From assembly GCA_947172415.1 (NCBI GenBank), contig OX359193.1, positions 1,792,501 to 1,856,500 of the forward strand: a DNA stretch of 64,000 nt, given 5' to 3'. This DNA is from Chondrosia reniformis. Taxonomy: Eukaryota > Porifera > Demospongiae > Chondrillida > Chondrillidae. Positions 1-64,000 of the stretch are shown in pieces; position 1 is the first letter of the stretch; each line of letters starts with the position of its first letter. The notes under the pieces are model-generated. The model searched no databases. It worked only from the letters and a program-made list of their open reading frames with translations, and had not been told where the DNA came from. Made by a program: the position numbers and the translations under genes.

Positions 1-57
1 TCGGGACGCACTACACATGCACTTACGCGATGCACACTAGACTGTACTTTAACATAC

Positions 58-3000
58 CACTCGAAGTTGCTTTCTTTCTTTAGTGGAGCCATAATAGGTC
101 AATATCTTGAAAGCAGGACACCACTTCTTAAATTCACACTCCCAATTCAACAAAACTGAAGTGGGGACAATGATCAGGTGAGGTCCCCAGTTTCCATTCT
201 CGCAAGCCAAGTGTGCCAGGAGGGCTATCGTCTGAATGGTCTTCCCAAGCCCCATCTCATCAGCCAGAATACCATTGAGCTTCCGCTCGTTCATCATCAC
301 CAGCCAGTCCAGTCCAATGTGCTGGTAGTCCCTCAGTTTGTGACGGAGGAGGAAAGGAACCTTTGTACGCACCTGATAAATGAAGGTGGCATTCCTTGTA
401 AACTTGCACAAATAGAGATGTACATACAAGGATTCACAGAAGATCAAGATAAAGAAAAAGACAAAGACTCCCAGGATCACTGATGAAGGGTGGAATTCCC
501 AGAAACGGCTGTCTGACCCAGTGGAGAAGAAGATGAAAGAAGGGAAAAGAAGGAAGAAAAGACTACTGTATCTTCATCTAAAGCTCTCTTTAGGTTTAGT
601 TCCCCTATAGGCTCTTTTTACAGAATAGGCATATAGCATGTAGGAAAATGGTATCTTAGATTTTTCATACGTATGTAAATAATAAGATGACTATACCAAA
701 CCAATGGTTAACCTTTAGCTAGGCTTTACAAAGTAGAATCAAGCAAGTAGTAAGGGGAGGGATGCTAGATTATGACAGAGAAAGGGGGAGGGGTGCTAGA
801 TTATGACTGAGAAAGGGGGAGGGGTGCTAGATTATGACAGAGAAAGGGGGAGGGGTGCTAGATTATGACTGAGAAAGGGGGAGGGGTGTTAGATTATGAC
901 AGAGAAAGGGGGAGGGGGTGCTAGATTATGACAGAGAAAGGGGGAGGGGTGCTAGATTATGACAGAGAAAGGGGGAGGGGTGCTAGATTATGACAGAGAA
1001 AGGGGGAGGGGGTGCTAGATTATGACAGAGAAAGGGGGAGGGGTGCTAGATTATGACAGAGAAAGGGGGAGGGGGTGCTAGATTATGACAGAGAAAGGGG
1101 GAGGGGTGCTAGATTATGACAGAGAAAGGGGGAGGGGTGCTAGATTATGACAGAGAAAGGGGGAGGGGTGCTAGATTATGACAGAGAAAGGGGGAGGGGT
1201 GTTAGATTATGACAGAGAAAGGGGGAGGGGTGCTAGATTATGACAGAGAAAGGGGGAGGGGTGCTAGATTATGACAGAGAAAGGGGGAGGGGTGCTAGAT
1301 TATGACAGAGAAAGGGGGAGGGGTGCTAGATTATGACAGAGAAAGGGGGAGGGGTGCTAGATTATGACAGAGAAAGGGGGAGGGGTGCTAGATTATGACA
1401 GAGAAAGGGGGAGGGGTGCTAGATTATGACAGAGAAAGGGCATAATAAAGCAGTTGACTAGTACGTACTACTACAGGTACATATACATTTAATAGAAAAC
1501 ACCACAGAACTCAATTCCTGTCACCCTTGATTATGCAACTATTACCCTAGATTACACAACCAATACCACAGTTGATGTTACCATTAAAACGTTAACCCCA
1601 GATTATACAGATACTACATACCTTAGATTACAAGTACTACCATGCAATTGCTACCCTGGATTATGCAGCAATTACACGATTACTACACAAAATTATGTAA
1701 CTTCTACCCTAGATTATGCAATTACAACCCCAGATTACACAACAAATTATGCAACTGCTATGCAACTACTACCCCAGTTTAAGCACCTATTACCAAGGTT
1801 AAACAATTGCCACTATAAATTAACTAGGCAGATGAAAATCATCATGGCTGAGCAAGTTTTAGGCAACTGCCTGTCTGTGATCATGGGTAGACATGCGCTA
1901 GCAAAAGCAAAAAAGGTAGGAGATAGCAGTGCTGATACATAGATCAGCTTACGTACCTCTGTTGATTCCAGTGATGTGCCCTTTGGTTGTAGTAACTCTG
2001 CTTCAGCTGCAATATCACTCAGTCCAGGTTCAGTCTGTGGAACAACATCAATTTAAATGTTTACCAGTGAGTGAATGGAAATAGTATACGTATATACCCT
2101 AAAGTATTTTGTATATATACCTACATATGTACACATGTACATACGTACGTACCTCTTCAAATGTATTCCCTGATACCAGTACCTTTAAACTACCACTCTC
2201 TTCCTCCATATCTTCCTCGTCTCCTTCCATGTTATCATCACTGTCAGAGTCGTCACCTTTGGGCAGAGGATGCGAAGTACCATTAGTGTAACTCATAGAC
2301 TATTACATATGTACAAATAGGTATAGTATGTATGTATGCCTTAATACACAAAAATTAAAAAAAGGAACAAACTTTCACAGTTATCTTCTGTCTCCATGGC
2401 AACATAACCATACTTTGCCATCAAATCTTCAATAGAGAGTCCAGCTATATAAGACAGAGATAGAGATGAACATGAACAAATGTACAGTATTTAAAGTGGT
2501 TTGTATTTTCATTTGTTTCACTTTTGATGGAACAAAGTGGCTAAGGGAGATTTTGGTTCTTGTTCAGCGTGATTCTCTTCCCATTGTGCTCCTCAGAAAC
2601 ATGAGCGGGTGGAGTAATAATGATGATATCAAAGCTTTAAGATTGGTTTTAAATCTCAAAGTTTCCTCCTCAACTTAATTCATATACGTAAATACCAGAT
2701 AATTAAACTTTAACACATTTCTACCCATAATATGTACATGCGTATCTACAAAATTGCAGAAGGAAAAATGGCTGAAATAATACTGAACATGAGTCTCCAA
2801 GAGTAACTTTAAGCCTAAATCTCAAAAGGTTGTTGATTCAAAGAATGAGGAATCCCACCCAGCAAATAGGAACATGTTGGCAACATACATACGTATCGTT
2901 ACAGATTTACGTACCTTCTTCTTGCAGTTCATCTACTTCCTCTACATGATTTTGCTCTTTTTCAATCTTTTCTTGCTCCTTGATAGTTTCTTCTTCATCT

Positions 3001-6000
3001 CCTTCTACAAATGGACAGGCAAACACACCATTAATGCATTTACTGTAAGACTGTGTTCTGCTCAATATTTACATTCTCAGCAGAGGAGACACAAGAGGAG
3101 TTTCTTTTGTACACATAAAACATCAGATAATATCTTTTATGAAAACAAAACATCACCGTATGACTAAAAGATATTTAACAATTGTCCTGATAGCCTACGT
3201 ATTTGATAATCAGATTTAATTACCATCAAAACAAGCAGGGAATTAACCACAAGAGACCTCAGGAACACTTATATATTGTTCTACACAGAGTAAGTAAATA
3301 GTCTTTCAGGTAATACATGCAGATTGATAACATCACTGGTCTCAAATGTATGTAGCTAGTATAGGCATGTACAGTACATATTCACATTTGAATATACAGT
3401 ACATTTTGTGTATTTTCATAAAAGGGCTTCAAAGTGTTATCAAAATGTCTTCAAAATTTTCACTTTTTCAACTATGTGATAATCAAACCACAAGTATTCA
3501 TAATCATCCTCAAAAATCATAAAAAGTGAAAATAGGAAAGAAGCAATGCTGGGAATTGAACCCCAGTACTCTGCCCCTGAAACAGTATAATACAATATTG
3601 CCACAGCACCTTCATGTTTCCCCTCTTACACTAACTACAGTGAAGTACGTAGTTAAACCTTTTCATCTGCAGCACACCTTCAAGTGGTACAGTTGTACAG
3701 TAATTCTACTACCATCTATACAGACTTTACTGGATGCAAACCTGATTCATCAACTTGAAAATCTTCATCATCATCTGCTTCACAAGGGTCAGTGTTTGAT
3801 TGGCTACCCACAGGCTCCAATTGATCACCTTCTAAAACTTCTTTGGGTAGACCAGCCAAGATCTCTTCTATGGGCAGTTGGCTTTCTCTCTCCAGTGCAG
3901 CCATCTCCTCAGAATAGTCAATCTCTCCAGCCTTCCTTGCCTCAGCCTCCTCCTGGTCAATAGTCTCCTCCTCATCTTCACTCACCTCCCCAGGAACAAA
4001 CATGTCTGAACAGGAACATAAGAACAGAGAAATTACCAAGCATCAACTACAGTGCATCTGCTTAAGATGGCGGGGTGACCTACCACTTTAAGCAAAATTA
4101 GTATTGTACATCCTATGAATATAATTATTAAGTTGTGAAACATCATTTAAGAGAGAAAACTACATGCATATTCTTCCAGTGAACCTTTCCTTATACCTTA
4201 GTTTAAAACTGCATTTAATCACATGATATCATGGAATAGTTGCAATGCGTTAACATTTTATTCATTTTGGTCAAATTAGCAGTGAATTCCTTCCTAGACC
4301 CCTATACGTATTTAACATTTCCACATGTTACACACACTTGTGGAATATAATACACATACGTATCTACGTACGTACATACATCTATGTACTTATAATACAG
4401 ATTGAGCCAATAGTAAGGTCTTATCAGGTTACTTTCAGGCTCATGGACCTACGTAGTAATGGAGAGAAAGGTCTCTATAGTGACTTACCACTAATGTCTT
4501 CTGTGACTGAAGCTGACTGCATGTCTGATTTGTCTGCATAGTCCTTGACAAGCCATGATGAGTACTTCTCCGTCTGGTCGACTATGAAGTTGAGATGAAG
4601 ATCCATGGCTTTTTTGCATTTCGATTCCAAAATGAGCTGTTCTTTGTGTTCAGCCACCTATGGGGGGCAAACCAATACTTTGAAAAATAGAGGGGGAGTA
4701 GGTTGGAGCTAAAATACATAAATTAATGTACTTTGCTGCAAGCTCAGGGGGGACCATTTTTAGGGGGCAGGGGAATGCCCCCCCTTAAACCCCCTGAAAA
4801 ACACTGATTGGTGCAGGAATACCATACCAAAATACATAAGTATATATTATGCACATTGTGAACGTATTAGATCAAATCATTCCTACGTACAGTATGCAGG
4901 TATATATGTATTTTGTCATTTAGATATGTAATTGTGTCTTCTTAGAAGTACGTATGTACGTAATATTAGAAATGTTAGCTAATGTAAAAAGGGCTTCACT
5001 ACTGGCCGAACTATACCTTGTTAATAGAATCCCAGAAGGTGCGAACCTCCTTTGCAATAGTACTGGCAATCTTTCTCAGCTTTAGCTTCTCATCCTTCTC
5101 AATCTGATCCTTCTTGACCAACTGATCTTGGTGGTGCTTCATCACAGAACGAACCATCTAAAATAAAAGTAGGCATGTACGTATGTACATACGTACGTAG
5201 GTGATCAGTAGAACTCATATTACTACAATGATATAGTATGCATGTTGTACGTACATATGTATACAACTACGTATATCAAATTGAGACCCCTCCTCTTTGT
5301 TTGGCTAAAATAGTGATTACATTTAGAAAATACCACAGGGAGGGAGGGGCAAAGTAAAACTTGAAGGGGTAGCCTACATACGTATATCAGTGTTTGCTTG
5401 CTATTAAAATTTGGCATTTTGGCTTTCTTCAAGGGAGAAAGCCCCTAGCCCCCTCCCCAACTATAAAACTATAACCAAGTGTGGCTACTTGCAAACCTAC
5501 TTTCTTAGCAGCTCCCTTTTTCCATTTCCTTTCATTGATGAAATCAGTGGCTAGCCACTGCATCTCTTCAAGGAGGTAATCCCAGTGCACCTTCCGTCGA
5601 ACTGGCTCTTGGACCTTTGGCAGACGGCTAGCTGACCACAGCCCCTCCTTCCGTAGCTCTGACACCGCCTTCATGACATCCGCTTCATGCCTAGCCCGCA
5701 TGACAATATCCTCATGCGATGTGTCCAGGGAGGCAAATGTTCGCATTCTTGTTGGTATTTTGGGCTGGATGATCACCGACCGATGCGACGTCACAGAGAT
5801 GAGGTGGGAGTTACCTCCTGTGACACCACTGGAGGCCGTGGTTAGCGATCCATAGTGCATCAGAGGGATTTCCGATGTTGACCCAACCATACCGGACGAC
5901 TGACCAGTGGACAAGGAGGTACTAATTGAGGAGGTGACAGGTGTTCCTTCATCATCATCTAATCTATGTGCCTTCAGGTAGTCTGTGCGATACAGATTTG

Positions 6001-6619
6001 GTTTCTTTTTCCAGGTAATGTAGTCGACCATAGACCCATCATTCAAGAGAAAAAACTTTTCCGTCAAGTACTCTGTATGGCGAATCTTCAGTTCTTTCAT
6101 GTAAGCAAGCTTTCTTTGTTTAAGAAATTTTTTTAGTTTCTCCCCTGAAAAGTTTTCCATATCTTCTGCATGACCAAATGGCAGCCCAGAGTCAAAGCTT
6201 GTCTGGTCCATGCCAACTGCTAGAATGTCTGGCGGTCGGAAAGCCGTGGGTGAGCAGAGATACTGTGATGGCGACATTGTCCCAGGATCGTCCATCTTGG
6301 TCTCACTGATACTCATCGAAGGGTACGGGGGCGGAGATATGAGGGAGAAATTCCCATGTATACGAGGTGCAGCTGGAAAGGCTGGTTGGGGAGGAGATGG
6401 TAGAGTCAGAGACAGACTTGGCGTTGGAGATCCCACTGTACTGATTAAGTCATGACGTGCAGTTGAATGGGCAAGGAGAGATGGGATGGGAGAGTGAAGC
6501 AGAGATGGGGAGGATAGCAAGGCAGAGTCAATGGATGACTGAGTGGATTGTCCTGGTAAGAGCTTTGGGTGCTTTGCGGGGGATGGTACCCACGACGGCT
6601 CTCTTTTTATACCACTCAT
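58..6619 (-). CDS. SRCAP: SRCAP/Domino (SWR1-type) chromatin-remodelling ATPase, N-terminal part, cut by window edge
   Basis: Nuclear SNF2-family ATPase of the SWR1/SRCAP type, a family known to exchange H2A.Z into nucleosomes. Exons on the minus strand, by phase and splice sites: 6619-5501, 5157-5017, 4657-4489, 4005-3742, 3004-2915, 2444-2379, about 2256-2153, 2034-1957, 372-58; roughly 780 residues. The first exon is Ser/Pro-rich and ends in an HSA domain (core [20 protein letters not shown]), completed by the second exon. An acidic linker follows. Exon 2034-1957 reads [19 protein letters not shown], a conserved SRCAP segment before the helicase. The last exon opens the helicase ([12 protein letters not shown], Walker A DEMGLGKT, then [13 protein letters not shown]). 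DEMGLGKT and the following motif fit SRCAP better than EP400. The DEGH box, insert and C-terminal helicase lie left of base 1. The acceptor of exon 2256-2153 is the least certain (only one choice keeps frame), and the last donor could be at 58 or 61. Confidence 0.88.
425..635 (+). mobile_element. Dispersed repeat family R1, copy 1 (near full length)
   Basis: About 200 bp with the family landmarks CACAGAAGATCAAGA, GAATTCCCAGAAACR, GTCTGACCCAGTGGAGAAG and TTTAGTTCCCCTATAGGC. It lies in the last visible intron of the SRCAP-like gene, about 55 bp upstream of the exon at 372-58. No ORF; looks like a short non-autonomous element of unknown class. Five other copies occur in the window. Confidence 0.7.
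752..1440. repeat. 31-bp G-rich minisatellite, about 22 copies
   Basis: Unit GGGGGAGGGGTGCTAGATTA followed by TGACAGAGAAA, repeated about 22 times with very few changes (occasional extra G, GACTGAG for GACAGAG, GTTAG for GCTAG). It sits in the large SRCAP-like intron between exons 1957 and 372. Each unit carries two G-tracts on the plus strand, which is the non-template strand's complement for this minus-strand gene. Confidence 0.95.
1515..1790. repeat. Degenerate AT-rich tandem array
   Basis: Irregular repeats of CCCTAGATTAYRCAACTA-like units about 20-25 bp long. The core TAGATTATG is also present in the adjacent 31-bp minisatellite, so the two arrays may share an origin. Same SRCAP-like intron. 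Confidence 0.6.
3543..3601 (-). pseudogene. tRNA-derived repeat (broken tRNA-like copy)
   Basis: Read on the minus strand it begins GCAATATTGTAT, has CAGGGGCAGAGTA in place of a D-arm and an intact T-arm CTGGGGTTCAATTCCCAG, then closes with GCATTGCTTCTTTC. The same terminal blocks occur at 21431-21508. The anticodon arm is lost, so it cannot be a functional tRNA. It lies in an intron of the SRCAP-like gene. Confidence 0.55.
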
Positions 6620-7067
6620 TACGAAATTGGCTTTCTTCTAGATGGACAGGAAAGAAGACATTTTTGTTGTTACGCAATAATCCAACTTTGATTTACAGCT
6701 ATTGGGAGTCCAAAATTACTTTCACAAATTTACTCTTAAAATTAAAAAATACTCAATGCACGTACACTTAGCCAAATTTAATTGCAAATTCATGAAAAAA
6801 AGCTATTTCTGTAGAGAAATTTCAAAATGATCAAAAATGCAAAAGCATTTTATAAATATTATGTAAATGCCTAATTAACAGTACAAAATAAACTCGTATT
6901 CCTACAAATATAATACTAAATAACAAATATTTGGTCCATAGTTCTCAAATCTACCCAACTAAGAAGATAATTTCTAGGCATTTCTCTCACCTGTCAGCCC
7001 GCCATATTACGACACGTGCAATTCGGATCTACCACTCGCAAATATACACGAAGAAAAACGTGAAAAC
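6620..7067. promoter_or_regulatory. Divergent intergenic region between SRCAP-like and RABGGTB
   Basis: Only 448 bp separate the two start codons on opposite strands, so both promoters must lie here. The part nearest RABGGTB is GC-richer (GTCAGCCCGCCATATTACGACACGTG around 6990-7020, shown here as adjoining short blocks CAGCCCGCCATATTAC and GACACGTG). No TATA box is obvious. Inference from gene layout only. Confidence 0.45.
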
Positions 7068-10000
7068 ATGGTGAGTTAATTTTACTGCTACAGCTTTACC
7101 TTTAAAGTGATAAGTTTCTGTGCTAATCCGCCCAGGCAACTCAAATTAAGGACATAGTATTAAAGACAGACCCGGCCAACCTAAAATTATGGGCAGATAA
7201 ACACACTGAATACATAGCAGCTTATGACAGAGACAAGAATGACTATGTGAGTTGACAGTATTCAAAGAACCAAGACATCTATCATACCAATTTGATCAAT
7301 ATACGTTACTGATCCGTAGGAGTACTGCATAACAGAGTACTTGCGTATGAGTGGTATTTATTGGTGTTTGGCTGTGATGGATCTACTTGGAGATTTGGGG
7401 AAGATGAATAAAGAGGAAGTGCTCAAGTTCGTGAAAGCCTGTCAGCACGAATGTGGTGGATTTAGTCCTGTACCCGAGCATGATCCACACATTCTGTACA
7501 CTCTAAGTGCTATACAGGTACGTACATGAACTACTGTTTACAATAGTTTTATGGACTCTGCCATGCAAAGGATATTCTGTAATTACACATAGTAAATTTA
7601 CAAGGCATATAGATCGAGGGGTACTTGTACTGCTAAATATATCTAAGAATGTTGCATAATTGTCAAGATTAGCCCACATCCTTTACCCTCCTGCTTTTGA
7701 GGATGAGGTAGACCATAGAATTAGATTGTATTGCTGGTACATTTGGCGGATTACCTGTTCCACTAATCTGCCAATATTTCAACCACCAAACTACACCAAA
7801 CATTTTCCAGCATACGGTGTTGAATTTAATTTATTCTTTTTGCTTCTCATTTTGATAGATATTGGTTTTATATGACTGTGTGGATATAATTGATGTTGAT
7901 GGAGTTGTGAAATATGTCAAGTCACTACAGCAGCCAAATGGATCCTTCTTTGGAGATGCCTGGGGTCAGGAACATGGGCTAAATCTACATACGTACATCC
8001 ATGCGAAGTGCCTTCCATTCAGGAAGTGTTCACATCTTCACTTCCTGTAATGCTGTCAAGTTACAGTATTTACTTAGAAATAGGTTTGGTGATGGTGGCC
8101 TATGTCTTATAAGAATCAATCAATCAATCAACTTCATAAAGAACGTTAAACCCCCAGTCCTGGCGGTTGTTCTGTATATTCAATAAAGAAGAAAAGTGTG
8201 CTAATATAAATGTTTAAGAATATATGTTCACATATATGCAGAGTGTAATAATATTATAATGTAGTCTTCCTTGCATCAGAAGGTATCACTCCACTGCTTT
8301 TTGGGTCTTCCCCTGGGCCGCCTTCCTTCTAAGACTAAGACTTCAGTCAGTCTTACACATTGTAGTAAATATACATATTCTTGTTGTTACTGTTATTAGA
8401 ATATACATAAATAGGAACTTCAAGTGGTAGGAATTTGTTTTGAACTTATTAGGTGAAGTGGACACTCGATTTTCTTTCTGTGCACTGGCTACTCTAGCAC
8501 TTTTGGTGAGTTTAGTGAATGAATGTATCTCAGTTATGCACACAAATGTGTGTAGGTAGATTTCATTTCCAAACATGTGTATATGAAGAAGTTGCTATGT
8601 TTGTTGCCATAGAAACGTATAGATGCTGTGGATGTGGACAAGATTGTCCATTTTGTATTGTCATGTATGAACTTTGACGGTGGCTTTGGAAGGGTTCCTG
8701 GATCAGAGTCCCATGCAGGCCAGGTATAGTCTCTCTAAAGCCTACATCCCTACACTCCTAGCCATTTAGTGTACATTGCCTGTGTATATATATGCATCAG
8801 GATGATTACTCACGAAAACTAACAAATTGATTACTGTAAAATCCTTAATATTAGCGTCCATTATACGTATTTAGCATTTACCGTATATGACTTACATATT
8901 AGTGTCCATTAAATTTAGCGTTTTGTTGTAAATACTTGCTCCACTGCGCATATGTAATAATAAACATTTTAGCGAATGTTAGCGAATGATATCACATCGC
9001 TAATTTCGCTAACATTATTGGCGTGCTAATATTAAGGGTTTTACAGTACATACATATGTATCTTTGAGATGGTAACTCTTTCTAACTTTTTGAGTGTTGT
9101 TTCTTCTTCAAGCATAGAATGTTTTGAGTTTGTTCGTCTTCTTTAGAACTAACTGTAACATGTTCTAGTGTGATTACTTATTGATAAAGGAGTGGTGTCC
9201 AGCTGTTGTTCTTGTGATGCTGCAGGTGTATTGCTGTGTGGGTGCTCTGGCAGTAGCAAATGCTCTCCACCACGTAGATGCTGATTTGTTAGGTTGGTGG
9301 CTGTGTGAGAGGCAGCTACCATCTGGAGGACTGAACGGTCAGTTTGTCTCTTCTCTGATAAGTAACATAAAACTAGCTACACCGGTTAGATAAAACAATG
9401 CAGTAAGTAGGTCCTATCCTATCACATGATCCAAAATGGAAGATTGAAGACAGTAAGATTTGAAGATGTCTACCGCCTGATGATGTAATCTCAGTTATGG
9501 TTTGTGTAGAGGAATATTTAACAGATTTCAATATGAAGAAATATAGAGACAGTATAGCTAATGCTATTCTAAAACAATCCAATCCCTCTTACAATTATTA
9601 TTCATTACCACTTTGCCTATTTTATTTGTCCTGTCTTGAGTGCCTTGATAGTAGCTATTAAGCTGGTGGCCTCCCCAAGTAATGTAAGAGATTCAATTCA
9701 ATAAAGTTACAAGTAGAGAGGGCTCTACTTGTAACAGTGACTAACGCATCTGAAAATGTAATGAAAGTGATCATTTGATAAGGCTAACTGCACAGATGTG
9801 GCATACTGAAAGTGACTGAACTGTACATATCACTTCATGTTTGAATGCATTATAACTGAAGTAGCAATGATGTAATGTTTACTAGTGTGTGTCTGAAAAG
9901 GAGAAGTCAATTGCACAATGACTGGTCAGAGGCTAATGTGATTGCTCAATGTGTAGAGGTTATGATGTAATGTGTTAATGTGATTGTTCAATATGTAGAG

Positions 10001-11562
10001 GTTATGATGTAATATGTTAATACAATTGCTCAATATGTAGAGGTTATGACATAATGTGTTAATGTGCTTATTAGGTAGAGGTAGAGGTTATGATGTAATA
10101 TGTTAATACAATTGCTCAATATGTAGAGGTTATGACATAATGTGTTAATGTGCTTGTTAGGTCGTCCAGAGAAACTTCCAGATGTGTGTTATTCATGGTG
10201 GGTATTAGCCTCTTTGAAAATGATAGGAAGACTACATTGGATTGACAAGGTACGTATGTAGGAGGAGCCTTCTATGGAGCAAATAATTGTTAGTGAACCA
10301 GATAGTCGAGGATGAATGTGTTTAAACAGCTTTAGCTGGTTTTGGTGATAGTGCTGATTTTAAAATTTTCAGGAGTAAATAGAGACTATTTAAGACTATT
10401 TTGTATGCTTGTTTTGGTATTCAGGATAAACTAGTTCATTTCATTCTCAGCTCACAGGATGAGGAGACTGGAGGATTTTCAGACCGACCAGGAGACTGGG
10501 TAAGAGTTCACTTTAACTTAGAGGCTATTTGAAGAGTCATAGGGTCTTATCTTGGTAATAAAGGTAAATGGAAGCCACTTTGTAGGGTTTGATAATGCCT
10601 TTGGATACCTTTAGACATGCGTAGTGGCATTATCAAACCCTCCAAAGTGACTACCATTTAGTATCACCATATTTAGAAAAAATTTGAGGATTGTCAGTAG
10701 TCTTAATTTGTTGACTAACTTTCAGTACAATGGTGAGTCCTTAGCCTATCCTGACCTTGAATATTTGGCCCACCATTTATTCCATTAAGATTTACGTACT
10801 CCCACAAAATGTCTGATATATGCGTAAGTAAATTGCTTCAATTATTCAATTTGTTCACATATCTGGGCCTATGCGCAGTCCAATTGAGGTCAGATAAGTA
10901 AGGATCCACTATACTATAAATCTGTTATTATTAGCAGTACTAAAAGTTGGCAAAAACAAATTTTAGTCCTAGAGGCCCTTAAATAATACCATACAGTGCA
11001 TGGAACTATGTTAGATTGTCACCACAATGATCTGACCAAGTGGCTGTTATACAGAGGTGACCTGCGCCTATGAAAATGTATCACTTTGTTAATAATTGTG
11101 TAATATACACAAATCTTTGCAATACTGAATATCTGTGTAATACACATTTTAAAGGCCATTGGGAAATGGCAAGTAAAGTTGTCAGTGGAGGTTCCTAGCT
11201 ACCATGAATTGTATGAGAATATATAACACTTATGCAAAAGTATCTACATAGCTATTTAAATGAGCCTTTGGCTCAGTTTTAGTAAAGAAAACTTACAATA
11301 TTTAAATATGACATAAAGTTGCCGTTGTAATAGAAAAGTAGAATGGTTACAAGTGTACGTATATATATACTTACCTATTTAATGTTTCTCTTTCTATATG
11401 TTATCATCATTATTGTAGGTTGATCCATTTCACACCTTATTTGGTGTTGCTGGGTTATCCCTTTTGGGCTATGGTAGTGGCTTAAAGCCAGTGAATCCAG
11501 TTTACTGTTTGGCTGAAGATATAATAGAAAGAAATGGAACCATACCAAAATTGCTATCTTAA
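7068..11562 (+). CDS. RABGGTB: Rab geranylgeranyltransferase (GGTase-II) beta subunit
   Basis: Catalytic beta subunit of the cytosolic enzyme that attaches geranylgeranyl groups to C-terminal cysteines of Rab GTPases, acting with the alpha subunit and REP. Ten exons: 7068-7070 (the ATG alone), 7136-7246, 7320-7517, 7859-7964, 8453-8505, 8613-8723, 9226-9337, 10161-10249, 10425-10499, 11419-11562; total 1002 nt, 333 residues against about 331 in mammals. All phases join. Prenyltransferase alpha/alpha-barrel repeats are clear: [49 protein letters not shown]. The zinc ligands known in the family are present: Asp and Cys of LPDVCYSWW and His of DPFHTLFG. A striking feature is the first coding exon, which holds only the start codon. 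Expected to be a housekeeping gene. Confidence 0.95.
8834..9046. mobile_element. TA-flanked MITE (mariner-like non-autonomous element)
   Basis: A 213-bp element with inverted termini CTGTAAAATCCTTAATATTAGC (left, shown as CTGTAAAATCC + TTAATATTAGC) and GCTAATATTAAGG + GTTTTACAG (right), one mismatch over 22 bp, flanked by TA on both sides as expected of a TA target duplication. The interior repeats TTAGCGAATGTTAGCGAATG. No coding capacity. Inserted in RABGGTB intron 6. Confidence 0.75.
9735..9895 (+). repeat. Dispersed repeat family R2, copy 1
   Basis: Shares with four other places the order: TAACAGTGACT, GAAAATGTAATGAAA, TGATCA..TGATAAGGCTAAC, a GTGGCATA..TGAAGTGACT-like block, CACTTCATGTTTG and CTGAAGTAG. 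Lies in RABGGTB intron 7. Confidence 0.55.
9950..10160. repeat. Tandem repeat ending at the RABGGTB exon 8 acceptor
   Basis: About three and a half units of roughly 60 bp built from CAATATGTAGAGGTTATGAY, ATAATGTGTTAATGTG and ATGTTAATACAATTGCT. One internal unit ends TGTGCTTATTAGGTAGAGG, nearly identical to the real acceptor TGTGCTTGTTAG|GTCG at 10160/10161, so the array contains a decoy 3' splice site. Confidence 0.8.
10565..10660. repeat. Inverted repeat, 35-bp arms
   Basis: Arms 10565-10599 and 10626-10660 (TAAATGGAAGCCACTTTG.. against ..CAAAGTGACTACCATTTA) match at about 32 of 35 positions around a 26-nt loop. Probably a small hairpin element; located in RABGGTB intron 9. Confidence 0.75.
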
Positions 11563-12639
11563 ATGTTTCCTTTAGCAATTTTACATTTTTGAATGTTTTC
11601 TTTTATATATAAGGTATTCAAATAATTTTTGAAGCTTGTAATAACAATGTTTGCAAAGGGAATAACAAACATTTGTTCTGTGTATCAACTTCTCTTATGA
11701 AAAGGTTATATTATACTATGCACTAAGCCTATTTAAAGGCTATGATGCATGGGATTTATAGAAATAATCACTGCATGGGAGTAATTATGCCCAGCTATGT
11801 GTAATAGCTTGATCTTGATTGGGTGACCAAAGAATTGGCAACCAGTGATTGCCTCCCAGTCATCCAAGATGACAAAAAATCAAAAGAACCACAGACAGCT
11901 GTTTTGCCCTCTTACATACCTGTCTATCCTATATATTGCTCGATCTCCATTTAAACTATACATCTACCCTTTGGTCTTACATGTAGTGACATTCCTTTGG
12001 AAGTGGGATATATATACCAGTCCTTAAGAGCATATATATATGTAGTAACTATATATGCCTCTCCAGTTCAGTTGATAGACAGTAGCTACTACGTATGTGC
12101 AGTGCAATCCAGGGTACCCTATAGTGCCATTTTGAATAAGGTCAAACACCACATGTCTAGTGATCATGAAGGAAGCACACTCAAAAAGTATTCTGGGATT
12201 AAACTAGTCCATTAGCCTGTAGATTTTGCTAATAAACTACCTTTTGTATTTTGATACATGCATTAGTATATATTCTTAAGTTTGGTGATATTTTTGACTG
12301 TCACATTACTCTTAGAGGCAGGGCAATTAAATGATTCTATAATGAAAACACAATTTTCTATATAATCTTATGGTTGGCTCATCAGTTAAAAAGTTCAAAT
12401 GTACAGGTCAGGATATTGATTACGTTACACTTCTACAAGATGACTAAATATAAATTCTGAACTTGTCATCTTCCTTGCAGTCTACAGTTGTGTATGTCTG
12501 TTGTTTTTTCTTTGTACATATGTACGTATATGGTGTGGTGGTGCTGGTAGTGTTACGGTACCCTCAGATCCTCAAATACACACATCCACTCATAAAAAAA
12601 TGAGAAAGAAAAAAGAAAAAAAGGAAAAAGGAAAAAGGA
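11563..12639. other. Spacer without recognised gene
   Basis: 3' flank of RABGGTB and AT-rich spacer. I see no exon-like ORF with splice sites. A purine-rich stretch (AAAAAAGGAAAAAGGAAAAA, about 12595-12650) leads into the element at 12640. Confidence 0.5.
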
Positions 12640-12990
12640 AAAAGAAAGATGTATTCTACATGATGTGTACTCCAGAGAATAAGATGAGAGGGGTAGTGTA
12701 TCATGTCACTTGCATGCAAGGACTGCAACAGGGACTATATAGGTGAGACGAAGAGGAATTTAAGGTAAGACTTGGGAGCACAAATTGGCAGTGAGGAGAG
12801 GTGATCCTAACAATGGCATTGCTGTTCATACCCAGCATGAGATTGACTGGGATGGTACTAGAGTTAAGAGTACTACACCTAATTACTGGCAGAGAAGAAC
12901 CATGGAAGCCATATATTTAAGACCAGTGGTGGGGTGATGAACTTGAACAGCTATCTACAGTGTGGAAATTTATTCCACCCTAACACTCAG
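12640..12990 (+). mobile_element. Remnant of a Penelope-like element, GIY-YIG endonuclease segment
   Basis: Read in three frames joined by frameshifts, the sequence gives RGVVYHVTC, then DCNRDYIGETKRNL, then LAVRRGDPNNGIAVHTQ, EIDWDG and NYWQRRTMEAIYL. This order (VYxVxC, YIGET, H..A.RRGD..NGIAVH, W..RR..EA) is the pattern of the GIY-YIG domain carried by Penelope-like retroelements. At least two frameshifts make it a dead copy. About 140 bp downstream lies CTGATGAAGACC, a motif repeated elsewhere in the window (see the hammerhead-like entries). Confidence 0.65.
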
Positions 12991-13126
12991 TATAAATTTA
13001 ATTTGGTATGGTTGTCATGTTCTATTCATTATTTCTTCATTTAACCACTCATTTATCTTATTTGACGTAATCACCTTCTTCACTATATATAGACCAATCT
13101 GATACCTTATACTTGTTCTATTGTAA

Positions 13127-13155
13127 CTGATGAAGACCCAAAATGTGTTATCTGC
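13127..13155 (+). other. Hammerhead-like core fragment after the Penelope remnant
   Basis: CTGATGA at 13127-13133 matches the canonical hammerhead CUGAUGA box and is followed by AGACCC, but the second half (GGGTC-GAAAC) is lost. Its position just downstream of a GIY-YIG remnant is what ties the motif family to Penelope-like elements. Confidence 0.35.
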
Positions 13156-13624
13156 TAAATAAGTGATTCATTTTTTGAATGTTTTTGTATATATATACAG
13201 TGCAAGTTACAATATACTAAGGTAATCTAATATAATATAAATAAATAATATAATATAATTAATTAATTCATATGGCTCCAAGAAAGAACCTAAAAACAAA
13301 ATGGGCATATCATCATAAAGTTTAGGGCATAAAACTCATTTTAAATTAAGGGATTTTTGATTTAGGCCTCCGTTTGTTAGAAAACAGAGGACAAAGTCTG
13401 CATATAAAAGGCCATAGGACTATAGAAAACCTATGGGAAATTTATATTGAAACAATGTGTTATATTAATAAAAATTATCAATTGGTCAGATAACTGTGAA
13501 ATCAACATATATCATGGTACATGTGTATAAGAAATGTCTGGCGAAGTTTTGCTTAATTAAATGAGCAAAATAATCAAGATATAATGAAGAATTGAAAGTT
13601 ACGATTGCGCAAGCTGGTGATGTA

Positions 13625-13822
13625 TTGTGATGTTCTTCTATTGCGTCACCAACACCTTCGTATGTCGCTCGGTACACACATTTTGAGAATCTTGTGACGT
13701 TGCGAAAACGTCACCGCCTCGTTGCTAAAGAAGATCATCCTTTCGAGAACGGCTATGACAAGTCGACGCTCTCCTACGAGAAGGAGCTACCGAATAAGCG
13801 AGTTGTAGCGAAGGTTAGATAA
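13625..13822 (+). other. GC-richer island with an orphan open frame
   Basis: In contrast to its AT-rich surroundings this stretch has many CpGs. One plus-strand frame is open for about 60 codons (..LRKRHRLVAKEDHPFENGY.. then ..YEKELPNKRVVAK) and ends either at TAA or at a possible donor AAG|GTTAGA. An AATAAA lies about 70 bp downstream. There is no in-frame ATG. It could be an exon of an unrecognised gene, or a decayed one; I do not recognise the protein. Confidence 0.25.
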
Positions 13823-14246
13823 AGCGTATTTGTATACGTTCATGCTAAGTTTAAGCCAAAAGTGTTGCTATATATATTGATGTAAAGAAATAAAAGAAAT
13901 TCGTTTAGACGACCATAGTAAAACTGTGGTACTTTAAGCTCCGTCATCTCTTCTTATGTTTTCTATTACTTATCCATGTGTGTACGTGTGCAGGAGTGTA
14001 ATTGGATACGTAGGGGTGGATTTGGATAAATATGCGTGCGTGCAAGCTCATGAGTTAATTGAGTATATATATATATATACTTTAGTCACACTGCTGTAGA
14101 TTTAAAACATCATTGAAATCCTCAACTTCTGCATGGAGAATAATACTTTATACATGGCCTGCCAATCAACTATTCACACCTCTGTTCGAACCACAAATGA
14201 TACTGCTTATATATTATGCATATTTAAATACAATCAAGTACTACAC

Positions 14247-15128
14247 AGTGCAAGTTACAAATTTATACACGGATGCAAGTGACTCCCAAAATAATCACAC
14301 TGAGGTAGATAATATAATACAGATGCAAATGACTCCCAAAATAATCACAATCAGGTATATAATTAAACGCTACAAGACTTTACCACACTGAAATTCTCAA
14401 CTTCTGCATACAGAGTAGTAGTCTCTACAGATCATATAAGGTTAAACACATGGCCTTCCAATTACCTTTTCACACCTTAGTATAGACTCAAGATGATGCA
14501 TCTGCATGCCATTATCAGCAACAATTACAGTCTCATGTAGGGGGTCTCAGCCAATAATCACCACGGATTTGACTTGCCTTCAGTGTGAGGTAGGAGTACT
14601 GTTGGTTGCTTGGATACATTCACCAAAAATAACAGGGTTAGAGACAATTGGGTAACTTGCACACAGGGACATAAAGGCTGGGGCCTTTAATTTATTTCAT
14701 AATGAGCCTTGTGTGCAGGTTACCCAATTGTCTCTAACCCTGTTATTTTTGGTGAATGTATCCAAGCAACCAACAGTACTCCTACCTCACACTGAAGGCA
14801 AGTCAAATCCGTGGTGATTATTGGCTGAGACCCCCTACATGAGACTGTAATTGTTGCTGATAATGGCATGCAGATGCATCATCTTGAGTCTATACTAAGG
14901 TGTGAAAAGGTAATTGGAAGGCCATGTGTTTAACCTTATATGATCTGTAGAGACTACTACTCTGTATGCAGAAGTTGAGAATTTCAGTGTGGTAAAGTCT
15001 TGTAGCGTTTAATTATATACCTGATTGTGATTATTTTGGGAGTCATTTGCATCTGTATTATATTATCTACCTCAGTGTGATTATTTTGGGAGTCACTTGC
15101 ATCCGTGTATAAATTTGTAACTTGCACT
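14247..15128. repeat. Giant near-perfect palindrome (foldback element), arms about 420 bp
   Basis: The left arm, from AGTGCAAGTTACAAATTTAT at 14247 to about 14668, is repeated in reverse complement from about 14707 to ATAAATTTGTAACTTGCACT at 15128, with only scattered differences. The loop is about 38 bp. Each arm contains a 54-bp internal duplication around GACTCCCAAAATAATCACA. A (AT)n tract lies on the right flank and another at 14063-14081 on the left. No credible coding frame. A related end (CAGTGCAAGTTACAA) occurs at 13198. Confidence 0.92.
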
Positions 15129-15469
15129 ATATATATATATATATATATGGGAAAGTGAGCTCATGATATATTTCCCTTTGAACTGTACACAATCATGTGG
15201 ACAAGGAAAGGTATTCAATTTAGATCTAGCTCTGATGGTGATCAAAACCACAAGTACACATGACCAGTGTTACTATGTTTGAACTATAATAAAATAACAA
15301 GTACTAAAAGACAGCAAATTGCATCAATGTTATGACAACTGGCCATGGCTGGTTTCAGTGTGGACACAACCAATAAATTAATATAATTATGAAGCTTAAT
15401 TCTTAATTACTAGGCCCAGATCCCTTCTATATATTAAAAACTGAAGTTAAAAATAGAGATGGCAGGCCT

Positions 15470-15650
15470 GTAACAGTGGCTGGCACACCTGAAAAATTAA
15501 CAAAACAAGACAAGACAATGATCACATGATAGGGCTAACCATACAGAAGTAGCATACTAATTTTAGGTAATTATTAGCTTCATACAACACTCCCATGTTT
15601 GGGTATACATCGATAACTTGATAGCTGAAGTAGGACTGATGTGTTTAAAC
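15470..15650 (+). repeat. Dispersed repeat family R2, copy 2 (within unit I)
   Basis: Same block order as the copy at 9735: GATGGCAGGCCTGTAACAGT, CACACCTGAAAAATTAAC, AAGACAATGATCACATGATA, AGAAGTAGCATA, CTCCCATGTTTGGGTA and TGAAGTAGGACTGATGTG. Confidence 0.6.
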
Positions 15651-16140
15651 ACAGAAATAGTGTGCACGAGAATAAGTGTTGTGATTATGATGATAAGTTA
15701 TTGAGTAAAACTAACAGTATAGTCTACAACATTTCTTCCCCTTATATAGGTCTTCCTCAGCAATACAATATTACCAGAGAGTACTGCTATATACTCTTTG
15801 AATGGTCTCACATAGCCAGACCACTTTTTTGCCTCCAGACTCACTTGGTGATGTCAGGCTACGAGAGTCTGTAAACTCTTTGTATATGCACAGATTGTAT
15901 ATTAAATCAATTATTGAATCCATATAACAGTACACTGAGGAAGTTACAAATACATCCTCAGTGTACATCAAAACAATATTTAAGTAAGTTTCACTATAAG
16001 AGGAAGTGAACCTTATAGATATGACATCACAGTTCATTTAATTGGTAAAAGGTATATACATATAAATATATTACGCATGTATTTGTGGAAAGTAACAAGT
16101 ACTTGCTTGTAATCTCTCTCTCTCTCTCTACTTTGTAAGG

Positions 16141-16188
16141 ATGAGCAAATCAGTAATATTTGTGATATGGATGGGAATTTGTGAATAA
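16141..16188 (+). pseudogene. Dead copy of the signal-peptide exon (unit I)
   Basis: Encodes MSKSVIFVIWMGICE and then a stop. The intact exon at 19460 starts MSRSVIFVIWMVMGLADMAF, so this copy is truncated by a changed 3' half and lacks the GAG|GTATAC donor. Confidence 0.7.
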
Positions 16189-16405
16189 GGATGGTTGGGC
16201 CATCCTTATTAATCTTTGTATAGCATGTCACAATAATAAACAATCATTATTATTATTATTAACATAAAATTTAAATTTACAATGGATAATGGATAAATAA
16301 TAATAATAATATAAATTTGTTTAGTTCATTGTTGACATGATGGACATTGCGTTCCCCTTCTGAGTGGCAACTGCCAGCTGCTGGATGAGATGGCAGTGTG
16401 CCATC

Positions 16406-16453
<48 letters not shown>

Positions 16454-16490
16454 GATTATCTATACTATGTATGTAGTATAGATAATCTAT
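16406..16490. repeat. (ATT)n microsatellite followed by a perfect 17-bp hairpin
   Basis: An ATT/TTA run is followed by ATAGATTATCTATACTA, a 6-nt loop and its exact reverse complement (arms 16451-16467 and 16474-16490). The same pair occurs in unit II. Confidence 0.9.
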
Positions 16491-17137
16491 GGTCAGATTA
16501 TATATATGGGAAAATGAGCTCATGATATTTCCCTTTGAATTGTAAATCAAGTGGACAACTAGAGGTATATAGATCTAGCACCCCAGTATCTGATAATTTC
16601 ATTTTTACCCCAAAAATAAAATTTTATTTAATAATCTTCTATTGATTGCTCCTTTTTTCTTGTTAATATTTGTTTTGAAAGTTTTATTGGCGAAAACTCG
16701 AAATAAAGTAGCAGAATAGACGATATAATAGAGAGCTCTAAATTAAAAAATGGCGTCCGAAAAGATCCCAAATTTGATAAGATGTTTTCTACCGTTCTTT
16801 AACATTCAGTTTAGGATATTAAAGGGTCCATAATCGTTAAGAATACGACTGTATATAGGCCCTGCAAAGCGACTAAGAAATTCGATCGCGGGTAACGGCA
16901 GTACCACAAATATTACTCATTCGGGTTACTTATTTTATATACAGAGAATTTGAAACTTAATTAAAAAATGGCGTTCAAAGAGGCCCTAAATTTGGCACTT
17001 TCAAAAGTAACACGCTTCGGTTGGAGCGCGTTGAAATCTAGGGTAGCCTATTCCCTAGTTCGGAAACATTCATGACGATTTAGTATTTGTATGTACCTGC
17101 GTAAGTTCGCATGTTAGCGCTAGCTCATTTGAAAAAA

Positions 17138-17163
17138 GAAGAAGAAGAAGAAGAAGAAGAAAA
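17138..17163. repeat. (GAA)n microsatellite
   Basis: GAAGAAGAAGAAGAAGAAGA in the unrelated segment between units I and II. Confidence 0.9.
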
Positions 17164-17654
17164 AATGAGGAATTGCAGAATTTGGCCTATTTCGGTTTAA
17201 CCACTTTGCGAAGGTTGTAGAGCATCGTAACATGTTTTGGCGTTTAGAAAAGCATGCAAAAACGACTGCAAACACACTAATGCAACCGAAAATCTGAACG
17301 TTGTTGATTTATGAGGTGTTAATTGATAATACATTGAATAGGGCGGCCATGTTTTTTTTCGGCCATCCCTACTTATAGAGTACTACCGTACTCTATGATA
17401 TATACCCATGGTGTCTGATCAAAGCCATACAACTGTTTAGTACACATGACCAGTGTTGTGGTCAGTGCATACTGTATTGCAATTTGCTCACATATAGTTC
17501 AAACACTGAAAAGTTTATGCCAACCGGCCATGGCTGGTTTCAGTGTGGACACAACCAATAAATTAATATAATTATGAAACTTAATTCTTAATTACTAGGC
17601 CCAGATCCCTTCTATATATTAAAAACTGAAGTTAAAAATAGAGATGGCAGGCCT

Positions 17655-17830
17655 GTAACAGTGACTGGCACACCTGAAAAATTAACAAAACAAGACAAGA
17701 CAATGATCACATGATAGGGCTAGCCATACAGAAGTAACATACAAATTTTAGGTAATTATTAACTTTATACAACACTCCCATGTTTGGGTATACATCGATA
17801 ACTTGATAGCTGAAGTAGGACTGATGTGTT
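17655..17830 (+). repeat. Dispersed repeat family R2, copy 3 (within unit II)
   Basis: Near-identical to copy 2 because it was duplicated with the surrounding unit. Confidence 0.6.
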
Positions 17831-18326
17831 TAAACACAGAAATAGTGTGCACGTGAATAAGTGTTGTGATTATGATGATAAGTTATTGAGTAAAACTAAC
17901 AGTATAGTCTACAACGTTTCTTCCCCTTATATAGGTCTTCCTCAGCAATACAATATTACCAGAGAGTACTGCTATATACTCTTTGAATGGTCTCACATAG
18001 CCAGACCACTTTTTTGCCTCCAGACTCACTTGGTGATGTCAGGCTACGAGAGACTGTAAACTCTTTGTATATGTACAGATTGTATATATTAAACAATTAT
18101 TGAATCCATATAACAGTACACTGAGGAAGTTACAAATACATCCTCAGTGTACATCAAAACAATATTTAAGTAAGTTTCACTATAAGAGGAAGTGAACCTT
18201 ATAGATATGACATCACAGTTCATTTAATTGGTAAAAGGTATATACATATAAATATATTACGCATGTATTTGTGGAAAGTAACAAGTACTTGCTTGTAATC
18301 TCTCTCTCTCTCTCTACTTTGTAAGG

Positions 18327-18374
18327 ATGAGCAAATCAGTAATATTTGTGATATGGATGGGAATTTGTGAATAA
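18327..18374 (+). pseudogene. Dead copy of the signal-peptide exon (unit II)
   Basis: Identical in reading to the unit I copy: MSKSVIFVIWMGICE then stop, no compatible donor. The shared break suggests units I and II duplicated after the exon had already decayed, or before and were homogenised. Confidence 0.7.
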
Positions 18375-18430
18375 GGATGGTTGGGCCATCCTTATTAATC
18401 TTTGTATAGCATGTCACAATAATAAACAAT

Positions 18431-18447
18431 CATTATTATTATTATTA

Positions 18448-18488
<41 letters not shown>

Positions 18489-18523
18489 GATTATCTATAC
18501 TATGTATGTAGTATAGATAATCT
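18431..18523. repeat. (ATT)n microsatellite and hairpin, second copy
   Basis: ATT run then AGATTATCTATACTA / TAGTATAGATAATCT arms (18488-18502 and 18509-18523) around the same 6-nt loop TGTATG. Confidence 0.9.
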
Positions 18524-19039
18524 GTGGTCAGATTATATATATGGGAAAATGAGCTCATGATATTTCCCTTTGAATTGTACACAATCAAGTGTACAACTAG
18601 AGGTATATAGATCTAGCACCCCAGTATCTGATAATTTCATTTTTACCCCAAAAATAAAATTTCATTTAATAATCTTCTATTGATTGCATTACATTTTCTT
18701 GTGCAAGACCTGCTAATATAACTATGAGGTCATGCATAGTGCTGGAAGTCAGACTAAATGTGAGCTCATGATGTTTCCCTTTGAACCTACATATATATCT
18801 GTACCCATGGTGTCTGATCAAAGCCATACAACTGTTTAGTACACATGACCAGTGTTGTGGTCAGTGCATACTGTATTGCAATTTGCTCACATATAGTTCA
18901 AACACTGAAAAGTTTATGCCAACCGGCCATGACTGGTTTCAGTGTGGACACACCAATAAATTAATATTATGAGAATTTTGCAGGCTTAATTATTAATTGC
19001 TATATAGGCCCAGATCCCTTCTATATATTGTTAAAAATA

Positions 19040-19170
19040 GAAATGGCAGGCCTGCAACAGTGACTGCATGGCACATCTGAAAAATTAACGAAACAAGACA
19101 ATGATCACATGATAGGGCTAACCATACAGAAGTAGCATAGATAGCTGCTGATGTATTCAAACACAGAAAT
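19040..19170 (+). repeat. Dispersed repeat family R2, copy 4 (within unit III)
   Basis: Shortened copy: GGCAGGCCTGCAACAGTGACT, CACATCTGAAAAATTAAC and AATGATCACATGATAGGG blocks, then divergence. Confidence 0.5.
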
Positions 19171-19459
19171 AATAATTGTTATGATGATGATGATTAAAGA
19201 ATTTAAGTTATTGAGTAAAACTAACAGTATAGTCTTGATAAAAATAAATTTGGCTTTAATTTGATTTCATTCAGTACACTGAGGAAGTTATAACCTCATC
19301 CTAAAATTAGTAGCATATTTGTATTTCACCTTGGGGATGACATCATAGATCATTTATTTAAAACCAATTGTTTTACGTATATATTACGCATGTATTAGTG
19401 CATGGTCCCAGGAAAGTAACAAGTCGCTTGTAATCTCTCTCTCTCTCTACTTTGTAAGG

Positions 19460-22400
19460 ATGAGCAGATCAGTAATATTTGTGATATGGATGGTAATGGG
19501 CTTGGCTGATATGGCGTTTGCCATGGATCAGGAGGTATACTAAATATCACAACATACAGCATGCATCAGTGTGCGCGTGTATTATTGGTATAGAGCAATC
19601 GACTTCAGAACTTATAAAACATAAACACGGTTACTAACTGCTCTGAGAGAATTGGCAATGCATGCAGAAAGACGGAACGAGCCATGCATGTACGGCGGAT
19701 TATATACTAGTGCAGTAGTGGGAGTTGAAAACTTAACTTGGCCTCCGGCTTTAAACTATATAGCTACTCGCTCTTTTATCGGCGGAAGCCGAAAAACAAA
19801 CTAACACTGTCCCCCTGTCGGACCAATGCGACGAATCCTCACCTTAATTAGCCTCTTGCATGAAGCTATTAATGTTGGCTTTACAAATCTCAGTTGATAA
19901 CCCATGCACATTATCGCGACGACAGCATCTTCAGTGGTAATCGTTTTTTGTTTATTTCATTCACTCCATCGATAAAGATCTGATTCCTATATGCAACCTG
20001 AAAGCGCAATTCATTGCTGAAGAAGACCTTTACGGGTTGAAACGTTTAAATCTCTGTTTCTCGAATATAAGTGTTGCCGATGCTCATGCGAACACATGCT
20101 CCCTATTGTTTCAAGCTGAATATACACAACAGCACGATCGCGTATACCTACACGGCTTCGCCTATAGCATAGGCCTGACTAAAAGGACGCGACCAACGCG
20201 ACGGACTGCATCTATATGGTCCGGCAAAGAATCTATACCCCACTTATCCCACCAATCTCGTGTTAAGTTATAATGTGTCACATGAAAGGATGATAGATAT
20301 ATAAGGTGCAGAATAGAGCTTTATAGGAATACACCATATCCTATTACAGCCTTAGAGACAGAAAGTATTGGATCCCAGCTAGATGGAGAGTTAGGATGAA
20401 AGTAGTGTTGTACTGACACAAGTTCTTAATCAGGCCAGATTCCTATTAGAAGAGTAATCAATTGCATTCTAACTAATAATATAAAGGGAGTGCATGGGTC
20501 TCTGCGATTAATAGCATATTTTGATAAGTGAAAGCTAGGAGATATCTACTGACTGTAAATATACAGTATTGCTATAGCATTTAGGCAAATGAAAGGAAAG
20601 TATAACTAACTAGATCAAAAACAGAGAAAATAGAAGCCTTATTTCTTAGATTAAGAGCAGAAGAGGGTAAATGGGCTAGATTAGAAGTGAACATCTATGT
20701 CACCGCTGTGAACTACAGAAATTAGAAGATATAGATAACAGTAATTTCAATCTTAGGTGTAGTGTGGAAAGATTAGTAATGAAAGGAGTACTTTTGTTGG
20801 GGTACTATAAGAAAGAAGTTTCCTGAATTTGACAGTAAACTAAAGCTGGTAGTGGCATTGACTGAGGCTTAATTGTAGGAGTATCAAAATCGGGTTTATA
20901 ATATGATTAAAAACGTGGAACAAATGGGACTAAACTGGATAATAACCCCATGGCTCCCTCCTCTGTATATATACTTAATTTATATTTGATATACGTATGT
21001 ATTATTAAATGTTACTTCCCTTATTACATTAACTGTATATATACGTCTACATAATCCACATAATATCACATGCAACCTTTAAAATCATCTTCCATCCATC
21101 ATTGCACTTGAACTATAATGCACCACCTCCGACCTCAGTGCTTGTGTATGTGACTGTCTGGGAAGTGCAGGCTGGTAGCCTTAAGTGGTGAGGGCTTCAT
21201 GCTCCCAGATAGTTGGGCTATGTACCTGGGCGGATGGCCTGATAGCATTAAGTGGCTATGGTTTAAATATGTTCAGGTATAGCCCTGTGCCCCTTAACCA
21301 GTACTGGTTAACATTTATCTACACCTCAACTGTATGTACGTATATCCATGGGAACCTTTAGCAATAATAATAATAATATATATACATATATATCAGCCGA
21401 ACAAATATTATATTTGTCATACATGCTGTGGCAATTGTATCTATAGCTCAGTGGCAGAGCAACTGGTGGTCATAACCAGCTGTCCTGGGTTCAATTCCCA
21501 GCAATTGCTTCTTTCATGTTTTTCCCTCCTATTGATGTTTGACTGATTATACTTGTGGTTTGATTATCACTTTGATTATTCATGCACATTTTACAAACAT
21601 TCTTCCTACCCTAACATAGAATTCGACAAACACAACTTCATCAGAGTTTACTGCTGCATTTAATGAATCAGTTACTTCATCTCCAGTACTAACAGAAGAA
21701 TGTTTAAGTGCTTATCAAGATCTTCAAGTGTCTGGTTGTTTTGGAAATGTTGATGTCTTTTCAGCTCTGACAGCGATGACTCGAGGAGCCAGCAATATGT
21801 CAGCCTTTCTTGATCTAGACTACGAGGAGTTGTTTGAGAACTTCTGTAGTCAGCCAATATGTACTGAGAAGTTGGTCTCTGCTACCAGAGTTTGTATCCC
21901 AAATAGTATTTCCTTAAGTTATGATGTGAGCTCACATAACACAATGATCTCTTTTTCACACACATTCATTCTCTCTCATTCCTCACTCCTTCCCACACAC
22001 ACCTACCTACCATGGCCACTTTCTCTCTATTTATGCAAAATGTATGGTTACATTAAATGACATTGATGTTCTTCCGTATCTAAAGATTGCGGAGTTTATG
22101 AGGAAAGCCATTGACACCGTATACTGTGCTAGAAATGATGATCAGTTCTGTGGAGCATCAATTATAGACAACATGGAGCTAGTGAGTTTCTTCAACTCAA
22201 TGTATGGGAACACAGTCAGAACTAAACTTGTATATATGCTACAATTTTTGGCGCACATATAATACATAGGACCCAGTTTAGTGTAAACACTATATACAAT
22301 ATGTACGTATGTCCTACTGAAGTAGTAGATGGTAATTTGCCTATTAGTTTAGTAGAAGTTATCATTACTATTTATCCACTTAATTAACAATGGTAACTTG

Positions 22401-25400
22401 TAATTAAATTGTATACATTTAATTGTGTATTCAGCTGCTGAATTCCACTGTATGTTCTATCTCATGTCAGCCAGAAGCTAAATGTATACAAGTAAGGATA
22501 CAGTGTACATATGATAGTGATTCTGTATGCGTACATTGTAATAGTTCTAGTGCTACATACATGTGTATATAGTGTTCGTTGGCTATTTATTTGCAATATT
22601 TTTCATAAGAGATATTATACGTACTTCATTGCAATACATGTGCATATATACAGTAGGCGTCAAATATATAAATGTTTCGTTCATTAAGAATAAGCCAGAA
22701 CGGTATACCGTTTTGTTTCGGCTTAGTCTTCAATTTGTCCCAAAGCGTTTTAAATCGTCCTTATTATAGGCCTACGAAATGAATAAAAACGATCAATCGT
22801 CTATTGCTTGCGTTCCAACGTAAGTTGTAAATTACTGTTAAACACGTGGATACTTGTTTAGCTTACTAGTGAAATACTTGGACAATTGTACTATAATTAA
22901 CACAAAGCATTTCTCACGTGCATGCGTTCCTACACAAGACTGTTCAGCATGCTTTAGAAAGTACAGATGATCGTTTTTCGAAGACAATCAATCGTTGTGT
23001 ATCGTCTCCACACAGTTTTCGTAGGAACAAAACGCTGTATAAACGAAACCAAACTTCAACTTTTTTTGATGTCTACTGTATGCATAACCAATTCTTTTAT
23101 AAGTTTGGGCATAGAAATGTGTATATTTCATGTGAATATTGACCTTAATGTATGTCTCATGCAGACAGCTGAAGAAATCCGTAATTCTTTTGGATGTTGC
23201 TATGTAAACTACATCAATCTTATTAATGAGCTTTATAAGCAGCTTAACATGTGAGTGTCTATGCTTTTATTTATATATTTATCAGTTATGTTCTATAGCA
23301 TCGACATCTTTTGCAAAATATAATACATATAGGCATGAGTGCATATTGTATATAATATTATGTATATATTTCGCTGATCTCTTTAATCATTCTTTGCAGC
23401 ACTGTTTCTTTAAATAATATTTTTGAAGAATGTTCTTCCACTCCATCTATTGGAGAATGTCCTCAGGATACAGCTAATGTAAGTAATAAATTCAAATTTC
23501 AATGTTATACTGTCACTATAATGGGGCATGATTCTGTATATACTATCGTATGTACATCTGACTATGAAGTTCACCTTAGTAATGTACAGATTTTACATAC
23601 AAATTTATGTATATCCTTCAGAATATGTATTCATTATATATATATATATATATATATAATTTTGTTCCTTTATTAAGACACTGGCCTACATGCAGACCAA
23701 AACATTCTAAAGTCGGGTTAAGACTGACTATCCTCTCTATATTGATCATTTCATTATCATAGCAAATGTTAGCACCCACCTTTCAACATTTCTTCCTAAT
23801 ATTTATCCTGTATAGAATTCCATAATCACACCTTCACCAGAGATTCCTACTTCATCTCCAATACTAACTGAAGAATGTTTAAGAGCTTATCAAGATCTTC
23901 AAGTGTCTGGTTGTTTTGGAAATGTTGATTACCTTTCAGCTCTGACAGCATTAACTCGAGGAGCCAGCAATATGTCAGCCTTTCTTGATCTAGACTACGA
24001 GGAGTTGTTTGAGAACTTCTGTAATCAGCCAATATGTACTGAGAAGTTGGTCTCTGCTACCAGAATTTGTATCCCAAATAATATTTCCTTAAGTTATGAT
24101 GTGAGCTCACATAACACAATGATCTCTCTTTCACACACATTCATTCTCTCTCATTCCTCACTCCTTCCCACACACACCTACCTACCATGGCCACTTTCTC
24201 TCTATTTATGCAAAATGTATGGTTACATTAAATGACATTGATGTTCTTCCGTATCTAAAGATTGCGGAGTTTATAAGGAAAGCCATTGACACCGTATACT
24301 GTGCTAGAAATGATGATCAGTTCTGTGGAGCATCAATTATAGACAACAGGGAGCTAGTGAGTTTCTTCAACTCAATGTATGGGAACACAGTCAGAACTAA
24401 ACTTGTATATATGCTACAATTTTTGGCGCACATATAATACATAGGACCCAGTTTAGTGTAAACACTATATACAATATGTACGTATGTCCTACTGAAGTAG
24501 TAGATGGTAATTTGCCTATTAGTTTAGTAGAAGTTATCATTACTATTTATCCACTTAATTAACAATGGTAACTTGTAATTAAATTGTATACATTTAATTG
24601 TGTATTCAGCTGCTGAATTCCACTGTATGTTCTATCTCATGTCAGCCAGAAGCTAAATGTATACAAGTAAGGATACAGTGTACATATGATAGTGATTCTG
24701 TATGCGTACATTGTAATAGTTCTAGTGCTACATACATGTGTATATAGTGTTCGTTGGCTATTTATTTGCAATACTTTTCATAAGAGATATTATACGTACT
24801 TCATTGCAATACATGTGCATATATACAGTAGGCGTCAAATATATAAATGTTTCGTTCATTAAGAATAAGCCAGAACGGCATACCGTTTTGTTTCGGCTTA
24901 GTCTTCAATTTGTCCCAAAGCGTTTTAAATCGTCCTTATTATAGGCCTACGAAATGAATAAAAACGATCAATCGTCTATTGCTTGCGTTCCAACGTAAGT
25001 TGTAAATTACTGTTAAACACGTGGATACTTGTTTAGCTTACTAGTGAAATACTTGGACAATTGTACTATAATTAACACAAAGCATTTCTCACGTGCATGC
25101 GTTCCTACACAAGACTGTTCAGCATGCTTTAGAAAGTACAGATGATCGTTTTTCGAAGACAATCAATCGTTGTGTATCGTCTCCACACAGTTTTTGTAGG
25201 AACAAAACGCTGTATAAACGAAACCAAACTTCAACTTTTTTTGATGTCTACTGTATGCATAACCAATTCTTTTATAAGTTTGGGCATAGAAATGTGTATA
25301 TTTCATGTGAATATTGACCTTAATGTATGTCTCATGCAGAGAGCTGAAGAAATCCGTAATTCTTTTGGATGTTGCTATGTAAACTACATCAATCTTATTA

Positions 25401-28400
25401 ATGAGCTTTATAAGCAGCTTAACATGTGAGTGTCTATGCTTTTATTTATATATTTATCAGTTATGTTCTATAGCATCGACATCTTTTGCAAAATATAATA
25501 CATATAGGCATGAGTGCATATTGTATATAATATTATGTATATATTTCGCTGATCTCTTTAATCATTCTTTGCAGCACTGTTTCTTTAAATAATATTTTTG
25601 AAGAATGTTCTTCCACTCCATCTATTGGAGAATGTCCTCAGGATACAGCTAATGTAAGTAATAAATTCAAATTTCAATGTTATACTGTCACTATAATGGG
25701 GCATGATTCTGTATATACTATCGTATGTACATCTGACTATGAAGTTCACCTTAGTAATGTACAGATTTTACATACAAATTTATGTATATCCTTCAGAATA
25801 TGTATTCATTATATATATATATATATATATAATTTTGTTCCTTTATTAAGACACTGGCCTACATGCAGACCAAAACATTCTAAAGTCGGGTTAAGACTGA
25901 CTATCCTCTCTATATTGATCATTTCATTATCATAGCAAATGTTAGCACCCACCTTTCAACATTTCTTCCTAATATTTATCCTGTATAGAATTCCATAATC
26001 ACACCTTCACCAGAGATTCCTACTTCATCTCCAATACTAACTGAAGAATGTTTAAGAGCTTATCAAGATCTTCAAGTGTCTGGTTGTTTTGGAAATGTTG
26101 ATTACCTTTCAGCTCTGACAGCATTAACTCGAGGAGCCAGCAATATGTCAGCCTTTCTTGATCTAGACTACGAGGAGTTGTTTGAGAACTTCTGTAATCA
26201 GCCAATATGTACTGAGAAGTTGGTCTCTGCTACCAGAATTTGTATCCCAAATAATATTTCCTTAAGTTATGATGTGAGCTCACATAACACAATGATCTCT
26301 CTTTCACACACATTCATTCTCTCTCATTCCTCACTCCTTCCCACACACACCTACCTACCATGGCCACTTTCTCTCTATTTATGCAAAATGTATGGTTACA
26401 TTAAATGACATTGATGTTCTTCCGTATCTAAAGATTGCGGAGTTTATAAGGAAAGCCATTGACACCGTATACTGTGCTAGAAATGATGATCAGTTCTGTG
26501 GAGCATCAATTATAGACAACAGGGAGCTAGTGAGTTTCTTCAACTCAATGTATGGGAACACAGTCAGAACTAAACTTGTATATATGCTACAATTTTTGGC
26601 GCACATATAATACATAGGACCCAGTTTAGTGTAAACACTATATACAATATGTACGTATGTCCTACTGAAGTAGTAGATGGTAATTTGCCTATTAGTTTAG
26701 TAGAAGTTATCATTACTATTTATCCACTTAATTAACAATGGTAACTTGTAATTAAATTGTATACATTTAATTGTGTATTCAGCTGCTGAATTCCACTGTA
26801 TGTTCTATCTCATGTCAGCCAGAAGCTAAATGTATACAAGTAAGGATACAGTGTACATATGATAGTGATTCTGTATGCGTACATTGTAATAGTTCTAGTG
26901 CTACATACATGTGTATATAGTGTTTGTTGGCTATTTATTTGCAATACTTTTCATAAGAGATATTATACGTACTTCATTGCAATACATGTGCATATATACA
27001 GTAGGCGTCAAATATATAAATGTTTCGTTCATTAAGAATAAGCCAGAACGGCATACCGTTTTGTTTCGGCTTAGTCTTCAATTTGTCCCAAAGCGTTTTA
27101 AATCGTCCTTATTATAGGCCTACGAAATGAATAAAAACGATCAATCGTCTATTGCTTGCGTTCCAACGTAAGTTGTAAATTACTGTTAAACACGTGGATA
27201 CTTGTTTAGCTTACTAGTGAAATACTTGGACAATTGTACTATAATTAACACAAAGCATTTCTCACGTGCATGCGTTCCTACACAAGACTGTTCAGCATGC
27301 TTTAGAAAGTACAGATGATCGTTTTTCGAAGACAATCAATCGTTGTGTATCGTCTCCACACAGTTTTCGTAGGAACAAAACGCTGTATAAACGAAACCAA
27401 ACTTCAACTTTTTTTGATGTCTACTGTATGCATAACCAATTCTTTTATAAGTTTGGGCATAGAAATGTGTATATTTCATGTGAATATTGACCTTAATGTA
27501 TGTCTCATGCAGACAGCTGAAGAAATCCGTAATTCTTTTGGATGTTGCTATGTAAACTACATCAATCTTATTAATGAGCTTTATAAGCAGCTTAACATGT
27601 GAGTGTCTATGCTTTTATTTATATATTTATCAGTTATGTTCTATAGCATCGACATCTTTTGCAAAATATAATACATATAGGCATGAGTGCATATTGTATA
27701 TAATATTATGTATATATTTCGCTGATCTCTTTAATCATTCTTTGCAGCACTGTTTCTTTAAATAATATTTTTGAAGAATGTTCTTCCACTCCATCTATTG
27801 GAGAATGTCCTCAGGATACAGCTAATGTAAGTAATAAATTCAAATTTCAATGTTATACTGTCACTATAATGGGGCATGATTCTGTATATACTATCGTATG
27901 TACATCTGACTATGAAGTTCACCTTAGTAATGTACAGATTTTACATACAAATTTATGTATATCCTTCAGAATATGTATTCATTATATATATATATATATA
28001 TATATAATTTTGTTCCTTTATTAAGACACTGGCCTACATGCAGACCAAAACATTCTAAAGTCGGGTTAAGACTGACTATCCTCTCTATATTGATCATTTC
28101 ATTATCATAGCAAATGTTAGCACCCACCTTTCAACATTTCTTCCTAATATTTATCCTGTATAGAATTCCATAATCACACCTTCACCAGAGATTCCTACTT
28201 CATCTCCAATACTAACTGAAGAATGTTTAAGAGCTTATCAAGATCTTCAAGTGTCTGGTTGTTTTGGAAATGTTGATTACCTTTCAGCTCTGACAGCATT
28301 AACTCGAGGAGCCAGCAATATGTCAGCCTTTCTTGATCTAGACTACGAGGAGTTGTTTGAGAACTTCTGTAATCAGCCAATATGTACTGAGAAGTTGGTC

Positions 28401-31400
28401 TCTGCTACCAGAATTTGTATCCCAAATAATATTTCCTTAAGTTATGATGTGAGCTCACATAACACAATGATCTCTCTTTCACACACATTCATTCTCTCTC
28501 ATTCCTCACTCCTTCCCACACACACCTACCTACCATGGCCACTTTCTCTCTATTTATGCAAAATGTATGGTTACATTAAATGACATTGATGTTCTTCCGT
28601 ATCTAAAGATTGCGGAGTTTATAAGGAAAGCCATTGACACCGTATACTGTGCTAGAAATGATGATCAGTTCTGTGGAGCATCAATTATAGACAACAGGGA
28701 GCTAGTGAGTTTCTTCAACTCAATGTATGGGAACACAGTCAGAACTAAACTTGTATATATGCTACAATTTTTGGCGCACATATAATACATAGGACCCAGT
28801 TTAGTGTAAACACTATATACAATATGTACGTATGTCCTACTGAAGTAGTAGATGGTAATTTGCCTATTAGTTTAGTAGAAGTTATCATTACTATTTATCC
28901 ACTTAATTAACAATGGTAACTTGTAATTAAATTGTATACATTTAATTGTGTATTCAGCTGCTGAATTCCACTGTATGTTCTATCTCATGTCAGCCAGAAG
29001 CTAAATGTATACAAGTAAGGATACAGTGTACATATGATAGTAATTCGCATCTATATACGTACATGTAATAGTTCTAGTGCTACCATACATTATACGTGTA
29101 TATTCTCATTCTCTCTCTTCCTCACTCACAATTTCTCTCTTACTGTACTCCCACCCCAAATCTCTCTCTCTCTCTCTCTCTCTCATTCCTCACTCCTTCT
29201 CACACTCACCTACCTGCCATGGCCACTTTCTCTCTATTTATGCAAAACATATGGTTACATTAAATGACATTGATGTACTTACCTATCTAAAGATTGCGGA
29301 GTTTTCATTTAACCCTATTTATTTGCAATACTTTTATAAGAGATATTATATGTACTTCATTGCAACACTTATGCATATGTATGCATATCCAATTCTTTTA
29401 TAAGTTTGGGCATAGAAAATAAGAAATGTGCATGTATATTTCATGTGAACGTTGACCTTATTGTATCTAAATATATGTCTCATGCAGACAGCTGAAGAAA
29501 TCCGTAACTCTTTCGGATGTTGCTATGTAAACTACATCAATCTTATTAATGAGTTTTATAAGGAGCTTAACATGTAAGTCTATATGCTTATATATATTTA
29601 TGAGTTATGTTCTATAGCATTGATATCTTTGCAAAATATAATACATACATATAGGCATGAGTGCCTATTGTATATAATATTATGTATGTATTTCTCTGAT
29701 CTCTTTGATCATTCTTTGCAGCACTGTTTCTTTAAACAATATTTTTGAAGAATGTTCTTCCATTCCATCTATTGGAGAATGTCCTCAGGATACAGCTAAT
29801 GTAAGTAATAAATGCAATCTCAATGTTACACTCTCACTGTAACTAGGCATGATTCTGTATATATACTACATATGTATATCTGACTTTAAAGTACTTTATT
29901 AAGACACTTGCCTACATGCAGATCAAAACATTAATCTAAAGTCTGGTTAGGACTGACTATATCTCATATAGATCATTTTATTATCATAGCAAATGATATA
30001 CACACACCTTTCAACATTTCTTCGAATTCCTAATATTTATCCTATATAGAATTCCACTATCACACCTTTACCAGAGATTCCTACGATACTAACTGAAGAA
30101 TGTTTAAGAGCTTTTCAAGATCTTCAAGTGTCTGGTTGTTTTGGAAATGTTGATGTCTCTTCAGCTCTGACAGCATTAACTCGAGGAGCCAGCAATATGT
30201 CAGCCTTTCTTGATGTAGACTACGAGGAGTTGTTTGAGAGCTTCTGTAGTCAGCCAATCTGTACTGAGAAGATGGTCTCTGCTACCAGACTTTGTATCCC
30301 GAATAGTATTTCCTTAAGTTTTGATGTGAGCTTACATAACACAATGATCTCTCTTTCACATACACTCATTCTCTCCCTTTCTCACTCACAATTTCTCTCT
30401 TACTTTACTCCCACTCCATATATAAATCTCATTCCTCACTCTTTCTCACACACACCTACCTACCATGGCCACTTTCTCTCTGTTTATGCAAAATGTATGG
30501 TTACATTATTAAATAACATTGATGTACTTACCTATCTAAAGATTGCCGAGTTGACAAGGAAAACCGTTGACACCCTATACTGTGCTAGAAATGATGATCA
30601 GTTCTGTGGAGCATTACTTATAGACAACATGGAGCTAGTGAGTTTCTTCAACTCAATGTATGGCAACAGAGTTGTTTCAGAAACCTGTATGCTACAATCT
30701 TTGGTGCACATATAATATATAGGACCCTGTTTAGTGCAAACAGTATATATGTCCTACTGAAATCGTGTAGTAGATGGTAATTACTCCTGTTAGTTTAGTA
30801 GAAGTAATCATTACTATGTACCCACTTAATTAACAATGAAAACTTGTAATTTAATTGTATACATTTAATTGTGTATACAGCTGCAGAATTCCACTGTATG
30901 TTCTATCTCGTGTCAGCCAGAAGCTCAATGTATACAAGTAAGGAAGTAACTATATACAGTGCACATACAGTTGAGCCCGCTTAAGATGAACTCACTTAAG
31001 GTGAAATTTCGATTTAAATGAAATTTTTCACAGTCCAGATTTTGCCGTATACATTCCAATAGTTAGCGCTTCGGTTAGTGCAAAAAAAATTTTTGTACAT
31101 TTTCGGATAAGGTGAAATTTTATCGAAGAATCTGTAAATGGCTATAAGCAAGAATACACTTTCTCTTTAAGATAAGAAAGAAATTATTAAAGCTTTGAAC
31201 GAGGGCGCTGGTCAATCTGGAATAAAGACGGCAATAGCAAAAATGTTTTGGATAGGAAACTCTATCATATCAGCTATCATTAATAATCGTACAAGGATTA
31301 TCAGCACTTACAAGCAGTCTATATTTGAGTCTTCTAGAAAATGATTGCGGTTGAGAACATCCACGTACAACGACATAGAGGAAGCGCTCCTGATCTGGCT

Positions 31401-34400
31401 ATTAGTACACTTTATACTTTTGTACTTATCTTATATGCATTTTGTATATTACAGGTATGAAAATTATGATTTCTGTTAAGATGAAATTTCTGTTAAGACG
31501 AAATTTTTTAGTGGTCCCAGCCATTTCATCTTAAAACCGGGTTCAACTGTATATTCGCATCTCAAATGTAATATTACTATTATACATGTGTATGTAGTAT
31601 ACATATCCAATTCTTTATATCTAAATATATGTCTCATGCAGACAGCTGAAGAAATCCGTAATTCTTTTGGATGTTGCTATGTAAACTACATCAATCTTAT
31701 GAATGACGTATTTAATGATCTCAACATGTAAGTGTTAAATGTATGTATACAGTTAATACATATATAGACCTTTATCATTCATGTTCTTTCACATTGAAAT
31801 CGTTAGCAAAATATATAAGTATTTTTTGTACTGTATTATATACATAAACGTACGTATGCATGCATGCTTATCGTATGTAATATTATGTATCATATATTTC
31901 TCCTGCAGTACTGTTTCTTTAAATAATATTTTTGAAGAATGTTCTTCCATTCCATCTATTGGAGAATGTCCTCAGGATACAGCTAATGTAAGTAATAAAT
32001 GCAATCTCAATGTTACACTCTCACTGTAACTAGGCATGATTCTGTATATATACTACATACGTATATCTGACTTTAAAGTACTTTATTAAGACACTTGCCT
32101 ACATGCAGATCAAAACATTAATCTAAAGTCTGGTTAGGACTGACTATATCTCATATAGATCATTTTATTATCATAGCAAATGATATACACACACCTTTCA
32201 ACATTTCTTCGAATTCCTAATATTTATCCTATATAGAATTCCACTATCACACCTTCACCAGAGATTCCTACGATACTAACTGAAGAATGTTTAAGAGCTT
32301 TTCAAGATCTTCAAGTGTCTGGTTGTTTTGGAAATGTTGATGTCTCTTCAGCTCTGACAGCATTAACTCGAGGAGCCAGCATTATATCAGCCTTTCTTGA
32401 TCTAGACTACGAGGAGTTGTTTAAGGGCTTCTGTAGTCAGCCAATCTGTACTGAGAAGTTGGTCTCTGCTACCAGACTTTGTATCCCGAATAGTATTTCC
32501 TTAAGTTTTGATGTGAGCTTACATAACACAATGATCTCTCTTTCACACACACTCATTCTCTCTTTTCCTCACTCACAATTTCTCTCTTACTTTACTCCCA
32601 CTCCATATATAAATCTCATTCCTCACTCCTTCTCACACACACCTACCTACCATGGCCACTTTCTCTCTGTTTATGCAAAATGTGTGGTTACATTATTAAA
32701 TAACATTGATGTACTTACCTATCTAAAGATTGCCGAGTTGGCAAGGAAAACCGTTGACACCCTATACTGTGCTAGAAATGATGATCAGTTCTGTGGAGCA
32801 TTACTTATAGACAACGTGGAGCTAGTGAGTTTCTTTAACTCAATGTATGGCAACAGAGTTGTTTCAGAAACCTGTATGCTACAATCTTTGGTGCAGATAT
32901 AATATATAGGACCCTGTTTAGTGCAAACAGTATATATGTCCTACTGAAATCTTGTAGTAGATGATAATTACTCCTGTTAGTTTAGTAGAAGTAATCATTA
33001 CTATGTACCCACTTAATTAACAATGAAAACTTGTAATTAAATTGTATACATTTAATTGTGTATACAGCTGCAGAATTCCACTGCATGTTCTATCTCGTGT
33101 CAGCCAGAAGCTCAATGTATACAAGTAAGGAAGTAACTATATACAGTGCACATACAGTTGAGCCCGCTTAAGATGAACTCACTTAAGGTGAAATTTCGAT
33201 TTAAATGAAATTTTTCACAGTCCAGATTTTGCCGTATACATTCCAATAGTTAGCACTTCGGTGAGTGCAAAAAAATTTTTTGTACATTTTCGGATAAGGT
33301 GAAATTTTATCGAAGAATCTGTAAATGGCTATAAGCAAGAATACACTTTCTCTTTAAGATAAGAAAGAAATTATTAAAGCTTTGAACGAGGGCGCTGGTC
33401 AATCTGGAATAAAGACGGCAATAGCAAAAACGTTTTGGGATAGGAAACTCTATCATATCAGCTATCATTAATAATCGTACAAGGATTATCAGCACTTACA
33501 AGCAGTCTATATTTGAATCTTCTAGAAAATGATTGCGGTTGAGAACATCCACGTACAACGACATAGAGGAAGCGCTCCTGATCTGGCTATTAGTACACTT
33601 TATACTTTTGTACTTATCTTATATGCATTTTGTATATTACAGGTATGAAAATTATGATTTCTGTTAAGATGAAATTTCTGTTAAGACGAAATTTTTTAGT
33701 GGTCCCAGCCATTTCATCTTAAAACCGGGTTCAACTGTATATTCGCATCTCAAATGTAATATTACTATTATACATGTGTATGTAGTATACATATCCAATT
33801 CTTTATATCTAAGTATATGTCTCATGCAGACAGCTGAAGAAATCCGTAATTCTTTTGGATGTTGCTATGTAAACTACATCAATCTTATGAATGACGTATT
33901 TAATGATCTCAACATGTAAGTGTTAAATGTATGTATACAGTTAATACATATATAGACCTTTATCATTCATGTTCTTTCACATTGAAATCGTTAGCAAAAT
34001 ATATAAGTATTTTTTGTACTGTATTATATACATAAACGTACGTATGCATGCATGCTTATCGTATGTAATATTATGTATCATATATTTCTCCTGCAGTACT
34101 GTTTCTTTAAATAATATTTTTGAAGAATGTTCTTCCATTCCATCTATTGGAGAATGTCCTCAGGATACAGCTAATGTAAGTAATGTATGCAAATGCCTTC
34201 AAATCTCAATGTTAAGCTGTCACTGTAATTAATGGGGCAGAAATAAAAAAATTATCAATAGGTATAATATAAAGTACACCTTAGTGATGAGCATATTTTA
34301 TATACAAAATTTGTATATAAAATATGCTCATCACTAATGTGAAATATGAAATTTATGTATGCAAGCATTTCAAAATAGTAATTTTGTTGCCTTGTATTAA

Positions 34401-34873
34401 GACATCTGCATGGTGTCTTTTTGTTGAGACTGCATGGTGTCTTTTTGTTGAGACTGCATGGTTGAGACTGCATGGTGTCTTCTTGTTGAGATTGCATGGT
34501 GTCTTCTTGCATGGTGTCTTACTGTTGAGACTGCATGGTGTCTTCTTGTTGAGACTGCATGGTGTCTTCTTGTTAAGACTGCATGGTGTCTTTTTGTTGA
34601 GACTGCATGGTGTCTTCTTGTTAAGACTGCATGGTGTCTTCTTCTTGAGACTGCATGCATGTTGTACTACACATGATTCAAACATTCCCTGAAGTATATA
34701 TAATACATTTGATATGTGTGTTATTTTTCTTTTATTTCTCTATAATACGTATATGTATATTATATATATTACATATATATACGTAGGTATCTTCGAATGT
34801 GAGACAAAAGGCTTCCACTGGAATGTTAGTCACACTCATTCTGTTTATCATAATGAACATGGTACTGCTCTAA
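19460..34873 (+). CDS. Predicted GPI-anchored extracellular protein with six tandem Cys-rich cassettes (novel family)
   Basis: Predicted cell-surface protein of about 1260 residues; function and family not recognised. Exon 1 (19460-19534) is a signal peptide (MSRSVIFVIWMVMGLADMAF..). Then six cassettes of exons A-E follow: A1 21620-21925, B1 22086-22181, C1 22435-22491, D1 23165-23250, E1 23400-23478; A2 23816, A3 25989, A4 28164, A5 30050, A6 32237 start the others, ending with E6 34097-34175. Exon 34787-34873 encodes VSSNVRQKASTGM then a hydrophobic LVTLILFIIMNMVLL to the stop, a classic GPI signal. Cassettes are 208, 201, 201, 201, 198 and 198 residues, each with 14 Cys (..EEC, SGCFGNVD, NFCNQPIC, YCARNDDQFC, VCSISCQPEAKC, GCCYVNY, EEC..GEC) and several N-x-S/T sites. 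Introns are phase 0 except D/E, so whole cassettes can be gained or skipped in frame. All acceptors and donors are canonical. A direct exon 1 to A1 joint over a 2.1-kb intron is inferred. Confidence 0.8.
20010..20050 (+). other. Hammerhead-like motif
   Basis: CTGAAGA (20017-20023), a GACC/GGGTT hairpin, GAAAC (20039-20043), then GTT. The order box-stem-GAAAC-NUH is that of a hammerhead core. Stem I is weak. Located in intron 1 of the GPI-protein gene. Confidence 0.4.
20300..20890 (+). mobile_element. Possible retroelement 3' remnant
   Basis: Broken frames give fragments such as LFLRLRAEEGKWARL, LCHRCELQKLEDID and ..RCSVERLVMKG, reminiscent of the Cys-rich tail after reverse transcriptase in some LINEs. 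No full domain, many stops. Tentative. Confidence 0.22.
21431..21508 (+). pseudogene. tRNA-like element (tRNA-derived)
   Basis: D-arm TAGCTCAGTGGCAGAGCA (A box), anticodon-arm-like CTGGTGGTCATAACCAG, T-arm CTGGGTTCAATTCCCAG (B box) and a 7-bp terminal pairing GCAATTG/CAATTGC. About six extra bases (TCTATA) separate the acceptor strand from the D-arm, and the base before TCA/CAT in the loop does not fit a clean anticodon, so it is a tRNA-derived repeat or a pseudogene. The same ends appear in the copy at 3543-3601. In intron 1 of the GPI-protein gene. Confidence 0.6.
21620..30049 (+). repeat. Type-1 cassettes 1-4 of the GPI-protein gene (exons plus introns)
   Basis: Genomic units of about 2.17-2.20 kb starting at 21620, 23816, 25989 and 28164. 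Units 2, 3 and 4 are almost identical through exons and introns up to exon C; differences are mostly in (AT)n length. Unit 1 differs more, with a longer Ser/Thr-rich N-terminal segment. The C-D intron is 673 bp in units 1-3 but 473 bp in unit 4, which switches to type-2 sequence there. Confidence 0.93.
30968..31549 (+). mobile_element. Tigger/pogo-like non-autonomous DNA element, copy 1
   Basis: 582 bp with termini CAGTTGAGCCCGCTTAAGAT and ATCTTAAAACCGGGTTCAACTG, flanked by TA on both sides. The interior holds a short frame DKKEIIKALNEGAGQSG..TAIAKMF, similar to the CENP-B/psq-type N-terminal helix-turn-helix of pogo transposases, so it is an internally deleted transposon. In the C5-D5 intron. 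Confidence 0.75.
33155..33737 (+). mobile_element. Tigger/pogo-like non-autonomous DNA element, copy 2
   Basis: Same element at the same relative place in cassette 6, with TA flanks and a handful of substitutions. It is a copy made by segmental duplication, not by a second insertion. Confidence 0.75.
34281..34337. repeat. Perfect 57-nt palindrome
   Basis: Arms 34281-34308 and 34310-34337 (TTAGTGATGAGCATATTTTA.. and its exact complement) around a single base. In the last intron of the GPI-protein gene. Confidence 0.93.
34406..34658. repeat. 24-bp minisatellite
   Basis: About ten units of GACTGCATGGTGTCTTCTTG + TTGA, some truncated. Several frames are open on both strands because the unit is a multiple of three; these frames are not genes. 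Last intron of the GPI-protein gene. Confidence 0.93.
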
Positions 34874-36052
34874 ACTCAAAGAAACACATTATACGCATTT
34901 TTGAAGCTGCTTTAAATTTAGTTCTTTATCAATTAGCCTTGCCTTAATGTGATGTAATCTATTTTTGCATTTTGTGGTGCTCATGCAATACAGTGACTAA
35001 AATTTGTAATGTTTAACCTTGATTGTACTAATCTCTTGAGTTAGAGCATTTTGTAACTTACACTGTGTAATATACTTGATTGTAGTTGTAGTAGTAGTAT
35101 AATATTTACATGTTAATCTATCTATCAGAGGAGCTTAATAACTGAAAGTAAGAATGAAAAGAAAATTCTGCATTAAATATACGTAGCATGTTTTGTATTT
35201 GTTTAAGCAATAATTTTATGATTAGTATTATATACAGCATCTTTACCTTATGTAAATACGTACTTTTTACTTGTGAGCATTGTTTATCTAATATACAGTA
35301 CATGTATGAAATAAAATATATGTACATTTCAGTTCACAGTATACACATATATACAAGTTGATAACAGTTGTACCACTTCCTGCTGTAATAGTTACTGTGT
35401 ATGTAAGATCTAGATCCACATTGTCAATATGATTTTTGTATTGTAAAGCTACTTACGTATATCTAGATGCGCCATTACCAGATCCAATATTAACAGTAAC
35501 TCCATCCTTTACATATATATAGTTATACTATTGCTAGCTACTTACTGGAAATGGATTATATATATATACCAGATAGTTATAGAGTAGTGAAGGTTGTTCC
35601 TTCGATATACGTATATACAGTTGAACGTTAACCTCTCTATAACGACCCACCCCACCCCCCACCCCCCCGGGACCTAAGAAAAGTTCACTATATCAGGGAG
35701 TTCATTATGTCAGATTTTAACCAAAATATTTGAAAAATCAAATAATGTTAAGTTACAAAGCTTATATAAATCGTTTAGGCAGTGATTACTATTGTCATAT
35801 ATATGTATTAGTTATAACACTCCCATGAGGGATGTCGCTGATGTATATTGCAACATTAAAGCTATATATATGTATATTTTAATCGATATCCACTGCAATG
35901 CATCAATCTACATTTGTATATTTATACTGTTTTATCTACATCAACTCTATATATGCACCTCTTTCATCAATTATAACTATAGTCATTACATATATAATTC
36001 ATCTGAATGCTGACACCACATTTATAGTTTTAATTGTGAGTTATAGTGGATC
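34874..36052. other. Convergent spacer between GPI-protein gene and Death-domain gene
   Basis: AT-rich 3' flanks of two convergent genes. AATAAA at about 35310 could serve the plus-strand gene. At 35618 CAGTTGAACGTTAACC, preceded by TA, resembles one terminus of a Tigger-type element, but no second end was found. Confidence 0.45.
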
Positions 36053-39000
36053 TCAGATTCCAAATTTGTGTAACAGTTGTTTATTTAGTTTCTTTCCACT
36101 ACTCCAAGTACAGTCTTCTGTTGGGTTGGAAAAGTGTACTCCAATGAGTTGGTACCTCCCTTTCAGGTCACTTTGGGCATCTTTGGACTTGAGAAGGAAG
36201 ATTGGGGAACCAGGAGTACCCTCCATTGTATAGTACAACTCCTCTAATGAGAGAAGCATAGAAGAAATAATGGATAGGTTAGTTAGCACATGCTCATAGA
36301 GCAGTGGTAGGATGTAACACCTATATACTGTAATACTCATCTGATATATATGTATATGCATATATGAAGGACTCACAGAAGATCAAGAAGGAGACAAAGA
36401 TTCCCAGGGTCATTGATGAAGGTGACAATCAAGAGCTGACTTTATTGATGCATTGGTTTTAATAAAAAGAAGACTTACCTTCACTTGAACCACGAAGTAT
36501 ACCAATCTGTAACTCAAAATGGTCTTTATGTGATCCCTCAGAAGGGGCCAGAACAACAGCCAGCGTGCTTCCATTGCTGGTATTGCCACTTGCAAGGTCA
36601 TCCACTTGCAAGGGTAGTATATTCTTATTTAACCAACTTTTGATGGCCACAAAATGCTATATTAATAAATAAATAGTATATGTATACACATAATATGGAG
36701 AGGTCATTTACATCAAGAGTATATGTACAAAAGATAGGAGTGTGAAACTGGATATATGTACCTTGTACAGCATTTCAATGCATCACAAGTAGGCATGGTA
36801 CGTAACTATGTTAATATTCCTTTGTAAAGGCAATGTTAATATCCTTACTATGCATTCATGTGATGTGTTAATATGTCATTTTAGAAAAATGCTGCTAACC
36901 TGTGAGGATACAGGCTTATCTCTTATGTACTCTTACATGTATATATGCTAAACCTTTTCCTATTTTACTTACTCCAACTACAAATATTGAATCTACAGAT
37001 AAATTTCGAAAGGATGCCGTAGCTGTAGTATTCTGCAATTTCTCTGAAGTCTGAGATGTAAATAGTAGTTTGCATTTCTTTTTATTGCATGTATCACAAA
37101 TCTTGCGCTTTAGTAAACTAGTGTCTCTATCTTGTAATACTCTCCACTCCTCTTGGGAGTAAAGGATCTCACTGCAGGTGATCATATACACATTATCATC
37201 TTCATCATCATCAGAATCTACCACAGATGGCTGAATTTGCATAAAGAAGGCACATCCTCTGTGTCTGGAAGGAGGCATAAGTACATACATAATCACTTTG
37301 ATTATTCATAAGAACGGTAAAATCTCTCTAATACACAGCTGCATATATAGTAACTGCAGCATGGACTAGCTATATAACCACTGATCATATTACAAGTGTA
37401 TATATGTAAACATATTAGTGAGGTTGGTAGATTAGTGAGATTGATAGTTTAGTGTGGTTGGTAGATTAGTGGGGTTGGCAGTTTAGTGTGGTTGGTGGAT
37501 TAGTGAGATTGGTGGTTAGTGAGGTTGGTGAATTAGTGAGGTTGGTAGATTAGTGAGGTTGGCGGATCCATTAATATATGTACATACCTCAAAGAAATAC
37601 TGCCAATTGATCCTAGAATTCTCATTATTTCATTCATGCACAAACTTTGAGGAGAGGTTACTGCTAAGTTGTTCTCTGGTGTTCCTAATGTAGTGGATCT
37701 AAAGTCAGTTGCTCCAGTCACTTGAGTAGAATTTACTGTGTGTACTTTACTATCTATATAAGGACATATAAAGGATCATTTATATGTGGTTTGCTGGAGG
37801 TTGTTTTAATGGGGAGTTTGTGCAATTTGCTACTGCACTACATGTAACATTTTGAGTCAGCTGTCCGGTATATACTGTAGCTTATATAACACTAAGAGTG
37901 TATGTATTAAGAAGCACCAAATAGCCGCACACAGAGGTCAGGAATGACATAAAAGTTTGAGATATTTTGTGGGAAAGTAAAACCCCCTTTAGAAATTATT
38001 AAAAACATTTCTAAGATTAATTACTTAGCTGTAACGTCACTGGTGTGCTTGCTTAAATTTATTGTCACATTAATTGGGTCCTAAAAATTTATACTATTAT
38101 ATTTTAACTCGGATAATCTAGTCATCTATCAGATGTAGCTGGATAATAGAGTTCTCATAGCCCAAGGTGACCAGAATTAGGATTTTATGTATAATTCAGA
38201 TGCATTTGTATAAAGTAAACCTTCAGAAGGGGACGGCAATTCTTCTAAATAAGATGTCATGTCTTCTTCAAAGTTAGTGTCAGCTTCACTTTTACTAATT
38301 TCAGAACATTCCTCAGATTTGTCTAGACAAATTACATAACATTTGATTAATCTAAAACAACGTATTATTCTTATGTGCTGCACCTATTCTACAGTTAGAA
38401 ACTGAGACATATATACATACGTATATGAGTTCTGTAACTCTGTATCTAAAATAACTCATTTTGTTGAAAGTACACAATTTACCATATTGCTTAAGGAAAT
38501 CTGTAATGTTGCCTGCTATTCTTTGGTTGTTTGTGTGAGAAGCCTCTTCTTTTAATGCTTCTGCCAATAGCATCAGTTTTCCTTTGCCACAGTCACTGTT
38601 CATGGCTTTATACACTATTTCATTAGCAGCACATCTTTGATATCTCTGAATATCAGCCATTTCATCACCGCTTATAACACCTTTGTTGTGCAAGTGAATA
38701 ACTATTTTCTTCACATCACAGTTTTCTGTAAAATCTTTACTTATTTCTTTTAGAAATTCTCGAACCTCAGCTGCACTGGGAGACTCAGGAGGCTTACCTA
38801 TATATTATATGTATACATATGTATGTAAATAATGTGTATATACGTACCTATATGTAAGTATGTTATATATATTTACTAACTAATTATACGTAGGTACAAG
38901 TAATTTAGAAGTAGGGATGGCAGTGCTGAAACAGTAACTTGCACATATTGAAAATGTAATGAAACAAGACAGTGATCATGTGATAAGGTTACCTTATAGA

Positions 39001-42000
39001 AGTGGCATAGTGAATTTTAAGTGACTTAACCATGCACATCACTTCTGTGTTTAGGCACATCATCCCCACTTCAGCTATCATTGTGTGCCCAAACATAGAG
39101 AGTGAGGGATAGACATTATATATACAGTACATATGCATATACGAATGTATTGTACTCCCCTGCTGATTTAGCTGGCTCAAATAAATCAAACTTGTAACTT
39201 TGCTTAAACAGTAATTATTATTAGTGATGGTGGATTGACATAGCTTGTAAGGAACTCTGTTTATAACTGCAGTCAAATGCAATGACTGTTATAGGCTGCC
39301 TATGTACAACTGCTTTATGTAAAGACACTGTAGGTTTAACACTTAGGTGTAGCCATAGTATTGACATAATTATGATTGATTGGTATATAGCAGGTCGCTG
39401 AACAATAGCTTTTGTTGTAATACCTACCTACGTACATTAGAGTTGATTGAGTTGAAAGAGGAAAGTCTTTCGAAAGTACTCAAATGAATCGCAGGTCTTA
39501 TAAATGCATTGGATATTTATCATGAATTCAACAAACACACCTTAACACTTTAAGTACTACATACATTTATGAATAAAAGTTAATTGCCCTGAGCCATGCA
39601 AATGCTATGATAAACAAAAGCCAAGTTTAAAGACTTCGGTCACTGGGCTGGTTTGGTGTAATATATACTTACCAGTGATTATTTTGCTTACATACATTCT
39701 TATACATATTGCATTAACATATATAGGAATAATGAACTGACCTATAGTGTTAATTGCATTTAACATCTTGCCTTCAGTTTCATGTGTATCACTAACTGTA
39801 TATGGAAGGGATTCGAAACTTGTATGTCATGTTAAGTGTTCACAAAAGAAGGAATATAACTTTAATAAAAGCTAGCTAACACAGAAAGATAAAGTTGTTC
39901 TATTTGGCTAGAGCTAGTATACGTAGAAACTGTGCATAAATAAGTAGCCTATATACGTACATACGTACCTTGTATAGGAAAATTCTGTTTAAGAGAGTTA
40001 TTAGACAAGTTGCTGTCTGCACGATTTGGACCTATATACATGTATATACAAGGACATACATGACACCATAAACACATATGTATGTATGTATATCATTATG
40101 GAATATATACTCTATTAGGATTGCAAAAAATAAAAACATAAAAGACAAAACTTTAAATATACACGAAACACAATGGCTAGCCTGTTATACAGAGCAGAAT
40201 TGGTTGAGAAGAAGAGTAAAAAGGCTACCAAATGAAAGCAAAATGAGGGAAAAGACCAAAATTTAGAGATTTCAAAGAAGCATTGTCACTGATTATTTTG
40301 TGTACTAGTATAGAGAGTCTATGACATTTTAATTATTAAAGTCTCTAACTTACTAACTAAATTAAGCAACATGCCACCCTTTCTAATCTGCCAACCTCAC
40401 TAATCTGCCAACCTCACTAATCTGCCAACCTCACTAATCTGTCAACCTCATTAATCTGCCAACCTCACTAATCCGCCAACCTCACTAATCCGCCAACCTC
40501 ACTAATCCGCCAACCTCACTAATCCGCCAATCTCACTAATCCTCCAACCTCACTAATCCATCAACCTCACTAATCCGCCAACCTCATTAATCTGCTAACC
40601 TTACTAATCCATCAACCTCACTAATCCACCAACCTCGCTAATCCACCAATCCCACTAATTTGCCAACCTCACTAATCCGCCAACCTCACTAATCCGCCAA
40701 CCTCACTAATCCGTCAACCTCACTAATCTGTCAACCTCACTAATCTGCCAACCTCACTAATCCGTCAACCTCACAAATCCGCCAACCTCACTAATACGCC
40801 AACCTCATTAATCCATCAACCTCACTAATCCACCAACCTCACTAATCTGTCAACCTCACTAATCCACCAACCTCACTAATCCACCAACCTCACTAATCCG
40901 TCAACCTCACTAATCTGCCAACCTCACTAATCCGTCAACCTCACTAATCTGCCAACCTCACTAATCTACCAACCTCATTAATCTGCCAACCTCACTAATC
41001 CACCAACCTCACTAATCCACCAACCTTGCTAATCCACCAATCCCACTAATTCACCATATTTTCCCCCAAACTAATTGTGGTGGATTGTTGAGGTGATACT
41101 ATGTACAGTTGTGTAATAATTAAGTGATCAGGTCAGTTACACATTGCTTTCATTCTATAGCATGTCAGAGAACTTGATAACTAGTTCAATATCTGGTAAA
41201 GGTTGTTAGGGAAATAATTATCTACAATGATATTAGCTTCAACCACCCCAAATGTTATATATTATTACTGGCTAAACTAACTCTGACCTTGTGGTCCATT
41301 TTTTCCTGAAACATCATCTTCTGCAACTAAAGGATCTGTCTCTACAAGTATATTAAGAAGATAAACTATATATATCACAATCATCATACAAAATCACTTA
41401 GCTAATGGTGACTATACCTTCAGAAGGGACAATTGGATTTCCTGAATTAAACTTTCTAGTTCCTGAAGTTACTGTGGCTATTAAATGACATCATACACCA
41501 TAAAATGTCACATGACAGAGGAAGAGGGTCCACACAATGTATGTACACATGTAATAATGCACTACCTAACCATGTTGGAATGCATAGCTTTCATGATAGT
41601 AGCTTTCATGTAAGATTACAGTTCCTACAAAATATTGTAATATGTACATGGATAATATCCATCGAATACTGCAAGGGTTCACATCATTTTTACCTCCAAA
41701 AGTTTTAAAGTGGTTATCCCTCACCAAACCAAAATTCAGTTCATTCAAAACTTCATAAAGTACTATAGGTGTTGCTTGATGTCCTTTCTTGCTTCTCCAT
41801 TTCAAGAATGCTGCATTCAACCGTTCATAATCATTCTCTTCGTCTTTAATTTTGTTAATGTCATCTTCTGATAGTTTCAATTCTCTAGCAATTTTTTTCC
41901 ATTCCTTTTGAAGGTCAGACTCATTAGCAATCCTGTGTAGAGCTAGGTTGGGCACTGAAATCCTGCATGCTAGGTATACAATGCAAGTACATCTACAAAT

Positions 42001-42368
42001 CTTTAGTATGAAATTAATAAGTTTTTGTTGATGGAGAGCTCAAGTTCAATTTCATCATAAACACAAAAAACTTGATAGTATGCAAGCACTTAATTTCAAC
42101 AGATCATCTACAGTAAGTGTATTATCATCATCTGGATCTGAACTTACCTGGTATTTCCTGATAGTGCTGACGCCTTTCAAAAGTTGCAAAACCTACAAAG
42201 ACAGACTTGTTAGAAGAATAAACGTGTACTAATAAGCACTTGTATACAAATTTGCCTCTGAATTAAATGCTGCAACAGCTCATTGTACTGACCTGCTTCA
42301 GATTGCCCTCTTGGCTGCTGCTCCGGTACCGATGTCATTACAGTAGATCTGCCTCCTCCATATACCAT
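36053..42368 (-). CDS. Death domain + CARD-like + degenerate trypsin-like protein
   Basis: Predicted 618-residue intracellular signalling protein. Thirteen exons: 42368-42293, 42192-42148, 41954-41694, 41477-41418, 41341-41288, 40031-39969, 39795-39742, 38797-38483, 38322-38221, 37753-37588, 37264-36973, 36656-36479, 36243-36053; all phases join, 1857 nt with stop. Residues about 41-127 form a Death domain (LHRIANESDLQKEWKKIARE, LKLSEDDINKIKDEE, AAFLKWRSKKG). Residues about 210-308 look CARD-like (IVIHLHNKGVISGDEMADIQ, LMLLAEALKEE). Residues about 400-618 resemble a trypsin-like fold: GCAFFM, MITCSEIL where a protease has TxxHxL, and GTPGSPIF with the nucleophile-type Ser followed by YQLIGVHFS. 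Glu replaces the expected His, so catalysis is doubtful. Acidic Ser-rich linkers (SEECSEISKSEADTNFEED) lie between. Domain names are by eye; the trypsin-like call is the least certain. Confidence 0.72.
36362..36420 (+). mobile_element. Dispersed repeat family R1, copy 2 (5' fragment)
   Basis: GGACTCACAGAAGATCAAGA through GATTCCCAGGGTCATTGATG; only the first 55-60 bp of the element. In intron 12 of the Death-domain gene. Confidence 0.65.
37414..37563. repeat. 18-bp minisatellite, GTGAGGTTGG orientation
   Basis: About eight imperfect units of GATTAGTGAGGTTGGTAG. It is the reverse complement of the larger array at 40376-41056 in another intron of the same gene (intron 10 here, intron 5 there). 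Confidence 0.9.
38915..39080 (+). repeat. Dispersed repeat family R2, copy 5
   Basis: GGGATGGCAGTGCTGAAACA, GAAAATGTAATGAAACAAGA, GTGATCATGTGATAAGG, AGAAGTGGCATAGTGAATTT, CACTTCTGTGTTTAGGCA. In intron 7 of the Death-domain gene. Confidence 0.6.
40376..41056. repeat. 18-bp minisatellite, CCAACCTCACTAAT orientation, about 38 copies
   Basis: Unit CCAACCTCACTAATCYRY with variable last bases (CCGC, CTGC, CCAC, TCGT). Occupies much of intron 5 of the Death-domain gene. Not a CRISPR: there are no unique spacers. Confidence 0.96.
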
Positions 42369-43699
42369 GGCTACAAAGGCAAGGGTGTAGAAACCTTTGT
42401 TAGTTTGGGGGGGGGGGGGGGGTTGAGAAATTTTTTATTGTACTTTTCTTGTGGTGTATTATTATATTGTATGTAGCCTATTCTTTTAATTTTAGCTTTA
42501 TTCCTTTATATATAATGCATTCTACTAAATAAAATTAATGTAAACGAAGTACAGGACTAGAAAATTGGGGAGCTTCTTACCCCCCAACCCCTGCCCCTCC
42601 CCCTCCCCCCAAAAAAACATAATTTAAAGGTACGTGAACCACTGAAAATTAGTGAACTTTAAGATCTGAACTGAAGCTGATCCTAAATCTATAATTAGTC
42701 TTTAACAGTTGAGCATATAATAATATCACTTATATAACGTTAGTTGCTTCTTACGATCGGATCGATACTCTTGCCTTTGCCTTTCAGAATAAAAGCCACT
42801 TGAATTTACAGCATACTACAGAGGAATGGTATCAAATCAGTAACAATATGTAGTTTCCTCATGTTAAACGTACGCTTCCATTCATTCTGATACGTTCCTC
42901 TTTATGAGCCTGTGTACCACAATCAGCGTGCTACCAAAGGCTTCTTTCACCAATAGATTTCGGGTAATTCTCAGGAATTTATAGAGGAACGGCAGTGAAA
43001 GTGCCCTTGGAGACTTAAAGTATTTAACTTGTGAGAAGTTTCGCTACGTAATGCATGCAGAAGGGAAATCCCAGAGATTCCTGTGTTGTGTAACCCATTA
43101 CCTTTAGCAGCCTACGCTAGCATCCCCATAGTTATGACGTCATGTTATGCCATGATGCGCTAAGGTCACAATAGCCTTATCACTTATTATACCGTTTACA
43201 TACTGTTTCTTTCGAATTATTACAAGCACTGCCATTCTTAATTTGAACATTAATGTTGTGATGTCTTATTTACTTGGTGTTATGCAAAACTGTCTAGCCA
43301 GATGTAATCTTTTTCATAAAATTGTTAAGTTTCAGAATTTACCATTTTTGTATATTATTAATGATTTAAGTGCATTGTGTGCAGTTGCACATTACGGATA
43401 AATTTTGCCCCATGCAGCACTATACAATAAACATTGCCATCAGTTCTAATATATATATATATATATATACAGTAGCATGAAGTAGTATATACTTTAAATA
43501 GCCTGGTTCTTCAGACGTGTTATATACTTAAATAATGAAGTGATAAGGGGTTTATACTTAAATAATACGTAACTTGAACTGTATACTGTTGCAAATGAAA
43601 TCAAATGTACAAATGTGCAAATAAAACAATTAAATACAAAATTATGTGATTAGACTAAAAGTGATCAATTGAGTGCAAAATCCATGATTAAAGAGTTAA
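42369..43699. other. Spacer upstream of the Death-domain gene
   Basis: Presumably contains its promoter and perhaps a 5' UTR exon (TTTGTAG acceptor just before the ATG on the minus strand). It holds a run of about 17 G at 42406-42422 and C-rich tracts at 42580-42610. Region 42880-43190 is less AT-rich but no coding frame is recognised. Confidence 0.4.
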
Positions 43700-44218
43700 C
43701 TATCCAGCCAATTTCATGCTATTGATGTTACGCATTGCAAAACCCAAGGCATCAATTTCCCAACCTTTACGTCCAAATATACCAGCACAAAAGCCCGACC
43801 CAACTGGGAACTCAATTTCACCCAGTAAAGCATCCTTTTTTTCTACAACAGCTTCAATGTGTCTGCCGGATTCCATATCAATTACCACACCGCCTAAGAG
43901 TGGGTTATCATATGCCGGGGACCGACTTGGACTAAGAGTAATCTTTTTAAAAACCTCTTTTCTTGAAAAATTGAATTTAGCTACAAATTTGTGATCCCTA
44001 GAGTGAAGCGGTCTGCCAAATCGTTCTAATTTCCCGTCACTTAGCTTCAGTTCAATGGCTTGAATTCGATCTGTTTGTAGAAAGAATTCAATTTCTTGAA
44101 GATATACAGCTCCTTCCCCTATACATGAGAATTGGTCACCACCTGATCCCCCAATAGCTAGATTGCTGGAAAACTCGTTTGGATTAACAGCTAAGCATTT
44201 CTGCCGATGAGCCGCCAT
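43700..44218 (-). CDS. Jacalin-like lectin domain protein, intronless
   Basis: A single open frame of 172 residues starting in a good context (AAAATGGCG). The fold pattern matches jacalin-related lectins: IGGSGGDQFS near the N-terminus, alternating beta-strand hydrophobics (VYLQEIEFFLQTDRIQAIEL), a GVVIDMESGRHIEAVV turn, and the C-terminal GIFGRKGWEIDALGFAM, which corresponds to the GxxGxxxDxIG strand of the family. Such proteins bind sugars; the specificity cannot be read here. No signal peptide or membrane segment, so probably cytosolic or nuclear. It is the only clear intronless gene in a window where all others are split, which could mean a retrocopy or simply a short gene. Confidence 0.65.
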   Translation of the reverse strand: MAAHRQKCLAVNPNEFSSNLAIGGSGGDQFSCIGEGAVYLQEIEFFLQTDRIQAIELKLSDGKLERFGRPLHSRDHKFVAKFNFSRKEVFKKITLSPSRSPAYDNPLLGGVVIDMESGRHIEAVVEKKDALLGEIEFPVGSGFCAGIFGRKGWEIDALGFAMRNINSMKLAG

Positions 44219-44316
44219 TTTTATTGTAAACCGCTCGGTGCCGAAAACGATGAATTATGCGTGTACAAAAATGGCTGCCACATGCAAGTATTAGTTAAAA
44301 CCTATATTGTCTCATT
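44219..44316. promoter_or_regulatory. 98-bp bidirectional promoter region (jacalin-like / INO80E)
   Basis: The start codons of the two divergent genes are only 98 bp apart, so transcription initiation for both and both 5' UTRs must share this stretch (CCGCTCGGTGCCGAAAACGA, AAAATGGCTGCCACATG). No TATA box seen. Confidence 0.6.
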
Positions 44317-47092
44317 ATGGACTACAAGAATCATTATCGGGCATATAAACGAAGGCTGAAGTTACTAGTTTATGTAAGTCATACATATCAGATTTATAAT
44401 TGCATCCGTTACTTTAACCCTTTGTCATTCTAAATAATCTATTTCATTGCCACGGTGCCGCCTTTTCTTGTTGCAGGAACAGGAGTACTTTAAGAAAACG
44501 CTCGAAAAATGCGAACACAAACTTTTAGTAATGGAAAGAGATAAAAGGTGTGTCCAGATGGGCTGATTTAGCTTCGTAAAAGGGTTCACAACGTTAAAGT
44601 GTATACTTGTACTAGGTTAATTCCAAAGTACTGTAATCAGACTCTCTAAGTACTAAATAAGGTGCATCTATTCTGTAGCTACCTGTTGGACCAACTTCTC
44701 AGATATGAGCAAGTATCTCCATCTGGTGAGGAGTGCATAAAGAGGCTTTAACTTGCTATAGTCTAAAAGAGGTTTCAGATTAGTACTTTGATAATTTTAG
44801 CTTCCTTGAGGATAAGCCTAGTCCACTTAGGCAAACTTTTCCCTTGTACTTGTGTCTGCATGCACTTTATTGTATGTGTTTTGCAAACTGTAGAGGATGA
44901 TAGCTCAGATGATTTAAGTGAAGATGACTTTCTCCCTGTCACTCTTGCACCTTCCAAACACACGATACCCAACACCTCGTCAGCTGGCAAAGCTGCTCCT
45001 AGCAAAAGAGAAACTAGCAAAGCCCCTAAGGCACCCCTAGCTGGGAAGAGGAATGCAAAAGGCTTCCTAAATGCTAGAGAAGGTTTAAAGAAATCTGGAA
45101 CAAAGAGGGAAGCACTCTCTTCTCGCTCTATGCAAGCTAAAAGAGAGAAAATTACGGCAGCCAAAGCCGCCAAGGCTGGTAAATCGCCTGCCAAATCTAC
45201 CAAAGTGAATGCAGTAACAGTACCTTCAAATAAGAACAATTTAACTGATGATGAAAATGATCAGCTTGTTATATCCCTTCCAAGACCTGGGCCAGCTGTA
45301 TCCAAGAGCCCGGGGCCCATCCCAATTGCCCCTCCCTCACAATTTCTAGATACAAGTTCGAGTGCTAGCAGTGGTGACTCCAGCAGTAGTGACTCTGACG
45401 ACAGTTCAGATGGCTCAGATAGTGAAACTGACCCTACTAATTTATCCACCCGGCAGACTGAGGTCACTGAGGTCATAAAAGTAAATCCTAATTCTACCCA
45501 TGCCTTTATAGAAGGTGAACATGCATATGGTGCAAAAGTAGATTTATCAGCAGCATCTACCCTTTTAACGGGAAGAGAGCTAAAAGGGGTTAGTGTAGTT
45601 AAGTTTGCAGAAATTAATTCAGAACAGCCAAAAGTAACTGCCAATGTCACCACCAAGCCAACTCCACAACGCCCTTCAGTTTTAGTTGTAAGTCTCCTGC
45701 TCTCCATTTTGTATGCATGTGCTACATTACTGTATGTACATACGTACTGTATATTTATTGAGGTAATCTTGTGTACCTTGTTGTTGTTAGTATAACCTGA
45801 TACGCAAATGTGATTTTCCTTGACTGTATGCCCATCCTCCTCATTTTAAACTCATTTTAATAGTTTTAGCCATTAAGGTTGCTATTTTGAAGATTGGCTG
45901 CATTCACATCTTGTTATTTTCCATTATCTAGAGTACAATTAAAGGACAGACTATTGGAACCATCAAATCTCCACTTACCAGTCCGTCTTCTTCCTCGCCT
46001 GGCACTCCAAGCGGGTTCTATAAGTGGAGTAGCCGACCAGATGTGCCTAGCACACAGGATGGCAGACAGGTGAGTTAATCTCAGTGTTAGTTAACAAGCT
46101 ATGTAGATCAAAATCCTGTTGTTTCTAATACATTGGATGTTAGGCTATTGGGACCCCTTTCTAAATTGTCAGACTCACATATAGCAATTAGTAATATACC
46201 ATAATTTGGGAAATTTTCGTTGTTAAAATATTTTCGTGGTTCATTTGTTTGTGCTAATCAAGAAATGCGGTTGGTTTAGAGCACGAAAATATTTCACTAA
46301 ATTTATCACATGAAACTTTCCCCAATTACAGTATACGTATGTATATAATATATGTACATACGTATATGTACTGTAATACAGTATGTTGGGAAAAATTTTC
46401 AAAACATGTTTCGATGATTTCATGATAACTAATGTAGGGATCTTCTAAATATATTTATGTGTAACTTGTATACATTTGTGTATATCATGAATGTTTTGTA
46501 AGGTAATACTGCTGCCAGATCAAATGACACACTGTCTTTTGTGCGTACCTATTCAAACCAGACAGTAGTTATTACGGCCTACACATGCATAAATCCCTAG
46601 ATTTAGCATAGAGAGCCACAAGATTCACAAAAGATCAAGAAAAAGACTAAGATTCCCAGGGTCACTGATAAAGGGTGGAATTCCCAGAAACAGGTGTCTG
46701 GCCCAGTGGAGCAAAAGAAGAAAGAGAAAACTCCTGTATCCTAATTCCAAGCTCTCACCAGGTTTAGTTCCCTATAAGCTTTTAAATTTAATTGAGAGTA
46801 GGAAATGATGTATTAGATTCATAGGTTCATACATACCAGTCATAACTTGTGATCATAACTTGGATGACTGTGCATGTTAAAGGCTGCATATATGTACATT
46901 CATCTTTTAATTCTTTAACTTGTTTGTTACCATATGTAGTCTGTTGGATTTACACCTCTTGTTGGCAATGCTGTTGGGAACAACAATAAAGAAGAGATGG
47001 GAGAAGATTTATTAAAGACTTCTCTAAATTCTTTACGAGGATCAGCGTTTCATGCTGTTAACACAGTTAACAAAACAAATAATACTAATTAA
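44317..47092 (+). CDS. INO80E: INO80 complex subunit E-like protein
   Basis: Nuclear subunit of the INO80 chromatin remodeller. Six exons: 44317-44373, 44477-44547, 44679-44725, 44894-45687, 45932-46069, 46940-47092; 1260 nt, 419 residues. The N-terminal 65 residues carry the family signature in order: DYKNHYRAYKRRLKLLVYEQ, EYFKKTLEKCEHKLLVMERD, KSYLLDQLLRYE, then an acidic Ser run EDDSSDDLSEDD, matching the coiled-coil of vertebrate INO80E. The rest is a long disordered Ser/Ala/Lys-rich and acidic region (SSDSDDSSDGSDSETD) with a small hydrophobic block GRELKGVSVVKFAEIN; it is longer than the roughly 244-residue human protein and I do not recognise a second domain. Tail to tail with INO80B, 980 bp between stops. 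Confidence 0.82.
46610..46785 (+). mobile_element. Dispersed repeat family R1, copy 3
   Basis: ATTCACAAAAGATCAAGAAA, GGGTCACTGATAAAGGGTGG, GTGTCTGGCCCAGTGGAG, ..GGTTTAGTTCCCTATAAGC. Preceded by TAGATTTAGCATAGAGAGCC. In INO80E intron 5. Confidence 0.7.
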
Positions 47093-48071
47093 GTATTTTT
47101 ACACTCTCCATACACACTCTCACGGTATTTTATTTCTGCACCTCTTTGCATGTAATATATGTGCTTATAGCAGGAAATTTGGCAGTGCACTTATTGAACA
47201 CTAACAAAGGCTACTGATTTCTCTGAGTATTTGGAAACACTTGATCATTTGTCAGACAAGGCTAAATGTTTTGTACAACACGTATGTACAAATGATGTTG
47301 TGCATTTTTATGCACATTTACCAGTTTTCTGGTGTAGTGGAGGGAGAACCAGAAATTTATATATGTATATGCAGTGTACATACTGTATAATATACCTACG
47401 TACTAATCCAGAATTTTGCAATTGGTTGTTATACATAATATTCACAATCTATATACAACACAATGGTTACAGCAATGTATGCACTTCATATGTATGTCAC
47501 TAGCTAATGCTAAGGAAATACTCTAACTCCCGAAGATCGTGTGAATCAGTGACTCCAGACCAGACTTACTTGGACTTCTATAGCATGTGTCACTTTAATA
47601 AACAATTATTATCATTATATGTAGAGAACAGGTACACCAGAGAAAACTATTATAACCGTATATAAAGATTATGCAAAAATAGGTCAATCATGCATAATTG
47701 TATATAACAATCAAATCATAAAAGATTCCTTATTGAATATACATGTATATAGCTGTATTGTAATACAGTTTGCAATATTGCATTAGCTGGTTAAGTACGT
47801 AAACTTAATCTGTGGTCAAAGAGAAACAGGTAACTATATACTGTATGAAATAGAGTTGTAGATATACAGTACATAGGCCAGATGCACATTCTCACTTAAA
47901 AGATCTATAGTAAATGTACAGTGTCACATGTAAACCTTTTGGACCACCATAACATTGAAATTGAGTTGTTTCTTTATTAATTACTTCCTGTAAACTGGAC
48001 AATGTAATTTAGCAAACTATTATTATGTACATTTTAATTGTAATGCCGTGAGAGAATTGGATTCAATTAAA
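47093..48071. other. Convergent spacer INO80E / INO80B
   Basis: AT-rich 3' flanks. AATAAA at about 47597 may serve INO80E. No further gene seen. Confidence 0.45.
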
Positions 48072-51000
48072 TCATAAACGAGGTGTTTGTGCATTCTGAT
48101 CCTTAAGTTTTCTATAGCAAGACAAACTGCACAGAGGTAGTTTTGAGGTAACATCAGCATACTTCCTGGCATTCTTGCAACCTTTAATGCAACAGATTTG
48201 CACTTTTGGCACTTCGCTGAAGAGGAAGAGAAATTTAAATCCAGCAGCATTAAAGTCACTGTAGTATGCTTACACTAAACTTGGATCACTATATAAGCAG
48301 GTTATACGTAATTACCTAACAGATATGGTACTACCAAGTATTAGGAAAGTTCAGGTGTAGTGAATATGGATAACATGTCACACAGTGCACCCATAACCAA
48401 TGGATCCCATTACTTGATAACATGTACCGTTGTGTCTATATAGGTTTAAAATTTAACCATCTATTCCATGCTATCTGATTCTACCCAATATTAACTGATG
48501 TATTGCTTTTAAATATCCTCTTGTAGCCTCCGTAATCTCGTCTTTTCCTCCTGACTTTGCTTATATACAGGGGTAGATCTAAGGGGGGTGGAGGTGTCAT
48601 GTTGGAGTGCTACTATGGGGTAGTTTTGGCTAAAAACATTTGCAAATAGTTTGAAATACGCATGTCCATTACAACTTTAATTCAGAGGGAAACTTCAAAT
48701 CCCAGAGCATCCTCCCCCTTAATCCCTAATGATGTAGCCGACCTTTTAGTAATCTTTTGAGCTACAAAAGGAGACTCGACTTCCTTTGGAAATGATATAG
48801 TTATACCATTAACAATGCTATCTCTGTAGCTGAATGCAGGTCCTTCAATTCTTGCCCTTTTATGACCACCATTGCCATCTTCCTTCTTTTTCGTTGGCTG
48901 CTTTTGAAGCAATCTTTGTATGGTTTCAGCCTTAAGGGACAAATCAAATTATTAGGTTTAAAAGATAAAGGATTCTTAAAAAGTTAAAACCAATATCCAA
49001 CTTGATAGCAATGTTGTAATGCTAATAGACATTAGTACCAATTATATTACTATGAAATTAATATATGGCAGATGTAGTCTTGTCAGCTCTTGTAGAGCCA
49101 CGTTACCTTGACCTCCTCCCTCCGCTGTGCTGCTCTCTGCTTTCTCTTTCTGTTACGTTCTGACTTTTTTAGTAACATCTCTTCTGTTTCTGCTTTCTTT
49201 TTGGCTGAAACAAACAAGGCACAATTACATATGAGTACATTTACACAGACATAATATATTACATTATTCGATAACACATTCATGCACGGGTGAGTTATGT
49301 AAAGGGGATTCTGCAAAGCCAAGGACTCGCAAAAGATCAAGAAGAAGACATAGATTCCCAGGGTTACTGATGAAAGGTAGAATTCCCAGAAACAGCTGTC
49401 TGACCCAATGGAGAAGGAGAAATGTCTTGTATCCCCCTCCAAAGTTCTTGCTAGGTTTAGTTCTCTATAGGCCTTTACTATAAATGAGATGTAATATGTT
49501 AAAAATGGTGTGTTAGATTATACATTAGACAGGAGTTGGTTCTTTCATCAAGCGTTCAAGTAGTATTGACTACTTTGTCTGACATACAGTTGTCCGTTTA
49601 CTGTTACTGAAGAAGACCATTGGGTCAAAACGTCTGAGCATTCCAGTAGTATTTCTTATTGTATATACAGATATCAGTTAATAATGCACTGAAGACTTAC
49701 ATTGAAGAGGTAGCTCCATTAAGATACTGTCACCTCCGTCAGCAAGAGCTCTCTATATGAGTGAGGGAGGGTGTCTTTAACACATTTATAATTCAATACT
49801 CTTTACTTTAGCATGGAAATGTACTTCTGTCCACTTGTACTGTATGCATCCTCTTCATCACAATACCTGTCTTGCAGTGAGCTTCCTGTTGCCTTTGTCA
49901 GGAAGATAACCTCTCTCATCCACCTCTCCCATTTCAAGGGCCTTAAGCCACTCTTCTTCATCATCAACGTCAGAGGCTTTCTTTTCGCTTGAGATAACAA
50001 AGAGATCAGAGTAGTGTTTCACACAACATACAAACAATGCAGCTAGCTGTTCAAGAAAGGAATACGCAATATGGTTTTTGTTAAATTTGCAATCCAAAAC
50101 ACATTTTCCTGCATCTATTAATAACAACCTATTAGATTGATTAGGGAACCTAGCGAGCTTTAGATGAGAATACAAGTCTTCTCTTTCTTCTTCTGCTCCA
50201 CTGGGCCGGACACGCTGTTTCTGGGAATGCCACCCTTCATCAGTGACAATCTCTCTTTTGATCCTTAGCTCTCACTAAACTTCAGGCTAAAAACATGTAC
50301 TACATGTACAACAGTAGACACTATTATTGTGTAAGTATATACCATACTACAACAAAGGTGCTTGTGCTAAGGCACAGGTAAACAAAGGTGCTTGCACTAA
50401 GGCACAGGTAAACAAAGGTGCTTGTGCTAAGGCACAGGTAAACAAAGGTGCTTGTACTAAGGCACAGGTAAACAAAGGTGCTTGCACTAAGGCACAGGTA
50501 AACAAAGGTGCTTGTGCTAAGGCACAGGTAAACAAAGGTGCTTGTGCTAAGGCACAGGTAAACAAAGGTGCTTGTACTAAGGCACAGGTAAACAAAGGTG
50601 CTTGCACTAAGGCACAGGTAAACAAAGGTGCTTGTACTAAGGCACAGGTAAACAAAGGTGCTTGTGCTAAGGTACAGGTAAACATAGCACATGTAACAAG
50701 GAAACAAAATGTCACTTAAGGGCTTACATTTCTATTTCACTCCCTCCTTCTTCCTCTTGTGTTTCTACCATTTCTTCCAACACAACGTCATCTTCATCTT
50801 CACCTTCACCTTCTTCCTCCTCCTCCTCCTCAACAGTAGCATCTTCTGGGATATCCACAGAGTTCTCGTCTACAGTGTTTATATTTGATACATTCACTAG
50901 ACAAACTTCTATCATGTATGAACAATCTAGTACACCATTTTTCAACATGCTACATCTACTATACATTAAACCTAGTGTATATTGTAGTAGTGTATATTGC

Positions 51001-51296
51001 ATGTATACTTAACATACATACCTTCTTCCCAATCAATTTTCAAGTTTTCCTCTTCCTCTCCAACACTTAAGTCTTCATCACTATTGGAAATAGACTCCTG
51101 CGAATCCGTAGCTTCACTATATATCAGTGCCAAGTCACATTATTAAATACTATCGTATTAGCCTAATTGTAGTCCTATTAACTTACCTCTGCTCTTTGAT
51201 TCTTTTTAAATCTATTTTTATAGTCAGAGGTGGTTTTGGAGGTTTGGTAGGATTGTTTTTTGGTAATCCTTTCCCTCGGCGAGGTTCGGCGGCCAT
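48072..51296 (-). CDS. INO80B: INO80 complex subunit B (PAPA-1/ZNHIT4-type) with C-terminal zf-HIT
   Basis: Nuclear INO80 subunit. Eight exons: 51296-51187, 51116-51022, 50869-50728, 49987-49867, 49752-49701, 49204-49107, 48930-48743, 48216-48072; 951 nt, 316 residues. A basic N-terminus (MAAEPRRGKGLPKNNPTKPP) is followed by long acidic runs. Then come the conserved DDEEEWLKALEMGEVDERGY and KLTARQ, the PAPA-1 region (EEMLLKKSERNRKRKQRAAQ, RREEVKAETIQRLLQKQ), GITISFPKEV, and finally a zf-HIT finger (CCIKGCKNARKYA, LPLCSLSCY). The finger is only reached if exon 7 uses the donor AAAAG|GTCGGC at 48743; reading on gives an early stop at 48682, so a shorter isoform lacking the finger is possible. 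Frame of the last exon differs from the longest open frame there. Confidence 0.87.
49312..49480 (+). mobile_element. Dispersed repeat family R1, copy 4
   Basis: CCAAGGACTCGCAAAAGATC, GGGTTACTGATGAAAGGTAG, CTGTCTGACCCAATGGAGAA, CTAGGTTTAGTTCTCTATAG. In INO80B intron 5. Confidence 0.72.
49597..49650 (+). other. Hammerhead-like motif
   Basis: CTGAAGA (49607-49613), hairpin GACC[ATTG]GGTC (49615-49626), AAAAC, GTC (49632-49634). Stem I can form from TTA with TGA beside the core and TACTG with CAGTA further out, with an internal loop. The GAAA box reads CAAAA here, so activity is doubtful. In INO80B intron 5. Confidence 0.42.
50170..50282 (-). mobile_element. Dispersed repeat family R1, copy 5
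   Basis: Reverse orientation: CTTTCTTCTTCTGCTCCACT, GTTTCTGGGAATGCCACC, CTTCATCAGTGAC, CTTAGCTCTCACTAAACTTC. In INO80B intron 3, next to a minisatellite. Confidence 0.65.
50352..50688. repeat. 30-bp minisatellite, about 11 copies
   Basis: Unit AACAAAGGTGCTTGTGCTAA + GGCACAGGTA with changes only at two or three positions (TGTGCT, TGCACT, TGTACT). As the unit is a multiple of three, several frames on both strands stay open (for example NKGACAKAQV repeated), but it lies inside INO80B intron 3 and is not regarded as coding. Confidence 0.95.
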
Positions 51297-52968
51297 TTTT
51301 GTGTTGCGCCTTGTCAAGGGGACTCCCCATTGTTCATTATATACACTACCGAAATGGTCAGACATATAGCAGATCCTGCGCGTATTATCGGCAATCATAT
51401 TCATATAAAGTATAGGACACATCAAGTGATAGTGGTATAATAAGCTGTGTATGTTATAGCTATAACTTATTAAGAGTTCACATTATGGCCTTCTGATTCC
51501 AAGCTACAATATCTTTCAGAATCTAAGCACTCACCTTTACAAACTAGAATTGCCAAAGATGTGTCCGGGATGCATGCATCTTCACTCTGTGAGGAAGACC
51601 GGCTTCATTGGGCAGCTTGTAAACATGGTAAAAACTGCATATACATTACCATTCCTACTTAACAACCGGCTGCTTCACTGTCTTGTCTGGTTTCTACAAA
51701 TCCAACTGTCCAAAATACTAGAGTAGATGAAAGTAAACTATGACAACTGAGGCATCAGTCATGTACTTAAGGTAAGCAATATTTAGAATAGTAACATACT
51801 ACACCTACATACCTTGCAATACATTACTACATTGCATGATTTGAAAATTGTGGAAGTGATTGGGTCAATAGTAAAGTAAAAGTAAAAAATATATTAAATC
51901 TTTTAGTCTCTGAGATTTATACCATCTAGTTCTTTCCATGGAATCATCACATCAACAAAAGGTGTTTTCTAAACAATAAATAGGATATAGGTTCAATGAA
52001 TTCAAGTATGTGCATTTCTGATTCTTGCACATCTATCTATTTACTTACAGACTCCTGACTAAAAAGTACATACCAAGATCATCTTGAGCCAGGCTATCCA
52101 ACTATTCAATCTTCCATCTGGGGTATGAGGGTTAAAAAATTAAAAAATCATTTCAAAAGCATAAATGAACTCATGAGCAAGCATGGAGAAATAATACTAT
52201 TACATATATCGATTCATTAGGATGACACGTCACATGTTTCTTATTCAGTTTAGGATGTGACATTGTAAGCTTAGGATGTCACGGATCCGGCCCGGAATTT
52301 TGTCTACAAAATGCATGCTGTATACACGCGCACTTAATTATATAATTATATTCATAGCAAGGTGTGCCAAATTCCTGTAAACCAGAAAATTTGGATTGTA
52401 CATTTTCTTGCCTGGATTTATTCTCCTGGATTTCATGCCTGTATTTATTTCCTTGCCTGTATTTTCTTACCCAGATTTCTAGCCCAAATTTTCATTTAAA
52501 TATAAATAGGAATATCTCCCTTGGAATTTAATATAAAATAAGGATTTATTAACGTTTAGTGTTAAATAATCACTCCTCATACCAATGTAGCACTAGCACA
52601 TGTATATGTATATATGCCTTTTGGTATCACGATTAACATTGCATAAATAAATATATAACGAAAACATATTGCTAATACACATTGTATTGGGGCATATAAT
52701 AAATCTTGCACTTTTTTGTATACATGTACCTAATGTGCAGTAGCATGGAAGACTCTTTTTGATTGAACTTTAACAGTTACTATACTTTCAGCTTAGCTCT
52801 ACTATACTATAGGAATAAATTAAAGCATTTCAAATTTAACTGTTATCTTATCTTACAGTATGTACAAATACATATAGTTAGTACATAATTATAACAGAGA
52901 AGCACTTAGTCTATTGGTTAATTGATAAATACAAATATGTACTTTCCATGATAACAGCAGTAATATAT
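51297..52968. other. Spacer without recognised gene
   Basis: Between the start of INO80B and the stop of the Ig/FN3 receptor gene, both minus strand. It includes an irregular tandem of TTGCCTGGATTTATT-like blocks at about 52400-52490. No exon seen. Confidence 0.45.
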
Positions 52969-55278
52969 TCACAAGTTAACATAAGTTGGTTTATCTTCAA
53001 TTTGATTCATCTCAATAGGTACATAAGCAGGATTCCTTTCCATTTCTTGATCATTTGTACTTTCAATATTATGAGGATTCAATGATTCTATATAATAACG
53101 AAACTAAAATGTATTTAAAAGCATTCAGAAAAGGTTAATTACTAATCAAAATTTAACTTAATAATCATTATATACTAGACATTGAACAATTTGTATAATA
53201 TTATATAGAACATCTACTAACCTTTTGACCTTTGAGGAGGAATCTTGTGGTTTCTTCTGTACACATAAGCTGTTACTATGCATGTGGCTATAAATATACT
53301 CCAACTGATCACAAAAAGAGAAATAAAGACAATTGAAGTGATAATCCATGATCTGCAGACTGAAATGCCTGTATTGATGTATACAGCGAGGTGGAAAGAG
53401 AACAAATAGAAAATGTATAATGAATGCATATCACTGTTATATAATCCTATCTTTCTCTACATTGGCAAATAATATACTGTATATACACATACCCAGCTGG
53501 TCATTTTTTGTTGTTACTGATGAAAAGTTACTACCACCACTCCTAATGTTGAAATCTTCTTTACAATAAGCTCCAACTCCAATCTCATAAGATGTACCAG
53601 GAGTAAGACCTTCAATAGTGTAGAATGTTTCAGTAGTGGCTGTATTCCTCAAACTAGATCCATCTCCACTCTGTTGCCATGTTACCTCATACATGAAGGT
53701 ACAGTTCTCAAAACACTCATCACTGTGGGACCATATCAGGAAGATACTTGTATCAGAAGGGATGGATGTGAGTGAGGTTGGAGGAAGGGGAGACTCTGAA
53801 GGAATACCAACTAATATACATATACAATTAAGATAATATATATGTCACAGAAGAGATGACAAATCTTATGCAAATGTTATACGTATACTCACCTCTAACT
53901 CTCACAGTCACAGGTTCACTCTCCTCCATACTACCATCGGTATACACAACAGTACAAGAGTAGTTAGCCTCTCCATTGAGGAAGACACTCTTTCTTGTTG
54001 TCACACTCACAACTGTCTCAGTATTACTCTGGGATACAACCATATGGTATGTATCAGGTAGATCAATACTCTCTCCATCCTTCATCCACACTACAGGACT
54101 GGTCTGATTGAAGATGGGTCCACTTGATGTAGTATCAGTTATATCATGATGGTGACAGGTGAGTTGGACTTCTCTGTCATAACAGACTGGATTCTGTGAA
54201 ACATCAATTTGAATTACATCTAAGGACAAAAAAATATTCGCATATAGCAAAGACCTTCACTCCTACTAACTTACCCAATGTAGTAATCTCCACTTCCACT
54301 GTAGCACTGATAATATCTGGATACTGTTCACTCTGTGATCTGATCATAAAGATGTAACTGGTATTTGGTGTTAGTGATTCTACCATGATGGTCATATTAG
54401 TAGTTGCATATGATGTACACTGAGATGGATTAAGTACTCCATTGATAAGAAGACAGTGAGTGATGTTGAAGAAGATATCCTTATAACAGTCTGACATGTT
54501 GTAGTTCCATTCTGTACTAATATAATTTGGTCTCAAAAGCAGGTGAGCAATTAAAGGAGCATCCAATGTCTCTACAATTAATGTCATTATAAATGATAAG
54601 AATGTATAATGCATGCGCGCACTCTTTGTTTGAGTATACATATAGAACCTACCGACTATATTAAATGTAACACTATTGCTGTGCTTTTGGTCACTGATGT
54701 TAGTCTTGTTAATAATAGCACACTTGTAGTATGTTCCTGGTTCATGTACTCCTTTAGTTACATTGATCTGTAGTCCAGTGACAGTAGCGTTGGTAAAGAG
54801 AAACATTTCATTCTCTCTAGGTACAAAACTAACTCCATTCCTCATCCACAATACAACAGATGAATATCCACTACTCCCTCCCAGAGGAGGGTGAATACAG
54901 CATATCCGATAAGTCTCTCCATAGCACACTTCATCAGGTAGTTTAGTCAGAGTCAAAGTGGGAGAGATAGCATCAACTACGTATATACGTCGTAACGAGA
55001 AAATAAAAATAGTTTTTATAGATTCGAAAGTGTTTCACAAACAACTTTTTGAGAACTAGCTATATATAGACTATATTTTTGTATGAAATGGTATGAGCAA
55101 ATTCTTCACAATAAAAGAAGTCGCACCATCTATATTAAACAGCAATATACGAAGTTGAAGATCTATATGTTGAAACGCTAAAAGAGAAGCTAATAGTACC
55201 GGAATAGTGTCCGAGGTAGATCAAAAGAGGTACGAAAATTAGATTTCTTTCTTTCTGTCGATACATTCTTGCAGCCAT
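52969..55278 (-). CDS. Ig/FN3 single-pass receptor with ITAM-like cytoplasmic tail
   Basis: Predicted type I plasma-membrane receptor of 533 residues. Seven exons, one per domain: 55278-55200, 54976-54653, 54571-54275, 54219-53893, 53810-53493, 53359-53222, 53087-52969; all introns phase 1, 1602 nt. Exon 1 gives a signal peptide (MYRQKERNLIFVPLLIYLG). Residues about 27-134 are Ig-like (YRICCIHPPL, VVLWMRNG, GTYYKCAI). About 135-233 are FN3-like (VESLTPNTSYIFMIRS). About 234-342 are Ig-like (VQLTCHHHD, VVWMKDGESI, ANYSCTVVY). About 343-448 are FN3 (LPPTSLTSIP, IEGLTPGTSYEIGV). A transmembrane helix (IITSIVFISLFVISWSIFIA) then a basic YRRNHK stop. The tail ends NPAYVPIEMNQIEDKPTYVNL minus its first residues: YVPI-x10-YVNL fits the ITAM spacing YxxI/L-x6-12-YxxI/L and NPAY is a PTB-type motif. 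Many N-x-S/T sites. The gene's first exon is inferred from phase. Confidence 0.78.
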
Positions 55279-55844
55279 ATAGATGCAGCTAGCGCATACG
55301 TTGCAATTTAAACTGTTAAAGCAAAATGGCTGAAGTTGCATTGCATTTCTAGTATGCTGCAGTACTGTGCGCAGGAGCTAGGAGGACGGCATATCTATTC
55401 GAAGCTAAGAGCAAGCTCGAGCTTATACACACTTTCACACTGTTGCGTAGGGTTTGTGCTCTATGCTCGAACACTCCTTCTCGTGTCATGTATAAACAGT
55501 GTTGGTGTTAATAACTGCATGCAGCGCTAATTGCACGTTCACTCCATGACTGAATAGTCAAGTTACAACTGTGTACAAATGTTAACATCAAATTGTGTAA
55601 TTAACAGGAATGCAAGGTGATGGTTGTAGTCTACGCAACGAACCCACAGTACAAATCAACAAGTCAGGATCGAAACAGCTTGAAACATGAATCTTGAAAA
55701 TTAACTCTCTGCGGCACATAGCCCTGGGCCCCAGAATTTACCAGGTGCAAGATCTAGCTAGAGTTTTTGTAACCAGGTGGCGAGAGAGAGTGTGTATATA
55801 TTGACGCTCAGTTATGAACACAACTTGATAATTTGGAGCGTCTT
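55279..55844. promoter_or_regulatory. Divergent intergenic region (Ig/FN3 receptor / unknown gene)
   Basis: 566 bp between two divergent starts; presumed to hold both promoters. Somewhat GC-richer than average around 55360-55460. No specific element identified. Confidence 0.4.
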
Positions 55845-58200
55845 ATGTCGATGGAGTATCAGGATTACCTCGATAGAACTCACCTTGTCAACAGGCTGCG
55901 AGATCAGTCATTGTTAACCTGCTGTTGTCAGGAGTATCCAAACGAGAAAGCAGTATCGCAGCCCTATTCGTGGTGTGGATGGGAGAATGTTCCTTTCAAG
56001 AATAAGCTTGAAACTACTTACATCTCGATGAAGCAAATAACAAAAACAAACAAGAAATCTACCACAAAATCAAAACTTCTTCAACCTACCAGCAGACATG
56101 GGAAAATCCAAGATAGATATGTTTTTCAACATTCTCTTAGTATCTCATCTTTTGCTGAAGAGTACAGACTTGCAAACACGTCCTCCTATTACAAGAGAGA
56201 CAAAGGCCACAGTGAAACCACATTCCTAATGCAACCCTCATGCTGTTTCTACCCTCGTGTGCTGCTACACCAGGAAGATAGCAGTAGATCTCAAGGAGAG
56301 GAAAAACAAAAAAAAGTACTTTCATATGATCAAATGTAAGCCTGTACCAATGCTAGCTTACTTGTGGAGTGCATATAATAGCATGTCGTATATAGCATGT
56401 AATACCCAATGGACAATGCACATTCCCTTTGATTTGTGGTAGAATTGAATGAGATTTAATCACATTTCTTTCTTTATTCCTTCCATGTGCATATGTGAAT
56501 CTGTAATGTCTGGTCAAAAATGCTGCACTATACGTAATATACAATTACATACAATGCAGGCCAAATTCTGAACAGCAACAGCTATGTAATGGAAATGCAA
56601 TGCATTTTCAAGTAGAATGGAAGCTAAGGTCAGTGTCCACAATGAATTATATATACATTATATTGTCCCAGAGTAATCCTAAAGTTATTATGGGTAGGAA
56701 ATTAGTGTTATTCATTCAAATAATAGTTTGGAGCATAGGGTAAATTGTGTAATTGGTTATTGCATATTTTATATATGTATGTATATCATTTGTGTATGTA
56801 TATACATGGCTCATGCATCTTAAGTATTGCCTGCACAATCCTGCTGTTTATATACGTATATACGTTATGATAGATTATGCACACATACTCTGGTGTATAC
56901 ATATATATGTATGAAAAATCTGATACACTATTTTAATTCCTACATGCTGTGCCTATTCTGTAAAAAGCCTATAGGGGAACTAAACTGGAAGAGAGCTTTG
57001 GATGAAGATACAGGAGTCTTTTCTTTCTTCGATTCGTTTCCTTGTCTTTTTCTTTATCTTGATCTTCTATGAATCCTTGGCCTCTATATATGCTAAATCT
57101 AGGGGCCTTATATGCACAATTTTTGTGCCAAAGTTGCATAAGGCATTTACTAAGACACAATTATGAAATTTAATTAATTTTATGAAAGGAATGTAAGTCG
57201 GGTTAAATATATGAATTAAATTTTTAGTAATGTGGCTTTTACAGGCAAAACAGACTCAGCACAACTATTACAAGTAGGACACATTACATACGTAAGTCTA
57301 CCCTATAAGTAGTAACATTTCTTTGGAGGATATGGGATATATAGTGGATCCAGAGGTACGTATGTATGGTTTTATGTGGGTGAATATAGGATCCATTTCT
57401 CTAGTTATTTAAGAATATTATCGAGAAGGTTAATTCAGCATGGCTAGTTTATATGCAAAATACATCTCAATTGTACAATCTTGGCTAATCTTTGAACTAC
57501 ATCTGTTGTACTAATGGAGCAAAATCTTCTTATCTTTTGTTAATATTAGCTATTTCTTTCCTAACTTTTTCAACACAGGAAGGTCAACAGTGCAATAAAG
57601 CGGTATCAACTATCGAAATCAGCGCAGGCTTATCCACCCTCTGCAAGGTTAGCCAGTAGATTGAAGGCTACTGCAAAACTCTTGGCTAACATTAAAATCT
57701 CTGCATACAGTAGTGATTACGATCCACCCATTTCTTATGGATCACATCAGTCAGCAAATTCAAAGACCTGGAGGGAAGATTATAACAGTTGCAGCTATAA
57801 ATACGACCATATGCATGCTAGTTATTGCCAGTCTCAGTACAACAAAACAAACATCACTATGATGGATAGATCCCATCTTGAGTCTGCACAGGCAGAGAAA
57901 CTGAAGAGCAGTAATGGTAAACAGCTGACCAAGATGCATACCATTCCACCATCTTGGAGGAAGAGACCTCCCTTAATGGAACGCAGAAAATCTTTGGGTC
58001 CCTACTCAAAGAACATGAAAGACTTACAGATGGCTAAAAGAGATGATAGCAACCCGCAGCACCCAAGCATTCACAACATACAGTTAAAGACCTACACCTT
58101 TAAGCACAACCAAATGGCAGCACCAAGAAGACACTTTCCTCCTGAAAAACAACAACAATTTAAATTAATTTTAAATAGGAGTAGATTAAATACTGTCTAA
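55845..58200 (+). CDS. Uncharacterised basic protein, 393 residues
   Basis: Not recognised. Three exons join in phase: 55845-56335, 56560-56628, 57579-58200 (1182 nt). The start is the first ATG after an in-frame TGA at 55815-55817. No signal peptide, membrane helix or catalytic motif is visible. Composition is rich in Ser, Lys, Tyr, Gln and His, with a Cys cluster LLTCCCQEYP near residue 27 and a conserved-looking block KRYQLSKSAQAYPPSARLAS, then RLKATAKLLANIKIS. The C-terminal half is basic and probably disordered (WRKRPPLMERRKSLGPY, FPPEKQQQFKLILNRSRLN). Intron 2 contains an R1 repeat. The 3' end is 56 bp from the stop of BOLA2 on the other strand. Confidence 0.65.
56955..57105 (-). mobile_element. 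Dispersed repeat family R1, copy 6
   Basis: Reverse orientation: TTCTGTAAAAAGCCTATAGG, GGAACTAAACTGGAAGAGAG, TTCTTTATCTTGATCTTC, GAATCCTTGGCCTCTATATA. The middle (the CCCAGAAAC part) is deleted. It shows both element ends and helps define the family's limits. Confidence 0.68.
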
Positions 58201-58256
58201 ATACAAATACAATAACAAAAATTAAAATTATTGAATTGCAAAATATGGTAAATGGA

Positions 58257-59082
58257 TTATTTCTTTTGTACATTTTGCCACTGTTCAGGAGTATAAGTTT
58301 TTTGTGTGAATGCATGAATCTCCTTGAGTTCATTCTTCAGACATTCGTTCACTAGCCTGCAAAATGGAATGTAAAATAAAATAATAAATTGGTACACATA
58401 AATAAAAGTAAATCAAACTAGAAATACACGTTTAATAGAATAAGGATTTCTTCTCTTCTCTTTAAGATAGTCTCTTTGAGACTATAAAAGGACTACTGGA
58501 AAAATCCTACCCATCAGTCGCTTAAGAAGACCCTCAGGGTCGAAACGTCTGACCAGAAGATTTACCAAGACAAACTGCATTTTTAGATGCTCAAAGAGTC
58601 AAAAGATGTACCATCTTAAAGATAAATATATACACGTTTAGTATGACAATAAGTTAAAGTAGAAAATCTGTAAATGCAATGCCATTGTTGGCCCCTCGTA
58701 ATTAGTAGCACTGACAGGACTGCTACTAATTATATACATGTGACTTTAACTTTAAGTCTTCTTTTGGGTATAATTAACAGCAAATACTCTACCATTTCAC
58801 CTGAAAATACCCTTGGCCATATATTTAGTACAATGATATATTATATACCTATGTCTTTGTAAAAGTGGCTTTCCTTCAAAAACATTAGATACTATAATTG
58901 CTTTAAAGCTCTGTCCACATCCTCCAGAGATATCTTCAACTTCCTATAACCTCATACAGAGAGTAGCTCTAATTAACATAGCAGATGACACAATCCGACT
59001 AGCACACACGCAAGCCTACCACATGTTCTGCTGGTAGTTCATTCAGCAACTTCTTCTGAATCTCTTCAGGATTGGCAGCCAT
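58257..59082 (-). CDS. BOLA2: BolA-like protein 2
   Basis: Small cytosolic/nuclear BolA protein that, in the known family, binds monothiol glutaredoxin (GLRX3) through a shared [2Fe-2S] cluster for iron sensing and Fe-S delivery. Three exons: 59082-59020, 58943-58849, 58356-58257; 258 nt, 85 residues, against 86 in human. Order of motifs: MAANPEEIQKKLLNEL, HVEVEDISGGCGQSFKAIIV, FEGKPLLQRHRLVNECL, KEIHAFTQKTYTPEQW. The GGCG cysteine and the RHRLVN histidine that ligand the cluster in the family are present. The start is the first ATG and gives the expected length. Convergent with the unknown gene at 55845-58200; the 3' UTRs probably overlap. Confidence 0.93.
58517..58553 (+). other. Hammerhead-like motif (best stem II)
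   Basis: CTTAAGA (58521-58527, one change from CUGANGA), perfect hairpin GACCC[TCA]GGGTC (58529-58541), GAAAC (58542-58546), GTC (58547-58549). A four-pair stem I forms between GTCG (58517-58520) and TGAC (58550-58553). In BOLA2 intron 2. Confidence 0.45.
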
Positions 59083-62000
59083 TTTAAGATGGTCTATACA
59101 ATAAACGTAAAATATGCGTTATGGGAAGCACGGCCCATTTTGAATGGGCGGAGCGCTAACAGAACATCGAGGAAACTCCACCCTGAATCTGTCATACTCT
59201 GGTGAGTTGTCTATTATCTATGCTGACTGTGTATAGTCATTGGTCAACCAAAAGCAGTCTTTGTTGGGTCCATGGCCTAGTCGTGCTGTTCGTCCTTGAT
59301 AATTGTCCAGTACACGCCCTTCCTGTATACACGTACGTAACTACTTTACAGTATACTGGACGTATAGTAGCAACATGGAATGCACATATAAAGTATGAAA
59401 AGTAAGATGAAGTGATACATATTACGAATTTCTAGAACTACTTCAACATTCCCTGTTCTGTTAGATCGAATATCACTGCTTTTAAAAGGATTCTGCTTTC
59501 TGTGAGTCACTTTTGGCATTCCAATAACAATTATCTATTATCACTTCCTCAACATAACCAGATAACTTTAAATTCGCATTTATTTTCAGCTTTTTGGATA
59601 TTAAATATTAATTCAAACATTTTTATATTATTACATTTTGATTAGAATATTATTTTAATGTCTTTGATAGAAATGTAGCTTGCAGCTCTAGCCTACTGAA
59701 TGATATATCTATGTAATTGAATTGTCTACTATTTTATTAGTGCTATAAATATTTGCAGTCTTCAGTAAGATCACAACTACTGTAATTACATCCAAGATCA
59801 TATTAGACTTTTACTAAATGTTTTTATTAGCTACTCAAATTGCAGCATTGCATGTGATAGCTAGCTTTAAATGATACAAATGTTTGCTTACATTCCTGTA
59901 GACACTCCTACAGACATCTGCATGTGTATATATCCATAAAAGAAATCTTAGATGCTTTATGTACATGTGTGCGTACATTAGAAGCCCTGAGGGCTCCAAA
60001 CATAAATTTGTGAGAGATTTCTCACTTATGTAGACTTTTGTGTAGGCTGTAATATGTAAACACCCACTACTCTAACTGGTTAACCCTTGGGATAAGAGAT
60101 ACTACACTCATTTGCTATAACTGGATCAAATTTCATGTTGCTATCACAACCAGTGAATAAGGAATAGTGCTGTTACTGCTATCTTAGATGGAATTTAGGC
60201 ATCAGAATGTGTATACATAACTTATATGTGTACCTGTAAGCATTAGTAGATGTTACTTTTATTCATTAGTGGCTCTATCTTGATAAATCATGGAGACTAG
60301 ATTGAATGTATATTTGTATATAAAAACATGTCGTTTAAGATAATTATTAGATAGAATTGTCTAGATTGCAATGGAAATGGATAGTGTTTATTGAATGTAG
60401 CATATTGTATCTAAAAATATACCATTTAAGGTAATTATTTATGAAAAATGGCTAGATACAGTCAAAGCATAATAGGAGTTACATATAGATAGCCTACACT
60501 GTATTAAATTTAATCATTTGTATATACCCTTAACAGATATCTTAGCCTAAGGGCTGTAGACAGTCAATTGTTTCATGTGAAGTATTAGCATTACCATTAT
60601 CATGGTCTAGTAACATGATTACAATAGGTTATCGGGCTTCCCTTTGTAAAGAACTGAAATGAGCGATAGCAACATACTTGTATAGATCCTATGGTTCCAA
60701 AACCCAATAAGTATCAGATGGTTGCCAGCTAACTGAAGACTGATACTTAAAATGCGCACTTTACAGTGATCTATAATGTACATATTCATAATAATTATGA
60801 TTCTCTTTTTGGTAAAGTTGTATATACGTATCTACATACTCCTAGTGACACTAGTTAAGAATTAATAAAATATTCAATTGTGCAACTAAGCAATCATCAG
60901 AAATGTATGCATAACTGTTTGGTTGTGTTGTGTATGTATTTGTACGTACATACATTATGAATGATTTTAGTTCCACATTTCAATGATGCTTCTTATCATT
61001 TAATGTATACCTTATATGGAGTTTTCAAGTGTAATGAATTTTGCTATTTTCAAGGATTTTGTTCAAAATACAAAACCTTCCAACTCAAAATTGTATCACA
61101 TATAATAATATAGGAAATATAGGAAATATATATACAAATGACAAAAATCAAACTTCAAAACTATGGAAGAGTTTTTCTGTGAAATTATGTACCTATAAAA
61201 TTTCCCACTATAGGATGCTGATATAATGTGTCCATAACCATATACTCATGTACAACTATTCTATTACTATGTATCATATGTGTGTAAATTGAATTGCATG
61301 GTGATAAATTGTAAAGAATGGGGACTATCTATAATTGGATACTTAATATAAGAGGGAAACATATATAGTCAATCAATCAATTTAGTCCAAACTGGGAAAC
61401 TCCCAACCACAGTGGCCTCAGTGTACATCAGATGAAGGAATTTAAGGAATAAATAAACAGAATAAATGTGTGCAAATAATGATACAATGAAAAATTAATA
61501 TGTAGTGAAACATGAAATTGCAATATGAGCCAGGATGCTGGTATTTGAGTTAGTGGTATGAGAGTTTGAATGGAAAATGGGAGTTTTCGTTATTAGATGG
61601 TACGTACGTAATTCAAATACACATCAGGAGTTGTTTCCTTATGACTGGTACATATAATAGCTGTACTTTATGAAACTGATAGTATGGTAGATGTCATGGT
61701 AGTCATATCAGTATTCATAGCAATACTATCAGAAACACTCAAATTATAACTTCAGCAACTTACAACATCATTTTAATTTGTCAAAAGTGAGACTACTGTC
61801 AATTGCTGATTACTTAAAGACCATTTATTGTGAAATATTTGTGAGCATCTTCTAATGCCATTGTAAGTTTTTGAGGGAAATTGCATTTATTTTTACTTCT
61901 TCCATATTAATACTGGATGTCTTTTAGCAGCAATATTCTCATAAATGAGCTAAAAGTCCAACACAGGATTATAATATCGTGCTTGTTTAATTTGTATGTA

Positions 62001-64000
62001 GTGTGTTGTTGCAATTGGTTGTGCTAATCACACTGTGCTCTCATTATCATAATGCTATTCAGTAACACATTATCTTGTGTTTAAATGCCACATGATTGGT
62101 GCATTCCCAGACAGTGTCTAGAGGTAGCCATGTATAGTTTCTATTAGCTAATCACAAAATACTTCATAAAAGGGATGCTTCTGTTAAATGATTGCTTATC
62201 TTGTTCTTAGCAATGAGCAAATGTATTATTAAGCCTGCTGATCAAAGATATGAATGTTTTTGTGTGTGATGCAGACAAGAAGATACTAACACAGTATTGT
62301 TAAATAATTTCAAAGCATATTTTGAAGCCCTGTTTAATCACATTATTGAAAAAGTGTTTATTCAATGTAACATTGGATCTTACCATAGTATGGGTATAAA
62401 GCAAAAATTGACAGATTAACACCTGGTACCAATAAATGCTGCTGTGATAAGAATTGTTACAGTTGTATATTAACTATCATTTCATCACTATGCTTTAAAT
62501 ACTTTGATAAATACTTCATGTTACAGTGCTCCCTTAATTTGGATTCCATGATGTGCAACATATTACGTATATCAGGGTTTCTTTGACAATATTACAAGGG
62601 GGAGTATACTATAGAAACATTTTGAGGGGGTAACTGTTTGTTTACTATTAAAATTGGCAATTTGACTTTCTTCAAGGAAACCCTGTATATGGATATTGTA
62701 AACATAGGGCGTCTGGTTTATCAACTGCTACATCTAACTTCATTAAATATATTCAGTTATTCACCAAGTAATTGTATTGCTTGAGACATTCGTGTTGCCT
62801 AATATGCCAAATCCCTTTTTGGAAGCTGCTGGATTTTTCTTATAGATTGATCTTGCTAAAAATCTGATTTGAAAACAAAGGTCACATTTATGAGAACTAT
62901 TAATAAGAAATTGAACATACAAGTCACTTCTGTTATCCCACATCATGAATAGACTGAATTGAAATGTTTTAGATGGTATACCCATTTTTGATTGTTCCTT
63001 TTAACAGATGTTTTTAGACAAGAGGGTGCATGTTGACACTGAAATAACCTTTGCACTTGTCCTTCCTTCCTTGTCAGGTTACTATAGGATGACTTGGAAT
63101 GCATAATGTGTCATGTAAAAATTGGAAAGTTTAAGTGTACGTACGTATGTATGTATATATCAGTTGTAAACATCCCATTTTGTGTTTCTTGAAAATCTGC
63201 AGTTTAGAAAACTGTTATTCTCTTTTCATTGAGGAAGCCTCACCACCCAAGCACAAAGCCGTCAAACTATTGCATGTTCAATAATATTGTGGGATTGGAT
63301 GGACAGACATTTGTGGAAGAGGCTTATATATACCATTCCTCATTTTCCATCTGCAAGCCACAAGAATCTAGATACCACCATAATGGATACAAACACCTCT
63401 AGTCAGGAATTTCAATAAATTACATTAGCCTTGTCAACCTTTAGTTGTTTTCAGAATCATCATACCAAACTATTTATAGTTAAAATAACTGCTTCTCAGT
63501 ACCTTAGAGTGAATTAGGTCTGGGTAGGAATAATATGAATACAACGTGATTATAGGATCATTCACTGCCCTTTTTATTGTATTATAATTCTCTATGTGAA
63601 ATAGACAAAAATATGCCATAAGGTTAAATGACTGACATGTTTAAACATGCTCCATTGTACATTAAGCATAAACATCCAGTTTGAACCAGTAGGGGAAAAT
63701 TATACCTGAAATTAGGTTTTTTTTTAATTTGTACATTAAGCATAAACATCCAGTTTGAACCAGTAGGGGAAAATTATACCTGAAATTTTAAAATTTGGTT
63801 TTATACGCACTTTTTTAAGGGATTATTAATTGCCAGCAAGTTGAATCACTGGTTAAATCAAGTTGGGAAATTTTCATGTACATATTTGGTAAGACAAGGC
63901 GTTTAGAGGCAATGAACTCAATATTATGTATGTAATCCTTCATTTGTACATTTAAAAGGATACATAAACGTTTTATTCTTTGAATTTCATCGTATAGCAC
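59083..64000. other. AT-rich spacer, no gene recognised
   Basis: I examined both strands and found no exon with splice sites and recognisable coding sequence. The longest open frames (about 60-75 codons) are isolated and AT-rich. A degenerate hammerhead-like hairpin AGCCC[TGA]GGGCT followed by CCAAAC lies at 59983-60001. The proximal 100-200 bp is presumably the BOLA2 promoter. Confidence 0.5.
63655..63787. repeat. 59-bp direct repeat pair split by a T-rich run
   Basis: 63655-63713 and 63729-63787 are identical (TTGTACATTAAGCATAAACA .. GGGGAAAATTATACCTGAAA), separated by AGGTTTTTTTTTAA. Recent local duplication. Confidence 0.92.

Follow-up and report, generated by a model that had tools for sequence, protein, structure and literature searches.

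Examination of a window of 64,000 nucleotides from chromosome 5 of Chondrosia reniformis supports the recognition, at 19460-34873, of a single 32-exon gene coding for a signal peptide (SP), six 14-Cys cassettes that are duplicates of one another, and a hydrophobic end resembling a GPI signal. One SP exon is followed by six cassettes of five exons each (A-E) and one tail exon (Table 1); the spliced coding sequence of 3,783 nt specifies 1,260 aa, with the joined frame open across all 1,260 codons. Exons A-E are bounded by AG...GT in 6/6 cassettes, with GT-AG introns and phases 0/0/0/2/0, and the window is free of N and has all its splice borders intact. The 84 Cys of the protein are distributed 14 to a cassette (spacing 11-35-4-10-23-7-16-3-5-12-0-27-8 in cassettes 1, 3 and 5), and the modules, of about 200 residues, are separated by Ser/Thr/Pro-rich linkers of 23-26 residues. 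Coding identity among the window cassettes is 91.6-99.8%. The SP exon, the six five-exon cassettes with their matching phases and the terminal exon are all present where the original prediction had placed them, and its one-gene layout is borne out by three further loci of the genome that repeat both layout and phases. This gene structure and, as set out below, the module family and the mosaic duplication history are evident in the sequence itself.

Table 1. Features of the locus, in window coordinates
Feature	Position	Strand	Basis
Decayed duplicate of 5' end: SP-exon copy, stop after 15 codons	18301..18364	+	repeat comparison
SP exon: signal peptide MSRSVIFVIWMVMGLADMAFA + MDQE, phase 0 out	19460..19534	+	exon model; peptide identical in paralogue 1
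Cassette 1 exon A	21620..21925	+	exon model
Cassette 1 exon B	22086..22181	+	exon model
Cassette 1 exon C	22435..22491	+	exon model
Cassette 1 exon D	23165..23250	+	exon model
Cassette 1 exon E	23400..23478	+	exon model
Cassette 2 exon A	23816..24100	+	exon model
Cassette 2 exon B	24261..24356	+	exon model
Cassette 2 exon C	24610..24666	+	exon model
Cassette 2 exon D	25340..25425	+	exon model
Cassette 2 exon E	25575..25653	+	exon model
Cassette 3 exon A	25989..26273	+	exon model
Cassette 3 exon B	26434..26529	+	exon model
Cassette 3 exon C	26783..26839	+	exon model
Cassette 3 exon D	27513..27598	+	exon model
Cassette 3 exon E	27748..27826	+	exon model
Cassette 4 exon A	28164..28448	+	exon model
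Cassette 4 exon B	28609..28704	+	exon model
Cassette 4 exon C, last of cassette-3-like half	28958..29014	+	exon model + unit comparison
Likely recombination scar, C-D intron of cassette 4	29177..29304	+	repeat family + extra B acceptor at 29287
Cassette 4 exon D	29488..29573	+	exon model
Cassette 4 exon E; intron after it differs at 1/249 from that of cassette 5	29722..29800	+	exon model + unit comparison
Cassette 5 exon A	30050..30325	+	exon model
Cassette 5 exon B	30542..30637	+	exon model
Cassette 5 exon C	30881..30937	+	exon model
Cassette 5 exon D	31642..31727	+	exon model
Cassette 5 exon E	31909..31987	+	exon model
Cassette 6 exon A	32237..32512	+	exon model
Cassette 6 exon B	32729..32824	+	exon model
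Cassette 6 exon C	33068..33124	+	exon model
Cassette 6 exon D	33830..33915	+	exon model
Cassette 6 exon E	34097..34175	+	exon model
Tail exon VSSNVRQKASTGMLVTLILFIIMNMVLL, ends TAA: polar spacer + hydrophobic C-terminus, GPI-signal-like	34787..34873	+	exon model, hydropathy

We propose, giving the idea about an even chance, that the product is a secreted, probably GPI-anchored, multivalent ectodomain for surface recognition or adhesion, formed by the six modules. It would most likely be a multivalent rod at the cell surface that displays repeated binding faces, with cell-cell, cell-matrix or microbe recognition as its targets. Unequal crossing-over between units of 1.9-2.2 kb would gain or lose whole modules, and, with phase 0 at both ends of every cassette, such changes would keep the frame. 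For the protein we infer surface anchoring, disulphides, multivalency and a role in recognition.

Three one-cassette paralogues on chromosome 7 share the SP-A-B-C-D-E-tail layout and the phases of the window gene, and strengthen the case for a gene family of four members or more. Paralogues 2 and 3 have only 26-27% identity to the window cassettes and 14 Cys each, of which 13 lie in common alignment columns that are invariant over 7 aligned sequences, and one is misaligned with the window cassettes (spacing in paralogue 2: 11-26-4-10-29-7-16-9-3-12-0-28-7). The SP peptide, unchanged in paralogue 1, shows 65% identity across 20 aa with its counterparts in paralogues 2 and 3; in these two the SP lies 86-89 nt ahead of exon A, which backs the joint between the SP exon and exon A of cassette 1 in the window gene. 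The tail exon has four copies in the genome, one in each of the 4/4 genes, with 56% identity in the most diverged comparison. Paralogue 2, the one diverged paralogue tested for DNA similarity by z, resembles the window gene in the SP exon (z 9.7), exon A (z 15.3, against cassette 1) and the tail (z 12.9), moderately in exon B (z 5.1) and weakly in exon D (z 2.2), with no similarity beyond chance in exons C and E (z 0.7 and 0.1); its exons B-E were assigned by position, phase and Cys. The AG/GT splice borders of the paralogues were read by eye, as was the choice of a frame-keeping acceptor for exon C of paralogues 2 and 3, where a nearer AG would reach a stop. A genome search with the SP peptide did not return the decayed SP-exon copy of the window, upstream of which 17398-17553 is a duplicate of 18797-18952.

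Comparison of whole units reveals a mosaic history. The cassettes 2-4 had been described as nearly identical including their introns, and this holds for 2 and 3, whose whole units differ at 3 substituted sites and by an indel of 2 nt; cassette 4 shows 0 differences from both, but over the stretch of exons A to C alone. Given that its C-D intron is shorter than and unlike that of cassettes 2 and 3, and that its E-to-next-A intron is cassette-5-like (Table 1), cassette 4 is a chimera of two types, and its likely recombination scar contains an extra A-B intron end and exon B start at 94% to the cassette 1 copy. Cassette 1 differs from cassette 3 in exon A (19/285 sites, and an in-frame insert of 21 nt) and in the region upstream, and in the remainder of the unit at 6 sites only. 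Between these two, 21/603 exon sites against 4/1,572 intron sites have changed, and since the excess of exon changes sits almost wholly in exon A by the diverged upstream flank, it points to a recombination breakpoint and not to selection. Cassettes 5 and 6, the latter being the last of the array, form a pair of their own. The best reading of these relationships is that the module multiplied by unequal crossing-over, and near-identity within one assembly suggests that copy number may be changing at present. The abalone vitelline envelope receptor for lysin (VERL) is a ZP-type egg-coat protein with no GPI anchor. Its pattern, in which the inner repeats are most alike, fits cassettes 2 and 3 and the diverged cassette 1, whereas cassette 4 is chimeric and cassettes 5 and 6 are a separate pair; the 14-Cys module is unrelated to VERL, whose repeats are intronless in contrast to the five-exon cassettes. 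As reported for VERL, 22 repeats of about 453 bp adjoin without introns, and the array size was unequal in two individuals tested (PMC2704960).

All nine cassettes (six window, three paralogue) are free of stops and hold 14 Cys. In four compared pairs, for which 112 substitutions were simulated (111 observed), there are 0 stops and 0 lost Cys against neutral expectations of 3.4-4.6 and 5.6-6.1 respectively, and not one of 5,000 runs gave zero for both, whichever of three kappa values was used; that neither occurred in about 112 substitutions speaks against a pseudogene. Where paralogue 2 is set beside paralogue 3, or cassette 6 beside paralogue 1, any difference in exon length is a multiple of 3, exon by exon, whereas 10/16 of the indels that separate the introns of paralogues 2 and 3 break this rule. 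Constraint on the frame and the cysteines can be read from these sequences, and residues other than Cys are only weakly constrained. Cassettes 5 and 6 are separated by 10 replacement and 0 silent changes, and the cassettes of paralogues 2 and 3 by 19 and 1, with two more silent changes in their tails (by eye); these two pairs, picked after seeing them, give P 0.003-0.008 when tested alone. Five pairs together, three of which share cassette 3 and which differ among themselves, show 16.7 synonymous changes against 22.4-24.7 expected (P 0.03-0.07 by kappa), the cassette 3-4 pair (3 silent of 6) being omitted owing to its chimerism. Positive selection is not established. Replacement change approximates the silent/intron rate for cassettes 5-6, paralogues 2-3 and cassettes 5 or 6 against paralogue 1, and falls below intron divergence in older pairs (cassette 3 or 1 against 5, and 3 against paralogue 1).

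These rates bear on a structural role, which we consider possible but unlikely, wherein the protein would be an anchor or spacer that ties cells to the dense, collagen-rich matrix of this sponge, and the number of repeats would govern length or strength and not recognition specificity. The near-identical modules 2 and 3 fit mechanical or multivalent use, and replacement change at 0.6-0.7 of intron divergence in the older pairs indicates partial constraint; however, several pairs in which replacement is as fast as silent/intron change are loose for a purely structural repeat, and no matrix-binding domain was found with Pfam.

The SP contains, by the rule of thumb applied on inspection, a core that is hydrophobic (hydropathy 2.79 over its best 11 residues) and an A-x-A motif that would place cleavage at AFA/MDQE. 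The predicted spacer and hydrophobic GPI-type end have, again by rule of thumb, the features of a GPI signal, namely a small-residue omega region, a polar spacer and a hydrophobic end without cytoplasmic tail (...TANVSSNVRQKASTG-MLVTLILFIIMNMVLL). C-terminal hydropathy is 2.89 in the window protein, whose internal maximum is 1.38, and 2.35-2.65 in the three paralogues, and the protein is probably GPI-anchored. Sequons in the whole protein number 31 against 17.1 expected (P 0.0006), though the cassettes are mutual copies, and enrichment is not significant in 6/6 window cassettes taken singly (P 0.10-0.47). It is distinctly unlikely that the end is something other than a GPI signal, the product being either a tail-less transmembrane protein or one released by read-through of exon E of cassette 6 into an 18-residue extension and a stop. 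This read-through, VSNVCKCLQISMLSCHCN, stops at the same place in paralogue 1, and an AATAAA lies downstream of the exon, at 34242; nevertheless, the exon keeps a GTAAGT donor, two read-through Cys are Ser in paralogue 1, and the tail exon is retained once per gene throughout the family.

In agreement with the original prediction, which recognised no known domain in the cassette, searches of Pfam, PDB sequences, 5.8 billion proteins and the modelled fold of exon A revealed no known domain or fold. Five Pfam queries (one cassette, the three paralogues, and a two-cassette query of 434 aa with the SP and two of the six cassettes) returned nothing above cut-off in a listing to E 10, where most matches above about 0.1 are lost to HMMER filters. 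Among the weak matches Peptidase_G2 ranked first for the cassette, the two-cassette query and paralogue 1, below cut-off each time, and paralogues 2 and 3 lacked even a weak match. Nothing usable was found among PDB sequences by cassette sequence or by profile, the profile search being empty, and no known domain emerged from the 5.8 billion proteins searched with the cassette, the family profile and an exon A profile. Two-pattern scans of prokaryotic and viral contigs gave 79 and 67 pattern matches and no relative. From the protein search, P0001 was discarded as a reading frame of cassette 6 itself. P0002 (72 aa, from a 938-base ENA contig) shares 53/61 residues with the exon A peptide of paralogue 2 and 52/61 with that of paralogue 3. 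It continues into a match to where the intron of paralogue 3 begins, so it probably derives from sponge genomic DNA. Exon A folded alone yielded a low-confidence model of helices only (mean pLDDT 61.3, pTM 0.51, 4 sequences), which suggests helical content in the cassette; its best Foldseek match in PDB, at E 5.4, is meaningless. Among the papers listed for sponge GPI or cassette families, judged by title and opening of the abstract, none describes the cassette family. The best reading is that the cassette is a surface module without a description in the range of these searches.

We regard as distinctly unlikely the alternative that the cassette comes from an already described group of Cys-rich helical proteins (such as the GDNF-receptor/GAS1, glypican or folate-receptor type) and has diverged beyond the reach of sequence methods. 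GFR-alpha and GAS1 are GPI-anchored ectodomains of repeated Cys-rich helical domains, a likeness to the window protein, but with about 10 Cys per domain as against 14 in the cassette. Glypicans are GPI-anchored, helical and glycosylated and share the count of 14 conserved Cys, but form one domain of ~450 aa, with heparan sulphate sites, as against six modules of ~200 residues. The GPI-like end, the 14 Cys and the predicted helices of exon A recall these families, but Pfam to E 10 lists none of them for the 5 queries, neither the GDNF/GAS1 domain nor the glypican model included, and the PDB profile and Foldseek results agree.

A very small probability attaches to a lineage-restricted determinant of allorecognition or symbiont recognition, built on a new disulphide-rich module, in which in-phase five-exon cassettes would be gained, lost and recombined between individuals, with array length and module mosaic carrying individual identity. 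Sponge aggregation factors carry Calx-beta, VWD and Wreath domains; Calx-beta/VWD families were not listed by Pfam to E 10 for the 434-aa query. These factors are polymorphic and linked to species-specific cell adhesion (as cited in PMC5450542). The secreted chondrosin of C. reniformis has 199 aa including the signal peptide, similar in length to one cassette, and was purified from extract by salting out (PMC7459819); it was set aside as the window product on its cleavage site, AEA/SK as against AFA/MDQE. Least probable of all is a pseudogene or assembly artefact, that is an over-expanded or non-functional array, for which speak a dN/dS near or above 1 in several recent copies, the decayed 5'-end copy upstream and the difficulty of counting ~2.2-kb units of up to 99.8% coding identity without spanning reads, but against which stand the intact cassettes and splice borders, a PacBio-based assembly of QV 69.8 (PMC12181767) without N in the window, and a chimeric cassette 4 whose own scar makes it more than a mere copy.

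With its three paralogues, the window gene makes up a concrete family of four genes within a genome assembled to chromosome level. The module found no match here in Pfam or among PDB sequences, and the layout allows module number to change without a frame break. To our knowledge, the molecules for self/non-self discrimination or microbe choice in sponges are largely unknown. If the proposed recognition or adhesion ectodomain is real, the number and mosaic of cassettes would vary from one individual of C. reniformis to another, and the protein would be found on the cell surface. The gene product may serve adhesion or recognition and be open to change.

The genome searched comprises 117,379,552 bases in 15 contigs, with the window at 1792501-1856500 of chromosome 5; PMC12181767 lists chromosome 5 of odChoReni1.1 (Chondrosia reniformis) at 8.80 Mb and chromosome 7 at 8.46 Mb. 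A gene model built from a repeat search, reading frames and splice borders bears out the predicted architecture of one signal-peptide (SP) exon, six phase-matched five-exon (A-E) cassettes and a tail exon: all 31 introns are GT-AG, every junction is in phase 0 save D/E (phase 2), and the joined frame is open across 1,260 codons with a stop at its end. Each of the six cassettes has 198-208 residues and 14 cysteines, with the same cysteine spacing in the three compared. The linkers from the last cysteine of one cassette to the first of the next span 23-26 residues and are 43-50% Ser/Thr/Pro. The SP and A1 exons are separated by 2,085 nt; their joint is supported by paralogues 2 and 3, in which the SP-A intron is only 89 and 86 nt, respectively. 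Intron 1 also contains a tRNA-like sequence and repeats.

Coordinates of features in the window and of related loci
Feature	Location	Strand	Basis or remark
SP exon, window gene	19460-19534
Tail exon, window gene	34787-34873
Decayed promoter side and SP exon	17398-18364
Repeats, intron 1	about 20000-20086; 20277-20460		dozens of genome matches elsewhere
tRNA-like sequence, intron 1	21437-21509		Rfam 36.4 bits; no ARAGORN call
Open A-B frames, cassettes 5 and 6	30050-30715; 32237-32902		221 aa across A, intron and B
C-D introns with insertion, cassettes 5 and 6	30960-31560; 33147-33740
Minisatellite, E6-tail intron	34400-34660		repeat search
Related array, paralogue 1	L029:7104-7331
SNF2-related domain; HSA and weak EP400_N match	52-573; 5432-6637	-	left end of window
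Death domain and jacalin-like lectin domain	41569-42039; 43703-44254	-	right of window gene; Pfam 6.7e-11 and 6.2e-06
Paralogue 1	chr7 6164440-6169530	+	own-genome search
Paralogue 2	chr7 7789930-7787270	-	own-genome search; tandem with paralogue 3
Paralogue 3	chr7 7796194-7793331	-	own-genome search; tandem with paralogue 2

The expectation that the cassette holds no recognised domain stood up to these searches: five Pfam queries returned no family at cut-off, PDB sequences gave no match by single sequence or profile, and the protein collections yielded only the window gene's own frame and P0002, a probable sponge fragment. These collections contain few sponge proteins as far as can be told, and the result does not imply restriction to Chondrosia. 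Exon A alone is predicted with low confidence to be helical, and this model, covering exon A only, found no structural match. P0002, an ENA fragment (5 member sequences), is 85-87% identical to the exon A peptides of paralogue loci at L032:4292-4543 and L030:5025-5276 (minus strand), with changes around KEIN, and may represent another allele, a paralogue or a related sponge.

Own-genome searches with the window cassette, a paralogue cassette, tails and the signal peptide recovered at least four SP exons and at least four tail exons, belonging to the window gene and three paralogues; these counts are lower bounds, and the signal-peptide search missed the decayed SP copy at 18301-18364. Each paralogue has a single cassette in the order SP-A-B-C-D-E-tail, with D/E in phase 2, no stop and 14 cassette cysteines. 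Paralogue 1 and cassette 5 share 80% identity, while paralogues 2 and 3 are 26-27% identical to the window cassettes. An alignment of seven cassettes has 13 invariant cysteine columns, and one cysteine in paralogues 2 and 3 falls off the columns of the others. When paralogue 2 was compared with the window SP, cassette 1 and tail (2,000 shuffles per exon), exons A to E scored z = 15.3, 5.1, 0.7, 2.2 and 0.1 in turn, the SP exon 9.7 and the tail 12.9; its exons C and E could be assigned only from their position, phase and cysteines.

Silent and replacement changes (cassette only) and intron divergence (masked alignments) set against dN
Pair	Silent/replacement	Intron divergence	dN
Cassettes 1-3	3.5/17.5	0.0025	0.038
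Cassettes 2-3	0/1
Cassettes 3-4	3/3
Cassettes 5-6	0/10	0.015 (0.013 if the last intron, which aligns poorly, is dropped)	0.022
Cassettes 1-5		0.125	0.077
Cassettes 3-5		0.125	0.072
Cassette 3-paralogue 1	12.2/47.8	0.162	0.109
Cassette 5-paralogue 1		0.095	0.112
Cassette 6-paralogue 1		0.079	0.119
Paralogues 2-3	1/19	0.042	0.040

In the pair of cassettes 1 and 3 the excess of dN over introns is explained by a breakpoint in exon A; with this pair set aside, the ratio of dN to intron divergence ranges from about 0.6 to about 1.7, and thus replacement change is weakly constrained. Neither this comparison nor the silent/replacement test across pairs gave a consistent sign of positive selection. Neutral simulations of four pairs (112 substitutions), repeated 5,000 times for each of three kappa values, never combined zero stops with zero lost cysteines, indicating that frame and cysteines are kept by constraint. 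When paralogues 2 and 3 are the reference, dN/dS is 0.25-0.35, which likewise points to constraint, although silent sites are saturated in these comparisons. A fixed cysteine scaffold with other residues loosely constrained would suit, though not prove, a binding module.

The history of the array was read from a unit-wide alignment. Across the whole unit, cassettes 2 and 3 differ at 3 sites and by one 2-nt indel. Cassette 1 differs from cassette 3 at 19 of 285 exon A sites and by a 21-nt insert, with strong divergence upstream; past exon A only six differences remain, one of them in the A-B intron, two in exon B and three in the C-D intron. Cassettes 5 and 6 form a pair, and both have a longer C-D intron with a common insertion. 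The original prediction of near-identical groups 2-4 and 5-6 thus holds for 2-3 and 5-6, but for cassette 4 only from A to C, where it matches cassette 3 without differences before switching; the E-A intron following it differs from that of cassette 5 at 1 of 249 sites. The C-D intron of cassette 4 also holds an extra intron and exon B fragment (repeat search). This mosaic argues for unequal crossing-over between units, and the decayed copy upstream shows that the gene's 5' end was duplicated too. The one-cassette paralogues suggest that the gene grew from one module to six, which would have been reached by in-phase cassette duplication.

The ends of the C-D insertion in cassettes 5 and 6 are inverted (cagttgagcccgctt...aaaccgggttcaactg), and it includes a stretch that, by eye, we take to resemble the N-terminal region of transposases of the pogo/Tigger type; being common to both cassettes, it probably predates their duplication. 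Their A-B intron (216 nt) is open in frame, probably by chance, since its counterparts in cassettes 1-4 and in paralogue 1 have 160 and 215 nt, respectively. The E6-tail intron carries a 24-bp TGCATGGTGTCTTCTTGTTGAGAC-like minisatellite, and paralogue 1 has a related array in the equivalent place. Elsewhere in the window, the Death and lectin domains lie ~1.7 kb apart, and the left-end gene, going by its domains, is apparently an EP400/SWR1-type chromatin remodeller.

Together, the best-supported reading of the product is a surface protein of six unplaced Cys-rich modules ending in a GPI-type signal, its anchoring being predicted from features of the sequence. The kind of molecule is already known; the module and the four-gene family are undescribed within the searches made. 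By analogy with repeat proteins such as abalone VERL (PMC2704960), the likeliest use of the protein would be adhesion or recognition.
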